Source: Methanoculleus sp. (lineage in GTDB: Archaea > Halobacteriota > Methanomicrobia > Methanomicrobiales > Methanoculleaceae). From it: 46,954 nt of DNA. The stretch covers positions 1 through 46,954 of the forward strand of contig NZ_JASEFJ010000015.1 of NCBI RefSeq assembly GCF_030019085.1, given 5' to 3'. Numbering within the stretch: the first letter of the stretch is position 1; every line of letters starts with the position of its first letter. The position numbers were made by a program, and so were the translations under genes. Below the pieces are notes generated by a model. It made no database searches, was not told the DNA's origin, and worked only from the letters and a program-made list of their open reading frames with translations. Positions 1 through 46,954 of the stretch are shown piece after piece.

Positions 1-409
1 CCGGGGTGACCTCCTTGCCCAGACGCTTCTGCAGGGTCTGGTGAGCAAGGTCCATGCTGACGATGACCGTCCTGCGGATATCGTCCCAGAACTGCTGCAT
101 CGCAGCGTTGTTGACGAAGTGCAGGTCGTCACCCTCGACGAAGACGCCGGTACCGGAGACCTCATAGGTCATCAGCTGGCGCTGCCCAAGCGGGATACCG
201 CCAAGGTGGCAGCGCACGGGGTCGTACATGGAGATACCGCGCTCCATCTCGATAGCACGGCTCGCCTTTACGAACTCCATCTTCCGGGGGGACTGCTTGA
301 TGCCACCGAACTTGTAGTACTCCGTCGTGTTAGACTGGACATCCTGTCCCTGGAACTTCTCCTTGAGGGATTTCAGGAACAGTTTCTGGGTTCTCTCAAT
401 CTTTGCCAT
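1..409 (-). CDS. mcrA: Methyl-coenzyme M reductase subunit alpha (N-terminal part, cut by window edge)
   Basis: McrA is the large subunit of the nickel-F430 enzyme that releases methane from methyl-CoM and coenzyme B, forming the CoM-CoB heterodisulfide. Only about 136 N-terminal residues are present, starting [19 protein letters not shown] at the ATG in 407-409. The segments [15 protein letters not shown] and [20 protein letters not shown] are typical of the McrA N-terminal region. Full-length family members have about 550-570 residues, so the F430 and substrate sites lie outside the window. It is the last gene of mcrBDCGA, 6 bases after mcrG. The presence of mcrC in the operon points to the mcr rather than the mrt isoenzyme. 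Confidence 0.96.
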
Positions 410-415
410 TCTTGA

Positions 416-1180
416 TCACTCCTTTCTCGGCATGAAGCCGTATTTCGTCCGCAGCGAGTGGATCCGCTGGATGTATTCGATGTACTCTGTGTCTTCGCGG
501 TAGGGTGTACCTACGAGCGAGTGGAAGATCGTCGTGTGCTCCTTGAGCCAGTTCTCGTCCATCGGCTTGCCTATAACGACCGGCCGGTCGAGCGGCTCGC
601 CGATCTGGTTCTTGACGTAGCGGACGATCCCATCCTCGCCGAGTACGCTCCTCTGGAGCATATCAAACATCATGCCGTCCTCGGCAAGACGTAGCGAGTG
701 GCCGTGCACCGTCGCACCACGGATACCTGTGCGGGCCGGGTCGAGCAACTCGGTCTCGACAAGTTCCTTTGCGTACTTCTCCAGGTCACGCTCACGGCAC
801 TCGACGATCTGACGGCCGGAGAGCGTACCCGGGTCGATACCGCGGAAGCGGTAGCACTCGGTGTAGGTCCGCTGGTATGGGTGGCAGGGCGCGAAGAACA
901 TCGAATCCGTGAACTGGATGTAGCGGACGCGGTCGCCGGCCTTAGCACCATCTGTCGGTGTTACGATCTTCCTGATGGGACAGTCTGGCTCCTGCTGCTC
1001 GGCGAGCGGCGGGTGCGCTGTCGGATAGGCGGCTCCCGGCGCCCTGTGGCCCAGAAGCAGCACGATGTCCTCATCAGTCACATCACGCATCTTTTCAAGT
1101 TTCTGGTTTGGGTTCATCTGCTTTCGCCGGTTTGCGGCGACCTTGGACGTACCCGGTCCATATTGGGGCTTGTATGCCAT
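416..1180 (-). CDS. mcrG: Methyl-coenzyme M reductase subunit gamma
   Basis: McrG is the small structural subunit of the (alpha-beta-gamma)2 methyl-coenzyme M reductase and helps form the two active-site channels. The 254-residue length fits the family. It begins MAYKPQYGPGTSKVAANRR and contains LLGHRAPGAAYPTAHPPLAE and DRVRYIQFTDSMFFAPCHPY, both strongly conserved in McrG. The ATG at 1178-1180 lies 12 bases after the mcrC stop. It is co-transcribed with mcrB, mcrD, mcrC and mcrA. Nothing in the frame suggests damage. Confidence 0.97.
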   Translation of the reverse strand: MAYKPQYGPGTSKVAANRRKQMNPNQKLEKMRDVTDEDIVLLLGHRAPGAAYPTAHPPLAEQQEPDCPIRKIVTPTDGAKAGDRVRYIQFTDSMFFAPCHPYQRTYTECYRFRGIDPGTLSGRQIVECRERDLEKYAKELVETELLDPARTGIRGATVHGHSLRLAEDGMMFDMLQRSVLGEDGIVRYVKNQIGEPLDRPVVIGKPMDENWLKEHTTIFHSLVGTPYREDTEYIEYIQRIHSLRTKYGFMPRKE

Positions 1181-1192
1181 GTTTCTTTCACC

Positions 1193-1816
1193 TCATGTTG
1201 GGCTTTTTAGCACTTTCATAACGGCACGGATAACTTCTGCCAGTTTTTCCCTCTCAGGTGTCTGACCCCGAGTTACACCGCTGACTATCTCCATAACGAT
1301 GCCTTTCGTCCGTATCCGGTCGGGTGGTGGCATGACCACCGCTGTCCTGACTCCCTCTTTGGCGAGATCCTCAAAGTCTATCGGGGCCTGGGAGACAACT
1401 ATTGCCCGGATGTTCGCGTTCTCAAGGATAAACCGTACCTTCTGCACCACATGTGAACGAACGTTCCCGTGGTGGAGGATGGCAACCTTGTGCTGCTCGA
1501 TCTGGGCAACCTCTTTTGAGGTAAGCCCGAAGTAGGCTCCGAGAACGTGACTGGCGACTGGTGAGTCCGGCGGAACCCCACTGCCCGCATTGAGGACAAG
1601 TGTGGTTACGGAGAACTCTGCCCCCTCCCTCCGGAGACCGGCGGTTATGTCACAGACGGGCTTTGTCACGTGTCTGCGACCCGGGGACATACCTACCACT
1701 ATCACGTCCGGGGACCTGGTCTCGGAGATTGTCCCGCGCTGGGCAAGACCCCCTCCTTTCCCCATCCCCATGCTCTCGCGGCAATCGACAACCTGGGTTA
1801 CTCTTCCGATCGGCAT
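1193..1816 (-). CDS. mcrC: Methyl-coenzyme M reductase operon protein C
   Basis: McrC is not a subunit of purified Mcr. Family knowledge links it to the ATP-dependent activation complex that reduces F430 nickel to Ni(I). The 207-residue product starts MPIGRVTQVVDCRESMGMG and continues through GGLAQRGTISETRSPDVIVV, a typical N-terminal region, followed by GRRHVTKPVCDITAGLRREG. A near C-terminal GVTRGQTPEREKLAEVIRAV matches the family ending. It follows mcrD with one base between them, which suggests translational coupling. Genomes that also carry mrt usually lack mcrC in that second operon. Confidence 0.95.
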   Translation of the reverse strand: MPIGRVTQVVDCRESMGMGKGGGLAQRGTISETRSPDVIVVGMSPGRRHVTKPVCDITAGLRREGAEFSVTTLVLNAGSGVPPDSPVASHVLGAYFGLTSKEVAQIEQHKVAILHHGNVRSHVVQKVRFILENANIRAIVVSQAPIDFEDLAKEGVRTAVVMPPPDRIRTKGIVMEIVSGVTRGQTPEREKLAEVIRAVMKVLKSPT

Positions 1817-1817
1817 C

Positions 1818-2294
1818 TCACTTGTTTCCCTGTATTATAACGGGGCCTTCTTTTTTCCTCGGATCGACCAGTCCAAGGATTTTAGTGTCAGCATCAGGTC
1901 CGTACTTCGCGTAGTCGGACACCGTCGGCCTGGTCTTCATAAACCGCCCTTGCTGGACAGTGCAGGAGAAGCCCTTATCAGCAAAGACCTCGTCAACGGC
2001 TTCTCCGATGGCCGGGATATACGACTCGTCCTCGAGCTCCAGGATGATTGTTCCAACCTGCACCTCAAGCTGCACATCCTGGTCACCGACGCGGATAACC
2101 TTACGGTCAGGGTGGGGGTTGGGCTGCCCCCGTGCCGGGCCGTAGGGAACAGTAGCGGGAACGCTCGGTCCATTTATGGACATCCGACGGATCCCACCGA
2201 CCTGAACAAGCCTGTTCAGGAGTTTTTCCGCTGTTTCGGGTCTGAGGAATCGCGCAGACACGATTCGAACCTGAGGGTATATGGCTTCAGTCAT
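1818..2294 (-). CDS. mcrD: Methyl-coenzyme M reductase operon protein D
   Basis: McrD is a small protein encoded in nearly all mcr operons. It is thought to assist assembly of Mcr, possibly by holding apo-enzyme or delivering F430, but is not part of the mature enzyme. The 158 residues begin MTEAIYPQVRIVSARFLRPE and include ETAEKLLNRLVQVGGIRRMS and LEVQVGTIILELEDES, a small alpha-beta fold pattern seen in the family. The C-terminal 20 residues are Lys-rich and probably flexible. It sits between mcrB (17 bases before) and mcrC (1 base after). Confidence 0.93.
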   Translation of the reverse strand: MTEAIYPQVRIVSARFLRPETAEKLLNRLVQVGGIRRMSINGPSVPATVPYGPARGQPNPHPDRKVIRVGDQDVQLEVQVGTIILELEDESYIPAIGEAVDEVFADKGFSCTVQQGRFMKTRPTVSDYAKYGPDADTKILGLVDPRKKEGPVIIQGNK

Positions 2295-2311
2295 CAGTAT
2301 CCTTGAGTTAT

Positions 2312-3616
2312 TTACACACCCTGTGCGATCTGCTGGATCGGCTTGTTGAAGACGTCGACTTTACCGTAGGTGTCAGCGTAGATCTTCGAGGTGCTCTCCG
2401 GCGAGAACATCTGCGTTCCGGCATCGAGCGACATCGCGGCGACCACGCACGGGATAGCCACACCTGCGGCATGCCGGGTCACGACGTGGTTACCGTTGAA
2501 GACACCTGGACCGCCACCTCCGTAGATCGAGTGGCTGAAGAACGAGAACCCGACGGCGGTACCCATGACACGGCCGTAGTCACAGCCGGGGAGACCGGTC
2601 TCGTGCTCAACCAGATCGTTGAAGTACAGCAGCGTCGACGAGACCGCCTGTGCAAACCGCCCGGCACCACAGTTGACCATCGTGGCCGCCATGGTTCCTG
2701 CAGCGGTGTAGGCGTTCCAGAGCATTGGGTCCTTCGTGTCGTAGAACTGGAAGTAACCGCCCTTCTTACCGGGGGTGATGACCCTGTCCTCGATGGCGCG
2801 CTCGACCAGGCTCTGGACGACCGTACCGATCGTGCCGGTTGCGCCGTTTGCCTTTACGAGGTCATAGACCAGGTTGTTCGCGTTCAGGCCCTGGTAGGCA
2901 TAGGTGAGGAGCTGAGCACGCTCGAACGGACCAACGGCGTTCCCCATCTCAAACATTCCTGCCTGCTCGAACGTGGACGAAAGGGCTGCACCCTGCATCG
3001 CGTTCTTGTTGGTCATCATGACAACATGGTTGACCGGGATGTTACGGAGTGCGTAGCCGAGACCTTCGTTGTTCTGGGGGATCGACAGGATGGACGTGAC
3101 GTTGGCACCGGTAAGGTCCATCGTGTGCGGGTAGGAACCCCAGACTGCCGCCTTGACCATCGCCGCGTCGAATGAGTCGACATTGAACTGGTCGACGATC
3201 GCAAAGGTCGTCGCAGCAGCGACAGTGGTTACCGCCACATCGTAGGTGGATGCAGCCTCCAGCCGAACTTTGGGCACCTCAACAAGGATGAGTTTGCCGC
3301 CGCTGAACTCGCGGATGTTGGTGTCGTCGCCCTCCTCGACCTGGACCATCTCCTTGATCTTGGAGATAACGGCGTCCTTGTTGCCGACGATATCGAGGTT
3401 CAGCTCCCGCCCGAGAACATGTCCCTTCGCTACCTTTCCGACCTTCAGGCCATCCTGAATACCACCAAGGTTGACAGCAACCGTCCTCTTGGTGAGGTCG
3501 ATGATCTTCCTGATCGCCGGGTTGATCACCGGACTGATCTTCTCCAGCGCCACACCGCTCTTCAACAGCTTGCCTGTATCATCGTACAGGTCAATTGTTT
3601 CTTTGTATTTTGCCAT
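2312..3616 (-). CDS. mcrB: Methyl-coenzyme M reductase subunit beta
   Basis: McrB is the second large subunit of methyl-coenzyme M reductase and contributes residues to the coenzyme B channel. The 434-residue length matches the family. It begins MAKYKETIDLYDDTGKLLKS, contains VNHVVMMTNKNAMQGAALSS, and carries the conserved glycine-rich stretch FFSHSIYGGGGPGVFNGNHV followed by VTRHAAGVAIPCVVAAMSLD, all characteristic. It is the first gene of the operon. A strong Shine-Dalgarno GGAGG lies 6 bases before the ATG at 3614-3616, so the start is secure. Confidence 0.97.
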   Translation of the reverse strand: MAKYKETIDLYDDTGKLLKSGVALEKISPVINPAIRKIIDLTKRTVAVNLGGIQDGLKVGKVAKGHVLGRELNLDIVGNKDAVISKIKEMVQVEEGDDTNIREFSGGKLILVEVPKVRLEAASTYDVAVTTVAAATTFAIVDQFNVDSFDAAMVKAAVWGSYPHTMDLTGANVTSILSIPQNNEGLGYALRNIPVNHVVMMTNKNAMQGAALSSTFEQAGMFEMGNAVGPFERAQLLTYAYQGLNANNLVYDLVKANGATGTIGTVVQSLVERAIEDRVITPGKKGGYFQFYDTKDPMLWNAYTAAGTMAATMVNCGAGRFAQAVSSTLLYFNDLVEHETGLPGCDYGRVMGTAVGFSFFSHSIYGGGGPGVFNGNHVVTRHAAGVAIPCVVAAMSLDAGTQMFSPESTSKIYADTYGKVDVFNKPIQQIAQGV

Positions 3617-4079
3617 AATTTTCCTCCATTACCCTCTTTAAGTGCATACAATCCAGGAATGTACTATGAACCTTAATCGCATCGCTGACTGTCTCTGCCG
3701 GTGACTACTGCACGTCCTCATGGGACAAAAAGATAATAACCCACTCCGACGATATAAGTGTTGCTATTTTGTTCGCTATTGACCATATAAAATCAATCTT
3801 GATCTTAAATAACTGCTGGAAAAATCCGGATTGCTCACGATGGCTTGCCGATCCATCCTGCGCGCAGGTAATAATAATCTAACGGTATAGTAACACATTG
3901 TACTATTTTTTAGAACACATGCTGCAACAGGTATCCTATCATCGGTAGAGTATGTATATACAACAAAAATAGACCCTCTCAATTGCTAACAACCACGGGA
4001 CATCTTCTGGCCCCAATAGGCAACAAGGTCTTTAAATAGGGGTTTTGAGACGGTTAGCAGAGAAAAAATTAAAAAAAAT
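3617..4079. promoter_or_regulatory. mcr upstream region: promoter, long leader and two dyads
   Basis: This 463-base AT-rich gap separates mcrB from fwdC. Read on the minus strand it has TATA-like elements at 3784-3795 (GATTTTATATGG) and 3751-3760 (CACTTATATC). Either implies a leader of roughly 100-140 bases before the mcrB ribosome site. Further upstream are a perfect 12-bp palindrome CCTGCGCGCAGG at 3857-3868 and an inverted repeat ATAGTA-N8-TACTAT at 3887-3906. No convincing gene is present: a 68-codon frame at 3776-3982 has unusual composition and overlaps these elements. The promoter position is inferred from motif only. Confidence 0.55.
4059..4079 (-). terminator. Oligo-T terminator after fwdC
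   Basis: Directly after the fwdC stop the minus strand reads a run of eight T, then AA, then six T. Archaeal RNA polymerase terminates at such T tracts without needing a hairpin. It would end the fwd-hdr transcript and insulate mcr downstream. Confidence 0.65.
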
Positions 4080-4886
4080 TCAGGCCTCGATCAACTGGTA
4101 GATCTTACCATAGATCGTCTGGCCCTTACGCTTTCGGTGACGCTCCCCGAGGTCACCCTCGTATAGAGCGAACCGACCTTTGATGCCGTCCATATCGATA
4201 TCGACATCCTGACGATAGGCAAACCCCGGCATCATGAGATCAATGGTGCCAAAGACGTAGATCTCGCCTTCCACCATCTGACCACCGAGACGGCTCTTTG
4301 CATTGCCCTTGATGACGATCCTGCCACCCTCAGCATGGGTCGCCACGTGGACATCGACGTCTCCACCGATGATTATCTCGCCACCGGTCATGAAGGTGCC
4401 GATATCGCTTCCAGCGTTGCCCGAAACGATGATCTTCCCGCCGGACATGCCACGCCAGTCACCACGGTATGCAGCACCCAGATAGTTTCCTGCGTTGCCG
4501 TTGATGATGAGTTCTCCACCCTTCATGCCGGTTCCGGCAAAGGAATCAACGTTCCCGTTGACCGTGATCCTGCCGCCCTGCATCCAGGCCCCGACGTACA
4601 TGTCGAGGTCGCTGTTGACGACTATCTCACCCCCGGTCATCTTCATCCCGATGTACTTGACCCGTGAGAGATCGCCGTTGATGACGATCTTTGTAGTTTC
4701 GGGCGTCGCCCCGGCCCTGCCAGAGACCTCGAAAAACTCGCCGAGTCGGTGCTGTTCTCTGCCCACGTAGACATGGAGATCAGCGATCTCTTCCACCTTC
4801 TTCCCTGCAAACGCATCGGGGGTGATGTTGTCAGCCTCAAGATACAGATCAGGCTGGTTTTTCATGGTGAGTGTAACGGTTTCCAT
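4080..4886 (-). CDS. fwdC: Formylmethanofuran dehydrogenase subunit C
   Basis: FwdC is the beta-helical scaffold subunit of the Mo/W formylmethanofuran dehydrogenase and resembles the C-terminal domain of glutamate synthase. From the chosen ATG at 4884-4886 it has 268 residues, with GAGGTG about nine bases upstream. A frame extended to 4916 is possible but lacks such a site. Repeated G-G-E/K-I-I/V-V-N-G/S units run through the middle (MTGGEIVVNSDLDMYVGAW, MKGGELIINGNAGNYLGAAY, MSGGKIIVSGNAGSDIGTFM), as expected for a right-handed parallel beta-helix. It is the last gene of the operon. Confidence 0.95.
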   Translation of the reverse strand: METVTLTMKNQPDLYLEADNITPDAFAGKKVEEIADLHVYVGREQHRLGEFFEVSGRAGATPETTKIVINGDLSRVKYIGMKMTGGEIVVNSDLDMYVGAWMQGGRITVNGNVDSFAGTGMKGGELIINGNAGNYLGAAYRGDWRGMSGGKIIVSGNAGSDIGTFMTGGEIIIGGDVDVHVATHAEGGRIVIKGNAKSRLGGQMVEGEIYVFGTIDLMMPGFAYRQDVDIDMDGIKGRFALYEGDLGERHRKRKGQTIYGKIYQLIEA

Positions 4887-4899
4887 CCCTCTTCTCACC

Positions 4900-6606
4900 T
4901 CACTGTGTGGCATCAACCTCGATCACGTAAGGGTTCGGAAGGTAGTGCCCCGAAACCTCGTAATTGTTCAGGGTGACAGTATAGTAGCGCAGGAACTTCT
5001 CCCTGACATCACGCATCACCTGCGGGTTCTCGTTCACCTTCGCGTTTACCCATAGCGTCCGCTTGTTGCCGTTGCTCACGATCTCATGGTCACGGATGAC
5101 CTGGACTCCGGTCTTGAAGAGGTGCTCCGCACTGGAGAAAGCTGTCTCGATATCATCCGGCGCATAGGGTTCGTTCGGATTGAAGTCGTAGACAGCCACA
5201 TCCGCATCGAGACCAGGGGCAAGCCCGCCATAGATCTGTGACAGGCCGAGCGCCTTTGCCGGTCCAGCCCGTGTCATCTGCGCGATCTCATAGAGATCGA
5301 GTTCGCGATCGATCCCGGCCAGGTTTGTAGCATCGATGACCTTGTCCCTGTACTTGAAGGAGTCAATCTGCTGGTTGCGTGCCTCCTCGCTCATAAGCCA
5401 CTTCATGATCCGCGGGTAGCGGGTGAAAGGCCCGGCGTTCGGGTGATCAGTTGAGAGGAAGACCCGCATTGGATCCTTCGCGAGCAGCGCAAGTTCAAGG
5501 CCGATACACCACTGGATAGCACAGACCTTGATGCTCGGACTGTAGATGTAGGGGACGACCCCCGAACCGGTCTCGAGTTCAACGTCGGTATTAGCCCATT
5601 TCAAGTGGTTCAACTCGGTTAGGTGATGTTCGAACGGCCCATCTGCGGTCATGGTGGTGGTCTCGTCGAGCGTCACCGCACCCAGGTCGATGGTGATGTT
5701 GTCGTGCGAGTTCACGTAATCGATGATCTCCGGGGCTTTTGACTCAAAGTTCGCCCATGAATCACCGCCGTAGGAGTGGAACTGAACATGGGTGTGATGC
5801 ATCACCTGATCGCGGCCGAACTTGCTCCTGGGCCTGATACCCTCCGAGAGCCGGAACGTATCAAGCGTCGTCGTGTAGTTGCCTGGATTACCCAGATTGT
5901 TTGCGTGAATGTGCATCGAGTGCGGGAGACCGAGGTACTCGTTTGCCTCGATCAAGCCTTTCACGATCTGCGCAGGAGTGATGTTGAAGTAGGGGACCGG
6001 ATCATGTATGTTCTCACAGTTCAGACCCCAGCCCCAGGCCTCGGTGCCGCCCGGGTTAACCACCTTGACGGCGTAACCCTTTGTGGCCCGCAGGAGCCAG
6101 GCAACGTAGGCTGCCGTGTTCTCGATCTCGTCATTCCTGAGATACTCGAGCACAAACCAGTTATTCCCGAAGACCGGGTAGGCACCCTGGTCGAGGATAG
6201 GGGTGTCCCGGATCTCCTCATGGGTATGCCGCGCGTATAGCGGCGGCATGGCCGCCTCCATCACCGTCGTGTAGCCCATGCGGGCGTAGTTATAGCCGGT
6301 ACGGATGGTCGTCGGGACAGAAAACCCGCCCTGCATCCGCTCGACACCGCTCCTCGGTTTGTAGGTGAAGAGTTTGTCCTCGGGGCGGAAGTTCCGGCCG
6401 ACATTAACCTTCGGCCCGGCAACGTGAGCGTGGACATCAACACCGCCGGCCATGACAGTCTTACCCGCGGCATCGATGACCTTCGGGTCCTTGACCTCGC
6501 TCGTCTCGACAAACTTACAATCCTTGATGGCTATGTCAGCTATATCTCCCCTGATCCCGATGACCGGATCGAAGACAAAACCGTTCTTGATTAGATATTC
6601 TGCCAT
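4900..6606 (-). CDS. fwdA: Formylmethanofuran dehydrogenase subunit A
   Basis: FwdA is the amidohydrolase-like subunit that condenses formate, made at the FwdB site and passed through an internal tunnel, with methanofuran to give formylmethanofuran. The 568 residues include the metal-binding HAHVAG motif near residue 60, the YAVKVVNPGG segment carrying the candidate carboxylated lysine, MHIHANNLGNPGN, and STDHPNAGPFTRYPRIM with a metal-ligand aspartate. Together these match the binuclear zinc site of the family. It lies between fwdB and fwdC with gaps of 3 and 13 bases. Length and motifs look complete. Confidence 0.96.
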   Translation of the reverse strand: MAEYLIKNGFVFDPVIGIRGDIADIAIKDCKFVETSEVKDPKVIDAAGKTVMAGGVDVHAHVAGPKVNVGRNFRPEDKLFTYKPRSGVERMQGGFSVPTTIRTGYNYARMGYTTVMEAAMPPLYARHTHEEIRDTPILDQGAYPVFGNNWFVLEYLRNDEIENTAAYVAWLLRATKGYAVKVVNPGGTEAWGWGLNCENIHDPVPYFNITPAQIVKGLIEANEYLGLPHSMHIHANNLGNPGNYTTTLDTFRLSEGIRPRSKFGRDQVMHHTHVQFHSYGGDSWANFESKAPEIIDYVNSHDNITIDLGAVTLDETTTMTADGPFEHHLTELNHLKWANTDVELETGSGVVPYIYSPSIKVCAIQWCIGLELALLAKDPMRVFLSTDHPNAGPFTRYPRIMKWLMSEEARNQQIDSFKYRDKVIDATNLAGIDRELDLYEIAQMTRAGPAKALGLSQIYGGLAPGLDADVAVYDFNPNEPYAPDDIETAFSSAEHLFKTGVQVIRDHEIVSNGNKRTLWVNAKVNENPQVMRDVREKFLRYYTVTLNNYEVSGHYLPNPYVIEVDATQ

Positions 6607-6609
6607 CGC

Positions 6610-7923
6610 TTACACCCCCTGGAGTTCCTTGATACGCTCAAGAACACGGCGGAGGAACTCTTCATCGGTCATCATGCCATCCGGCGGTTCAACGACCTTC
6701 CTGGTCTCTATCGGCACGTTGTCCATCCTATATGCACATCCACCGACCTCGACGCCAACAAAAGCGACCGGGACATGAACCTTGCAGACCTCGGTTGTCG
6801 GCGTCTCGTGTGGATCGATCGCAACCGACGGGAGCTCGTAGATCTTCCTGACCGAACTGAACGGGAAGTGCGCCCCCGGGTCGCTGGCGATAACCAGGAC
6901 GGCATCCACCTCATCCCTCCGGAGTAGATCGTTTGCCGTCGTCTCACCGGGGTTGTAGCGGGCAAATCCGCGGGAGAGGTCCACTGCGTAGGGGAAGCCG
7001 AACAACCAGCCCCAGACCTGACCGGAACCTGTAACGTTGTAGTGTCCCCGCATCGGCATAATGGCCGCTTTTGTATACTCGTTTAAGTCACGGGTAACCG
7101 CAATGGCCGCATCGATGTTATGGTTCTTTCCAAGCGACTGGGTCACACCCATGCCGAAGAAGATGATCACAAACCGCCCACTCTTCAGCATCTCGGCGGC
7201 CTCATAGATCTTCTCTTTCGGGATTCCGGCAACAAAGTCCGGGAGTTGTTCACCCTTGAACGCAACACGGAATGCATCGAATAGTTCGTAGTCGCGTCCC
7301 TGCTCGACCTGCAGATGGATGTCCGCAACGTTCGCGGTGTCGGTCGGACGGGGGTCGACGACGATCACCTTACGTGCGGTGTGACCCTTGCCCGTGAAGA
7401 ATCCACGTGGAAAGATCGAGTAGCGGGACATGTGTCGTGGATGGGCGTGGGCAGGGTTGCATCCCCAGAAGAGGATCCGATCGGCACGGTTCTTGACCTC
7501 ACCGAGCGTGCAGCTCGGGATACCGATATCCTGGACCGCAATAAGGGACGTTCCATGACAGACTGTCGCAGTGTTGTCAACGACCGCCCCGACCACCTCA
7601 CCGATCTCAGAGCCGATAGCCTGAGCTTCACAGTTGGTGGAACTCCAGCCATACATCAGTGGCTTTTTTGCGTTGACGAGTATCCTGGCGGTGTAGTCGA
7701 TAGCCTCGTCGTATGTGATCTCTTTCCATGACCCGTCATCCTGCCGCATTCGCGGCCGGGTGATACGGTCTTTGGCCTGGGAGTGGAGGAACTTCTCAGC
7801 ACCGATGGCACAGGCGTTGTAAACCTCATGGAGTTTCCTCCCATCGTCGCTGACGACGACCTCAATGTCGTCGCAGAGCGTTCCGCAGAACGGACAGATT
7901 ACATCGGTTACGGTCCTGCTCAT
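6610..7923 (-). CDS. fwdB: Formylmethanofuran dehydrogenase subunit B (Mo/W pterin subunit)
   Basis: FwdB is the formate-dehydrogenase-like subunit that reduces CO2 to formate at a Mo or W bis-pterin centre. The 437 residues start with a [4Fe-4S] motif, Cys10-X2-Cys13-X3-Cys17, with Cys38 as a likely fourth ligand. The motif TVCHG places Cys122 where the metal ligand is expected. Some relatives use selenocysteine there; here the codon is a normal Cys. The sequence alone does not tell Mo from W. It overlaps fwdD by 4 bases. The nearby Mo and W transport genes (25-34 kb) probably serve this enzyme. Confidence 0.95.
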   Translation of the reverse strand: MSRTVTDVICPFCGTLCDDIEVVVSDDGRKLHEVYNACAIGAEKFLHSQAKDRITRPRMRQDDGSWKEITYDEAIDYTARILVNAKKPLMYGWSSTNCEAQAIGSEIGEVVGAVVDNTATVCHGTSLIAVQDIGIPSCTLGEVKNRADRILFWGCNPAHAHPRHMSRYSIFPRGFFTGKGHTARKVIVVDPRPTDTANVADIHLQVEQGRDYELFDAFRVAFKGEQLPDFVAGIPKEKIYEAAEMLKSGRFVIIFFGMGVTQSLGKNHNIDAAIAVTRDLNEYTKAAIMPMRGHYNVTGSGQVWGWLFGFPYAVDLSRGFARYNPGETTANDLLRRDEVDAVLVIASDPGAHFPFSSVRKIYELPSVAIDPHETPTTEVCKVHVPVAFVGVEVGGCAYRMDNVPIETRKVVEPPDGMMTDEEFLRRVLERIKELQGV

Positions 7924-8324
7924 GATGCCAGTTCACCCCTGCACCCTTTGCGCACAAGTTCAAGCGAGTTCAGAACCGGTTCGTTCCTGGCGACCTCTAC
8001 TGTAACTGGAGTGCCTTTGAATGTCGGCATCCCTGTGGAGTAGGTGTTCGGGTTGACCACCATGTTTGCCCACGGACCCATCGGGATAAACGCTATACCT
8101 GGGTGAGGACCCTGTGTTGCCTCCACCGCCTTCACGACTACGCTGCCGTAGTCGCTCGTGACGCGTACGTTCGTGCCACGGAAAGCCCCTAGTTTTCTGA
8201 AGTCTGTCGGGTCGAGCTCGATGATCCCGCAAGCGGCGGTGTAGGCGGGTTTTTCCTTACCCGCCTCCATCGACACACCCTGCTGGATGGTACGACCCGT
8301 GATCAAATTTACTCTGATTGCCAT
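7920..8324 (-). CDS. fwdD: Formylmethanofuran dehydrogenase subunit D
   Basis: FwdD supplies the molybdopterin-dinucleotide-binding beta-barrel that completes the FwdB catalytic unit. The 134-residue frame begins MAIRVNLITGRTIQQG and contains VRVTSDYGSVVVKAVEAT and HPGIAFIPMGPWANMVVNPN, the usual pattern of this domain, ending with TYSTGMPTFKGTPVTVEVAR. The ATG at 8322-8324 is preceded by a GGGGATGA ribosome site. A 50-base gap to mvhD is the largest in the operon and could hold an internal processing or start site, but no clear TATA box is visible there. Confidence 0.93.
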   Translation of the reverse strand: MAIRVNLITGRTIQQGVSMEAGKEKPAYTAACGIIELDPTDFRKLGAFRGTNVRVTSDYGSVVVKAVEATQGPHPGIAFIPMGPWANMVVNPNTYSTGMPTFKGTPVTVEVARNEPVLNSLELVRKGCRGELAS

Positions 8325-8374
8325 TGGTATTCATCCCCTGTCTATATTGGTATATTATTTACATGGCAATTATC

Positions 8375-8800
8375 CTATCTGGCAAGCTCGTTGAACGGGC
8401 TTGGACCAAGGTCTTTGACGGTCTTGACGACGTCTTCGATGACTTTGGCCCACTTCGCACCCTCCGATGCAGAGACAAAGGTCATCCTGAGGCGTTTGTC
8501 GTCAAAACCAATGTTCTTGAGGACATTCTTGAGAAGGAACATCCTCTTGGCGGCCTTGTAGTTGCCCTCCAGATAGTGGCAGTCACCGAAGTGACAGCCT
8601 GAGACGAGCACCCCATCCGCTCCGTCCTGAAATGCCTTCAGGATGAAGAGAGGATCAACCCGACCGGTGCACATAACACGGATGGCACGGATATCCGGGG
8701 GGTACTGAATACGGGAGCCGCCTGCAAGGTCCGCACCGGCATAGGAACACCAGTTACAGATGATGGCAAGGATCTTCGGCTTCCAGTTCTCGTCTGCCAT
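8375..8800 (-). CDS. mvhD: Methyl-viologen-reducing hydrogenase delta subunit / HdrA-linked [2Fe-2S] protein
   Basis: MvhD is the electron-transfer subunit that docks hydrogenase or formate dehydrogenase onto HdrA. The 141 residues carry the expected cysteines: ICNWCSYAGAD near the N-terminus, VMCTGRVDP and SGCHFGDCHY. The gene starts immediately after the hdrA stop, with no gap. No mvhA or mvhG hydrogenase genes are in the window, so the electron donor to this subunit must be encoded elsewhere. Formate dehydrogenase FdhAB or an F420-linked enzyme are the likely options known from Methanomicrobiales. Confidence 0.94.
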   Translation of the reverse strand: MADENWKPKILAIICNWCSYAGADLAGGSRIQYPPDIRAIRVMCTGRVDPLFILKAFQDGADGVLVSGCHFGDCHYLEGNYKAAKRMFLLKNVLKNIGFDDKRLRMTFVSASEGAKWAKVIEDVVKTVKDLGPSPFNELAR

Positions 8801-10822
8801 TTACTGTTCACCTCCAAGGAGGAACGCATCGATCTGTGCAATGATCTGGGGGGTAGCAAAGTGCTGCATCCAGATTGCGCCACCCGGACAGAAACCGCCG
8901 CATGTCCCGCAGCCCTTGCACTTGGCCTCGGTGACCTGCATGACCTTGCGCCCATCTTTCTCGACGAGAGAGAGAGCCTGGTATGGGCAGAGGTTGACGC
9001 ACATTCCACATCCAGCGCACTTTTCCTCGATACACTGGGCGAAGTATGGCTCAAGCTCCACCTCTCCAAGGTGAATCGGGATGGACGCCGCGGATGCCGC
9101 GCCTTCGGCCTGGGCAACCGTGTCCGGGATATCCTTTGGCCCCTGGCAGACACCCGCCAGGTAGACACCGGCGGTTGTGGTACCGCAGGGATTGAGCTTC
9201 GGGTGAGCCTCGAGGAGCCAGCCGTCCTGCGAACAGGACACACCAAAGAGCCTCCTGGTCCTCTCAGTCTCGGCGCTGGGCTGGATCGCAGCCGCAAGCA
9301 CGACCAGATCGACTTCCACATCGACAGGTCGACCGAGGAGTGTGTCTTCAGCGTTGACATGGAGGTTCTTTGTGACCGGATCTTCGAGGATGTTTGCAAC
9401 CCTGCCGCGGATGAACTTTGCACCCTCATTCTGGATGCGGTAGTAGAACTCCTCGTACATCTTTCCAAATGACCGGATGTCCATGTAGAAGATGTAGGGC
9501 ACCGCGCCCGGGATCTTCTCGATGATCTGGTGGGCGTGCTTGAGGGAGTACATGCAGCAGAACCGCGAGCAGTAGGGCTTACCGACGCCGGTGTTGTCAC
9601 GTGACCCTGCGCAGAGCACGAACCCGATCCTCTTTGGGGTCTCGCCGTCGCTTGGGCGGACTAGGTGACCACCGGTCGGGCCGGAAGCACAGATCAACCG
9701 CTCAAACTCAAGGCTTGTGATTACGTTGTCATACCTCTTGTAGCCCCACTCGGTCTTCTGCTCGATCGGGAAGATATCATAGCCTGTCGCAAGGATGGCG
9801 GTACCTACCTTGATTTTCACGAACTCGTCCGTTGCGTTCAGGTCGACCGCCTTCTTATCGCCGCAGATATCGACACAGAGACCACACTTGACGCAGGCAT
9901 CAAAGTCGACAGTATAAAGCAGCGGGGAGACCTGCGGGTGGTAGATGTAGATCGCTTTCCTCGGGGCCATGCCGACCTCGAAGGGGTTCGGTTTTATGAC
10001 CGGGCAGACACCCTCACAGTCACCGCAGCCATTGCATCCTCCACCGACATAACCACGGGCTTCTGCCTCTTCCGTCGTGAGGACACCACGCGCCTTCTTC
10101 CGGAGGGTTACATCAAAGTTACCGATGTACCCCTCGACCGCCTCGACCTCGGTGTAGGTCATGAGTTTGATATTCTCGTTACGGTAGACATCCACCATCT
10201 TCGGGGTAAGGATACACTGCGAACAGTCCAGCGTCGGGAAGGTCTTGTCGAGCTGGGACATCCTGCCACCAATGGTGGGGTTCTTCTCCACAAGGTAGGT
10301 CGTGATACCCGCATTTGCAAGGTCAAGCGCAGCCTGCATGCCGCCGACACCGCCACCAACGACCAGTGCTGCCTTCTCAACAGGGACACTCTTCGGGATG
10401 AGGTCTTCGAGGAGAGCTGCTTTTGCTACGGCGATCCTGATCGCGTCCTTTGCCTTCGCGGTGGCCTCTTCGGGCTGGTGCATGTGCACCCAGGAGTTCT
10501 GCTCGCGGATGTTTGCCATCTCGAACCGGAATGGATTCAAGCCACCCATCTTGGTTGCGCCACGGAACGTGGGCTCGTGCAGACGGGGTGAACAGGCCGC
10601 TACGACGATTCCGGTCAGATTATGCTCTTTTATGGCCTCTACAATCTTGTTCTGTCCGGGGGTAGAGCACATATACTGATAATCGTCTGCAACGGCGACG
10701 TTCGGGAGCTTCTTGGCGTATTCCACTACCGACTTGATATCCACGGAACCCGCGATATTTGTACCACAGTGGCACACAAAAACGCCAATTCTTGGCTCTT
10801 CGTTCTTTTTGACTTCTGCCAT
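8801..10822 (-). CDS. hdrA: CoB-CoM heterodisulfide reductase subunit A (electron-bifurcating flavoprotein)
   Basis: HdrA holds the FAD that bifurcates electrons, sending half to the heterodisulfide through HdrBC and half to ferredoxin for Fwd. From the ATG at 10820-10822 (GAGGTG eight bases upstream) it has 673 residues. Order: an N-terminal cysteine region (VFVCHCGTNIAG), the FAD motif VVGGGVGGMQAALDLA, the signature LDCSQCILTPKMVDV, one ferredoxin insertion (CNGCGDCEGVCP, CVKCGLCVDICG) and two C-terminal [4Fe-4S] motifs (CAGCGMCVNLCP, CKGCGTCGGFCP). All key residues are Cys, not selenocysteine. A GTG start at 10837 is possible but would place the ribosome site inside the gene. Confidence 0.96.
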   Translation of the reverse strand: MAEVKKNEEPRIGVFVCHCGTNIAGSVDIKSVVEYAKKLPNVAVADDYQYMCSTPGQNKIVEAIKEHNLTGIVVAACSPRLHEPTFRGATKMGGLNPFRFEMANIREQNSWVHMHQPEEATAKAKDAIRIAVAKAALLEDLIPKSVPVEKAALVVGGGVGGMQAALDLANAGITTYLVEKNPTIGGRMSQLDKTFPTLDCSQCILTPKMVDVYRNENIKLMTYTEVEAVEGYIGNFDVTLRKKARGVLTTEEAEARGYVGGGCNGCGDCEGVCPVIKPNPFEVGMAPRKAIYIYHPQVSPLLYTVDFDACVKCGLCVDICGDKKAVDLNATDEFVKIKVGTAILATGYDIFPIEQKTEWGYKRYDNVITSLEFERLICASGPTGGHLVRPSDGETPKRIGFVLCAGSRDNTGVGKPYCSRFCCMYSLKHAHQIIEKIPGAVPYIFYMDIRSFGKMYEEFYYRIQNEGAKFIRGRVANILEDPVTKNLHVNAEDTLLGRPVDVEVDLVVLAAAIQPSAETERTRRLFGVSCSQDGWLLEAHPKLNPCGTTTAGVYLAGVCQGPKDIPDTVAQAEGAASAASIPIHLGEVELEPYFAQCIEEKCAGCGMCVNLCPYQALSLVEKDGRKVMQVTEAKCKGCGTCGGFCPGGAIWMQHFATPQIIAQIDAFLLGGEQ

Positions 10823-10833
10823 GTATTTGCACC

Positions 10834-11739
10834 TCACTGGATCTTCCTCAGGAACGGCTCAACATCGACAGCATGAAGGTCGAGTCCCAGCTCATCCGGG
10901 CTCATGCCCTGCGCCAGTCCAAGGAGTTCGTTGTAGTGCAGGATCGGGAGTCCCCAGGTTATGCCAAACTTGTCATGGATCTCGAGCTGTCCCCTGTCGA
11001 ACTGCAACTGGCAGAACGGACAGACCTCGGTCAACGCATCCGCACCCACTTCCTGCAGGTTGATCATCTTCTCGTTCGTGATGTCAAGCGCATGTGCCAG
11101 GTCGTATCCGCGGACACCACCACCGGCACCGCAGCACTGCATCTTGTTGCGGTACTGGACCGGCTCAGCTCCGAGCGCAGCGACCAATTCATCCAGCCAC
11201 ATGGGGTTCTCGGTGTCGCCGAAGTGTCGATCCTTCTGGGGCTTCATCAGGTGACAACCATAGTGGACGCCAACCTTTACACCCGTCAGAGGGCGGGTGA
11301 CGCTCTCGGCGACCCTGTCGACACCCACGATCTTGGGGTCGTAATAGAGCTCAGCAAGGTGCCATACATCGATGGACCCCTTGTACTCCATATCAATCTC
11401 TGCAAGCACCTCATTGACCCCATCACGGAGTTCATCGTTGTGCTTCAGTTTATGGTTGACTTCCCAGATCGATTTGTAGCAGCCGTTACAGATCAAGGCA
11501 ATATCCATACCCATCTGCTCGGCAAGAACCAGGTTTCTGGCCGCCATCGCATACCAGATGTTCAGGTCGATCGAGCCAAATGCGCCCGGTGCCGGGCAGC
11601 AGCTTGCGCCCTTCAGGGGTAGCAGTTTGATCCCCAGTTTCTCACTGGTCTTTATGGCTGCCGCCTCGATACCCGGGTAGCGGTTCGGGGCGACACACCC
11701 GAGGAAGAACGCATACTGATGCTTGTTATTTTCGCTCAT
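10834..11739 (-). CDS. hdrB: CoB-CoM heterodisulfide reductase subunit B
   Basis: HdrB carries the two noncubane [4Fe-4S] clusters where CoM-S-S-CoB is cleaved. The 301 residues show two CCG-type domains: LGCVAPNRYPG with GASCCPAPGAF in the N-terminal half, and YGCHLMKP, QCCGAGGGVRGY and EVCPFCQLQFD in the C-terminal half. The start MSENNKHQY at 11737-11739 is chosen because it aligns with family length. A longer frame to 11775 would overlap hdrC. Spacing to hdrA is 11 bases, so the pair is probably translated together. Confidence 0.95.
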   Translation of the reverse strand: MSENNKHQYAFFLGCVAPNRYPGIEAAAIKTSEKLGIKLLPLKGASCCPAPGAFGSIDLNIWYAMAARNLVLAEQMGMDIALICNGCYKSIWEVNHKLKHNDELRDGVNEVLAEIDMEYKGSIDVWHLAELYYDPKIVGVDRVAESVTRPLTGVKVGVHYGCHLMKPQKDRHFGDTENPMWLDELVAALGAEPVQYRNKMQCCGAGGGVRGYDLAHALDITNEKMINLQEVGADALTEVCPFCQLQFDRGQLEIHDKFGITWGLPILHYNELLGLAQGMSPDELGLDLHAVDVEPFLRKIQ

Positions 11740-11743
11740 GGTC

Positions 11744-12325
11744 TCACTCACCCTCCGCCAGTATCCGGTCAGCACGTTCTTTCAGCCCGTAGTGGTCCAG
11801 GATCTTCCTGATACCGGGAAGGTACTCGGGATACTTGTGCGTTGTCTCCGGTTCCGCGTCGAGACCCAGTTTCTTCCGGGCAGCCCGGTTTGTGTCGTTG
11901 TTCGGGACACCGTGACCGGTCTTGTAGATGAGCTGGACGGTCTGGAGGAAGTTGCGCGGAATTATGTCACGCCTGGCAGCAATGTTCCTCATCGCCATGA
12001 TCGCGTCAGTCGGCGCGAGATCACGGGGACACCGGTCGGTACAGGTGTAGCACGTTGTGCAGAGCCAGAGGTCCGGGTCAGTCAGGGCTTCCTCTTCAAG
12101 ACCGAGGACTGCCTTGCGCATGAACAGCCGGATGCGATAGGAACTCCGCGGTGCCGATGGGCACGATCCGGTGCAGGTGCCGCACTGGAAACACATGTGG
12201 GCAGCCGTCTGCCCGATCTTCTCAACCTCCTTGAGAAACTCGGGATTGGTGTCAGAAACGTAGTACTTACGGTCCCGGAGTTTCTCAGCGAGTTTCTGGT
12301 CTTTATAATCTTTCTTCACTGCCAT
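11744..12325 (-). CDS. hdrC: CoB-CoM heterodisulfide reductase subunit C
   Basis: HdrC passes electrons from HdrA to the active-site clusters of HdrB. The 193 residues contain two [4Fe-4S] ferredoxin motifs, CFQCGTCTGSCPSAP and CTTCYTCTDRCPRD, separated by about 40 residues as in the family. It begins MAVKKDYKDQKLAEKLRDR, 10 bases after the fwdF stop, and is followed by hdrB after 4 bases. Placement directly after polyferredoxin fwdF, rather than in a separate hdr locus, fits a physical Fwd-Hdr assembly. Confidence 0.94.
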   Translation of the reverse strand: MAVKKDYKDQKLAEKLRDRKYYVSDTNPEFLKEVEKIGQTAAHMCFQCGTCTGSCPSAPRSSYRIRLFMRKAVLGLEEEALTDPDLWLCTTCYTCTDRCPRDLAPTDAIMAMRNIAARRDIIPRNFLQTVQLIYKTGHGVPNNDTNRAARKKLGLDAEPETTHKYPEYLPGIRKILDHYGLKERADRILAEGE

Positions 12326-12335
12326 TGACTATCCC

Positions 12336-13505
12336 TCACGCCTTCTCTGCCTCTCTCAGAACCTTGACCTCAACCTTGCCAGAAACAGCCTCTTTGACCT
12401 TTGAAGTCTTCGTTACGAGCAGTTTCTCCTTAATATCCTTGAAGAGATCAGTATCCTTCTCCTGCATCCGGATACCCGTCCGCTTCAGGATGATCGCATC
12501 CTCGCTCGGGCAGGCGTTAACACAGGCACCGCAGAAGATACAGAAGTCCTTGTTGATGGCTATATTGGGCTCAATCCGCCCTTTCATCAGCTTTGCGGGG
12601 AGAGGGCTGGGCAGGTAAAGCGCATCGCAGGGACATACTTCGACACAGGTCGAACAGCCACCGGGGCACTTGTCGGCGTTGATCTCGATCTCCCCTTCAA
12701 AGATCTTCTCGACGGTGATCGCCTCTTCAGGACATGTGTGTACGCACCAGGTGCAGGTGCAGCAGTTGTCCTGCTCGATATCGACCTTACCCGGCAGTTT
12801 GGTGCTGACGAACTCGCGCTCCAGGGTGATTGCATCCTTGGGGCAGGCCTCAACACAGATCGTACAGCCGTCACACGTGCTCTCTTCCCACTTTACCTCA
12901 CCTTCGATCTTGGCGGTCTCAGGGGTTTTGGGCTTGCGAACAACGGTAATGCTCGGGCAGAGCGCACCGCAGATCCCGCAGTAGTCGCACTTCTCGGTAT
13001 CGACGGTAAACGTCGTCTTGGTCTCAAGTGCAGACTGGCGCGGTTTGCCGGCTTCGTCAGAGCCCTCGAAGACCGGGACATCCCGGTTGATGGCATCCCG
13101 CGGGCAGACCTCATCACAGATGGTGCAACGGACGCACTTCTCTTCGTCGATCTTGGTGACCATGTCGTATGTGGGGAATCCCTCTTTCTCGACGATCGGG
13201 AGCCTCTCCTCTCCGTCGATCTTGAGTGTCATCGCGTTGAAGGGGCACATGATGACGCAGACACCACAGTAGGAACACTTCTCGGGGTCGACGTCTACGG
13301 GTTCAGCATAGTCGATCGCCCCACGGCGTGTTGCACCAACCGGGCCGAGCACGATTGCCTCTTCCGGACAGGCGTCGACACAGATGCCGCAGCCCGTACA
13401 GGTCTCAGCGTTCAGGATCAGGTTGTTTACCGCCTTCAGGAGCCTCTGCTCCATGATGACGTTCTGTCCTTCCCGCGTTTTAGAATACTTTGGAAACAGT
13501 GCCAT
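12336..13505 (-). CDS. fwdF: Polyferredoxin subunit of formylmethanofuran dehydrogenase (eight [4Fe-4S] motifs)
   Basis: FwdF is an electron wire that carries low-potential electrons to FwdB. The 389 residues hold eight CX2CX2CX3C-type motifs, in order: CTGCGICVDACP, CSYCGVCVIMCP, CVRCTICDEVCP, CDYCGICGALCP, CDGCTICVEACP, CCTCTWCVHTCP, CPGGCSTCVEVCP and CIFCGACVNACP. The seventh has an extra residue between its first two cysteines and a further Cys after the proline. In the published Methanospirillum hungatei complex this type of subunit bridges Fwd and Hdr units. Its position between fwdG and hdrC agrees with that role. Confidence 0.94.
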   Translation of the reverse strand: MALFPKYSKTREGQNVIMEQRLLKAVNNLILNAETCTGCGICVDACPEEAIVLGPVGATRRGAIDYAEPVDVDPEKCSYCGVCVIMCPFNAMTLKIDGEERLPIVEKEGFPTYDMVTKIDEEKCVRCTICDEVCPRDAINRDVPVFEGSDEAGKPRQSALETKTTFTVDTEKCDYCGICGALCPSITVVRKPKTPETAKIEGEVKWEESTCDGCTICVEACPKDAITLEREFVSTKLPGKVDIEQDNCCTCTWCVHTCPEEAITVEKIFEGEIEINADKCPGGCSTCVEVCPCDALYLPSPLPAKLMKGRIEPNIAINKDFCIFCGACVNACPSEDAIILKRTGIRMQEKDTDLFKDIKEKLLVTKTSKVKEAVSGKVEVKVLREAEKA

Positions 13506-13520
13506 ACTCTTGTATCACTC

Positions 13521-13793
13521 CTAGGCTTCCACTTTTCGGGCTCTTGCCCGGCTTTCCCAGGGTCCTGCAAGCCTTATAACTCCATAGGGACATGCCTCGA
13601 CACAAACGCCGCAACCGGCGCAGAGCTCCGCGTTGAAATCAAGGATAACGGCTTTGCCGTTTACGACCTTGTAGATCTTATCCTTGGTTACCGGACCTTC
13701 GGTATAGAGCTCCAGAGCATCGACAGGACATGCCACCACGCAGTTGTTGCAGCCAGTACATTTCTCCATATTGACGTGCAATGCAAATGCCAT
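13521..13793 (-). CDS. fwdG: Ferredoxin-like subunit G of formylmethanofuran dehydrogenase
   Basis: This 90-residue protein with two [4Fe-4S] motifs (CTGCNNCVVACPVDAL and CAGCGVCVEACPYGVI) is the small ferredoxin subunit nearest to FwdB in the enzyme. The start MAFALHVNMEKCTG at 13791-13793 is preferred. The frame is open for another 44 codons upstream, but that part crosses the putative TATA box and dyad and reads like AT-rich noncoding DNA. It is the first gene of the ten-gene fwd-hdr operon, 15 bases before fwdF. The ribosome site is weak (GGTG), so the 5' leader may influence translation. Confidence 0.9.
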   Translation of the reverse strand: MAFALHVNMEKCTGCNNCVVACPVDALELYTEGPVTKDKIYKVVNGKAVILDFNAELCAGCGVCVEACPYGVIRLAGPWESRARARKVEA

Positions 13794-13813
13794 GGTTTCA
13801 CGCACCAGATCTG

Positions 13814-13861
13814 ATCGATTAAAAATCGATATGAAAAGAATTGTCAAAGAATATACATAAA
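13814..13861 (-). promoter_or_regulatory. fwd-hdr operon promoter with dyad at the expected transcription start
   Basis: The minus strand shows a TATA-like TTTATGTATAT at 13851-13861. About 25 bases downstream lies a perfect dyad ATCGATT-AAA-AATCGAT at 13814-13830, where transcription should begin. Other TATA-like strings further upstream (13911-13920, TTATAAAATG) leave the exact start open. A dyad in this place is a plausible operator. Confidence 0.45.
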
Positions 13862-14340
13862 CTTTCTGAATTTCGACAGCCTTATATTCCGGTAGCACGA
13901 TTATTCGCAGCATTTTATAAATCAAACAGATTACTATGTTGACCCATTACACCGGATAACACCATTAAACGTGTTTCCGGCACAATCGAAGGAAAATAAA
14001 ACATAAATATCAGTTAGGTAATGTTGGTGAAAATTAGTGGGTAAACGCCAACGCTGGCAGCGGTGTCATAGACCACGTCATCCCGGGGTGTTGAGGGGAT
14101 AGCCAATTCGCACCTTCCCGGGGAGATGAGATCCGTCGCGCGGTGAGAACAGCATCCATTTTACGTACCAGCCAATTTTTCGCCCCCTCTACAGGAGGCC
14201 CCGCAACCTACCCCAAAAAACCCGGGCCCCTGCGCCCATACCCCTCTACCGAATCCGGAGTGTTGCTGTTGCGGAGGAGTGTGCAACGGATCACTCCATC
14301 TTACTTACCCTTCTCCGGGGTGCTACATCACCACGTAAAA
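13862..14340. other. Long divergent gap between fwdG and ftr, no gene recognised
   Basis: The gap is AT-rich at the fwd side, but about 14040-14170 is GC-rich and structured. CATCCCGGGG (14079-14088) can pair with CCCGGGGAGATG (14117-14128), allowing one bulge, and a short GCCA/TGGC stem lies just before it. I find no reading frame with a protein-like composition, no tRNA cloverleaf and no known riboswitch pattern. It could encode a small RNA or be a remnant. Confidence 0.35.
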
Positions 14341-14360
14341 AAGAAACCTTATTCTGTCCA

Positions 14361-14393
14361 TATCGTAACATTGTAGCAAACGAGGTGTAATTT
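14361..14393 (+). promoter_or_regulatory. ftr leader with TATCGTAACAT motif and ribosome site
   Basis: TATCGTAACAT at 14361-14371 and TAGCAA at 14374-14379 lie just before a strong GAGGTG ribosome site. The same 11 bases occur, in the same orientation relative to the gene, upstream of fmdE (complement of 41862-41872). Confidence 0.4.
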
Positions 14394-15302
14394 ATGGAAC
14401 TGAATGGCGTTACAATCGATGATACATATGCAGAGGGCTTTCCTACGTGGGTGGCACGGCCGATCATCACCGCTGTCACGGAAGAGTGGGCTTATAAGGC
14501 CGCTCTGGAGGCAGTCGGGTTTGCCACCTCGACCATCGGATGCCCTGCCGAGGCGGGCATCGATTGCTTTGTCCCCCCTGATGAGACGCCCGATGGACGA
14601 CCCGGTTATGCGATCCTGATCTGTGCGAGCAAGAAGAAACTCAAAGAGCAGGTCGTGGAGCGTCTCTCTGAGTGCGTTCTCACCGCACCGACAACAGCGG
14701 TCTTCGACGGCCTCGCGGATCTCATTGACGAGGTTCCGGAGAAGATCCCGGTCAAACTCCACTTCTTCGGCGACGGATACGAGGAGAAGCGCGAGGTCGG
14801 CGGCAGAACGGTCTGGGCCATACCGATCATGGAGGGCGAGTACATCGGCGAGGAAGAGTTCGGTATCGTCAAGGGTGTTGCAGGCGGGAACTTCTTCATA
14901 ATGGGCGAGAACCAGATGGCCGCCCTCATGGCCGCACAGGCGGCGGTGGACGCCATAAGTGGAGTCTGCGGTGTCATCACGCCGTTCCCGGGCGGCATAG
15001 TCGCGAGCGGTTCAAAGGTCGGGAGCAAGAAGTACAAATTCATGAACGCGAGCACGAACGAGGCCTACTGTCCGACGCTCCGCGGGAAAGTCGAGGGGAG
15101 CAAGGTCCCAGAGGGTGTCGGAGCTATATACGAGATCGTCATCGACGGTGTCGACGAGGAATCGGTAAAGGCCGCGATGGCAGATGGCATCCGCGCCGCG
15201 ACGAAGGTGCCGGGCGTGAAGTTCATCAGTGCCGGGAACTTCGGCGGCAACCTTGGGCCGTTCAAGTTCGAGTTAAAGGACGTTCTGGCCAACTACCTCT
15301 AA
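14394..15302 (+). CDS. ftr: Formylmethanofuran-tetrahydromethanopterin formyltransferase
   Basis: Ftr moves the formyl group from formylmethanofuran to tetrahydromethanopterin, the second step of CO2 reduction to methane, in the cytoplasm. The 302-residue length matches the family. Typical segments are [32 protein letters not shown] and [21 protein letters not shown]. There are two homologous lobes, and the C-terminal lobe contains [28 protein letters not shown] site sets the ATG. It is divergent from the fwd-hdr operon that makes its substrate and has its own T-tract terminator. Confidence 0.96.
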
Positions 15303-15304
15303 AC

Positions 15305-15310
15305 TTTTTT
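15305..15310 (+). terminator. Oligo-T terminator after ftr
   Basis: Six T follow the ftr stop codon within three bases, with no hairpin, which is a usual archaeal end signal. Confidence 0.5.
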
Positions 15311-15801
15311 CCTGTTCCCCATCCAGGCGACTGCTGCAGGAAGGCCGTCAAATCGCCCCCGCTGAGGATTTATCGTCGACCACCACTGCAAGGGAGCGGG
15401 CAGTGAGTCTAAAAGAGTCTCCGGTGTGACCCACAAAGTGACGGTCTGCACCTGGCAGGGTATCGAGAGAGAATCGGAAATATGGGAGGGAGCAAAACGT
15501 CACCCTGTCTCTCGCGTGCACCCGGATGCTCTCTTTCCCTGGATGATGGACAACCCAGTTTTCTCAGTCTCTAATCAAAACCCAGGGCCACCCCTATATT
15601 CCAGGTGGATGGCGGGCCTACGGTGATTGGAAAGCCACAACACCATCCCTGAAGAGATTTATCAAACCAGGGCACCAGATGAATTACCGGCCTGACGGCC
15701 TCATCTGCCAACCCCTGATGGCCTGGCGCATGTGAACACTTTTTACCCACCTACGACCCCCTGGAACCAGTTTCCCGGCGGTCACACCCCCCGATCGATC
15801 C
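15311..15801. other. Intergenic stretch without recognised gene; hairpin near its end
   Basis: No frame in this 490-base stretch looks like a protein. One conspicuous structure is CAGATGA (15676-15682) pairing with TCATCTG (15701-15707) around an inner GGCC-TGAC-GGCC stem-loop. The rest has mixed composition and no visible RNA family signature. Confidence 0.35.
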
Positions 15802-15854
15802 CCTTAAATACGCATATCAACGATATTCTTGTTAACGATAATTTCGGTGACATC
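15802..15854 (+). promoter_or_regulatory. Promoter of the MMP11/aks operon with AACGATA repeats
   Basis: A TATA-like CTTAAATAC lies near 15803-15811. Two AACGATA copies follow at 15819-15825 and 15834-15840, 15 bases apart; their complement is TATCGTT, similar to the TATCGTAAC motif near ftr and fmdE. GGTGA at 15846-15850 is the ribosome site for the ATG at 15855. Confidence 0.4.
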
Positions 15855-16811
15855 ATGATCAGACTCACACCTGATGAAGTCAGGGCCAGGTTCGGGCCGT
15901 TGTTCTCGATGAAGTTCCTCGTAATGGTCGACCAGAATACCGGTCTTGCGGAGATCCGCGAGCATTGCCGGGCCCGGGGGACTATCGAGTGGGATGCGGC
16001 AAACCGGATGCGGGCTAAAGGTGCTGTCATCTCCTGCGATGTTAAAGGGACGACGATGACGATGCTTGCCCGTCTGGGCACCTCTCCGGCGAAGTTCGGG
16101 GCTGCAGACCGGGAGATCGGCGGTCAGGCACTTGAGGGTGTCGAGGTTCTCGGAGATGAGGTGGTGACCACCTGGGCCGGGATCGCCGGTGCGGGTGTCG
16201 GTGTCGCTGCCTGCCTGCCTCAGGCACCCGGGGTGATCCGGGCGGAGTACCCCGCCGAGGACGACCTCAGGATCGGCGGTGCCCGGGTCAACCGGGTTCG
16301 GATTGTATCTCCGCTCTACGAGAAGGTGACGATAGGGATCGACGACACCGACACCCGTGAGGAGGGAGCCACCTGGGTGCTCGCACTCCGTTGCGCAGAG
16401 GGCTGCAAAATTCCGGGGGTCGAGTATCTTGACATGCGCCTTGTGCAGCTCAACCCTGCTGTCCCGAAGAAGACCACCAACTGTGTCGGCTCGGCCCTGA
16501 ACTTCGCTGTCCGCCCTGGGCAGGTGAACGCGCTCCTCGATTATGTCCGCGACTTCGTCGAGTCTGGGAGTGTCAGCAAGGACACCGGGATCGCCGTATA
16601 TCGCGGGATTGCATTTGAGGAGGAGTCTCCCTACCTCAAGAGCGTCAAGACAGATATCCTGACGCTCGAAGACGCAGAGGCTGAGGCTGCACGGATGGGT
16701 GTCCGGTTTATCGACTCAAACGGACGGAAAGGCCGGATTGGTGCACTTGGCGCTGTCCTCTGGGGTAACAAAGGTGTGGAGGCGGCAGGACTGTATGGAG
16801 AGACTCTCTGA
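15855..16811 (+). CDS. MMP11-related protein with a GIDDTDT kinase-like motif
   Basis: The 318-residue protein shares its plan with the next gene, methanogenesis marker 11. It has a glycine-rich middle (WAGIAGAGVGVAACLPQAPG) followed by IGIDDTDTREEGATW at 160-174 and VQLNPAVPKKTTNC. The latter resembles the nucleotide-binding domain of the tRNA-Ile2 agmatinylcytidine synthetase TiaS (GIDDTDS, then a NPxxPxKT string). It is not TiaS, because the tRNA-binding C-terminal part is missing. The ATG at 15855 is chosen for its GGTGA site; an earlier start at 15732 would run through the promoter. It overlaps the next gene by 17 bases. The substrate is unknown. Confidence 0.75.
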   Translation: MIRLTPDEVRARFGPLFSMKFLVMVDQNTGLAEIREHCRARGTIEWDAANRMRAKGAVISCDVKGTTMTMLARLGTSPAKFGAADREIGGQALEGVEVLGDEVVTTWAGIAGAGVGVAACLPQAPGVIRAEYPAEDDLRIGGARVNRVRIVSPLYEKVTIGIDDTDTREEGATWVLALRCAEGCKIPGVEYLDMRLVQLNPAVPKKTTNCVGSALNFAVRPGQVNALLDYVRDFVESGSVSKDTGIAVYRGIAFEEESPYLKSVKTDILTLEDAEAEAARMGVRFIDSNGRKGRIGALGAVLWGNKGVEAAGLYGETL

Positions 16812-17688
16812 ACCGTATACGATACGGTATCCACAGATAGTGGCGGTGGCCGACGATACTGGTGGAGAGGTAGAACTCGTCGAGTTCTTCGACTGCATCG
16901 GCGGTGCGATGTGGGTAAAGCGGCACTACGCCAGAAGCCCGCTCGTCCGTTCTGTCCGCACCGTGGGAGCGACCACCCGCTATATCCTATCAACCGGGAG
17001 CGCCGATCTTGCCCTGCAGGGTTCAACCTTTCCGGCCGGTATTGCCGCAGTCAGCGTCGACAAGGATGAGATCTCCATCACCTACCGTGGTCTCGGCGGT
17101 GGGGGCGTCGGGGCGTCAATCTGCCGCGCCGGAGCAGGCGGGGTCATCCGCTGTGTGAGCGACCCTGCAGGCGGCGGCCGACTTGCGGGCTCGACTATCT
17201 GGCTCCCCAGGCGCGAACGGGTGATCATAGGGATCGACGACACCGACACAGCAGAAGAAGGCGCAACCTGGACGCTGACACACAACATCGCCCGTGCCGT
17301 CGAGGACGAGCGTTCCCGCTACCTCTCACACACCATAGTACAATTATACCCTGTCCCCTACCGGACCAAGAACTGTGTCGCCATCGCCTGCGAGTTTGCA
17401 ACCTCCGACCCCTCCGGCCTCGTCAGGTGCTACCGTGATTACCTGGAAGACTACACGCTCTCCGATGAGACCGGGATGGCGGTCTGGCGCGGATTCGACC
17501 CTTCACCGCTTGAGGAGTTCGGTTGCCGAGTAAAACGGGGCGAGGTCCCGGCGGATGACCTTGCCGCCATCGATGACAGGCGCCTCTCAATCGTCATGGA
17601 CGGTCGGGGGGCGATCGGGGCGGTGGCGGCGATCCCGTTTGCCACACGATACGAGGAGGCGCTGGCGCTATGGAATGGAAGCACCTGA
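16795..17688 (+). CDS. Methanogenesis marker protein 11
   Basis: This 297-residue protein matches what I recall of marker 11, a family found across methanogens with no assigned reaction. Its start region is YPQIVAVADDTGGEVELVEF, then CIGGAMWVKRHYARSPLVRS and the glycine-rich RGLGGGGVGASICRAGAGG. The TiaS-like IGIDDTDT motif is at 145-152, followed by AEEGATWT, and VPYRTKNCVAI comes after. The ATG at 16795 has GGAGGCGGCAGG before it. It overlaps the genes on both sides (17 and 19 bases), so it is in the same transcript as aksA-aksF, which ties the family to coenzyme B synthesis by context only. Confidence 0.8.
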   Translation: MERLSEPYTIRYPQIVAVADDTGGEVELVEFFDCIGGAMWVKRHYARSPLVRSVRTVGATTRYILSTGSADLALQGSTFPAGIAAVSVDKDEISITYRGLGGGGVGASICRAGAGGVIRCVSDPAGGGRLAGSTIWLPRRERVIIGIDDTDTAEEGATWTLTHNIARAVEDERSRYLSHTIVQLYPVPYRTKNCVAIACEFATSDPSGLVRCYRDYLEDYTLSDETGMAVWRGFDPSPLEEFGCRVKRGEVPADDLAAIDDRRLSIVMDGRGAIGAVAAIPFATRYEEALALWNGST

Positions 17689-18641
17689 AAGCCAGGGTGC
17701 TTGAGACCGGCGCAGTCCGCCTCTCCGGCGAACCCGCAGATGAATACATCTCCCGCTCCGCTGCCGGTCCTTCGGCCGGGTCGTCAGGGTCGATCTTCTT
17801 TACCACCGGCGGTGGCCGGAGGGTCAGGGCAGGAACGGATGATGCAAGCCCCATCGAGGTCGTTCACCGTGGAGGTGGGGAGGCCACCCTGATCATCGAC
17901 GGCGAGGTCATCTCCGGCCGGCTCGAACCCCCTGCCCTCCACTGCCCCCGCCAGGCCTACATCACGGTCAGCGGGACGTGCATATTCCATTGCCGCTACT
18001 GCACGGTGCCGGGTCTAGCGGGACAGCGAAAGACCATCGATGAGATCGTCCGGATGGTAAAAGACGTTGCAGACAGGGTTGACGCCATCGCCATCACAAG
18101 TGGCGTTGCTTCCTCGATCGAGGAGGAGGAAGCCTATACCCTGGAGGTCGTAGCGGCGCTCCGCTCGTCTGGCATTCCCATCGGGGTATCAATATACCCA
18201 ACCCCTAGAACGCCGGCACGCCTCCATGCCCTGGGCGTCGTCGAGGTGAAGTTCAACCTTGAGGCGGCAACCCCGGAACTCTTCGCGAAGATGTGCCCGG
18301 GGCTATCCTGGGAGGCGATCCGGGATGCGCTTACATCTTCTGTCGAACTCTTCGGGCCCGGCAGGGTCTACTCGAACATCATCGTCGGGCTCGGCGAGAC
18401 CGATGACGACCTTGAACGGTTGATGAAAGACCTCGCCGGGAGCGGGGTCGTCCCGATCCTCCGGCCGCTCACCCCGGCGGCATCGCTCGCCGACCAGCCT
18501 CGCCCCTCCGCTGAACGGTTGCTCTCACTTGCCGTGATTCACGAAAGGATCCTCCGGGAGGCCGGGCTCGATCCCCGGAGGGCTCTAACCATGTGTGCGG
18601 CATGCACCGGCTGCGACCTGGTGCCGGGGAGGGATACATGA
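17670..18641 (+). CDS. Radical SAM protein of unknown substrate
   Basis: The motif CIFHCRYC gives Cys104, Cys108 and Cys111, the three ligands of the radical SAM [4Fe-4S] cluster. Downstream are the SAM-barrel strands AIAITSGVASSIEEEE and VKFNLEAATPELFAKMCPG. The C-terminus ends with Cys309-X2-Cys312-X2-Cys315 (MCAACTGCDL), which may hold an auxiliary cluster. At 323 residues it is shorter than the Mcr arginine methylase MMP10 and lacks the MMP10 start, so I do not call it that. A GAGGAGG site precedes the ATG. Its last 4 bases are the ATGA shared with the TPP gene, so the two are translationally coupled. Confidence 0.8.
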   Translation: MEWKHLKARVLETGAVRLSGEPADEYISRSAAGPSAGSSGSIFFTTGGGRRVRAGTDDASPIEVVHRGGGEATLIIDGEVISGRLEPPALHCPRQAYITVSGTCIFHCRYCTVPGLAGQRKTIDEIVRMVKDVADRVDAIAITSGVASSIEEEEAYTLEVVAALRSSGIPIGVSIYPTPRTPARLHALGVVEVKFNLEAATPELFAKMCPGLSWEAIRDALTSSVELFGPGRVYSNIIVGLGETDDDLERLMKDLAGSGVVPILRPLTPAASLADQPRPSAERLLSLAVIHERILREAGLDPRRALTMCAACTGCDLVPGRDT

Positions 18642-19882
18642 GGGGCGCAAAAGCGCTTGCCAGTGCCGTGTCTCAGGCCGCTGACCGGTTTTACACCGTC
18701 CCGGGCTACCCCGTATCTGAGGTTGCCGCCCTGACGGGAGCGGTCATCACCGTCAACGAGAAGGTGGCGCTCGAGTACGCCCTGGGCGACTCACTCTCCG
18801 GGAGGAGGGCTGCCGTGATCGTCAAGCACGTCGGACTCAACGCCTGTGTCGACCCGCTGGTGCACGCAACCGCCCAGGGGCTCAGGGCTGGTGTCGTGAT
18901 CGTTGTCGGCGACGATATCCACGTCAGCGGATCGGACGTCGGTGGCGACTCCCGGTATTACGGGGAGGTTTCATGGGCCCCGGTGTTCGAACCTGACAGC
19001 GAGACGCTCGGACCTGCCGTGGAGGCGGCGTTTGAGGCATCGGAGACCTTCGCCCGGGTGGCCATACTCAGGGTCACCCCCGATCTTCTGGAGGCTGACG
19101 TCTCAGAGCCCTTCATCCAGCGGAATGACCTGGAGGGAAGCCTGGCTGACCCTGATCTCACGATGGCTGGCCGGGCAGAGGCCGCTGACCGGCGGACTGC
19201 TGCGATGTTTGCCTGGGCACGATCGTCGCCGCTGAACAGGTTCCGTCCTGTCATCGCCTACCCACCCCCGACGGATGCGGATGTGCCCGCCTCATTCCCC
19301 GAAGAGAGGGGTCGCCCCTTCCTCCGGGAGCACCGTCTCCTCGCCCCTCCAGACGTTAGGGTGGAGCCGCAGCGGTTCTCAAGCCGCGGGTTCTCGCGAA
19401 CTTTCTGCAGAGACTGCCCGTTTCATCCGGCTCTCCGTATCCTTCAAGAGCGCGGGATGCGGGTGGTCTGCGACGCCGGGTGTAGCATCCTGGCGATGAA
19501 CCCGCCCTACCGCATCGGTGTTGCCACCTACGGTCTCGGTTCGTCGATAGCCGTCGCGGCGACCGGGCCAGGGGTAGCGCTCGTCGGGGATTACGCGCTC
19601 CTGCATTCGGGGCTAAACGCCCTCATCGATGTCTACGAAAGTGGACTTCCGCTCCTCTGTATCGTATTTGCGAACAGACGGATGGGGATGACCGGCGGTC
19701 ACCCCATCCCCGAGATCCTTCGCTACATCGCCTGGGCAGAACCGGTTGTCTGCGCTGCCGATGACGCGACGGCGCTTCGCCGCGCACTCGTCCTCCCGGA
19801 GGACGGTCCCCGGACGGTGGTGATCGAAGGTGTCTGCCCGGAAGGTGGACGACATGTTACCATGGAATATCGAGATCTGTGA
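18638..19882 (+). CDS. Thiamine-pyrophosphate enzyme, IorA-like, without ferredoxin domain
   Basis: The 414 residues resemble the alpha subunit of indolepyruvate:ferredoxin oxidoreductase. The N-terminal half has VNEKVALEYALGDSLSGRRA, where Glu41 or Glu46 could activate TPP. The middle has TFCRDCPFHPAL and VVCDAGCSIL (Cys257, 260, 278, 282). The C-terminal TPP-binding segment runs from GDYALLHSGLNAL (317-329) to ANRRMGMTGGHP (345-356). True IorA proteins carry a C-terminal two-cluster ferredoxin domain and an IorB partner; both are missing here. With aksA-aksF next to it, a non-oxidative 2-oxoacid decarboxylase acting on 2-oxosuberate is an attractive but unproven idea. Confidence 0.75.
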   Translation: MRGAKALASAVSQAADRFYTVPGYPVSEVAALTGAVITVNEKVALEYALGDSLSGRRAAVIVKHVGLNACVDPLVHATAQGLRAGVVIVVGDDIHVSGSDVGGDSRYYGEVSWAPVFEPDSETLGPAVEAAFEASETFARVAILRVTPDLLEADVSEPFIQRNDLEGSLADPDLTMAGRAEAADRRTAAMFAWARSSPLNRFRPVIAYPPPTDADVPASFPEERGRPFLREHRLLAPPDVRVEPQRFSSRGFSRTFCRDCPFHPALRILQERGMRVVCDAGCSILAMNPPYRIGVATYGLGSSIAVAATGPGVALVGDYALLHSGLNALIDVYESGLPLLCIVFANRRMGMTGGHPIPEILRYIAWAEPVVCAADDATALRRALVLPEDGPRTVVIEGVCPEGGRHVTMEYRDL

Positions 19883-20984
19883 TGTTACGCTGCGAGACGG
19901 GGAACAGACTCCTGGCGTCTCGTTTACCTGTGATGAGAAGATGGCAATCGCGCAATCGCTCGACGAGATCGGCGTGGAAGTGATCGAGGCCGGGTTCCCC
20001 GTCGTCTCCCGGGCGGAGAAAGAATGTGTCGCGGCCGTCGCCAGAAGTGGCCTGGATGCCCGGATCTGCTGCCTGGCACGGGCGCTAAAACCCGATGTCG
20101 AGGCGGCGCTCGACTGCGACGTGGATATGGTCAGTATCTTTGTCGCGATCTCCGACCTCCATGTCCGGCACAAGTACCACAAGCCACGGGAGGCGGTGAT
20201 CGAGGATGCCCTTAATATGGTGGAGTTCGCCGCCGACCATGGAGTGCAGATCCGGCTTGCTGCCGAAGACGCCTCACGGACTGACCCGGAGATTCTTATT
20301 GATATGTACCGCAGGGGGATCGAGCGCGGCGCCACTCTCGTCAGTTTCGCCGATACCGTCGGCTGCCTCACCCCGCTCGAAACCCACTCCGTTGTCTCCA
20401 GGATCCTGGATGCCGGGCCCTTCCCGCTCTGTGTCCACTGCCACAACGACCTCGGGTTTGCAGCGGCAAACACCATCACCGCCGCGGCCGCCGGGGCGTT
20501 CCAGCTCCACACCACCGTGAACGGCATCGGTGAGCGTGCCGGGAACGCAGCGCTCGAACAGGTGCTCGTTGCCCTGCACTTTAAAGGTGGGGTCGAGCGC
20601 TACGACCTCTCCCGATTGCAGGAGATCTCCAGGCTGGTCGCACGATGCTCTGGCATAACGCCGGAACGGATGCACCCGATCGTCGGCGAGAACGCGTTTG
20701 CCCACGAAAGCGGGATCCATATCGCCGCGATCCTCTGTGACCCGGCGACCTACGAGTATGTACCTCCCGAACTGGTGGGCAGTGAACGCCGATTCGTGCT
20801 CGGGAAACATAGCGGGAGAAAGGCGCTCGAACACGTTGCAAAGGCTTACGGGTTTGAACTCTCCGATGATGAAGCCACCTGGGTTCTCGAGCAGGTCAAG
20901 CAGAAGAGCGAGGGGAAATGTTGTGTCACCCGCGAGGTTCTCTGCGACCTCCTGCGGCAGGTAAGAGAGGGGGGCGGCCGGTGA
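19854..20984 (+). CDS. aksA: Homocitrate synthase family protein, coenzyme B pathway
   Basis: AksA condenses acetyl-CoA with 2-oxoglutarate and then with its longer homologues, starting the chain extension to 2-oxosuberate for coenzyme B. The 376 residues show the alpha-isopropylmalate/homocitrate synthase hallmarks: DVTLRDGEQTPGVSF, VCVHCHNDLGFA and TTVNGIGERAGNAALEQVLV, then HESGIHIAAIL and LGKHSGRKAL. The ATG at 19854 (GGTGG before it) is chosen over a GTG at 19830. The family cannot separate AksA from LeuA or CimA by motif alone; the adjacent aksD, aksE and aksF decide it. It overlaps the TPP gene by 29 bases. Confidence 0.85.
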   Translation: MLPWNIEICDVTLRDGEQTPGVSFTCDEKMAIAQSLDEIGVEVIEAGFPVVSRAEKECVAAVARSGLDARICCLARALKPDVEAALDCDVDMVSIFVAISDLHVRHKYHKPREAVIEDALNMVEFAADHGVQIRLAAEDASRTDPEILIDMYRRGIERGATLVSFADTVGCLTPLETHSVVSRILDAGPFPLCVHCHNDLGFAAANTITAAAAGAFQLHTTVNGIGERAGNAALEQVLVALHFKGGVERYDLSRLQEISRLVARCSGITPERMHPIVGENAFAHESGIHIAAILCDPATYEYVPPELVGSERRFVLGKHSGRKALEHVAKAYGFELSDDEATWVLEQVKQKSEGKCCVTREVLCDLLRQVREGGGR

Positions 20985-22192
20985 GCACACTATCGGAACG
21001 GATACTTGGCGCACCGGCGGGGGCATACGTCGACCGCGATGTCGATCTCGCCTTCGCCCACGACGGCACCGGCGTCCTTACCCGGGAGGCGCTCCACGAG
21101 ATGGGGGTGGAACAGCTCCCCCACCCCGAACGTCTCCGCCTGATCTTCGACCACATCGTCCCGGCCAACACGGGGACCACAGCGACGCTCCAGGCCGAAC
21201 TCCGGGCGTATGCACGGGTTTCCGGGATACCGCTCTCGGATGTCGGAGAGGGGATCTGCCACCAGGTGATGAGCGAAGGCCTTGTTCGACCGGGGATGAT
21301 CGTCGTCGGGGCCGACTCTCATACCTGCACCGCGGGCGCCTTTGGAGCGTTCGCCACGGGGGTTGGCGCGACCGATATGGCGGCGATCTGGGCATCGGGC
21401 GGCACCTGGTTCCGCGTCCCCGAGACGATCGCGGTCAACCTCTCCGGCAACCTCTCCGGCGCCGCGGAGCCAAAAGACCTGGCACTTACCTACGTCGCCC
21501 GACTGGGGATGGAAGGCGCGACCTACCGGGCGCTGGAGTTCGTCGGCGAGGGGGTAAGAGGGATCTCGATGGACGGGCGGTTGACACTCTGCAACATGGC
21601 AGTCGAGACGGGGGCGAAGACCGGGATGTTCTACGCCGACGATCTCACCCTCCGCTACCTTGCTGGCTACGGGGTTAAAGCCTCATCACAGGTCGTGGAG
21701 GACTGCCGCTACGAGCGTACTCTAGATCTCGATCTCGATGATATCGTCCCTCTCGTCGCCGTCCCGCACCGGGTGGACACCGTCCTTGAGGCTGAAGAGG
21801 TCGCTGGAACACACCTCGACCAGGTCTTCGTTGGTACGTGCACAAACGGCCGCTACGAGGATCTGGAGCGGTTTGCCCGTATCGTCCGCGGTAAGAAGGT
21901 GGCCGTCCGCACCCTGGTATTCCCTGCATCGCGTGCGGTGCTTTCGCGGGCGATCGAGAGAGGCATCCTCGCCGATATAGTGAATGCTGGCTGCGCGGTC
22001 GGCCCACCAGGGTGCGGTCCGTGCCTCGGGGCACATGCAGGGGTGCTCGGGGAAGGGGAGGTCTGTCTCTCCACCGCCAACAGGAACTTCAAGAATCGGA
22101 TGGGCGTGGGCGGCAAGATCTACCTCTCGTCGGTCGCAACGGCCGCCGCAAGCGCGCTCGCCGGCGAGATAGCCGTCCCGGAGGTGGCCTGA
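20981..22192 (+). CDS. aksD: Homoaconitase large subunit
   Basis: This is the [4Fe-4S] subunit of the hydrolyase that isomerises homocitrate and its longer homologues. The 403 residues show VVGADSHTCTAGAFGAFATG, VGTCTNGRYEDL and NAGCAVGPPGCGPCLGAHAG, which contain the three cluster cysteines, and STANRNFKNRMG near the C-terminus. The GTG start at 20981 overlaps the aksA stop in GTGA. Leucine-pathway LeuC is very similar; the homoaconitase role is assigned from the partner subunit, whose substrate loop reads YLRT. Confidence 0.87.
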   Translation: MSTLSERILGAPAGAYVDRDVDLAFAHDGTGVLTREALHEMGVEQLPHPERLRLIFDHIVPANTGTTATLQAELRAYARVSGIPLSDVGEGICHQVMSEGLVRPGMIVVGADSHTCTAGAFGAFATGVGATDMAAIWASGGTWFRVPETIAVNLSGNLSGAAEPKDLALTYVARLGMEGATYRALEFVGEGVRGISMDGRLTLCNMAVETGAKTGMFYADDLTLRYLAGYGVKASSQVVEDCRYERTLDLDLDDIVPLVAVPHRVDTVLEAEEVAGTHLDQVFVGTCTNGRYEDLERFARIVRGKKVAVRTLVFPASRAVLSRAIERGILADIVNAGCAVGPPGCGPCLGAHAGVLGEGEVCLSTANRNFKNRMGVGGKIYLSSVATAAASALAGEIAVPEVA

Positions 22193-22662
22193 TGCAGGGA
22201 GCAGGACCTGCGGTCTGCCTCGGGAACGATATCGACACAGATCTCATCATCGCGGGCCGCTACCTCCGGACGAAAGACCGTTCGGTCTGGGCGGAGCATG
22301 TCTTTGAGGACCTGGATCCAACGCTTGCAGGCCGTCTCCCCGGTTCGGTCATCGTCGCCGGGCGGAACATGGGTTGCGGGTCGTCCAGGGAACAGGCGGT
22401 GATCGCCCTGCGCGAGGCCGGGGTGGTCGGGGTCGTTGCGGAATCGTTTGCCCGCATCTTCTTTCGTAACGCCATCAACGTTGGTCTGCCGGTGATCGAG
22501 GCGAGGGTTCCCTGCACCGATGGTGCCCGGGTCGCCTTCGACCTGGAAGAGGGGTGGGTGGAGGCGGACGGAAAACGCTACCCCGCTCGCCCGCTCTCGG
22601 AGAGGATGCTTGCCATCCTCCGGGCCGGCGGACTGGTAGATTTCTGGAGGGCGTCCAGATGA
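22192..22662 (+). CDS. aksE: Homoaconitase small subunit
   Basis: The 156-residue swivelling subunit pairs with AksD. It has the signatures GNDIDTDLIIAGRYLRT and GRNMGCGSSREQAVIALREA. The loop YLRT at residues 24-27 is the sequence reported for methanogen homoaconitase, where isopropylmalate isomerase has YLVY or YLVM, so this is direct support for the coenzyme B assignment. The ATG shares one base with the aksD stop (TGATG). Confidence 0.88.
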   Translation: MQGAGPAVCLGNDIDTDLIIAGRYLRTKDRSVWAEHVFEDLDPTLAGRLPGSVIVAGRNMGCGSSREQAVIALREAGVVGVVAESFARIFFRNAINVGLPVIEARVPCTDGARVAFDLEEGWVEADGKRYPARPLSERMLAILRAGGLVDFWRASR

Positions 22663-23486
22663 TATTTCCACCACACTGCAAGTTTGTAGGGGTTGCAAAC
22701 GGCACCCCCTGTGGGAGGGATAAGGCCTACTTCCTCACACGCTACATCGTCCGTGAGACCCCGGAGGGCACAGAGGTCGTCGAGGTCAAGACCGATACAG
22801 AATATACCGGGCTGCTGCGGACGGTGCTCTCCAGCCGTGTGCTTGCCGCCGGTGATGAGGTCTACCATTACCCGGAACCCGTGAACGTCCAGGACCGAAC
22901 TTTCCTTGTGACCGAGGCTATGAGGTCAGGCTACCGGTGTACCATATTTTCCGGTTACGGCGAGCAGACCACGTTTGTCATCGACCCGGACCTCTCAAGT
23001 TTCCTTCGCATCCACGTCTACGACATCACACCGCCACGGCCCCACCTCTCGGCCACGCTCACCGACCTCGAGAGAACCGGGGTCTTCGGCGACCTCGAGG
23101 TGGTCTTCGAGCACCATGTCCGTGACATCAGGGAGATCGGCGCCGATGTCTACCCCTGCCGTGCGGCCGGGTTCCCGCGCACAATTGACGCTGACCGACT
23201 CCGCCCCGGCGACCGCGTCGCGGCGTGCATGACCGGACGTGAACTGATAAAGGAGTGTTACGATGACTCTGTGATCCTGGTGGATAACATCTGCCCGCTC
23301 GAGGCTGTGAAGGCCGAACCATTCATCGCCCGGTGTTGCCGGAGCGAGCGGGCTGGTGTCGGCCTCCGGAACGGCCTTCTCGGTGCGGTTGTCCACTGGG
23401 GTGCGTCGGCATGGGATATGGTGGAGGCCGTGAGACTGGTTGCAACCACATGGAGGAGAGGGGATGACAGAGGTAGCGGTTGTTGA
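22659..23486 (+). CDS. Unrecognised 275-residue protein inside the aks operon
   Basis: I do not recognise a named family. The protein has no signal peptide or membrane segment and looks like a soluble alpha-beta protein. It starts MIFPPHCKFVGVANGTPCG and holds nine cysteines, including CRAAGFP, ACMTG, ECYDDSV and FIARCCRSERAGVGLRNGLL. Its C-terminal part HWGASAWDMVEAVRLVATTW is helix-like. It is joined to aksE by ATGA and overlaps aksF by 23 bases, so its product is made along with the chain-extension enzymes. That placement suggests a role in coenzyme B synthesis, but no reaction can be read from the sequence. Confidence 0.8.
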   Translation: MIFPPHCKFVGVANGTPCGRDKAYFLTRYIVRETPEGTEVVEVKTDTEYTGLLRTVLSSRVLAAGDEVYHYPEPVNVQDRTFLVTEAMRSGYRCTIFSGYGEQTTFVIDPDLSSFLRIHVYDITPPRPHLSATLTDLERTGVFGDLEVVFEHHVRDIREIGADVYPCRAAGFPRTIDADRLRPGDRVAACMTGRELIKECYDDSVILVDNICPLEAVKAEPFIARCCRSERAGVGLRNGLLGAVVHWGASAWDMVEAVRLVATTWRRGDDRGSGC

Positions 23487-24432
23487 GGGCGACGGTATAG
23501 GGCACGAGGTCGTCCCGATCGCCCGCGAGATCCTCGCAGCCTTGCGCCCGGATCTCGAGTTCTTCGATGTCGAGGTGGGTTACGGCCGCTGGGAGCGGAC
23601 GGGGAGTGCCTGTGACGAGGAGACGATCGCCGACCTGAAGTCGGCGGACGCCATCCTCTTTGGCGCCATCACAACGCCGCCCGACCCTGGCTACAGGAGC
23701 GTTCTTCTGCAGATCCGCCGGGCTCTCGACCTCTACGCAAACGTCCGCCCGATACGGGGTGAAGGGGTCGATATCGTCATAGTGCGGGAGAACACCGAGG
23801 GTCTCTACTCGGGGATCGAGTGGACCGAACCCGATCGTGCCTGCACCGTCCGGGTCGTATCCCGCCGGGGGAGCGAGCGGATTGCCCGCTACGCCTGCAA
23901 CCTTGCGAAGTCCCGCCGCCACCTCACCATCGGCAACAAGGCAAACGTCCTGAAGTCGGACTGTCTGTTTGTCGATATCTGCACCAGGGAGGCTGCCAGG
24001 GCTGGGGTTCCCTGCACGGCGCGTTTCATCGACGCGCTCTCCCTTGACATCCTGATGCACCCGGAGCGCTACGACGTGGTTGTAACGACCAACATCTTCG
24101 GCGACATCCTCTCCGATACCGCAGCCTACCTGGTGGGCGGGCTTGGTATGCTCCCTAGCGCCAATATAGGGGAGCGGCACGCACTCTTTGAACCCGTCCA
24201 TGGGAGCGCCCCCGATATAGCTGGACAGGATACAGCAAACCCCATTGCAGCGATCAGGAGCGCGGCGATGCTCCTTGCCCATATAGGCGATCCGGAATCG
24301 GCGGCGGTCATCGAGGCGGCCGTTGATAGGGTGCTTGACGCTGGCATCCGGACGCGCGATCTGGGCGGTAACGCCGGTACCCGGGAGTTCGGGGCGGCGG
24401 TGCTCAGGGAAGTTCTGCGTGGGAAGGCCTAA
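23464..24432 (+). CDS. aksF: Homoisocitrate dehydrogenase family protein, coenzyme B pathway
   Basis: AksF oxidatively decarboxylates homoisocitrate and its longer homologues, closing each round of 2-oxoacid elongation. The 322 residues fit the isocitrate/isopropylmalate dehydrogenase family: [13 protein letters not shown], the substrate loop [27 protein letters not shown], the divalent-metal strand [15 protein letters not shown], and [18 protein letters not shown] for NAD binding. The ATG at 23464 follows GGAGAGGGG. A LeuB assignment is possible in principle; the aksA-aksD-aksE context favours AksF. Confidence 0.87.
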
Positions 24433-24458
24433 ACGCTCAAGGGTTGAGAGACTACGGT

Positions 24459-25307
24459 ATGGTGCTGGTTGGATGCCACATCTCCATCGCCGGGTCGATC
24501 GATCGTGCGGTCGACCGTGCCCGCGATGCGGGTTGTGACACGTTTCAGATCTTCTCCCGGAACCCGAGAGGCTGGAGGGCTAAGGACCTCGATGTGGACG
24601 TGGTCGACGCGTTCCGGGCGGCGGTGAGGTCATCGGGGCTCGGCCCGGTATTTGACCACATGCCCTACCTCCCGAACCTGGCCTCACCCGACGATGCCAT
24701 TTATGAGAAGTCGGTCGCTGCGCTTGCCGGTGAGCTCAGGCGGTGTGCTTTTCTCGGTATACCCTATCTTGTGACCCACCTTGGACACCACCGCGGCGCC
24801 GGGATCGAAGAAGGACGGGAACGGGTCATCGCCGCGATCAACCGTGCGTTTGATGAAACCGGGGATGCGGGGGTGATGCTCCTCCTCGAGAACACCGCCG
24901 GGGAGAAGAACAGCGTTGGGACGAGGATCGAGGATCTCGCGCTGATATATGATGGGCTGGATGATAGGGGAGAGTTCGGGATCTGTTTTGATACCTGTCA
25001 CGCGTTTGGCGCAGGCTACGACCTCCGGACCGCGGAGGGGGTCGATGCCGTCGTTGCAGAGATCGATGAACGAATCGACCTGGACAACCTCTATCTCATC
25101 CATCTCAACGACAGCAAGGGGGATCTCGGGAGCGGACTTGACCGACACGAGCATATCGGCCTTGGATCCATAGGAGAGGATGGGTTTCGGGGGATCCTCC
25201 GCAACCCGGAGATCCGACGTCTTCCCCTGATCTGCGAGACGCCGGTCGACGCCAGGCGGGACGATGCCGGGAACATCGCAAAAGTCCGCGAACTTGCCGG
25301 GGATTGA
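24459..25307 (+). CDS. nfo: Endonuclease IV (AP endonuclease)
   Basis: Endonuclease IV nicks DNA 5' of abasic sites using three metal ions. The 282 residues form a TIM-barrel with the family motifs: VGCHISIAGSIDRAVDRA, DTFQIFSRNPRGW, THLGHHRGAG, LENTAGEKNSVGT, GICFDTCHAFGAGYD and LNDSKGDLGSGLDRHEHIG. The ATG at 24459 leaves 26 bases after aksF. A TTG at 24444 is an alternative. It has no evident link with coenzyme B, but lies in the same direction and close enough to share the transcript. Confidence 0.93.
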   Translation: MVLVGCHISIAGSIDRAVDRARDAGCDTFQIFSRNPRGWRAKDLDVDVVDAFRAAVRSSGLGPVFDHMPYLPNLASPDDAIYEKSVAALAGELRRCAFLGIPYLVTHLGHHRGAGIEEGRERVIAAINRAFDETGDAGVMLLLENTAGEKNSVGTRIEDLALIYDGLDDRGEFGICFDTCHAFGAGYDLRTAEGVDAVVAEIDERIDLDNLYLIHLNDSKGDLGSGLDRHEHIGLGSIGEDGFRGILRNPEIRRLPLICETPVDARRDDAGNIAKVRELAGD

Positions 25308-25330
25308 GCACCAGTAGAGAGGTGGCCTGT

Positions 25331-26197
25331 ATGAAGATCGAGAGCGATTCGGTCGAGGGGGAGGTGCCACCCTCCCGCTGGAGGGTGCGCGGGAGGCGGC
25401 AGGTAGACCTCTGTATCGTCTCGTTCTGCATCCTGGGTGCGGTTCTTGCAGGGCTCACGGTTCTTGCACTGGCCAACATCACGATAACCGAACTTGGAGA
25501 CCCGCTCCACCTCATCGAGGTTGCGGCATCGTCAGGGGTGCTCGGCTCGATCCTCCTCACCTTCTCTGCGGGGGCAAACGCCGTCCTTCTCCTCATCATC
25601 TTCGGAACACCGCTTGCATACGTCCTCGCCCGGGCTCCCCCATCCAGGTTTAAGGGAGTTGTTGAGAGCATCGTCGACCTCCCGCTCATCCTGCCACACA
25701 CGGTTGCTGGATTGCTCGTCTACCTCCTCTTCATGCGGAGGGGATGGCTCGGCGCGCCGCTCGCCGAGATCGGACTTGCATTCGAGGACGCCTACCCCGG
25801 CACGGTCGTCGCGATGCTCTTCGTCGCCTCGCCGTTCTTTGTAAACACCATGCGGGAAGGGTTTGAGAAGGTCCCCCTCCACCTTGAGAACGTCGCCCGC
25901 ACCCTCGGCGCCGGGACGTTCACCACCTTCCGAACGGTCACCCTCCCTCTTAGCCTGCGGCATCTGTTTAACGGGGCAATCCTTGCCTGGGGAAGGGCAA
26001 TCGGGGAGTTTGCCGCCGTGGTCATGATCGCATACTACCCGTTCATCATATCGACGCTGATCTACTACTCGTTTACCACATCCGGTATCCGCACGAGCAG
26101 GAGCATCGCATTTGTGGTCATAGTGGTCAGTCTCGGCGTATTCTACCTGCTGCGGAGGTTGACCGGATACCTGGGGAGGTACGATGATCGCGTTTGA
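25331..26197 (+). CDS. wtpB: Molybdate/tungstate ABC transporter permease
   Basis: This 288-residue inner membrane protein belongs to the ModB/WtpB group. There is a basic, soluble N-terminal stretch, then about six membrane segments. The conserved coupling loop LENVARTLGAGTFTTFRTVTLPL and LPLILPHTVAGLLVYLLF are both typical of oxyanion permeases. The ATG at 25331 has GAGGTG nine bases before it. It overlaps the ATPase gene by 14 bases. No substrate-binding protein gene adjoins the pair. Molybdate versus tungstate preference cannot be read here, so the symbol is tentative. Confidence 0.85.
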   Translation: MKIESDSVEGEVPPSRWRVRGRRQVDLCIVSFCILGAVLAGLTVLALANITITELGDPLHLIEVAASSGVLGSILLTFSAGANAVLLLIIFGTPLAYVLARAPPSRFKGVVESIVDLPLILPHTVAGLLVYLLFMRRGWLGAPLAEIGLAFEDAYPGTVVAMLFVASPFFVNTMREGFEKVPLHLENVARTLGAGTFTTFRTVTLPLSLRHLFNGAILAWGRAIGEFAAVVMIAYYPFIISTLIYYSFTTSGIRTSRSIAFVVIVVSLGVFYLLRRLTGYLGRYDDRV

Positions 26198-27263
26198 TCG
26201 GGTATCGCTCAGGCTGGGGTCGTTCTCCCTGAAGGAGATCAGTCTCTCGATCAACCGGGGCGACTACTACTTCATCATCGGCCCCTCTGGCGCGGGAAAG
26301 ACGGTGCTCCTCGAGGCGATTGCCGGTCTCCACAGGCCGGACAGCGGCCGCATCCTCCTCCGGGGGCAGGAGATCACCGACCTACCCCCGGAACGTAGGG
26401 GGATCGGTCTTGTCTATCAAGACTACTCGCTCTTCCCGAACATGACCGTCATCGACAACGTCTCCTACGGTCTTCGCGCCCGGGGGTTGCACAGGCATGA
26501 AGCACGCGAGAGAGTCGCCGGTCTCCTCGAAAGGTTCGGGGTCGAACACCTGGCTTACCGCTACCCGGGAACCCTATCAGGGGGTGAACAGCAGCGTGTG
26601 GCACTCGCAAGAGCCATCGCTGTCAAACCGGATATCCTCCTCCTGGATGAACCGCTCTCGGCGCTCGACCCCGTAACCCAGGAAAGGTTCATCGCCGACC
26701 TCAGGCGACTCCACCAGGACGAGGGGCTCACTATCGTGCACGTCAGCCATTCCCGCAGGGAGGCGCACATGCTTGCAACCCGGATGGCAGTCATCATCGA
26801 CGGCCGCCTCGTCGACGAGGGCGAGGCCGATGTTGTTCTGAGCGCCCCGGGGAGCCGTGAGGTTGCAGCCTTCATCGGGGTTGAAAACATCCTGGACGGG
26901 GTGGTGATGGCAAACGATGGCGGGCATGCAACGGTGGATGCAGGTGGGTTGAGGTTTGAGGCGCTGACAGACGCTGCAGTGGGAGAGGAGGTCTGTCTCT
27001 GCATCCGTGCCGACGACCTCATCGTCGCCCCCGGCGACGACCGGTTGCCCAACACCCCAAACAAGATGAGCGGGACGATCATTCAGATCATCGAGAACGG
27101 TCCTGTGACCGACGTCCTGGTGGATGCGGGTATGGAACTGACCGCGGTCATGACCCGGCGGTCGGTGCGGGATCTCGGGCTTTCGCCGGGGGTTCGGGTC
27201 AACATCTCCGTGAGAGAAGACGCGATCCACGTCATCCGTTCTGCGCTTTCAGCGCGAGAGTGA
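26184..27263 (+). CDS. wtpC: Molybdate/tungstate ABC transporter ATP-binding protein
   Basis: The 359-residue protein has a Walker A GPSGAGKTVLL at about 33-43, a Q-loop LVYQDYSLFPNM, the ABC signature LSGGEQQRVALARA, Walker B ILLLDEPLSALDP and the H-loop IVHVSHSR. After the ATPase domain, a C-terminal region (about 240-359) looks like the TOBE oxyanion-sensing domain of ModC/WtpC: EVCLCIRADDLIVA, then GTIIQIIENGPVTDVLVD. That domain can inhibit transport when Mo or W is plentiful. Its end overlaps the converging SemiSWEET gene by 32 bases. Confidence 0.88.
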   Translation: MIAFDRVSLRLGSFSLKEISLSINRGDYYFIIGPSGAGKTVLLEAIAGLHRPDSGRILLRGQEITDLPPERRGIGLVYQDYSLFPNMTVIDNVSYGLRARGLHRHEARERVAGLLERFGVEHLAYRYPGTLSGGEQQRVALARAIAVKPDILLLDEPLSALDPVTQERFIADLRRLHQDEGLTIVHVSHSRREAHMLATRMAVIIDGRLVDEGEADVVLSAPGSREVAAFIGVENILDGVVMANDGGHATVDAGGLRFEALTDAAVGEEVCLCIRADDLIVAPGDDRLPNTPNKMSGTIIQIIENGPVTDVLVDAGMELTAVMTRRSVRDLGLSPGVRVNISVREDAIHVIRSALSARE

Positions 27264-27501
27264 AGGCAACAAGGACGGCGGTGGCACCGTTTGCAACTAT
27301 TATGGCGATATCCCCCCTCGCCACCCCATAGACGAACCAGAGCAGGACTCCGGCCAGGAGGAGAAGGAGCATCGCAAACGAGAGGTCGGCGGTCGAACGA
27401 CTGCGCCATGCCTTTATGGCCTGCGGGGCAAACGAGAGCGTCGTGAACGTTCCGGCTAAAAGACCAAGGACTGTGACGGTATCCATGTATGGTTCAATCA
27501 T
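27232..27501 (-). CDS. SemiSWEET-like small membrane protein
   Basis: The 89-residue protein has three predicted membrane helices and the PQ-loop motif FAPQAIKAWRSRSTADLSFA, the pattern of bacterial and archaeal SemiSWEET transporters, which carry sugars or other small solutes as dimers. It starts 25 bases after the MOT1-like gene on the same strand and is probably co-transcribed with it. A second ATG five codons downstream is an alternative start. Its link with metal transport is by position only. Confidence 0.8.
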   Translation of the reverse strand: MIEPYMDTVTVLGLLAGTFTTLSFAPQAIKAWRSRSTADLSFAMLLLLLAGVLLWFVYGVARGDIAIIVANGATAVLVAFTLALKAQNG

Positions 27502-27526
27502 CTTTCCCCCATGAGGTGATGAAACT

Positions 27527-28654
27527 TCAGCCTCCAGGCTGCTGCTGCCACCGTTGCAGGACGTAAGCCATGATCATCCCTATAATGAACGCGAACGTAA
27601 GCCCGATCAGCAGGGTGAGGACGGCTATGACACCGGTGACGGCATACGACCCGGTCTTTATACTGTGTTTCCCCAGTTCTATCGCCACGAAGACCAGTAG
27701 CGCGCCAAAGACCCCGAGGGGGATCAGGGTCAGCACCTCAGGCGGGGCGAAGGCGACGGCAAAGATGAGGATAAAGACCCCGGCGATTATGTTTGCCCCC
27801 CCGGTTCGCGCACCGAACCGGTACATGGCGGCAAGCCCTCCGGCACCGTGACACATCGGAAAACCCCCAAGCGGCGTTGAGATGAGGTTCATGACACCGA
27901 TCGTCCGGGATAGGCGGTCAGGGTCCACGCCCTTCTTCGGGAAGAGGTCGTAGGTGAGGAGGGATGTAGCGAGGATGGCGTTTGTCAGGGTGAGCGGGAT
28001 CTGCGGGATGGCAAGTTCCCATGTGCCGGCTACAAAGTCTGAAGGAAGCGGGATGATGAGTGGGGGGAGGGAAATCAACCTGAACGGCGGCATCCCCTGT
28101 GTGACGATACCCACACCAAGTCCGATCAGTATAACAATCAGAGCGGAGACGTCCGGGATCCGGGTGCGCTGCGAGGCAAAAAAGAATGCCAGGATGATCC
28201 CGATGGAGAGAGCCGCAAACAGGGCGTCGGCGAGGATGTAGTCAAGCGACGTCCTGAGGAGGAGGAGTGCAAGAGCCCCCTGAACACCCCGGATGACGCT
28301 TTTGGGGATCCGATCCGCAAGCCAGGTCATGCCGCCGAAAAGCCCGAGCAGCAGGAAGAGCGCACCGACGACGATACCCGATGCCACGATCTCTCCACCG
28401 GAGAGCCCTCCGGCGATGACGATGGCACCGATGGCCTTCATGGGCTCGATCGGGATCGGGAGGCGGTAGTAGAGTCCGGCGATGATGTACCAGGCGGCTA
28501 TGAAGAGGAAGAAATGGCTTACGTTCACGTCCGGGCAGACGATAGCGACTCCAAGGAGTATGGGAAAGATCGTCCCGAAATCACCGACTGCGCCGGCAAC
28601 CTCCTCAATGGTAAACCTGATACCACTCTCCTCTGTTGCGGTGCTCTCCGCCAT
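27527..28654 (-). CDS. MOT1-type molybdate/sulfate transporter
   Basis: The 375-residue, strongly hydrophobic protein has about ten membrane segments and the two signature strings of the MOT1 group: LPIPIEPMKAIGAIVIAGG, and GGFPMCHGAGGLAAMYRFGA with the following RTGG. MOT1 proteins take up molybdate at low concentration in plants and algae; microbial members are less studied. The ATG at 28652-28654 has GGGGAG six bases upstream. A TATA-like element and a perfect dyad lie at its promoter (28730-28752). It is a second, non-ABC route for molybdate in this island. Confidence 0.85.
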   Translation of the reverse strand: MAESTATEESGIRFTIEEVAGAVGDFGTIFPILLGVAIVCPDVNVSHFFLFIAAWYIIAGLYYRLPIPIEPMKAIGAIVIAGGLSGGEIVASGIVVGALFLLLGLFGGMTWLADRIPKSVIRGVQGALALLLLRTSLDYILADALFAALSIGIILAFFFASQRTRIPDVSALIVILIGLGVGIVTQGMPPFRLISLPPLIIPLPSDFVAGTWELAIPQIPLTLTNAILATSLLTYDLFPKKGVDPDRLSRTIGVMNLISTPLGGFPMCHGAGGLAAMYRFGARTGGANIIAGVFILIFAVAFAPPEVLTLIPLGVFGALLVFVAIELGKHSIKTGSYAVTGVIAVLTLLIGLTFAFIIGMIMAYVLQRWQQQPGG

Positions 28655-29006
28655 GGTGCTCTCCCCTCTATCTGGTTGCATGGGTCTTTGAGGTTATGGA
28701 TTCTCCCGGCAGGCCGTACGGAGAGACGGAGATCAACGATCTGGACTATAAACCCTCCACTTTCCCCCGGCAACACACCCGGAGACCGCCAAATTGCCAC
28801 CGGTGAGTGGTTTTCTTTGACCGCATCACACACCCCTCCTCGGGGGGGGCGGTGCATGCTGATGGTCCCGGGGGCAAGCTCTGCACGTGACGCTGATGAG
28901 ACCTCAGTGGAAGTTTCTCGCCGGGAACCTGGTAATGGGATCTCCTGCCGGACGCCCGAAGAAACCCCTGAAGATCCTTGATCTTCTGGTTCCAGACCCG
29001 CTCACC
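28655..29006 (-). promoter_or_regulatory. MOT1 promoter region with two AGATC-N3-GATCT dyads
   Basis: A 352-base gap without a gene. On the minus strand, GTTTATAG around 28745-28752 could be the TATA box, and the dyad AGATC-AAC-GATCT at 28730-28742 is just downstream of it. A second copy, AGATC-CTT-GATCT at 28972-28984 (arms extend to 28970-28986), lies 242 bases upstream, near the end of the winged-helix gene. A GC-rich run near 28833-28855 can also fold. The duplicated dyad is the strongest operator candidate in the window. Confidence 0.5.
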
Positions 29007-29363
29007 CTATCCCGGCAGACTCCCGGCCTTCCGCCGAAGCACCGCAAATATGTCCCGGCCAAGTAAATCTTCTGCACGCTCGCTGTATCGCTCCGCCATA
29101 ATAGAGAGTAGACGTTCCGTCCCCGCTGCTGTGGTGGAGATCCCGACCCGCTCCACGCGGCGAATCAGGCCGTCTCGCTCCATCTCCCCGAACCTTGGGA
29201 GGACGTAGTAATGCGGGATCCCCAGAAACTCGGCAAGTTTTCTGGTCGTGGGGAAACGTATGGAGATGCCGTCCGGGGAAAACCCGACGGTTATGCAGCG
29301 ATCCACCTCAAGAAGGATCCTTATAGCCGCATCAATGATATCGTCGTGTTCATCTCTGGTCAT
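29007..29363 (-). CDS. Winged-helix DNA-binding protein, probable regulator
   Basis: The 118-residue protein looks like a winged helix-turn-helix regulator: TTRKLAEFLGIPHYYVLPRF supplies a likely recognition helix, followed by GEMERDGLIRRVERVGISTT as the wing. There is no metal or ligand domain and no oxyanion-binding motif, so it is not a classical ModE. It is upstream of the MOT1-like gene on the same strand and separated from it by two copies of one dyad. Control of Mo/W genes is inferred from that arrangement. No well-formed ribosome site is seen for the ATG at 29363. Confidence 0.7.
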   Translation of the reverse strand: MTRDEHDDIIDAAIRILLEVDRCITVGFSPDGISIRFPTTRKLAEFLGIPHYYVLPRFGEMERDGLIRRVERVGISTTAAGTERLLSIMAERYSERAEDLLGRDIFAVLRRKAGSLPG

Positions 29364-29414
29364 CTGATCGCATCATCTCTCATGACGCGGTAGAAAAATA
29401 TGACGGCCGGGGAG

Positions 29415-29648
29415 TTATGCCGCCTCTGCTTTCATCTCGCCGCGTTCTTCTTCGGGCATCGCCTCGAGGTAGACAACCTCCGCCCCGATATCTTTTGCAA
29501 TCTGCTCGATCTCAACCTTCCGGAAGTGCGTCCCCTCAACCTTCAGGCGCTTCCGCTCGCCCTGCTCTTCAACGATAGCAACGATGCGGAACCTTGGCTG
29601 TTTCACACCGGTGCCAACCTTCTGGCGTTCACGTACATAGATCTTCAT
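29415..29648 (-). CDS. Unrecognised 77-residue basic protein
   Basis: This small protein begins MKIYVRERQKVGTGVKQPRF and ends with acidic and alanine-rich residues. The middle RFRIVAIVEEQGERKRLKVE is a beta-strand pattern. I cannot name its family. The start at 29648 is chosen for a good GAGGTGAG site; a longer frame to 29693 would cross the promoter dyad. It is divergent from the Mo storage-like gene (88 bases apart) and upstream of the winged-helix gene, so it may belong to the metal island. Confidence 0.7.
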   Translation of the reverse strand: MKIYVRERQKVGTGVKQPRFRIVAIVEEQGERKRLKVEGTHFRKVEIEQIAKDIGAEVVYLEAMPEEERGEMKAEAA

Positions 29649-29660
29649 GCATCTCACCTC

Positions 29661-29674
29661 ATACCAACTGGTAT
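29661..29674. promoter_or_regulatory. Perfect dyad between the 77-residue gene and the Mo storage-like gene
   Basis: ATACCA-AC-TGGTAT is a perfect inverted repeat in the 88-base divergent gap. For the minus-strand gene it sits between a TATA-like GTATAT (29682-29687) and the ribosome site. For the plus-strand gene a TATA-like GATATTTAG is near 29695. One regulator bound here could affect either gene. Confidence 0.4.
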
Positions 29675-29736
29675 AACAGCAGATATACGCCAAAGATATT
29701 TAGCCTTTTCCCATCATATAGATTGGAGGAAAGACC

Positions 29737-30540
29737 ATGGCGGAACGGTTTGAGATTGAATCGAGGCTACGCGGCGAGAGTCTGGTCAGACGGGGGCTGC
29801 TCCGCAGGACATCTGGTCCCACGATACGGATCATGCCTGACCTGAACGTGATCAAGATAGGTGGCCACGGCGTCATCGATTACGGCCGGGAGGTAGTCTA
29901 CCCGCTGATCGAGGAGATAGGGGAACTATCCAGGCAACATAAGATCCTTGTAGCCACCGGCGGCGGCGCCCGCGTCCGCCACATACTTGACGTCGGTATC
30001 GACCTCGGTATGCCAACAGGGGTGCTTGCGGAACTTGCGGGCAAGATCAGCGAGCAGAACGCTGTCATGATCTCCATCCTCTTCTCGAAATACAACGGCG
30101 TTCGGATCCATACCGACGACCTCCTGAGTCTGCCCTCACTTATCTCACTCGGGATGCTCCCGGTCGTTCAGGGCACACCACCCTACGGACTCTACGAACA
30201 TCCCCCAAAACTTGGAAGCATCCCACCACACCGGACGGATACCGGCGCCTTCCTGATGGCAGAGGTGGTCGGCGCGAAGAACTGCATTCTGGGAAAGAAC
30301 GTGGACGGTCTCTACGCCGAGAACCCCTTTGAGAATCCTGATGCCGAGCTCATCCCGGAGATCACGGCCGACGAACTCCTGGAGATGGAGATGGAAGATA
30401 TGGTGCTCGAACCGATGGCGGTCGAACTTCTCAGGGACGCCGTTTACGTCAGAGAGATCAAAGTGGTGAACGCTCATATCCCGGGGAACGTCACAAAGGC
30501 CGTGAACGGGGAACGGGTCGGCACCCTGATCCGGGCGTAA
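29737..30540 (+). CDS. Molybdenum storage protein-like amino acid kinase family protein (MosA/MosB homologue)
   Basis: The 267-residue protein aligns by eye with the Azotobacter molybdenum/tungsten storage protein subunits. Shared features are NVIKIGGHGVIDYG (38-51), ATGGGARVRH (73-82), VGIDLGMPTGVLAEL, and above all SIPPHRTDTGAFLMAE (161-176) followed by KNVDGLYAENP. The last part, KVVNAHIPGNVTKAVNGERV, also matches. MoSto packs polyoxomolybdate or tungstate clusters in an ATP-dependent way. Uridylate kinase shares the fold but not the IPPHR-TDTGAF string. A GGAGG site sets the ATG. Neighbouring Mo and W importers support a storage role here. Confidence 0.82.
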   Translation: MAERFEIESRLRGESLVRRGLLRRTSGPTIRIMPDLNVIKIGGHGVIDYGREVVYPLIEEIGELSRQHKILVATGGGARVRHILDVGIDLGMPTGVLAELAGKISEQNAVMISILFSKYNGVRIHTDDLLSLPSLISLGMLPVVQGTPPYGLYEHPPKLGSIPPHRTDTGAFLMAEVVGAKNCILGKNVDGLYAENPFENPDAELIPEITADELLEMEMEDMVLEPMAVELLRDAVYVREIKVVNAHIPGNVTKAVNGERVGTLIRA

Positions 30541-30613
30541 CTTCCAGGATTGAACAGAGGAGAAGCCTTATTCTCCTCCCAAAACCGACCGGTATGGCAG
30601 ACGAGCGATACCA

Positions 30614-31315
30614 ATGACCATCTACATAGGCATTGACGATACCGACACCCGCGAGTCCCGCGGCACCGGACGACTCGCACGCGCGATTGCAGCAGAACTT
30701 TCCCGGTCTTGTGCAGTCTTCGGGGTGACACGGCACCAGCTATTTATCCATCCCACCATCCCCTATACCTCACACAACAGCGCCGCGGTCATCCACATAC
30801 TGGATGGAGAGAATGAAGTTACGGCCGATGATCTATTCGCGACAGCAAAGGAACTCCTTCTCGCAGACTTTATCGAGGGAAGCGACCCAGGCATCTGTCT
30901 CGCCACCGACCGACAGATCGTGCAGGAGACCCCCCGCTTCGGTTTCATCGCAAAGAGAGAGATCGTGACGCAGGAACTGGCGCGCACGCTCGCCCGCCGC
31001 GCAGGGATACTCCTCGAAGGACTTGGCGGCACCGAAGACGGGGTTATCGGGGCGCTGGCGGGTGTCTGCCTCGCGGCATCCGGGAATGACGGGCGGTTTG
31101 TCCAGAAAGGGACTACACGAAGCCTGCACGGAACCTCAACGGTGGCCGCGATCCTCGCCTCAGGCGTCGACCGGGTAATGACCCGCGATGGTGTTACCGT
31201 CAGCGAAGGTCTCGTCAGCCTTAAAAAGTTCCCGAAACCCGCCTTTGTTGGAGGTGAGGCGATCCTCTATGTAGAGGAGGAGGATGGGGTCTACCGCGAT
31301 ATCGTGGTGGGATGA
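30614..31315 (+). CDS. Small GIDDTDT (TiaS kinase-like) protein of unknown role
   Basis: The 233-residue protein opens with IGIDDTDTRESRGTGRLARA (5-24), then HPTIPYTSHNSAAV, the nucleotide-binding pattern of the TiaS kinase-like domain. The TiaS OB-fold and zinc-ribbon parts are absent. It is the third such protein in this window, after 15855 and 16795. It is sometimes labelled as a transport component because of its neighbours, but there is no signal peptide or membrane segment. No Shine-Dalgarno precedes the ATG, so it may be leaderless. It is flanked by the storage protein-like gene and tupA. Confidence 0.72.
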   Translation: MTIYIGIDDTDTRESRGTGRLARAIAAELSRSCAVFGVTRHQLFIHPTIPYTSHNSAAVIHILDGENEVTADDLFATAKELLLADFIEGSDPGICLATDRQIVQETPRFGFIAKREIVTQELARTLARRAGILLEGLGGTEDGVIGALAGVCLAASGNDGRFVQKGTTRSLHGTSTVAAILASGVDRVMTRDGVTVSEGLVSLKKFPKPAFVGGEAILYVEEEDGVYRDIVVG

Positions 31316-31414
31316 TCTCAGGCGGTCTCACCCCAGGGTAATTGGATCACATTTACTCAGCCTATTATGAAGCCCAGTTAACTAAATTGAACACAGATTA
31401 ACACAAAACACGCG

Positions 31415-31454
31415 TATTTAAATGTAGGTAGTACAATAAACCCCTCTGATAGAC
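31415..31454 (+). promoter_or_regulatory. tupA promoter
   Basis: A good TATA-like TATTTAAAT at 31415-31423 lies about 35 bases before the tupA ATG, giving a very short leader. Just upstream, the repeated strings TTAAC (31379-31383 and 31399-31403) and AACACA (31390-31395 and 31401-31406) might bind a regulator. Confidence 0.5.
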
Positions 31455-32372
31455 ATGATGAAAAAGAGAACCATCTTTGCCGTTGCGGCTGTCATGGTCG
31501 CCATCCTGCTGATCTGCGGCTGTACCGGGCAACCCCCTGCAGAGAAGCAGCAACTTCGTATCGCCACGACTACGAGTCTCTACGACACCGGACTCCTCGA
31601 TCACCTCAAACCCATGTTTGAGAAGGAGTACAACGCCGAGGTCCTGATCATCTCCGCCGGCACCGGCAAGGCGATCGAGTACGGGCAGCGGGGCGACGTA
31701 GATGTCCTGATGGTACACGACCGTCCGCGTGAGGATGCCTTCATTGCCGATGGTTATGGCATCAACCGGCGCGTCTTTGCCTACAACTACTTCATCATTG
31801 TCGGGCCCGAATCCGATCCTGCAGGCATAAAGGGCATGGAACCCGAAGAAGCGTTTAAGACCATCCGCGAGAAAGGCATGGCAGGTGAACCGGGTGTGGT
31901 CTTTGTCTCACGCGGTGACGCGTCAGGCACGCACTCGAAGGAGCAGGCCATCTGGAAGGCTGCCGGGTTCAACTACTCGACAGATATCCGGGGTTCCGGC
32001 GACTGGTACCGCGAGGCCGGGACCGGCATGGGTGCAACCCTTGAGATGGCAAACGAGCTGCAGGGCTACACTCTCTCAGACATCGGCACCTTCCTCGCCT
32101 ACCAGCGTGACCTTGACCTCGTGACCCTCGTGGACGAGGGTGATATCCTGCTCAACGTCTACTCCGCCATGCAGATCAACCCGGAGAAATACCCGGATAT
32201 CAACAGCACGCTGGCGAAGGACTGGATCAACTTCCTGATCTCCGATGAGGTGCAGGAAGAGATCGCCTCCTTCGGTGTCGCGGAGTACGGCCAACCACTG
32301 TTCTACGCCGCAAAGGACGCCTGGGAGAAGATCGGTGTGCCTGAGGCCGAAGTGAAAGACCCGGTCCTCTGA
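31455..32372 (+). CDS. tupA: Tungstate ABC transporter substrate-binding lipoprotein
   Basis: TupA captures tungstate outside the cell. The 305-residue protein has a lipoprotein signal: MMKKR, a hydrophobic run and the lipobox LICGC with Cys23 as the anchor. The mature part begins RIATTTSLYDTGLLDHLKPM, and the TTTS string is the TupA oxyanion-binding hallmark. Later segments SRGDASGTHSKEQAIWKAAG and YTLSDIGTFLAYQ also fit. The downstream permease and ATPase complete the importer. Tungstate rather than molybdate preference follows from family knowledge, not from tested binding here. Confidence 0.9.
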   Translation: MMKKRTIFAVAAVMVAILLICGCTGQPPAEKQQLRIATTTSLYDTGLLDHLKPMFEKEYNAEVLIISAGTGKAIEYGQRGDVDVLMVHDRPREDAFIADGYGINRRVFAYNYFIIVGPESDPAGIKGMEPEEAFKTIREKGMAGEPGVVFVSRGDASGTHSKEQAIWKAAGFNYSTDIRGSGDWYREAGTGMGATLEMANELQGYTLSDIGTFLAYQRDLDLVTLVDEGDILLNVYSAMQINPEKYPDINSTLAKDWINFLISDEVQEEIASFGVAEYGQPLFYAAKDAWEKIGVPEAEVKDPVL

Positions 32373-32496
32373 TCCGGTCAAATCCACCCCTTTTTGCATG
32401 AGATTGAACCTCCTATCTTCACTGACGTGCCTCTGGCACCGGGGCCGGGGATCATCTGGTTTTTTGCCGCTGAGGTAACACGATCGGGTGCAAGGC

Positions 32497-33207
32497 ATGT
32501 ACGAGATCATCGAGGGGTTCATCGAGGCGATCAGGCTAATCGTAACGCTCGATCCTGACGTTATGGCCATTGCCGTGCGAAGCATCATCATATCGCTCAC
32601 CGCGACCATCATTGCCTCGCTGATCGCTCTCCCGCTCGGGGCGGCGATCAACTTCGGAAAATTTCGAGGGAGAAGGAGTATCATCAACCTGATCCAGACA
32701 CTTTACTCTCTCCCGACGGTCATCGTAGGGCTCCTGATATTCCTGCTCATCTCCCGCGCCGGACCACTCGGATTCTTAAGACTGCTCTTCACGCCGACCG
32801 CCATGATCATCGCACAGACAGTCCTCATCATACCGATCATGACCGGGCTCACAATATCCGCGCTTTCTGGGGTCGATCCGGTCATCAGGGACACCCTTAC
32901 CTCGCTCGGGGCTACCCGGTTCCAGTTCCTCATAAACATCATGAAGGAAGCGCGGTTCGCGATCCTGGCGGCCGTCGCGGTCGGGTTTGGTCGGGCGATA
33001 TCCGAGGTCGGGGCGGCCATCCTTGTCGGCGGCAACATAGCGGCGTCCTCTTTTAAGAGTTCAACCCGCGTCCTGACCACCGCGATATCGCTTGAGACAT
33101 CGATGGGCAACATCCCGCAGTCCATCGCTCTCGGGATCGTCCTGCTCACCATCGCCCTCGGGGTCAATCTCGTCATATCAACGCTGCAACAGGGTAGAAA
33201 CCCATGA
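32497..33207 (+). CDS. tupB: Tungstate ABC transporter permease
   Basis: The 236-residue membrane protein has about five or six helices and the TupB pattern: IIISLTATIIASLIALPLGA, then YSLPTVIVGLLIFLLIS, with a coupling loop DTLTSLGATRFQFLINIMKE. The ATG at 32497 is used; a GTG three codons earlier (32488) has a slightly better placed GAGGT. The 124-base gap after tupA contains T runs near 32394 and 32459 that could partly terminate, giving more binding protein than permease. It overlaps tupC by 4 bases. Confidence 0.89.
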   Translation: MYEIIEGFIEAIRLIVTLDPDVMAIAVRSIIISLTATIIASLIALPLGAAINFGKFRGRRSIINLIQTLYSLPTVIVGLLIFLLISRAGPLGFLRLLFTPTAMIIAQTVLIIPIMTGLTISALSGVDPVIRDTLTSLGATRFQFLINIMKEARFAILAAVAVGFGRAISEVGAAILVGGNIAASSFKSSTRVLTTAISLETSMGNIPQSIALGIVLLTIALGVNLVISTLQQGRNP

Positions 33208-34292
33208 TTGAACTTGATGGAGTCTCAAAAGAGTTCGACGGTAAGAGGGTGCTCGACGGTGTCAGCGCCAGGGTGGAGCGGGGGGAGATCTTTGCCATCA
33301 TCGGGCCGAGCGGGGCCGGAAAATCGACCCTGCTGCGTCTGATCGGCCTCCTGGACAACCCGACAGCAGGGACAATCCGGATCAACGGGATCGATATCCA
33401 CGCCAGCAAAGAGCAGAGCCTCATGATCCGCCGGATGATCGGGATGGTATTCCAGAAACCCGCGGTCTTTAACACAACAGTCGCCGAGAACATCGCCATC
33501 GGACTCAGATTTCGGGGGGTGGAGAGGGCAACCGTCATTAAGAAGGTCCGGGAAGCTCTCGATGTGGTGGGGCTTGCCGGCTACGAGGAGCGACTGGCAC
33601 GGACACTCTCCGGCGGTGAGATGCAGCGGGTGGCTCTCGCCAGGGCGATGGTGATCGAACCAGAGATCCTCCTGATGGATGAACCGACCGCAAACCTGGA
33701 CCCCGTCTCGGTGGAGAAGATAGAGGAACTGGTCATCCGGATCAACCGCGAACTCGGCACAACGATCCTCTTCTCAACCCACGACATGTACCAGGGGCAG
33801 CGACTCGCCCACCGGATAGCGGTGCTGATGAACGGCAGGTTCGCTCAGGTCGGGACGCCAAGAGAGGTCTTCACCCTCCCGGCAACCCGGGATCTCGCCA
33901 GATTCGTTGGCATAGAGAACATCCTGGAAGGGGTGGTCGTGAGGAGGGATGATGGAGGGGCAGTCTCCATCGATGTCGGCGGCACTCAGGTCAGGGCACG
34001 GTCGTCGTTTGGCACCGGTGAGAGGGTCGCCCTCTGCATCAGGCCGGAGGATATGCGGATCGCGCCGGTGGAGAGAAAGGTGGCCAACCCGGACGGGAAC
34101 ACGCTCCAGGGCACAGTCATCTCCATAGTGCCGCGGGGCCCTTTCAGCAGTGTTACAGTCGACTGCGGATTTATGCTCTCATCTCTCCTCTCCTGGAAGA
34201 GGGCGGACGATCTGGATCTCCAGGAAGGCAGCCATGTTGTTGTCTCGTTTGCGCCTGAATCCATCCACGTTATCCGGATAAACGAGACCTGA
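33204..34292 (+). CDS. tupC: Tungstate ABC transporter ATP-binding protein
   Basis: The 362-residue protein has Walker A GPSGAGKSTLLRLIG, the Q-loop MVFQKPAVFNTTVAENI, the signature LSGGEMQRVALARAMV, Walker B ILLMDEPTANLDP and the H-loop ILFSTHDMYQ. The typical TupC ATPase is about 240 residues; here about 120 further residues form a TOBE-like domain (VALCIRPEDMRIAP, GTVISIVPRGPFSSVTVDCG) as in ModC. That gives a possible feedback site for bound tungstate. It converges on the COG3044-type gene, 37 bases away. Confidence 0.88.
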   Translation: MIELDGVSKEFDGKRVLDGVSARVERGEIFAIIGPSGAGKSTLLRLIGLLDNPTAGTIRINGIDIHASKEQSLMIRRMIGMVFQKPAVFNTTVAENIAIGLRFRGVERATVIKKVREALDVVGLAGYEERLARTLSGGEMQRVALARAMVIEPEILLMDEPTANLDPVSVEKIEELVIRINRELGTTILFSTHDMYQGQRLAHRIAVLMNGRFAQVGTPREVFTLPATRDLARFVGIENILEGVVVRRDDGGAVSIDVGGTQVRARSSFGTGERVALCIRPEDMRIAPVERKVANPDGNTLQGTVISIVPRGPFSSVTVDCGFMLSSLLSWKRADDLDLQEGSHVVVSFAPESIHVIRINET

Positions 34293-34329
34293 ATACCATG
34301 ATACAACCTTCCGCCGGGCAAACCCGGTC

Positions 34330-35730
34330 TCAGCGGCCGCCCGGTCTCCCCCGCGCTGCCAGAAGTTCTCGCACCCTATCAAGATGACTCTCCAGTCGCC
34401 GCCGGAACTCCAGGGGATCGAGCGCCTGTGCCTCGTGGCCGGAGAGTAGCAGGATCCTGTCGGCCTGGGCGATCAGGATGTCAAGCGAGGAGGCGGCAAA
34501 CAGGATCGTCGTCTCCCCGACCGCCTGGCGTCTTGTGGCAAGAAGCGTGGAGAGCGGTGTCACCTCACCGCTCTGGAGGCAGCCCGGGACCAGCAGGTTG
34601 GTCGCGGCGCGGTCTTCGTCTATGATGAGGAGGGGCGCAGCAGCACGGAGCGCGGCCTGTATCTTCTCCGCCATCACGAGGGATCCGCTCCCGCGGCCAT
34701 AGGCCGCCCGGGGGTCGCCTGAGAGACCGGGCGGGAGGCTGCGGAAGAAGAGGCTGACGTCCGCACCCACCAGTTCCTGCTCGTTTGCCTCCGCACCCAC
34801 AACCCCGTTGACGCTGATCAGGAGTTCACGCCCGTCCCCGGCGGCGTGGTCGTCCTGGCCGGCAACGATCGCCTGGAGGAGGGTGCTCTTACCCTCGGCG
34901 TTTGAACCGACAACCGCGAAGACCTCTCTACGCCGGAGTCCAAGACCCGTCACCACCCGGCCGCTCCCCTCAAGTTCAACCTCGATCGGGTCGAGTTCCT
35001 GCGGGCAGCGGAAAGGGATGTGAACGCCCTCTTTTGGGCCTGCAATACGATGGTGACCACGAAACCGCGTGAACCGGCGGGCCGGGCGCGTGCCGTCGGC
35101 GATGAACGTGACAAGCCCCATCCCGGGCAGGGAACGACGGAGGGCTTTCTGGTCGAGGGAGAGGGCACAGGCCGCTGCAATCTCCCCGGCGGGCACCCGG
35201 CTTGCAACGCGATCTACTGCCTCAAGGAGCGCGCTCAGGCGTTCTGTGACCTCCCGTTCCGTGCCAGGCCCCGGCGGCCCCATGTAAGGGAGTGCGCCCC
35301 TGACGACCAGGTGGAGCCCCGAGGCGTCGATCCGGTTACCATCGTCCGGCCGCCAGAGATCAGTTCCGATGGCGCTAGGTGAGGCGATCAACGTGACCGG
35401 TTCCACGTTATACAGGCAATGGCCGGGGTGTTCCGTCCCGATACCGGCGATTGGGCCGAGTGCGGGTTCAAGCGGGACCGCCGACTTGATGACCTCGATC
35501 ACGACTCCAACCGCCCCGTCGGCACCGGGGTGACCGACCGTGCCGGCAGGCGGCGTTAGCAAGAGCGGAAGACTGAACCGGAGCGCCGTTTTGTCGAGCG
35601 AGCGGACGAGGTAGGTGTTGACAGGAGGCCTCAAGCGCTCCAGGTCGACACGCGCCCGGCCGCCGTCAAGAGCCGCGACAATCCGGCCAGCCTCAGCCTG
35701 CCAGGAACCCTCCGAACCACCCATACGCAA
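34330..35730 (-). CDS. COG3044-type predicted ABC-class ATPase
   Basis: The 466-residue soluble protein has a Walker A VVGSNAEGKSTLLQAI at about 285-300, and DEDRAATNLLVPGC, which matches the DED-x-A-T-N string of the predicted ABC-class ATPases (COG3044, PF09818). The N-terminal half ERLRPPVNTYLVRSLDKTAL also fits this family. There is no transmembrane partner, so it is not a transporter. Its function is unknown. It ends in an Arg-Gly-rich tail. The adjacent Tup genes are convergent, so co-regulation is not implied. Confidence 0.78.
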   Translation of the reverse strand: MRMGGSEGSWQAEAGRIVAALDGGRARVDLERLRPPVNTYLVRSLDKTALRFSLPLLLTPPAGTVGHPGADGAVGVVIEVIKSAVPLEPALGPIAGIGTEHPGHCLYNVEPVTLIASPSAIGTDLWRPDDGNRIDASGLHLVVRGALPYMGPPGPGTEREVTERLSALLEAVDRVASRVPAGEIAAACALSLDQKALRRSLPGMGLVTFIADGTRPARRFTRFRGHHRIAGPKEGVHIPFRCPQELDPIEVELEGSGRVVTGLGLRRREVFAVVGSNAEGKSTLLQAIVAGQDDHAAGDGRELLISVNGVVGAEANEQELVGADVSLFFRSLPPGLSGDPRAAYGRGSGSLVMAEKIQAALRAAAPLLIIDEDRAATNLLVPGCLQSGEVTPLSTLLATRRQAVGETTILFAASSLDILIAQADRILLLSGHEAQALDPLEFRRRLESHLDRVRELLAARGRPGGR

Positions 35731-36169
35731 TCATCTGATAGTTCTACGTCAGAGCCCATCTCTCTTATTGCGCGACAGGCTTTCCATGGTGAACGCCTTT
35801 CGCTGGATGATGACAAAACCCCCCACCCCGGCCGCCAAGCAGGCAGCGCGTGGCGATAGGCAGGGAGAAGTTGTGCCCTGGACTAACGAGGGGTTTCCCT
35901 TCGAGAGAGGGGGTACATTTACCGAAAAGACTCTCTCCATATGGGCACTGTATCGAATGAGAATCAGAATCGGTAGAGGTCTGCCGGGGAAGGGACTGGA
36001 CAGTCCTAACCCCATGTCTCTACTGGAACAGTCTCTCTCGCAAAAAGCCTGGCCCCACCGACCTCTATGGGACGGCGGCCTGCGGCGATTGCACTCACCA
36101 GGGATCCGTGCCGGGAGAGGCTTATCGAACCGGGCAGAGCAACCCGAAGTTACCGGTTCGATGGCCTCC
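35731..36169. other. Gap without recognised gene between trm5 and the COG3044-type gene
   Basis: This 439-base stretch has open frames on both strands, but their translations are rich in Arg, Pro and Ser with no family likeness and no ribosome site. It carries a perfect dyad GGACTG-GA-CAGTCC at 35993-36006. No RNA gene is recognised. It may hold the upstream region of the COG3044-type gene and remnants of lost sequence. Confidence 0.35.
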
Positions 36170-37102
36170 TTACCCCTCCAGAGTGATATCGTATACCGCA
36201 TGCCACTTACCTGGAGAGTATGTCCTGACCCGTCGCTCGATAACCTCGCCCCATGTAACCTCGCGGATCAGAGAGAGGTACTCCCAATCCTGCTCCTCCA
36301 GGGCATAGAGATGGATCGTTCCACCGTCCCGGCAGAGCGCTGCGGCCTCAGGGAGGAAACGCGGCGCGGCCAGTGGGAGATTCATGATAACCCGGTCAAA
36401 CGGGCGAAACCCATACCGGGGAAGGTGACCGGCGTCCGCAAGCACCGGGACGACGTTATTCACCCGGTTGAGGGTGATGTTCTCAACCAGGAGATGCACG
36501 GCAGCGGGGTTAAGATCAGCCGCGACCACAAGATCCGCTTTCCGGGCCAGGGTGACTGCAAACGGCCCCACGCCGGCAAACATATCAAGAACCCGCTCAC
36601 CCTCCTCCATCGCCGCAAGAACCCGCTGGCGTTCTGTGGAGAGCCTGGCGGAGAAGTAGGCGTGGGATAGGTCTACATCGAAACGGAGTCCGTACTCCGT
36701 CACCCGTGTGCGGGTGGTAGGTACACCGGCAAGGACGGCAAACCTGCGGGTCCGGTACTCACCCTCGACGGGGGTCTCCGGGAACAGCACGGTGTGAAGC
36801 GACGGTCTTGAGGCGAGAAGGCGCCCGGCACCAGCGGGATCGTTCTCCTGCATTATGGCTATCCCACCGACGATCTCATGACGGGGTAGATCAGGACGTT
36901 CCGGTACCGCCTCAAACTCCCGGAGCACCGCACCCGGAACCCCATCCGTCAGGGGGAGGAGGACTGTATCACCCTCCTGACGCGGCCTATACCGCCGGTC
37001 AAGGAGCCCTGCCTCAAGCAGTCGGCGCCGTCTCTCCTCGGCCTCCTGTTTTGGCACCACCAGGCACCAGTGTTCTTCACCCACGGACTCCACACCCGCC
37101 AT
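36170..37102 (-). CDS. trm5: tRNA (guanine-37-N1)-methyltransferase
   Basis: Trm5 methylates G37 next to the anticodon using SAM and prevents frameshifting. The 310 residues have an N-terminal region with HWCLVVPKQEAEERRRRLLE, then FDVDLSHAYFSARLSTERQR, the SAM motif VLDMFAGVGPFAVTLA, and the catalytic-type MNLPLAAPRFLPEA. The start MAGVESVG at 37100-37102 is chosen; an ATG at 37132 would overlap the divergent hmgA start codon. TATA-like AATAAGTATG about 25 bases upstream suggests a leaderless mRNA. The ORF extends further, to 37321, but that part is antisense to hmgA. Confidence 0.9.
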   Translation of the reverse strand: MAGVESVGEEHWCLVVPKQEAEERRRRLLEAGLLDRRYRPRQEGDTVLLPLTDGVPGAVLREFEAVPERPDLPRHEIVGGIAIMQENDPAGAGRLLASRPSLHTVLFPETPVEGEYRTRRFAVLAGVPTTRTRVTEYGLRFDVDLSHAYFSARLSTERQRVLAAMEEGERVLDMFAGVGPFAVTLARKADLVVAADLNPAAVHLLVENITLNRVNNVVPVLADAGHLPRYGFRPFDRVIMNLPLAAPRFLPEAAALCRDGGTIHLYALEEQDWEYLSLIREVTWGEVIERRVRTYSPGKWHAVYDITLEG

Positions 37103-37108
37103 CTTTAC

Positions 37109-37124
37109 GTATGAGATCTCATAC
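37109..37124. promoter_or_regulatory. 16-bp perfect palindrome in the divergent trm5/hmgA promoter
   Basis: GTATGAGATCTCATAC is its own reverse complement and fills the 28-base space between the two start codons. It lies between the TATA-like element and start point expected for either gene. The first 11 bases recur at 41831-41841 just before fmdE. Confidence 0.5.
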
Positions 37125-37130
37125 TTATTC

Positions 37131-38339
37131 ATGGATGAGTATATCGAGAGGCTGAAAGACGGGTCCCTCAAACTATATGCGCTCGAGAAGGAACTTCCAC
37201 CGAAAGAGGCCGTAAGGGTACGGAGGGCGTTCATCGAGGGCGAGACCGGGACACCTCTTCCCGCGATTGGATCGTTCACAATAGGGATCGATCGGGTCGT
37301 GAAACGCAACATCGAGAACATGATTGGCGCTGTCCAGGTTCCGGTCGGTGTTGCAGGACCGCTCGTGGTACATGGCGAGTACGCCAGCGGGTCATACTAC
37401 ATTCCCCTCGCGACGACCGAAGGAGCGCTTGTCGCCTCGGTGAACCGCGGTTGCTCGCTGATAACCCGGGCGGGTGGGGCGGATGTCCGGATCATGCGCG
37501 ATGGGATGACCCGGGCACCGGTCTTTGCCACCCGTGATGTCATTCACGCGAAAGAGACGGCAAACTGGGTGGATACGCACACCACCGAGATCCGGGAGGC
37601 TGCAGAAAGCACCACAAAGCACGGGGAGTTCCTTAAAGCCAGGACTTACATCACCGGCACAAGCGTCTTTGTCAGACTCGAGTTCGACACGAAGGACGCG
37701 ATGGGCATGAATATGGTTACGATCGCCAGCCAGAAAGTGGGCGAACTCATCGAGCGCGAGACTGGCGCAAGACTCGTCTCCCTCTCCGGCAATATGTGCA
37801 CCGACAAGAAACCTGCGGCTATCAACCTCGTACAGGGCAGGGGGAAGACCGTGGTTGCTGGAGTGCGACTCAGCGAAGCGTTGATCGCGGATCTCCTGAA
37901 GACCGATGCGGAGACACTGTTCGAGGTCAACTACCGCAAGAACCTGGTGGGTTCAGCGCGGGCAGCATCCTTCGGGTTCAACGCCCAGGCGGCAAACGTG
38001 GTTGCCGGGATCTTCATCGCCTGTGGTCAGGACGCGGCCCACGTCGTCGAGGGGAGCACCGCAATAACCACTGTCGACCGGGTTGAGGGCGGTGTTTACG
38101 TCTCGGTCACCATCCCCTCGCTCCCCGTCGGGACTGTCGGCGGCGGAACAGGTGTTGATACCCAGCACGAGTGTCTGGCAATGCTTGGAGTCGCTGGTGG
38201 CGGTGACCCTCCGGGAACCAATGCAAGGGCTTTCGGAGAGATCGTTGCTGCTGCGGTCCTCGCCGGCGAACTCTCACTCCTCGGCGCGCTGGCAGCCCAG
38301 CACCTGGCCCGGGCACACCAGAACCTGGGGCGGGGATAA
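37131..38339 (+). CDS. hmgA: Hydroxymethylglutaryl-CoA reductase (class I type)
   Basis: HMG-CoA reductase makes mevalonate for archaeal isoprenoid lipids. The 402 residues have the class I marks: ENMIGAVQVPVGVAGPL, ATTEGALVASVNRG with the catalytic Glu, LSGNMCTDKKPAAINLVQGR with the catalytic Lys, FIACGQDAAHVVEGS with the catalytic Asp, and a C-terminal HLARAHQNLGR with the His. VGTVGGGTGVDTQ is the NADPH-side signature. Its start codon overlaps the alternative trm5 start, and the short leader suggests a leaderless transcript under control of the palindrome. Confidence 0.95.
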   Translation: MDEYIERLKDGSLKLYALEKELPPKEAVRVRRAFIEGETGTPLPAIGSFTIGIDRVVKRNIENMIGAVQVPVGVAGPLVVHGEYASGSYYIPLATTEGALVASVNRGCSLITRAGGADVRIMRDGMTRAPVFATRDVIHAKETANWVDTHTTEIREAAESTTKHGEFLKARTYITGTSVFVRLEFDTKDAMGMNMVTIASQKVGELIERETGARLVSLSGNMCTDKKPAAINLVQGRGKTVVAGVRLSEALIADLLKTDAETLFEVNYRKNLVGSARAASFGFNAQAANVVAGIFIACGQDAAHVVEGSTAITTVDRVEGGVYVSVTIPSLPVGTVGGGTGVDTQHECLAMLGVAGGGDPPGTNARAFGEIVAAAVLAGELSLLGALAAQHLARAHQNLGRG

Positions 38340-38343
38340 CAGA

Positions 38344-38393
38344 GGTGAACTACCCCCCTGGAGAAGAGGTCTTCTCGCTCCGCCCCCTTCACC
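38344..38393. terminator. Strong hairpin between convergent hmgA and rimI
   Basis: An outer stem GGTGAA (38344-38349) / TTCACC (38388-38393) encloses a perfect inner stem GAGAAGA-GG-TCTTCTC (38361-38376). It sits just after the hmgA stop and faces the end of rimI, so it may serve both transcripts. Confidence 0.45.
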
Positions 38394-38427
38394 CCGCAAG
38401 ATAAAATCTGGATCGCGGACAGGAGAC

Positions 38428-38892
38428 CTAAAAGCGGAACCACTTCATCATGACCATGGCATCTTCTCCGCTTGAGTAGTAGGATGCCACATGGAATACC
38501 TCACGATAGCCGAGGCGGTGGTAAAACTCCTGCGCCCCGGTGTTGCTGGCTCTGACCTCAAGCTGGACACCGTTTGCTCCCAGGATGGCATACTCCTGCT
38601 CCAGGCGGCGGAGGAGGTGTCGCCCGACACCGCGGCGCCGACAGCGGGGGGCAACGGCAAAGTTCATTATGTGCCCGTAAACCCCTTCCCCTGTGTCCTC
38701 GATACCGCCGGCGATGAAACCAACCAGATCCCCATTGTTTTTCGCCACAAAGAACGTCTCCGGGAAATAGTTGAGAGATTCCAAGAGCGTTCTCTCATCC
38801 CAGGGATCGACGAAGGACACTCTCTCAATGGCCACGATCTGCGGAATATCTGCAGTCTGCGCCCGAAGGATTGTTAACTGAAGCGGCATCAT
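38428..38892 (-). CDS. rimI: Ribosomal-protein-alanine N-acetyltransferase-like GNAT enzyme
   Basis: This 154-residue GNAT protein is the archaeal RimI/NAT type that acetylates protein N-termini with acetyl-CoA. Marks are QIVAIERVSFVDPWDERTL at the N-terminus, IMNFAVAPRCRRRGVGRHLL with the acetyl-CoA loop, and NTGAQEFYHRLGYREVFHVA near the C-terminus. The ATG at 38890-38892 is about 11 bases after GGTGGAG. A GTG at 38904 is possible but too close to that site. Confidence 0.9.
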   Translation of the reverse strand: MMPLQLTILRAQTADIPQIVAIERVSFVDPWDERTLLESLNYFPETFFVAKNNGDLVGFIAGGIEDTGEGVYGHIMNFAVAPRCRRRGVGRHLLRRLEQEYAILGANGVQLEVRASNTGAQEFYHRLGYREVFHVASYYSSGEDAMVMMKWFRF

Positions 38893-38976
38893 ACGCGGCC
38901 ACACTCCACCAGGGTACCCTATCTAATATTAGTCTTCAGGGAACAAAAGAGTAGGCACAGACGAGTGACGGTATCC

Positions 38977-40242
38977 ATGGTTCAGATCTATCGTTTCGCG
39001 GCGATCCGTCCAGCGCGGCGGTACTCCGAGAAGATCCCATCCGTACCATACGATGTGGTGACGGCACAAGAAGCACGGGAATGTATCGAGAAGAACCCAC
39101 TGAGTTTCCTGCGGGTTAGCCGACCGGACGCCGAACTTCCCGACATCCCGCCAAACGATGACCGGGTCTACCAGCGGGCGCGGGAGGTCTTTGAGGGTAT
39201 GCTCGCGGAAAGGCTGATGGAGCGCGACCCGACGCCGGGGATGTATATCTACCGGGCAGTACAGAACGGCGAGGAGTTCGTCGGCCTGGTCTGCTGCGTC
39301 CAGACGGAAGACTACGAGATCGGGAAGATCCGTCGGCACGAACTCACCCGTTATGACAAGGAGGAGGACAGGACTCGGCACATTGATGCGGTCGGTGCGA
39401 ACACCGGCCTTGTATTCCTGCTCTACCGCGACCGCCAGGGTATCTACTCGCACCTTCACTCACTTATAATGGACGTCCAACCCGACGGAAGCACGACGAC
39501 CGCATCTGGCGTGCTGCACCAGATCTACCGGATCACAGATGATGCTGCCCTATCTTATCTAGAAAAACTCTTTTCGAATGTGCCGGAGACATATATCGCC
39601 GACGGACACCACCGGGCCAAATCCGCGGTGAACGTGGCCGCGCTGCGGAGGCGCGAGGGGAGGTTTACGGAGGAGGCGGGGAGGTTTATGGTGGTTCTCT
39701 TCCCCCACGACCGCGTACGTATCCACGGCTACAGCAGACTCGTCACCGACCCTGGAAGATACGCCACCCCCTCTGAGTTTCTCGAAGCACTCCGCAAATC
39801 TGGTTGGACTGTCCGTCCCTACGGGAACCTCGACGCCGAAGGCTACCAGATCCCGCCGCTTGATGCTGAGGCTGGAGGGAAGCATGTGATGCACATATAC
39901 CTGGGTGGAGCATGGTACGAGATCTCACGACCGATCGCTGATCCCACCGACCTGATAGGGTCACTCGACGTCTCCGTTCTCCAGAAAGATATACTGGAGG
40001 GGATGTTCGGGATCTCCGACCCCCGGGGTGATGCAAGACTCCACTACATGGGTGGGGCAAAACCACTCCGTGAACTTGAGCGACTTGTGGATGACGGCGA
40101 GTACGCCCTCGCCGTGGCGATGCAGCCGGTGCCGATCGAGACGGTGCTCGCGATAGCCGATGCAGGCGGCATCATGCCACCAAAATCCACATGGTTCGAG
40201 CCGAAACTACTCTCAGGGCTCGTAGTTCACACCATAGACTGA
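38977..40242 (+). CDS. DUF1015 family protein
   Basis: The 421-residue soluble protein fits DUF1015: YRFAAIRPARRYSEKIPSVP at the start, then NPLSFLRVSRPDAELPD, RTRHIDAVGANTGLVFLLY, YIADGHHRAKSAVNVAALR with a His-rich motif, and VSVLQKDILEGMFGISDPR. The ADGHHR string resembles a catalytic or metal site, but the reaction is not established. It is followed by hisG, with which it probably shares a transcript or strand only. ATG 38977 is used; an in-frame GTG is four codons earlier. Confidence 0.85.
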   Translation: MVQIYRFAAIRPARRYSEKIPSVPYDVVTAQEARECIEKNPLSFLRVSRPDAELPDIPPNDDRVYQRAREVFEGMLAERLMERDPTPGMYIYRAVQNGEEFVGLVCCVQTEDYEIGKIRRHELTRYDKEEDRTRHIDAVGANTGLVFLLYRDRQGIYSHLHSLIMDVQPDGSTTTASGVLHQIYRITDDAALSYLEKLFSNVPETYIADGHHRAKSAVNVAALRRREGRFTEEAGRFMVVLFPHDRVRIHGYSRLVTDPGRYATPSEFLEALRKSGWTVRPYGNLDAEGYQIPPLDAEAGGKHVMHIYLGGAWYEISRPIADPTDLIGSLDVSVLQKDILEGMFGISDPRGDARLHYMGGAKPLRELERLVDDGEYALAVAMQPVPIETVLAIADAGGIMPPKSTWFEPKLLSGLVVHTID

Positions 40243-40292
40243 GAAGTCAGGTGGCATCAACTTTAACTCTTTTCCTGCAGGATAAACTCCAT

Positions 40293-41165
40293 ATGATCAC
40301 GATTGCGCTCCCAAAAGGGAGCCTTGAAGCGCAGACGCTCCAGGTCTTCAAGGAGGCGGATCTCGAGGTCAGAAGGACCGACCGCGATTACAACCCCAGG
40401 ATCGATGACCCGAGGATCGGTAAGGTGAAGATCCTCCGACCGCAGGAGATCCCGCTCTACGTCCAGATGGGCTACTTCGATCTCGGCATATCTGGGGTTG
40501 ACTGGGTTGAGGAGAGCGGTGCTGACGTTGTCGAGATTGCAAACCTTTCCTACAGCAAGACCGGCGAGGGGAATGTGAAGATCGTGGTCGCGGTTCACCG
40601 TGACGAACCGATCGAAGACGTCACCGCCATCCGGCCTGGCAGTCGGGTTACGACTGAGTATCCCCGGGTCACGGAACGGTTCTTTGAGAACCTGGGGATC
40701 CCGGTCAGGCTCTTCCCATCCTATGGGGCTTCAGAGGCGAAGGTTCCAGACCTGATGGACGTGGTAGTAGACCTCACCGAGACAGGGAGCACCCTCCGGA
40801 AGAACGGCCTCAAGATCGTGGGAGAGATCATGGAGTCGCACACCGCGCTTCTGGCAAACCGCGACTCGCTCCGCGACCCGGAGAAGCGCCGGGAGATCGA
40901 CGAGATCGCAACCCTGCTGATGGGCGTGATCGAGGCGCGCCACCAGGTTCTCCTGACGATGAATGTGCCGGCGGCAGCTCTTGAGCGTGTCATCGAGGTG
41001 CTCCCGGCGATGAAGAAGCCCACCATCAGCCAGCTCCACGGGATCGACTTCTTCAGCATCCAGACGGCGGTTCAGAAAGGGCTTGTCAACAGCCTGATCC
41101 CTGCTCTCAAGGCCGCGGGTGCCGAGGACATCCTGGAGATCCCGATAACAAAGATCGTGCGGTGA
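40293..41165 (+). CDS. hisG: ATP phosphoribosyltransferase (long form)
   Basis: HisG performs the first step of histidine synthesis, joining ATP and PRPP. The 290 residues begin MITIALPKGSLEAQTLQVF and contain LGISGVDWVEESGADVVEI, ASEAKVPDLMDVVVDLTETG and STLRKNGLKIVGEI, which form the PRPP loop. A C-terminal segment of about 80 residues, starting LLTMNVPAAALERVIEVLPA, is the regulatory domain that binds histidine in the long form. The ATG at 40293 is favoured over an upstream frame overlapping the DUF1015 gene. Confidence 0.95.
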   Translation: MITIALPKGSLEAQTLQVFKEADLEVRRTDRDYNPRIDDPRIGKVKILRPQEIPLYVQMGYFDLGISGVDWVEESGADVVEIANLSYSKTGEGNVKIVVAVHRDEPIEDVTAIRPGSRVTTEYPRVTERFFENLGIPVRLFPSYGASEAKVPDLMDVVVDLTETGSTLRKNGLKIVGEIMESHTALLANRDSLRDPEKRREIDEIATLLMGVIEARHQVLLTMNVPAAALERVIEVLPAMKKPTISQLHGIDFFSIQTAVQKGLVNSLIPALKAAGAEDILEIPITKIVR

Positions 41166-41179
41166 TGGGGAGGCATCCC

Positions 41180-41827
41180 TCAGAGACACCTGGAGTAGTC
41201 CTTCGAACAGGCGTAACAGAGAAACTCTCCCTCCTCAACCCTGATGCGGGACTCGGCGGTCATCTCACTGCATTTCGCGCACGGCACCGACCGGAAGATC
41301 CGGGCGGGTTCGGGGATCACTGGATCGACCTGGCGGATGATGAAGAGGTAGTCATCCGGTGCCTTAAGGATGGCATCGACGACCCGGTTCATGTGATCCT
41401 GGAATGCTGCGCGCTCCGAATCGGTTGCCTCCCTCTGCATCACACGCTTCCGGAGCGGCGCAAACTCGGGGTCGAGCGACTCAATATCAAACGACGGATT
41501 CGCCACGAGCCGGAGTGCTGCGCCGGTTTTACGGTTGATGAAAGTGAACGCCTGTTTGCCGTGATCTCTGAAGAGCAGGTTCCCTTTCCCGGCGGTGCAG
41601 CCCGTCAGAACCTGAATGGCATCGACGCTGCAGGCATCGGTCTCGGTGATCGTGACCAGTTCCTCGTCCTCCGACCGGCCAGAGCGAAGTCTTGAGAGGG
41701 CGATCTCCGCCGCCCGATAACCCATTGCGAGGCCGGGACAGACGTGGCCGTGAAACGCGACCGCTTCGGCAAATCGGTCGCGTGCTTCTCCGGGCGTGCC
41801 CGGACCTGAGTTGCTGCACATATCCAT
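41180..41827 (-). CDS. fmdE: FmdE family protein (formylmethanofuran dehydrogenase subunit E)
   Basis: The 215-residue protein has the FmdE hallmark AFHGHVCPGLAMGYRAAEIA and TDACSVDAIQVLTGCTAGKG, followed by a C-terminal zinc-ribbon CAKCSEM with CYAC. FmdE copurifies with, or is encoded with, molybdenum Fwd in some methanogens, but its catalytic role is unclear; it may help metal or pterin delivery. Here it stands alone, 27 kb from the fwd operon. Its promoter shares the TATCGTARCA motif with ftr. It converges with hisG, 14 bases apart. Confidence 0.9.
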   Translation of the reverse strand: MDMCSNSGPGTPGEARDRFAEAVAFHGHVCPGLAMGYRAAEIALSRLRSGRSEDEELVTITETDACSVDAIQVLTGCTAGKGNLLFRDHGKQAFTFINRKTGAALRLVANPSFDIESLDPEFAPLRKRVMQREATDSERAAFQDHMNRVVDAILKAPDDYLFIIRQVDPVIPEPARIFRSVPCAKCSEMTAESRIRVEEGEFLCYACSKDYSRCL

Positions 41828-41840
41828 CGTGTATGAGATC

Positions 41841-41872
41841 TTGCTACGATATCTCTATTATATGTTACGATA
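41841..41872 (-). promoter_or_regulatory. fmdE promoter with two TATCGTARCA repeats
   Basis: On the minus strand TATCGTAACAT (41872-41862) and TATCGTAGCAA (41851-41841) are direct repeats 21 bases apart, two helical turns, surrounding a TATA-like AACATATAATAG. Both motifs resemble the ftr leader element TATCGTAACAT-TAGCAA. Confidence 0.45.
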
Positions 41873-42046
41873 AGAGCCCCAATACCTGGCCAGTGCATGA
41901 GAGGTATAATGCCCGAAGTACGAGCTTGCGAAGACCCCGGTATAATTCATGCGGTAACACTCTGCATCTATCTCTTATCCGGTTTTCGCGGCGGATACTG
42001 GAATGTGCAATATAGATTATTATTAATATCCCCTCGTGTAAAAAGA

Positions 42047-42619
42047 ATGTTTTACATGAGATTTGCCGGGAGAGTTCTGGCACTGTTTGCCGCAGTCTGT
42101 ATCTTCTGCACGGCGTCTGGCTGTCTCGGTGCCTCCCCGATGCCATCGGGCGGTGGTGGTATCACCCCCGTCGACCTGCCAGAGCCAGAGGGCCTCACCC
42201 TGGCAGAGGCGCTCGCCGAACTAGAACTGCTCGGGGCCGAAGGCGGTCTGAACGTCAGCGGCACATCGCTCCATCAGGTGATCGGGAACCGTGTAAACCT
42301 CGAAGGGCGCGCCTCTTCCTGGACAATGGGTCTCCTGGACGCTGACGGGGGGCGCTGGCTGACCATCGGTGTGTCAGGGTGGCAGGAGATCTCGCTTCCT
42401 GCTCCCATACCTCCAGAGGAGTTGAATATGACCGAAGTCCTCTCGCCGGAGGAGATCCTCGCTATGCATGAAGATGAGATCCAGGCAGCGCTGGAGCGCC
42501 TCAACGCGAATACGGTGGATATCGTGCTTGCCGGGGGGGCCTATACCGTTACGGCCCGCTCTGACGCCGGGATGGAGACTCTCGTCTTCCGGGCGGATAC
42601 CGGGGAGGTGGACGTATAG
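42047..42619 (+). CDS. Predicted lipoprotein of the pilin-like cluster
   Basis: The 190-residue protein starts MFYMRFAGRVLALFAAVCIF and has the lipobox TASGC, so it should be anchored outside the cell. The rest is rich in Glu, Leu and Gly without a recognised domain. It has a TATA-like region at about 42010-42030 and no clear ribosome site, so it may be leaderless; the ATG at 42056 is the alternative start. The following gene has GGAGGTGG inside its last codons. It is the first gene of a six-gene string. Confidence 0.7.
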   Translation: MFYMRFAGRVLALFAAVCIFCTASGCLGASPMPSGGGGITPVDLPEPEGLTLAEALAELELLGAEGGLNVSGTSLHQVIGNRVNLEGRASSWTMGLLDADGGRWLTIGVSGWQEISLPAPIPPEELNMTEVLSPEEILAMHEDEIQAALERLNANTVDIVLAGGAYTVTARSDAGMETLVFRADTGEVDV

Positions 42620-42621
42620 GG

Positions 42622-43659
42622 CTGAAGAACGACGAGGGGTTGTTCTCGATCGACTTCCTTGTCGGGTTTACGATCTTTATGGTCGCCCTGATCGCGGTGG
42701 CAAGCATGGTTCCCGGGCTCCTTGCAGGGCTTCAGAGCAGTGGCATCGATTACGATGCGGTAGCCTACCGGACGGGCGTTATACTCGTCGAGGATCCGGG
42801 CTGGCCGGTCGATCCGCCGTGGGAGACCTACGATGAGAACCACAAAGACGAGATCGAGCGCATCGGTCTTGCGGTATCGAGGGATGCACCAAACATCCTC
42901 CTCTCAACAAAGATTGAGAAGTTCTTCAACACCTCGTTCTTCGATCCTGAGGACTACCGCAGCAAGGCGATCTTTGGCGATATCCCCTACTCCTATAACA
43001 TAACGCTCCGGAGCCTGGACGCTGAAGGGACTTACAACTATGCGACCGGCGATGACACCCCACCTGGCTACGGCTACATCCGCCGGGTGGTGAAGATAAA
43101 GGAGCCAGGCGTGGCGGTGATCGATGGTAGTTTCAAGGATCAGTATACAACTGACACAGAGGATACTTCAACCAGCAGGAATTTTACCGTTCGATTCGAC
43201 TTCAACCGGTTGATCAACCAGTCCATCGATCCGGCCTACCGGATCGACCCGCGGGCCGAGCCCGTGAATATAACAATCACGGATTTTGGGGAGTTCCTGA
43301 ACGGAACAGCATCGTACGCGACGCTCGAGAGCGTGACGTTCCGGCGAGGTTCTTCGAGCATCCCCTTCCCCTACGACGAGAGTGATACAGACTATTACAC
43401 GCTGCGGATCGACAATAACCCTGTTCTTTATTCGCCAGAACCAGGCGTTGGGGTCTCGTCAAGTATCTCTCTCGTCCTGAAACCACCTGCAACATCTCTA
43501 TTCAATCTCGGACCGACCAGCATCCTGGATGTAGAGTTCAAATTTGAGGATGAACCTCCAGCGACCAACATCACCGGCATCCACTACTATGACTACAATC
43601 CAGCAAACGTCACCCGGCCCGACCTGAAACCCGCCGTCCTGGAGGTCGCCATATGGTGA
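42622..43659 (+). CDS. Pilin-like secreted protein with uncertain start
   Basis: About 340 residues: a short charged start (KNDEG), then a hydrophobic helix LFSIDFLVGFTIFMVALIAV typical of archaeal class III or prepilin-like signal sequences, then a large extracellular beta-rich domain with many N-x-S/T sites (NITLRS, NGTAS, NITGIH). A strong GGAGGTGG at 42604-42611 precedes neither ATG nor GTG in this frame: the nearest codons are ATA (42616) and CTG (42622), while TTG (42640) would cut the charged start. I use CTG. The function in pilus, archaellum or secretion cannot be read. Confidence 0.65.
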   Translation: MKNDEGLFSIDFLVGFTIFMVALIAVASMVPGLLAGLQSSGIDYDAVAYRTGVILVEDPGWPVDPPWETYDENHKDEIERIGLAVSRDAPNILLSTKIEKFFNTSFFDPEDYRSKAIFGDIPYSYNITLRSLDAEGTYNYATGDDTPPGYGYIRRVVKIKEPGVAVIDGSFKDQYTTDTEDTSTSRNFTVRFDFNRLINQSIDPAYRIDPRAEPVNITITDFGEFLNGTASYATLESVTFRRGSSSIPFPYDESDTDYYTLRIDNNPVLYSPEPGVGVSSSISLVLKPPATSLFNLGPTSILDVEFKFEDEPPATNITGIHYYDYNPANVTRPDLKPAVLEVAIW

Positions 43660-44156
43660 ACGATTCGGGGCAGCTCTACACCATGGAAGGGATCGCGGCA
43701 GGGCTCGTCATGCTCCTTACAGCATACCTCATCCTCAGCACGACAAGCATCTACACACAGGGGGATACGCACATCCCCGATATGCAGCTTGAGCAGCTCG
43801 GTAGTGATGTTCTGGCGATGATGGATACGCCGGATCGAGAGGGGGGTAAGAACCAGCTTGTCGAATTTATCAACGAAAATAATGGGGGTGGATTCAAGGA
43901 CAAATTCCTGGAATACTGCAACGCGAAAACGAGCGGAGATCTCGATACCCTCCATATGAGCGCGAGCGTTACATACCGAAAAGAGGATCGGATCGAAGAA
44001 CATCAACTCGTTGGACCCGATGAGACCTGGACAGGCAGGGAATCAGCCGTGCGGGTGACCCGGTGGGTGCAACTGGATCAACAGTTTAGCCCACGTCAAC
44101 CCTACGGGCAGCGGGCGCAGGCAGTCCTGGTGGAGGTGTTGTTATGGCGTGCATGA
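43653..44156 (+). CDS. Small pilin-like protein
   Basis: The 167-residue protein begins MVNDSGQLYTMEGIAAGLVM and continues into a hydrophobic LLTAYLILSTTSIY helix, then a soluble domain of about 120 residues. The pattern (short polar start ending near Gly, then a helix with Glu) is that of a minor pilin or pseudopilin. GGAGGTCGCC is before the ATG, which overlaps the end of the preceding gene. It ends 13 bases into the next gene. Confidence 0.7.
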   Translation: MVNDSGQLYTMEGIAAGLVMLLTAYLILSTTSIYTQGDTHIPDMQLEQLGSDVLAMMDTPDREGGKNQLVEFINENNGGGFKDKFLEYCNAKTSGDLDTLHMSASVTYRKEDRIEEHQLVGPDETWTGRESAVRVTRWVQLDQQFSPRQPYGQRAQAVLVEVLLWRA

Positions 44157-44539
44157 ACGAGGAGGGGCAGTGGATCGTGCTGATGGGGCTCCTGGTCGCC
44201 GTGGGGCTCTTCTTCCTGGCGCTGATCATCAACCAGTCGGCTCTCGTCGGGCAGACGACAGCGGAAGGTGTGCTCGAGTTCCCGAAGAACGATATCCGGG
44301 ACCTGCGGGAGGCGATATTCGACTATGTTGATAAATATGGCAACGTAGACGCCGCAGGCAATCCCAGCGCTAAAGCGGTTCGCGATGACATCATCGCGAT
44401 ATCGCTCGACCGGAAGAATGCCGTGGTCGATTTCAAGGTTAAAGACCGGATTTATATCTCCGGGCAATGGGCATACCCTGTGGAGATTCACTACAACAAC
44501 GGAGTGACAGAGTACGATGAGACCGTTTACCGTTACTGA
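44144..44539 (+). CDS. Small pilin-like protein
   Basis: The 131-residue product starts MACMNEEGQWIVLMGLLVAV followed by GLFFLALIIN, a membrane helix after the EEG motif. The exposed part is short, with NDIRDLREAIFDYVDKYGN and VDFKVKDRIYISGQW. A well placed GGAGGTG precedes the ATG at 44144; MNEEG at 44153 is an alternative. It overlaps the following gene by 23 bases. No family name can be given with confidence. Confidence 0.68.
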   Translation: MACMNEEGQWIVLMGLLVAVGLFFLALIINQSALVGQTTAEGVLEFPKNDIRDLREAIFDYVDKYGNVDAAGNPSAKAVRDDIIAISLDRKNAVVDFKVKDRIYISGQWAYPVEIHYNNGVTEYDETVYRY

Positions 44540-44969
44540 ACCTGTGAATGAGGACGGTGTCAGCCGGGTGACAGAGTACATCATCGTCACCGGCGTGCTG
44601 CTCGTGCTTATGATAGTCATGATGTTTACCGTCAACACCGTCTTCATGCAGGGGCCGGCGGACACGCTCCGCTACCACGCCTTCGTGGATATCGGGAACG
44701 GTATCAGCACCCGGATCGTGGATCTCTACGTGATCTCGCCTGTCAACGGGACGATCGAGACAAAGTTCGACATCCCCGACGACGTTGCGGGGACGAATTA
44801 CTTTGTGGAGGCCAGTGGCAGGGGATCGAGCCAGATGATCCTGGTGCATGGCGGCAACGTCCAGAGCCAGGTTGCCATCGCCGGTATCGGGGCGACCAGG
44901 GCCGTGACCGGTAACACCACCGGTGCTGGATGGAACAGAATCCAGTACAACTCAAGCGGGTTTGAATGA
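44517..44969 (+). CDS. Small pilin-like protein
   Basis: The 150-residue protein has a hydrophobic helix YIIVTGVLLVLMIVMMFTVN after the stretch NEDGVSRVTE, then a beta-rich exposed region including IVDLYVISPVNGTIETKFD. The ATG at 44517 has GGAGTGACAG upstream. An in-frame GTG at 44544 would give a start more like a prepilin (MNEDGVSRV) just after the previous stop. The last residues (TTGAGWNRIQYNSSGFE) overlap nothing. Confidence 0.68.
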   Translation: MRPFTVTEPVNEDGVSRVTEYIIVTGVLLVLMIVMMFTVNTVFMQGPADTLRYHAFVDIGNGISTRIVDLYVISPVNGTIETKFDIPDDVAGTNYFVEASGRGSSQMILVHGGNVQSQVAIAGIGATRAVTGNTTGAGWNRIQYNSSGFE

Positions 44970-45009
44970 GAATGGCGCAACGCAGAGTTTTCTGGGGGGA
45001 AAAGAAATC

Positions 45010-45765
45010 GTGAAGATGAATGAGCGGGCGGTCTCCGAAGCGATCGGGTTCATCATAATCCTCGGGATCGTCATGAGCGGCATCGGTCTGGTCACCCTCT
45101 ATGGTTACCCGGTGCTTGTAAAGGAACAGAGCAACACCGACGTCAGGAACATGGAGCGTGCGATGATCGTCATCCAGAACGACATGAAGAGTCTCTGCTT
45201 CAAGAACGTTCCCTACAAGGAGACCACGATCCAGGTGAGCGGCGGGACGTTGGAGGTGATAGGTGGAGACGATTATGGGGTCACCTTCACCATCTCAAAC
45301 TCAAACAGTAACACCTTGTGGGATTTCTCCCCCGGCGCCCTGGTCTACCGCTCCGACCGCAGCACCGAGGTGATCACCCTCGAGAACGGCGCGGTGATAA
45401 CGCGCCAGGAGGACGTAGCCGGTTCGGCGATGCTTGCAGAGCCGCGCTGGTTCTATGATGAGGCCACGGGGACGTTTGCCATATACATCATGAACATCAC
45501 CACCGACGAGGCGATGGCAAGATCCGGGGTGGCTACGGTCAGAATGAGCCTGGAAAAGGTAGTTACACATGTAAATGTCTCCGCATCACCCGGCGAAGAG
45601 ATCACCGTGGAATACGAGAGCGATCCCGGCAACGACAACAGCGTGGCTTGGGGGAACTACCTGACCGGGAACCTGGATATGGAACGCTCGGGTGATAGAT
45701 ATACCCTTGGTGGGGTAACCAGACTCGTCATAAAAGATTACAGGATCAGGATCCACGGCATATAA
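45010..45765 (+). CDS. Archaeal pilin-like protein (DUF7289-like)
   Basis: The 251-residue protein starts MKMNERAVSEAIGFIIILGI, the clear N-terminal motif of archaeal prepilins (a short charged part, then AVSE and a hydrophobic helix). The exposed part is about 210 residues of beta-strand pattern. A GGGGGGA site is nine bases before the GTG at 45010; ATG 45016 is the alternative. It closes the operon and is followed by a hairpin. No pilus ATPase or membrane platform gene is visible in this window. Confidence 0.75.
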   Translation: MKMNERAVSEAIGFIIILGIVMSGIGLVTLYGYPVLVKEQSNTDVRNMERAMIVIQNDMKSLCFKNVPYKETTIQVSGGTLEVIGGDDYGVTFTISNSNSNTLWDFSPGALVYRSDRSTEVITLENGAVITRQEDVAGSAMLAEPRWFYDEATGTFAIYIMNITTDEAMARSGVATVRMSLEKVVTHVNVSASPGEEITVEYESDPGNDNSVAWGNYLTGNLDMERSGDRYTLGGVTRLVIKDYRIRIHGI

Positions 45766-45790
45766 CCAAATTATTACGCCCTGGTTAGCG

Positions 45791-45806
45791 ATCCCCGGTG
45801 GGGGAT
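45791..45806. terminator. Hairpin between convergent pilin-like and aIF1A genes
   Basis: ATCCCC-GGTG-GGGGAT is a perfect short hairpin in the 59-base gap between the two convergent genes, consistent with a shared termination site. Confidence 0.4.
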
Positions 45807-45824
45807 ACCCCCTTCAGAAATATA

Positions 45825-46127
45825 TCAGAGATACCCGTTCTTTCGGAGCCACTCTACCTGGGGCTTTGTGTAACGGTAGACAATATCGCACTTCTCGTCC
45901 TGGAAAGCCCAGGGAACAACGATAAGGACATCGCCTTCCCGGATCCAGACCTTCTTCTTGATCTTGCCCTTGATCCGCCCGATGCGCGTCACACCATCGA
46001 AACAGCGGACCTTTATGTGGTTTGCACCAAGCATCAGTTCAGCGCTGCCAAAGACCTCACGGTTCCTCTTGTTCGGCAGGCGCACACGTATGATCTCCTC
46101 CCCGGCATCCCCTTCTCCGCCGGACAC
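45825..46127 (-). CDS. Translation initiation factor aIF1A
   Basis: aIF1A helps scanning and initiator tRNA binding on the small ribosomal subunit. The 100 residues carry the S1/OB-fold signature: EIIRVRLPNKRNREVFG, ELMLGANHIKVRCFDGVTR and IGRIKGKIKKKVWIREGDVL, then VVPWAFQDEKCDIVYRYTK. The frame starts at a GTG (46125-46127). Upstream it stays open to a stop near 46209 and includes a plausible basic extension TDPAKRKP beginning after a CTG (46151-46153) that follows GGTGGTGA, so the true start may be earlier. Confidence 0.93.
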   Translation of the reverse strand: MSGGEGDAGEEIIRVRLPNKRNREVFGSAELMLGANHIKVRCFDGVTRIGRIKGKIKKKVWIREGDVLIVVPWAFQDEKCDIVYRYTKPQVEWLRKNGYL

Positions 46128-46435
46128 GGGTTTACGCTTCGCAGGATCTGTCAGTTCACCACCCCCAACGCTTTTCCAGAGAGTCTGCTCCTCTCTATCA
46201 CCAGTTTATACAACTGCTGGTTTATCAAATATTCTCCCTTCCGGGAGGGAGGGTGCACGAGAACCGCCCCGTGTGCCAACTGCACCCGTGACGATCCTGA
46301 ACCACACCCCCTTATGCTTATGTCAATCGGAACACTCATCTAATCCAGGGAGAGTCAGGCTTTCCCGCGTTCAGCACCATCACGATCTCCCAAAAACCCG
46401 GTGGATGGTAATGAACACGGCAAATTTAACCGTTG
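46128..46435. other. Upstream region of aIF1A, no other gene seen
   Basis: This 308-base stretch contains the possible N-terminal extension and promoter of aIF1A on the minus strand: a TATA-like TTTGATAAACC lies near 46224-46234. A short hairpin TCCC-TTCC-GGGA is at 46235-46246. Frames on the plus strand are shadows. Confidence 0.35.
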
Positions 46436-46439
46436 GGGT

Positions 46440-46500
46440 TGAAGGGGCGAAGCTGGAAGTCCCCGGTCAACAGGCCCGGGATGAAAGCGAAGCCCCTTCA
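46440..46500 (+). repeat. Putative left-end hairpin of the IS200/IS605-like element
   Basis: TGAAGGGGC (46440-46448) pairs with GCCCCTTCA (46492-46500), about 40 bases before tnpA. IS200/IS605 elements have subterminal hairpins rather than terminal inverted repeats, and TnpA recognises them as single-stranded DNA. The exact cleavage site cannot be set from one copy. Confidence 0.45.
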
Positions 46501-46540
46501 TCATTACGATAACGATATCCGCTTTTATAATTCACCCAAC

Positions 46541-46949
46541 ATGAAGTATAAACTTGATAAGTCGGCACATTCGGTCTTTGCTCTCTATTACCACCTTATG
46601 ATTGTGGTGAAGTATCGCCGGAAAGCATTATATCCTGACGATATTCGGGAGCGCCTGAAAGACATCGTATGGGACTTATCAACCGAGTTGGGCATAGAGG
46701 TCGTCGCTCACGAACCCGCAGAAGACCACTACCATCTCCTCTTCAAAGCAACTCCGAAAACCAACCCTGTCAACGCAGTCAACGTGATCAAGGGTGTATC
46801 ATCCAGAAGACTTCGGCAGGAGTTCCCTGCAACAAAAGATTTGTTGTGTGAAAATTCCTTCTGGTCTCCGTCGTATTTTCCTTGCAACATCGGGGCAGGT
46901 AAGCCTTGATGCGCTGAAAGAGTATGTTGATTCGCAACCGGAGAGGTAA
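46541..46949 (+). pseudogene. tnpA: IS200/IS605 family transposase TnpA, frameshifted
   Basis: The frame from ATG 46541 encodes a Y1-type HUH transposase: YHLMIVVKYRRKALYPDD, VVAHEPAEDHYHLLFKATPK (EDHYHLL for the HUH site) and IKGVSSRRLRQEF. After FWSPSYF at about 46874-46880, the zero frame reads PCNIGAGKP and stops at 46909. Removing one base in the run TTTTCC restores FLATSGQVSLDALKEYVDSQ, the usual C-terminus with the catalytic-helix region, ending at TAA 46947-46949. The gene is therefore probably inactive, unless this is a read error or programmed shift. A tnpB gene may begin at the window edge. Confidence 0.8.
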
Positions 46950-46954
46950 ATGAT

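Follow-up and report, generated by a model that had tools for sequence, protein, structure and literature searches.

Nine genes at positions 15855-24432 of a stretch of Methanoculleus DNA (46,954 nucleotides in full, here called the window; order Methanomicrobiales, phylum Halobacteriota in the GTDB) probably make up an extended operon for coenzyme B, the electron donor of methyl-coenzyme M reductase. From the observed gene order, homologies, motifs, linkage and co-occurrence we infer a series of enzymatic steps, and the reading as a whole, i.e. the operon together with all of these steps, is given a probability of roughly 0.6. AksA, AksD, AksE and AksF are the enzymes that extend 2-oxoglutarate to 2-oxosuberate, and would do so here. 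An IorA-like TPP protein would then decarboxylate 2-oxosuberate non-oxidatively to 7-oxoheptanoate, a DUF7714 protein would help turn 7-oxoheptanoate into 7-mercaptoheptanoate, and MMP11 would spend ATP late in the pathway, in the simplest case to activate the acid so that it can be coupled to threonine phosphate. The preliminary description had placed the extra proteins in this one shared pathway, an idea that has good support in the case of the TPP enzyme and the DUF7714 protein and is plausible for MMP11, and there the support ends.

The nine-gene unit and its aks genes

All nine genes lie on the plus strand and overlap at all eight junctions, by 1-29 nt (17, 19, 4, 29, 4, 1, 4 and 23 nt, in order). 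The coordinates and tight packing reported earlier were thus borne out, while the "four extra genes" of that title are in fact five, namely an MMP11 paralogue, MMP11, a radical SAM protein, the IorA-like TPP enzyme and the DUF7714 protein. A 552-nt gap separates the unit from the upstream ORF ending at 15302, and an endonuclease IV ORF (TTG at 24444) starts 11 nt past it. The features are as follows:

15804-15810, plus strand: TTAAATA, a possible promoter element of archaeal type that precedes the first start codon by 45 nt (read by eye; weak)
15855-16811, plus strand: MMP11-like paralogue with a TiaS-type kinase domain (TIGR03280 190.4 bits, under the 255.8 cut-off; TiaS_TCKD 58.7 bits); the start agrees with homologues
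16795-17688, plus strand: MMP11 (methanogenesis marker 11), candidate for an ATP-dependent late step (TIGR03280 335 bits, above the 255.8 cut-off)
17670-18641, plus strand: radical SAM protein with CX3CX2C and C-terminal CX2CX2C (Radical_SAM 68 bits)
18638-19882, plus strand: candidate 2-oxosuberate decarboxylase, an IorA-like TPP enzyme that lacks the ferredoxin domain (IOR_alpha 121 bits, under cut-off)
19854-20984, plus strand: aksA, homocitrate synthase family, outside the LeuA/CimA clade (HMGL-like 264 bits)
20981-22192, plus strand: aksD, homoaconitase large subunit, GTG start (IPMI_arch 482 bits)
22192-22662, plus strand: aksE, homoaconitase small subunit, motif YLRT in AGRYLRTKDRS (LEUD_arch 169 bits)
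22659-23486, plus strand: DUF7714/XcbA-superfamily protein, candidate for the aldehyde-to-thiol step (PF24830 265 bits)
23464-24432, plus strand: aksF, homoisocitrate dehydrogenase family (Iso_dh 305 bits; LEU3_arch 381 bits, under cut-off)

The unit has the same four enzymes and the YLRT-type small subunit of Aks pathway operons, and differs from these in the five additional genes packed into it. The assignment of its aks genes to Aks rather than Leu is supported by the small subunit motif and by a tree of AksA. The small subunit carries the YLRT-type loop, whereas the second copy in the genome reads GRFLTIYDP, and we take the YLRT motif to mark the Aks rather than the Leu type. In the AksA tree (42 rows), a LeuA/CimA clade (99/95) was recovered apart from the clade holding the AksA of the window (98/98). 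The equivalog cut-offs of the AksF, HacA and HacB models were not reached by the proteins of the window. The number of AksE paralogues was tried and rejected as a coenzyme B marker, as at least two matches were found in every genome with a match (31 of 32 genomes); unlike this number, the YLRT motif and the AksA tree do separate coenzyme B makers.

MMP11 and its neighbors across lineages

An ATP-dependent late step in coenzyme B synthesis is a plausible role for MMP11, judging from its likeness to TiaS, the tRNA(Ile2) agmatidine synthetase. In the predicted structure (pLDDT 92.6), residues 140-295 superpose on TiaS (Z 20.9, rmsd 1.9, 152 residues), and the TCKD kinase domain (PF22641) was identified at 49.5 bits against a threshold of 27. 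The two share the kinase fold and its signature, including the Thr18 position, which together with three Asp is invariant across 37 sequences. TiaS is longer (about 420 aa vs 297 aa) and differs in the N-terminal half; that half of MMP11, searched as part of the model, gave no clear structural match among those listed. With the full-length TiaS equivalog NF040849 (600 bits), MMP11 gave no hit and the paralogue 35.8 bits.

Within the window's order, eight of the 11 stretches have MMP11, the radical SAM gene, the TPP gene, aksA, aksD, aksE and the DUF7714 gene in this order, followed by aksF; in one of these (L075), aksF is beyond the stretch and MMP11 lies about 3 kb from the remaining genes. 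Two others (L045 and L046) have the DUF7714 gene turned to the other side, and one (L044) has MMP11, the radical SAM gene and the DUF7714 gene, but the 18 kb read there contain neither the TPP gene nor any aks gene. The paralogue was found at the operon locus in six of the 11.

Outside the genus, where the preliminary description had made its idea depend on co-location, the picture is divided. An aks gene lies within 10 kb of MMP11 in most stretches of the window's order (10/11), lineage f14 (3/4) and Methanomethylicia (14/16). It was also found in 5/8 loci of the Methanofastidiosia group and in the one Thermoplasmata locus, with AksA as the only aks gene seen in both groups and a long-branched Thermoplasmata row in the tree. 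Such linkage is rare in f8 (1/5) and in f22 plus L176 (1/4), and was found in none of the loci of f7, f30 and f31 (0/6), Methanococci (0/9) and Methanobacteriaceae (0/12), although misses may be overcounted since many stretches end at contig ends. It thereby spans three phyla (the window's own, Thermoproteota and Methanobacteriota) and perhaps a fourth, Thermoplasmatota, where the linkage is weak.

Methanobacteriaceae were considered as support and rejected, as the neighboring small subunits read YLTL or YLIL and were taken as Leu type; ten rows (L140, L144, L152, L155, L160, L162, L163, L164, L169 and L175) were excluded from the aks count. Together with the Methanococci loci, these Leu-type neighbors argue against a place for MMP11 in the proposed pathway. 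Also excluded was an Archaeoglobi locus read twice (L074/L136), with the small subunit YYHLRS, while L172, with an untyped aksD-like gene at 5.4 kb, was put under "other" and supports nothing. Further loci with two names are L065/L097, L066/L100, L070/L141, L071/L099 and L073/L109, and the linkage counts for Archaeoglobi (23) and "other" (12) contain double-named copies.

MMP11 also occurs in named records of Geoglobus, Ferroglobus, Mnemosynella, Hydrothermarchaeum and Actinomycetota (MAGs). Four Archaeoglobi-type genomes (G024, G034, G063 and G149), three of them without mcrA, have it together with MMP4 and the radical SAM protein, and a search of these four for AksA found none; nor was a YLRT-type small subunit present in the eight Archaeoglobi-type genomes with both copies read. 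The earlier expectation that the extra genes be absent from organisms without coenzyme B is consequently not cleanly borne out. An alignment of the radical SAM protein shows invariant Cys. The protein falls below the cut-offs of the LipS2 lipoyl synthase model NF053743 (63 bits vs 270) and of the MSMEG_0568 model TIGR04043 (69 bits vs 303.7), to which an Actinomycetota relative scores 307 bits.

The four genomes, in which MMP11 is found beside the radical SAM gene and MMP4 elsewhere, are consistent with two modules in one operon, a possible but less likely reading. The TPP enzyme and the DUF7714 protein would then serve coenzyme B. MMP11, the radical SAM protein and MMP4 would make or modify a different cofactor that methanogens and certain relatives require, and their proximity to aks would reflect co-regulation. 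Pairs of MMP11 and radical SAM genes in 7/7 Actinomycetota loci fit this, as does the presence of the radical SAM family in two genomes of f12 (G007 and G027) that have mcrA but lack MMP4, and whose MMP11 scores do not rise above the TiaS level. It is at odds with five Methanofastidiosia loci, where MMP11 overlaps aksA with no radical SAM match in the stretch, and with Methanomethylicia, where MMP11 lies inside the aks cluster.

The TPP enzyme and the DUF7714 protein

For the single-pathway reading, the best-supported of the proposed extra roles is that of the TPP enzyme as putative 2-oxosuberate decarboxylase, because the catalytic motifs of IorA are kept, the ferredoxin tail is lost, the gene keeps company with aks and a TPP enzyme of another family replaces it elsewhere. 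It shares Glu41 (the NEK Glu), the GD-N motif and four Cys with IorA, the alpha subunit of indolepyruvate ferredoxin oxidoreductase, but membership in TIGR03336 (IorA) failed, at 120.8 bits vs a cut-off of 650.9. The C-terminal ferredoxin domain of IorA is missing, as in 5/5 TPP enzymes aligned, and the middle domain is shrunken in the window's order. The gene was found within 10 kb of MMP11 in the window's order (10/11), f14 (3/4), f8 (5/5) and f22 plus L176 (4/4), and adjoins aksA in both f7 stretches read around DUF7714. Of the six lineages with aks genes that were read in the window's phylum, five have it next to MMP11 or within the aks cluster; in the sixth, f30, it is on another contig. 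Proteins of the operon type (above 600 bits, or split hits at the operon) were found in 17 out of 32 genomes, and aks genes were read in 16 of the 17. In other phyla, an acetolactate-synthase-like TPP enzyme is found near MMP11 (15/16 Methanomethylicia and 5/8 Methanofastidiosia-group loci), and this stand-in scores best with acetolactate synthases.

The four Cys hint that an Fe-S cluster has been retained. A simple decarboxylase could do without one, and this counts against the role. The Cys would suit an oxidoreductase, with Fe-S-dependent conversion of 2-oxosuberate to pimeloyl-CoA or pimelate and formation of the thiol by later reduction or by radical SAM sulfur insertion. Such a route, to which the likeness of the radical SAM protein to LipS2 and to solved lipoyl and biotin synthases and the LipS1 gene following MMP11 in the Thermoplasmata locus (L117) also point, nevertheless appears improbable given the missing ferredoxin tail, the acetolactate synthase affinity of the stand-in and older labelling work, which reportedly established 7-oxoheptanoate as a coenzyme B precursor.

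With decarboxylation to 7-oxoheptanoate as the preferred step, the DUF7714 protein is the likely candidate for the aldehyde-to-thiol step that follows, because it shares a Pfam family with a bacterial XcbA-family protein and, in five more lineages, is encoded next to aksE or aksF. Its membership in PF24830 is clear (264.9 bits vs a gathering score of 25), whereas that in NF052538 (XcbA) failed (41.5 bits vs 150); copies from f8 and Hydrothermarchaeum reach 78.4 and 119.7 bits, respectively. The XcbA-family protein of Mycolicibacterium scores 311.7 bits to PF24830 and 439 bits to NF052538, and its gene adjoins phosphosulfolactate synthase. In this bacterial coenzyme M (xcb) cluster, as in the window, the DUF7714 member is encoded beside genes of a thiol coenzyme, and five invariant Cys are common to both proteins; phosphosulfolactate synthase and cysteine desulfhydrase are absent from the nine-gene unit. 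The XcbA reaction is presumably the reduction to the thiol. By position, the NCBIfam XcbA-family protein is probably xcbF1 of PMC8727900.

The DUF7714 gene adjoins aksE in f8 (7/7), f22 (4/4) and f30 (2/2), and aksF in all three f14 stretches reaching aksF and in f7 (2/2), and thus lies beside one or the other in all six aks-bearing lineages read, bar rearranged members of the window's order. It was found away from aks genes in f31 (3/3) and in Hydrothermarchaeum. The M. jannaschii control had no match to DUF7714, and other methanogens must therefore rely on some other means. No solved structure resembled DUF7714 by sequence (one listed match, E 0.9), and its predicted structure (mean pLDDT 37.9, from only two eligible sequences) was not used as evidence. 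That all this linkage is old gene order kept by descent, with no functional meaning, is very unlikely: the arrangement is inherited within the window's order and the lineages counted are not independent, but proximity survives reshuffling (genes are turned in L045-L047, and f8 and f7 split the set differently) and the partners differ in Methanomethylicia and Methanofastidiosia.

MMP4 and a possible role at the end of coenzyme B synthesis

By co-occurrence, MMP4 (MtxX) is a companion of MMP11. Among 294 genomes, 137 had both, eight MMP11 only, one MMP4 only and 148 neither (133, five, five and 151 with a strict MMP11 cut-off). MMP4 is found in the aks clusters of Methanomethylicia, within 10 kb of MMP11 in 10/16 loci, but not in this operon; it lies elsewhere in the window's genome (G000:C33:153021), and of 17 regions examined in the window's phylum (14 from genomes with aks genes), none had it near an aks gene or MMP11. 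Among the matches listed in open-licence literature, by name or by pathway, the accessible text gave neither marker a coenzyme B role; in that of PMC8479958 and PMC12584684, "MMP11" is a locus tag and not the methanogenesis marker. Literature matches listed for the two names mostly concern matrix metalloproteinases.

A rather doubtful extension of the main reading is that coenzyme B synthesis ends with a ligase of two parts, MMP11 and MMP4. MMP11, as a TiaS-type kinase turned to small molecules, would convert 7-mercaptoheptanoate to its acyl phosphate. MMP4, a relative of phosphotransacetylases, would then transfer the acyl group to threonine phosphate. If so, the Mcr-less relatives that lack AksA but have the radical SAM protein along with MMP11 and MMP4 would draw on a different chain source to make coenzyme B or a related compound, and two markers so far without a function would have one.

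The accessible part of a 2011 inventory of two methanogens estimated two unknown proteins for coenzyme B, and stated that the reductive thiolation enzyme of coenzyme M was not yet identified in any organism (PMC3087415). The operon supplies candidates for the coenzyme B steps after 2-oxosuberate, which lack assigned genes, and some of these are present in Methanosarcina, where gene removal is possible. It would thereby tie two methanogenesis markers to a pathway.

Layout and conservation of the aks operon

The nine plus-strand genes of the operon and the overlap at every junction (15855-24432), as placed in the preliminary description, were confirmed from the sequence, and family model searches concurred with its gene names. 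Besides the four aks genes, five extra genes were counted, one more than described.

15855-24432, plus strand: the whole operon
15855-16811, plus strand: paralogue of methanogenesis marker 11 (MMP11)
16795-17688, plus strand: MMP11 (TIGR03280)
18638-19882, plus strand: IorA-like TPP enzyme
22659-23486, plus strand: DUF7714 protein (PF24830)

The assembly comprises 1.9 Mb in 59 contigs. An endonuclease IV gene (24444-25307) starts 11 nt past the operon, and 8 of 11 stretches from the same order also have such a gene close to aksF or DUF7714. Two separate ABC transporter sets, judged by eye to be of molybdate or tungstate type (25304-27263 and 31455-34292), are found less than 10 kb downstream.

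Gene order in other genomes was read across MMP11 and DUF7714 neighbourhoods of at most 20 kb, and 80 named records were read for the surroundings of MMP11; order and family names for the f-numbered groups of genomes are our inference. In Methanomicrobiales, the order MMP11, radical SAM, TPP, aksA, aksD, aksE, DUF7714 and aksF was kept in 8 of 11 stretches, one of which ends before aksF, with two others rearranged and one holding no aks gene. Three of four stretches in f14 (inferred Methanocellaceae) had MMP11, TPP, aksA, aksD, aksE, aksF and DUF7714 inside 12 kb, the fourth stopping just past MMP11. The TPP gene is joined to MMP11 in all eight stretches of f8 and f22, where aksE adjoins DUF7714 at a separate locus with aksF nearby (11/11), and f7 has a single cluster of the TPP gene, four aks genes and DUF7714 (2/2). 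The usual Methanomethylicia cluster consists of aksA, methanogenesis marker 4 (MMP4), aksD, aksE, an acetolactate-synthase-like TPP gene, MMP11 and a GMC-type flavoprotein gene, and that of Methanofastidiosia of MMP11, aksA and an acetolactate-synthase-like TPP gene. Since an aks cluster plus its 10-kb flanks covers an estimated 1-2% of such genomes, linkage to MMP11 in distant phyla is unlikely to be due to chance, with the caveat that the lineages are non-independent.

Small subunits carry YLRT or YLRS in clusters of the window's phylum and in 14 of 14 Methanomethylicia clusters, YLRT presumably being a mark of homoaconitase. In ten Methanobacteriaceae, the small subunit adjoining MMP11 has YLTL or YLIL at this motif and was taken from it as a putative leucine-type enzyme. 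The LeuA and CimA clade of the tree does not include AksA from the window's phylum, Methanomethylicia or Methanofastidiosia; the Thermoplasmata AksA row is long-branched and its placement unsure.

Candidates for the late steps: the TPP enzyme and DUF7714

The TPP enzyme retains Glu41 (NEK motif), the GD-N motif and four cysteines in common with IorA, but lacks the 55-59-residue tail with Cys-rich motifs found in the latter. Among 32 genomes searched with its profile (A3), 11 had full-length matches above 600 bits and six of the window's order had split matches at the operon; aks genes were read in 16 of these 17, G011 being the genome left unread. Two genomes gave intermediate matches (G218, 455 bits; G149, 357 bits), and of the other 13, eight peaked at no more than 318 bits, in IorA-length frames, and five had no match. 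Methanomethylicia and Methanofastidiosia have in its place an acetolactate-synthase-type enzyme, whose similarity to the operon enzyme is limited to the general TPP domains. The kept motifs, the lost tail, the co-occurrence with aks and this replacement make the TPP enzyme a good candidate for a 2-oxosuberate decarboxylase.

PF24830 includes both the window's DUF7714 protein and one coded in the coenzyme M cluster of Mycolicibacterium chubuense (tblastn alone: 27% identity, E 4e-5), and five cysteines are invariant across 24 DUF7714 sequences, the bacterial one included. In M. chubuense the gene is flanked by phosphosulfolactate synthase and by lyase and desulfhydrase genes. The last, reductive step is reportedly (Wu et al. 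2022) carried out by XcbA. The Xanthobacter XcbA is named the functional analogue of a sulfoacetaldehyde dehydrogenase in PMC11507031, and PMC8727900 presents xcbF1, between xcbB1 and xcbE1, as a conserved 308-residue protein whose function is left open there; by position, we take xcbF1 to be the M. chubuense DUF7714 gene. The chemical parallel is close, i.e. sulfoacetaldehyde to coenzyme M in the bacterial cluster and 7-oxoheptanoate to 7-mercaptoheptanoate in coenzyme B synthesis, and DUF7714 is a good lead for a missing coenzyme B gene.

Of the phylum's 294 genomes, 120 have DUF7714, all 120 with MMP11 (counting G047, with a match below the cut-off); an MMP4 match (TIGR03270) was absent in four. 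DUF7714 was not seen in the Methanomethylicia stretches read, where the GMC-type flavoprotein, which follows MMP11 and has a Cys-rich stretch (e.g. locus L106, 10956-12125), might serve the reductive step instead. In Hydrothermarchaeum (L173, 9998-12764), overlapping MMP11 and radical SAM genes are directly followed by DUF7714, with no aks gene in the stretch.

MMP11, its partner and its distribution

Residues 140-295 of the MMP11 structure model (pLDDT 92.6) fit TiaS with Z 20.9 and rmsd 1.9 over 152 residues. Aligned to Archaeoglobus fulgidus TiaS (numbering per the 3amt alignment), Thr158 matches Thr18, presumably the phosphorylated residue, and Asp148, Asp149 and Asp151 match Asp8, 9 and 11; all four are invariant in 37 MMP11 sequences. 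ATP is needed for joining the acid to threonine phosphate, and an ATP-dependent activating role, with MMP11 as candidate activating enzyme of a late coenzyme B step, would therefore fit. The TiaS kinase domain is described in PMC11938285 as specific for RNA and protein. Alternatively, MMP11 could possibly be a threonine kinase or serve another ATP step.

A 233-residue protein at 30614-31315 has little beyond the TiaS-type kinase domain (TIGR03280, 54.6 bits; PF22641, 27.2), and its gene sits between a kinase-like gene and a tungstate-type ABC transporter set, both by eye. A third MMP11-like protein of this genome (G000:C33:8520-9344, L096) has an N-terminal extension of DNA-binding look, by eye. 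In a Thermoplasmata MAG (L117, 8424-11821), an AksA-like gene, MMP11 and a LipS1 lipoyl synthase gene stand in a row.

With MMP4 at E 0.001 and seven sub-cut-off MMP11 matches (E 1e-30 to 1e-70) taken as present, 137 of the 294 genomes had both markers, eight MMP11 only, one MMP4 only and 148 neither; with the MMP11 cut-off applied, the counts were 133, 5, 5 and 151. MMP4 directly follows MMP11 or its paralogue at e.g. L099, L101, L104, L107, L072, L076 and L094. Co-occurrence and adjacency show a partnership; they do not thereby establish a pathway.

The distribution of MMP11 is not tied to that of the Aks pathway, as the Archaeoglobi-type genomes show. AksA was absent from the five Archaeoglobi-type genomes searched, including G063 with mcrA, and eight that bear MMP11 gave no YLRT small subunit on reading; MMP4 is present in the MMP11-bearing Archaeoglobi-type genomes too. 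AksA was also absent from the mcrA-bearing G007, the sole f12 genome searched for it, and the small subunits read in G007 and G027 included none of the YLRT type. The five f12 genomes (G007, G017, G027, G037 and G045) had no MMP4, no DUF7714 and a TiaS-level MMP11 match or none; all five carry full-length mcrA. In the window's own assembly, even the best mcrA match was weak (E 1e-59), which probably reflects a gap at this gene.

Lastly, the proposal that the extra genes belong to coenzyme B synthesis holds up well for the TPP enzyme and DUF7714, moderately for MMP11 as a missing gene, and weakly for the MMP11 paralogue and the radical SAM protein; as a whole, the operon offers a strong lead to missing coenzyme B genes.
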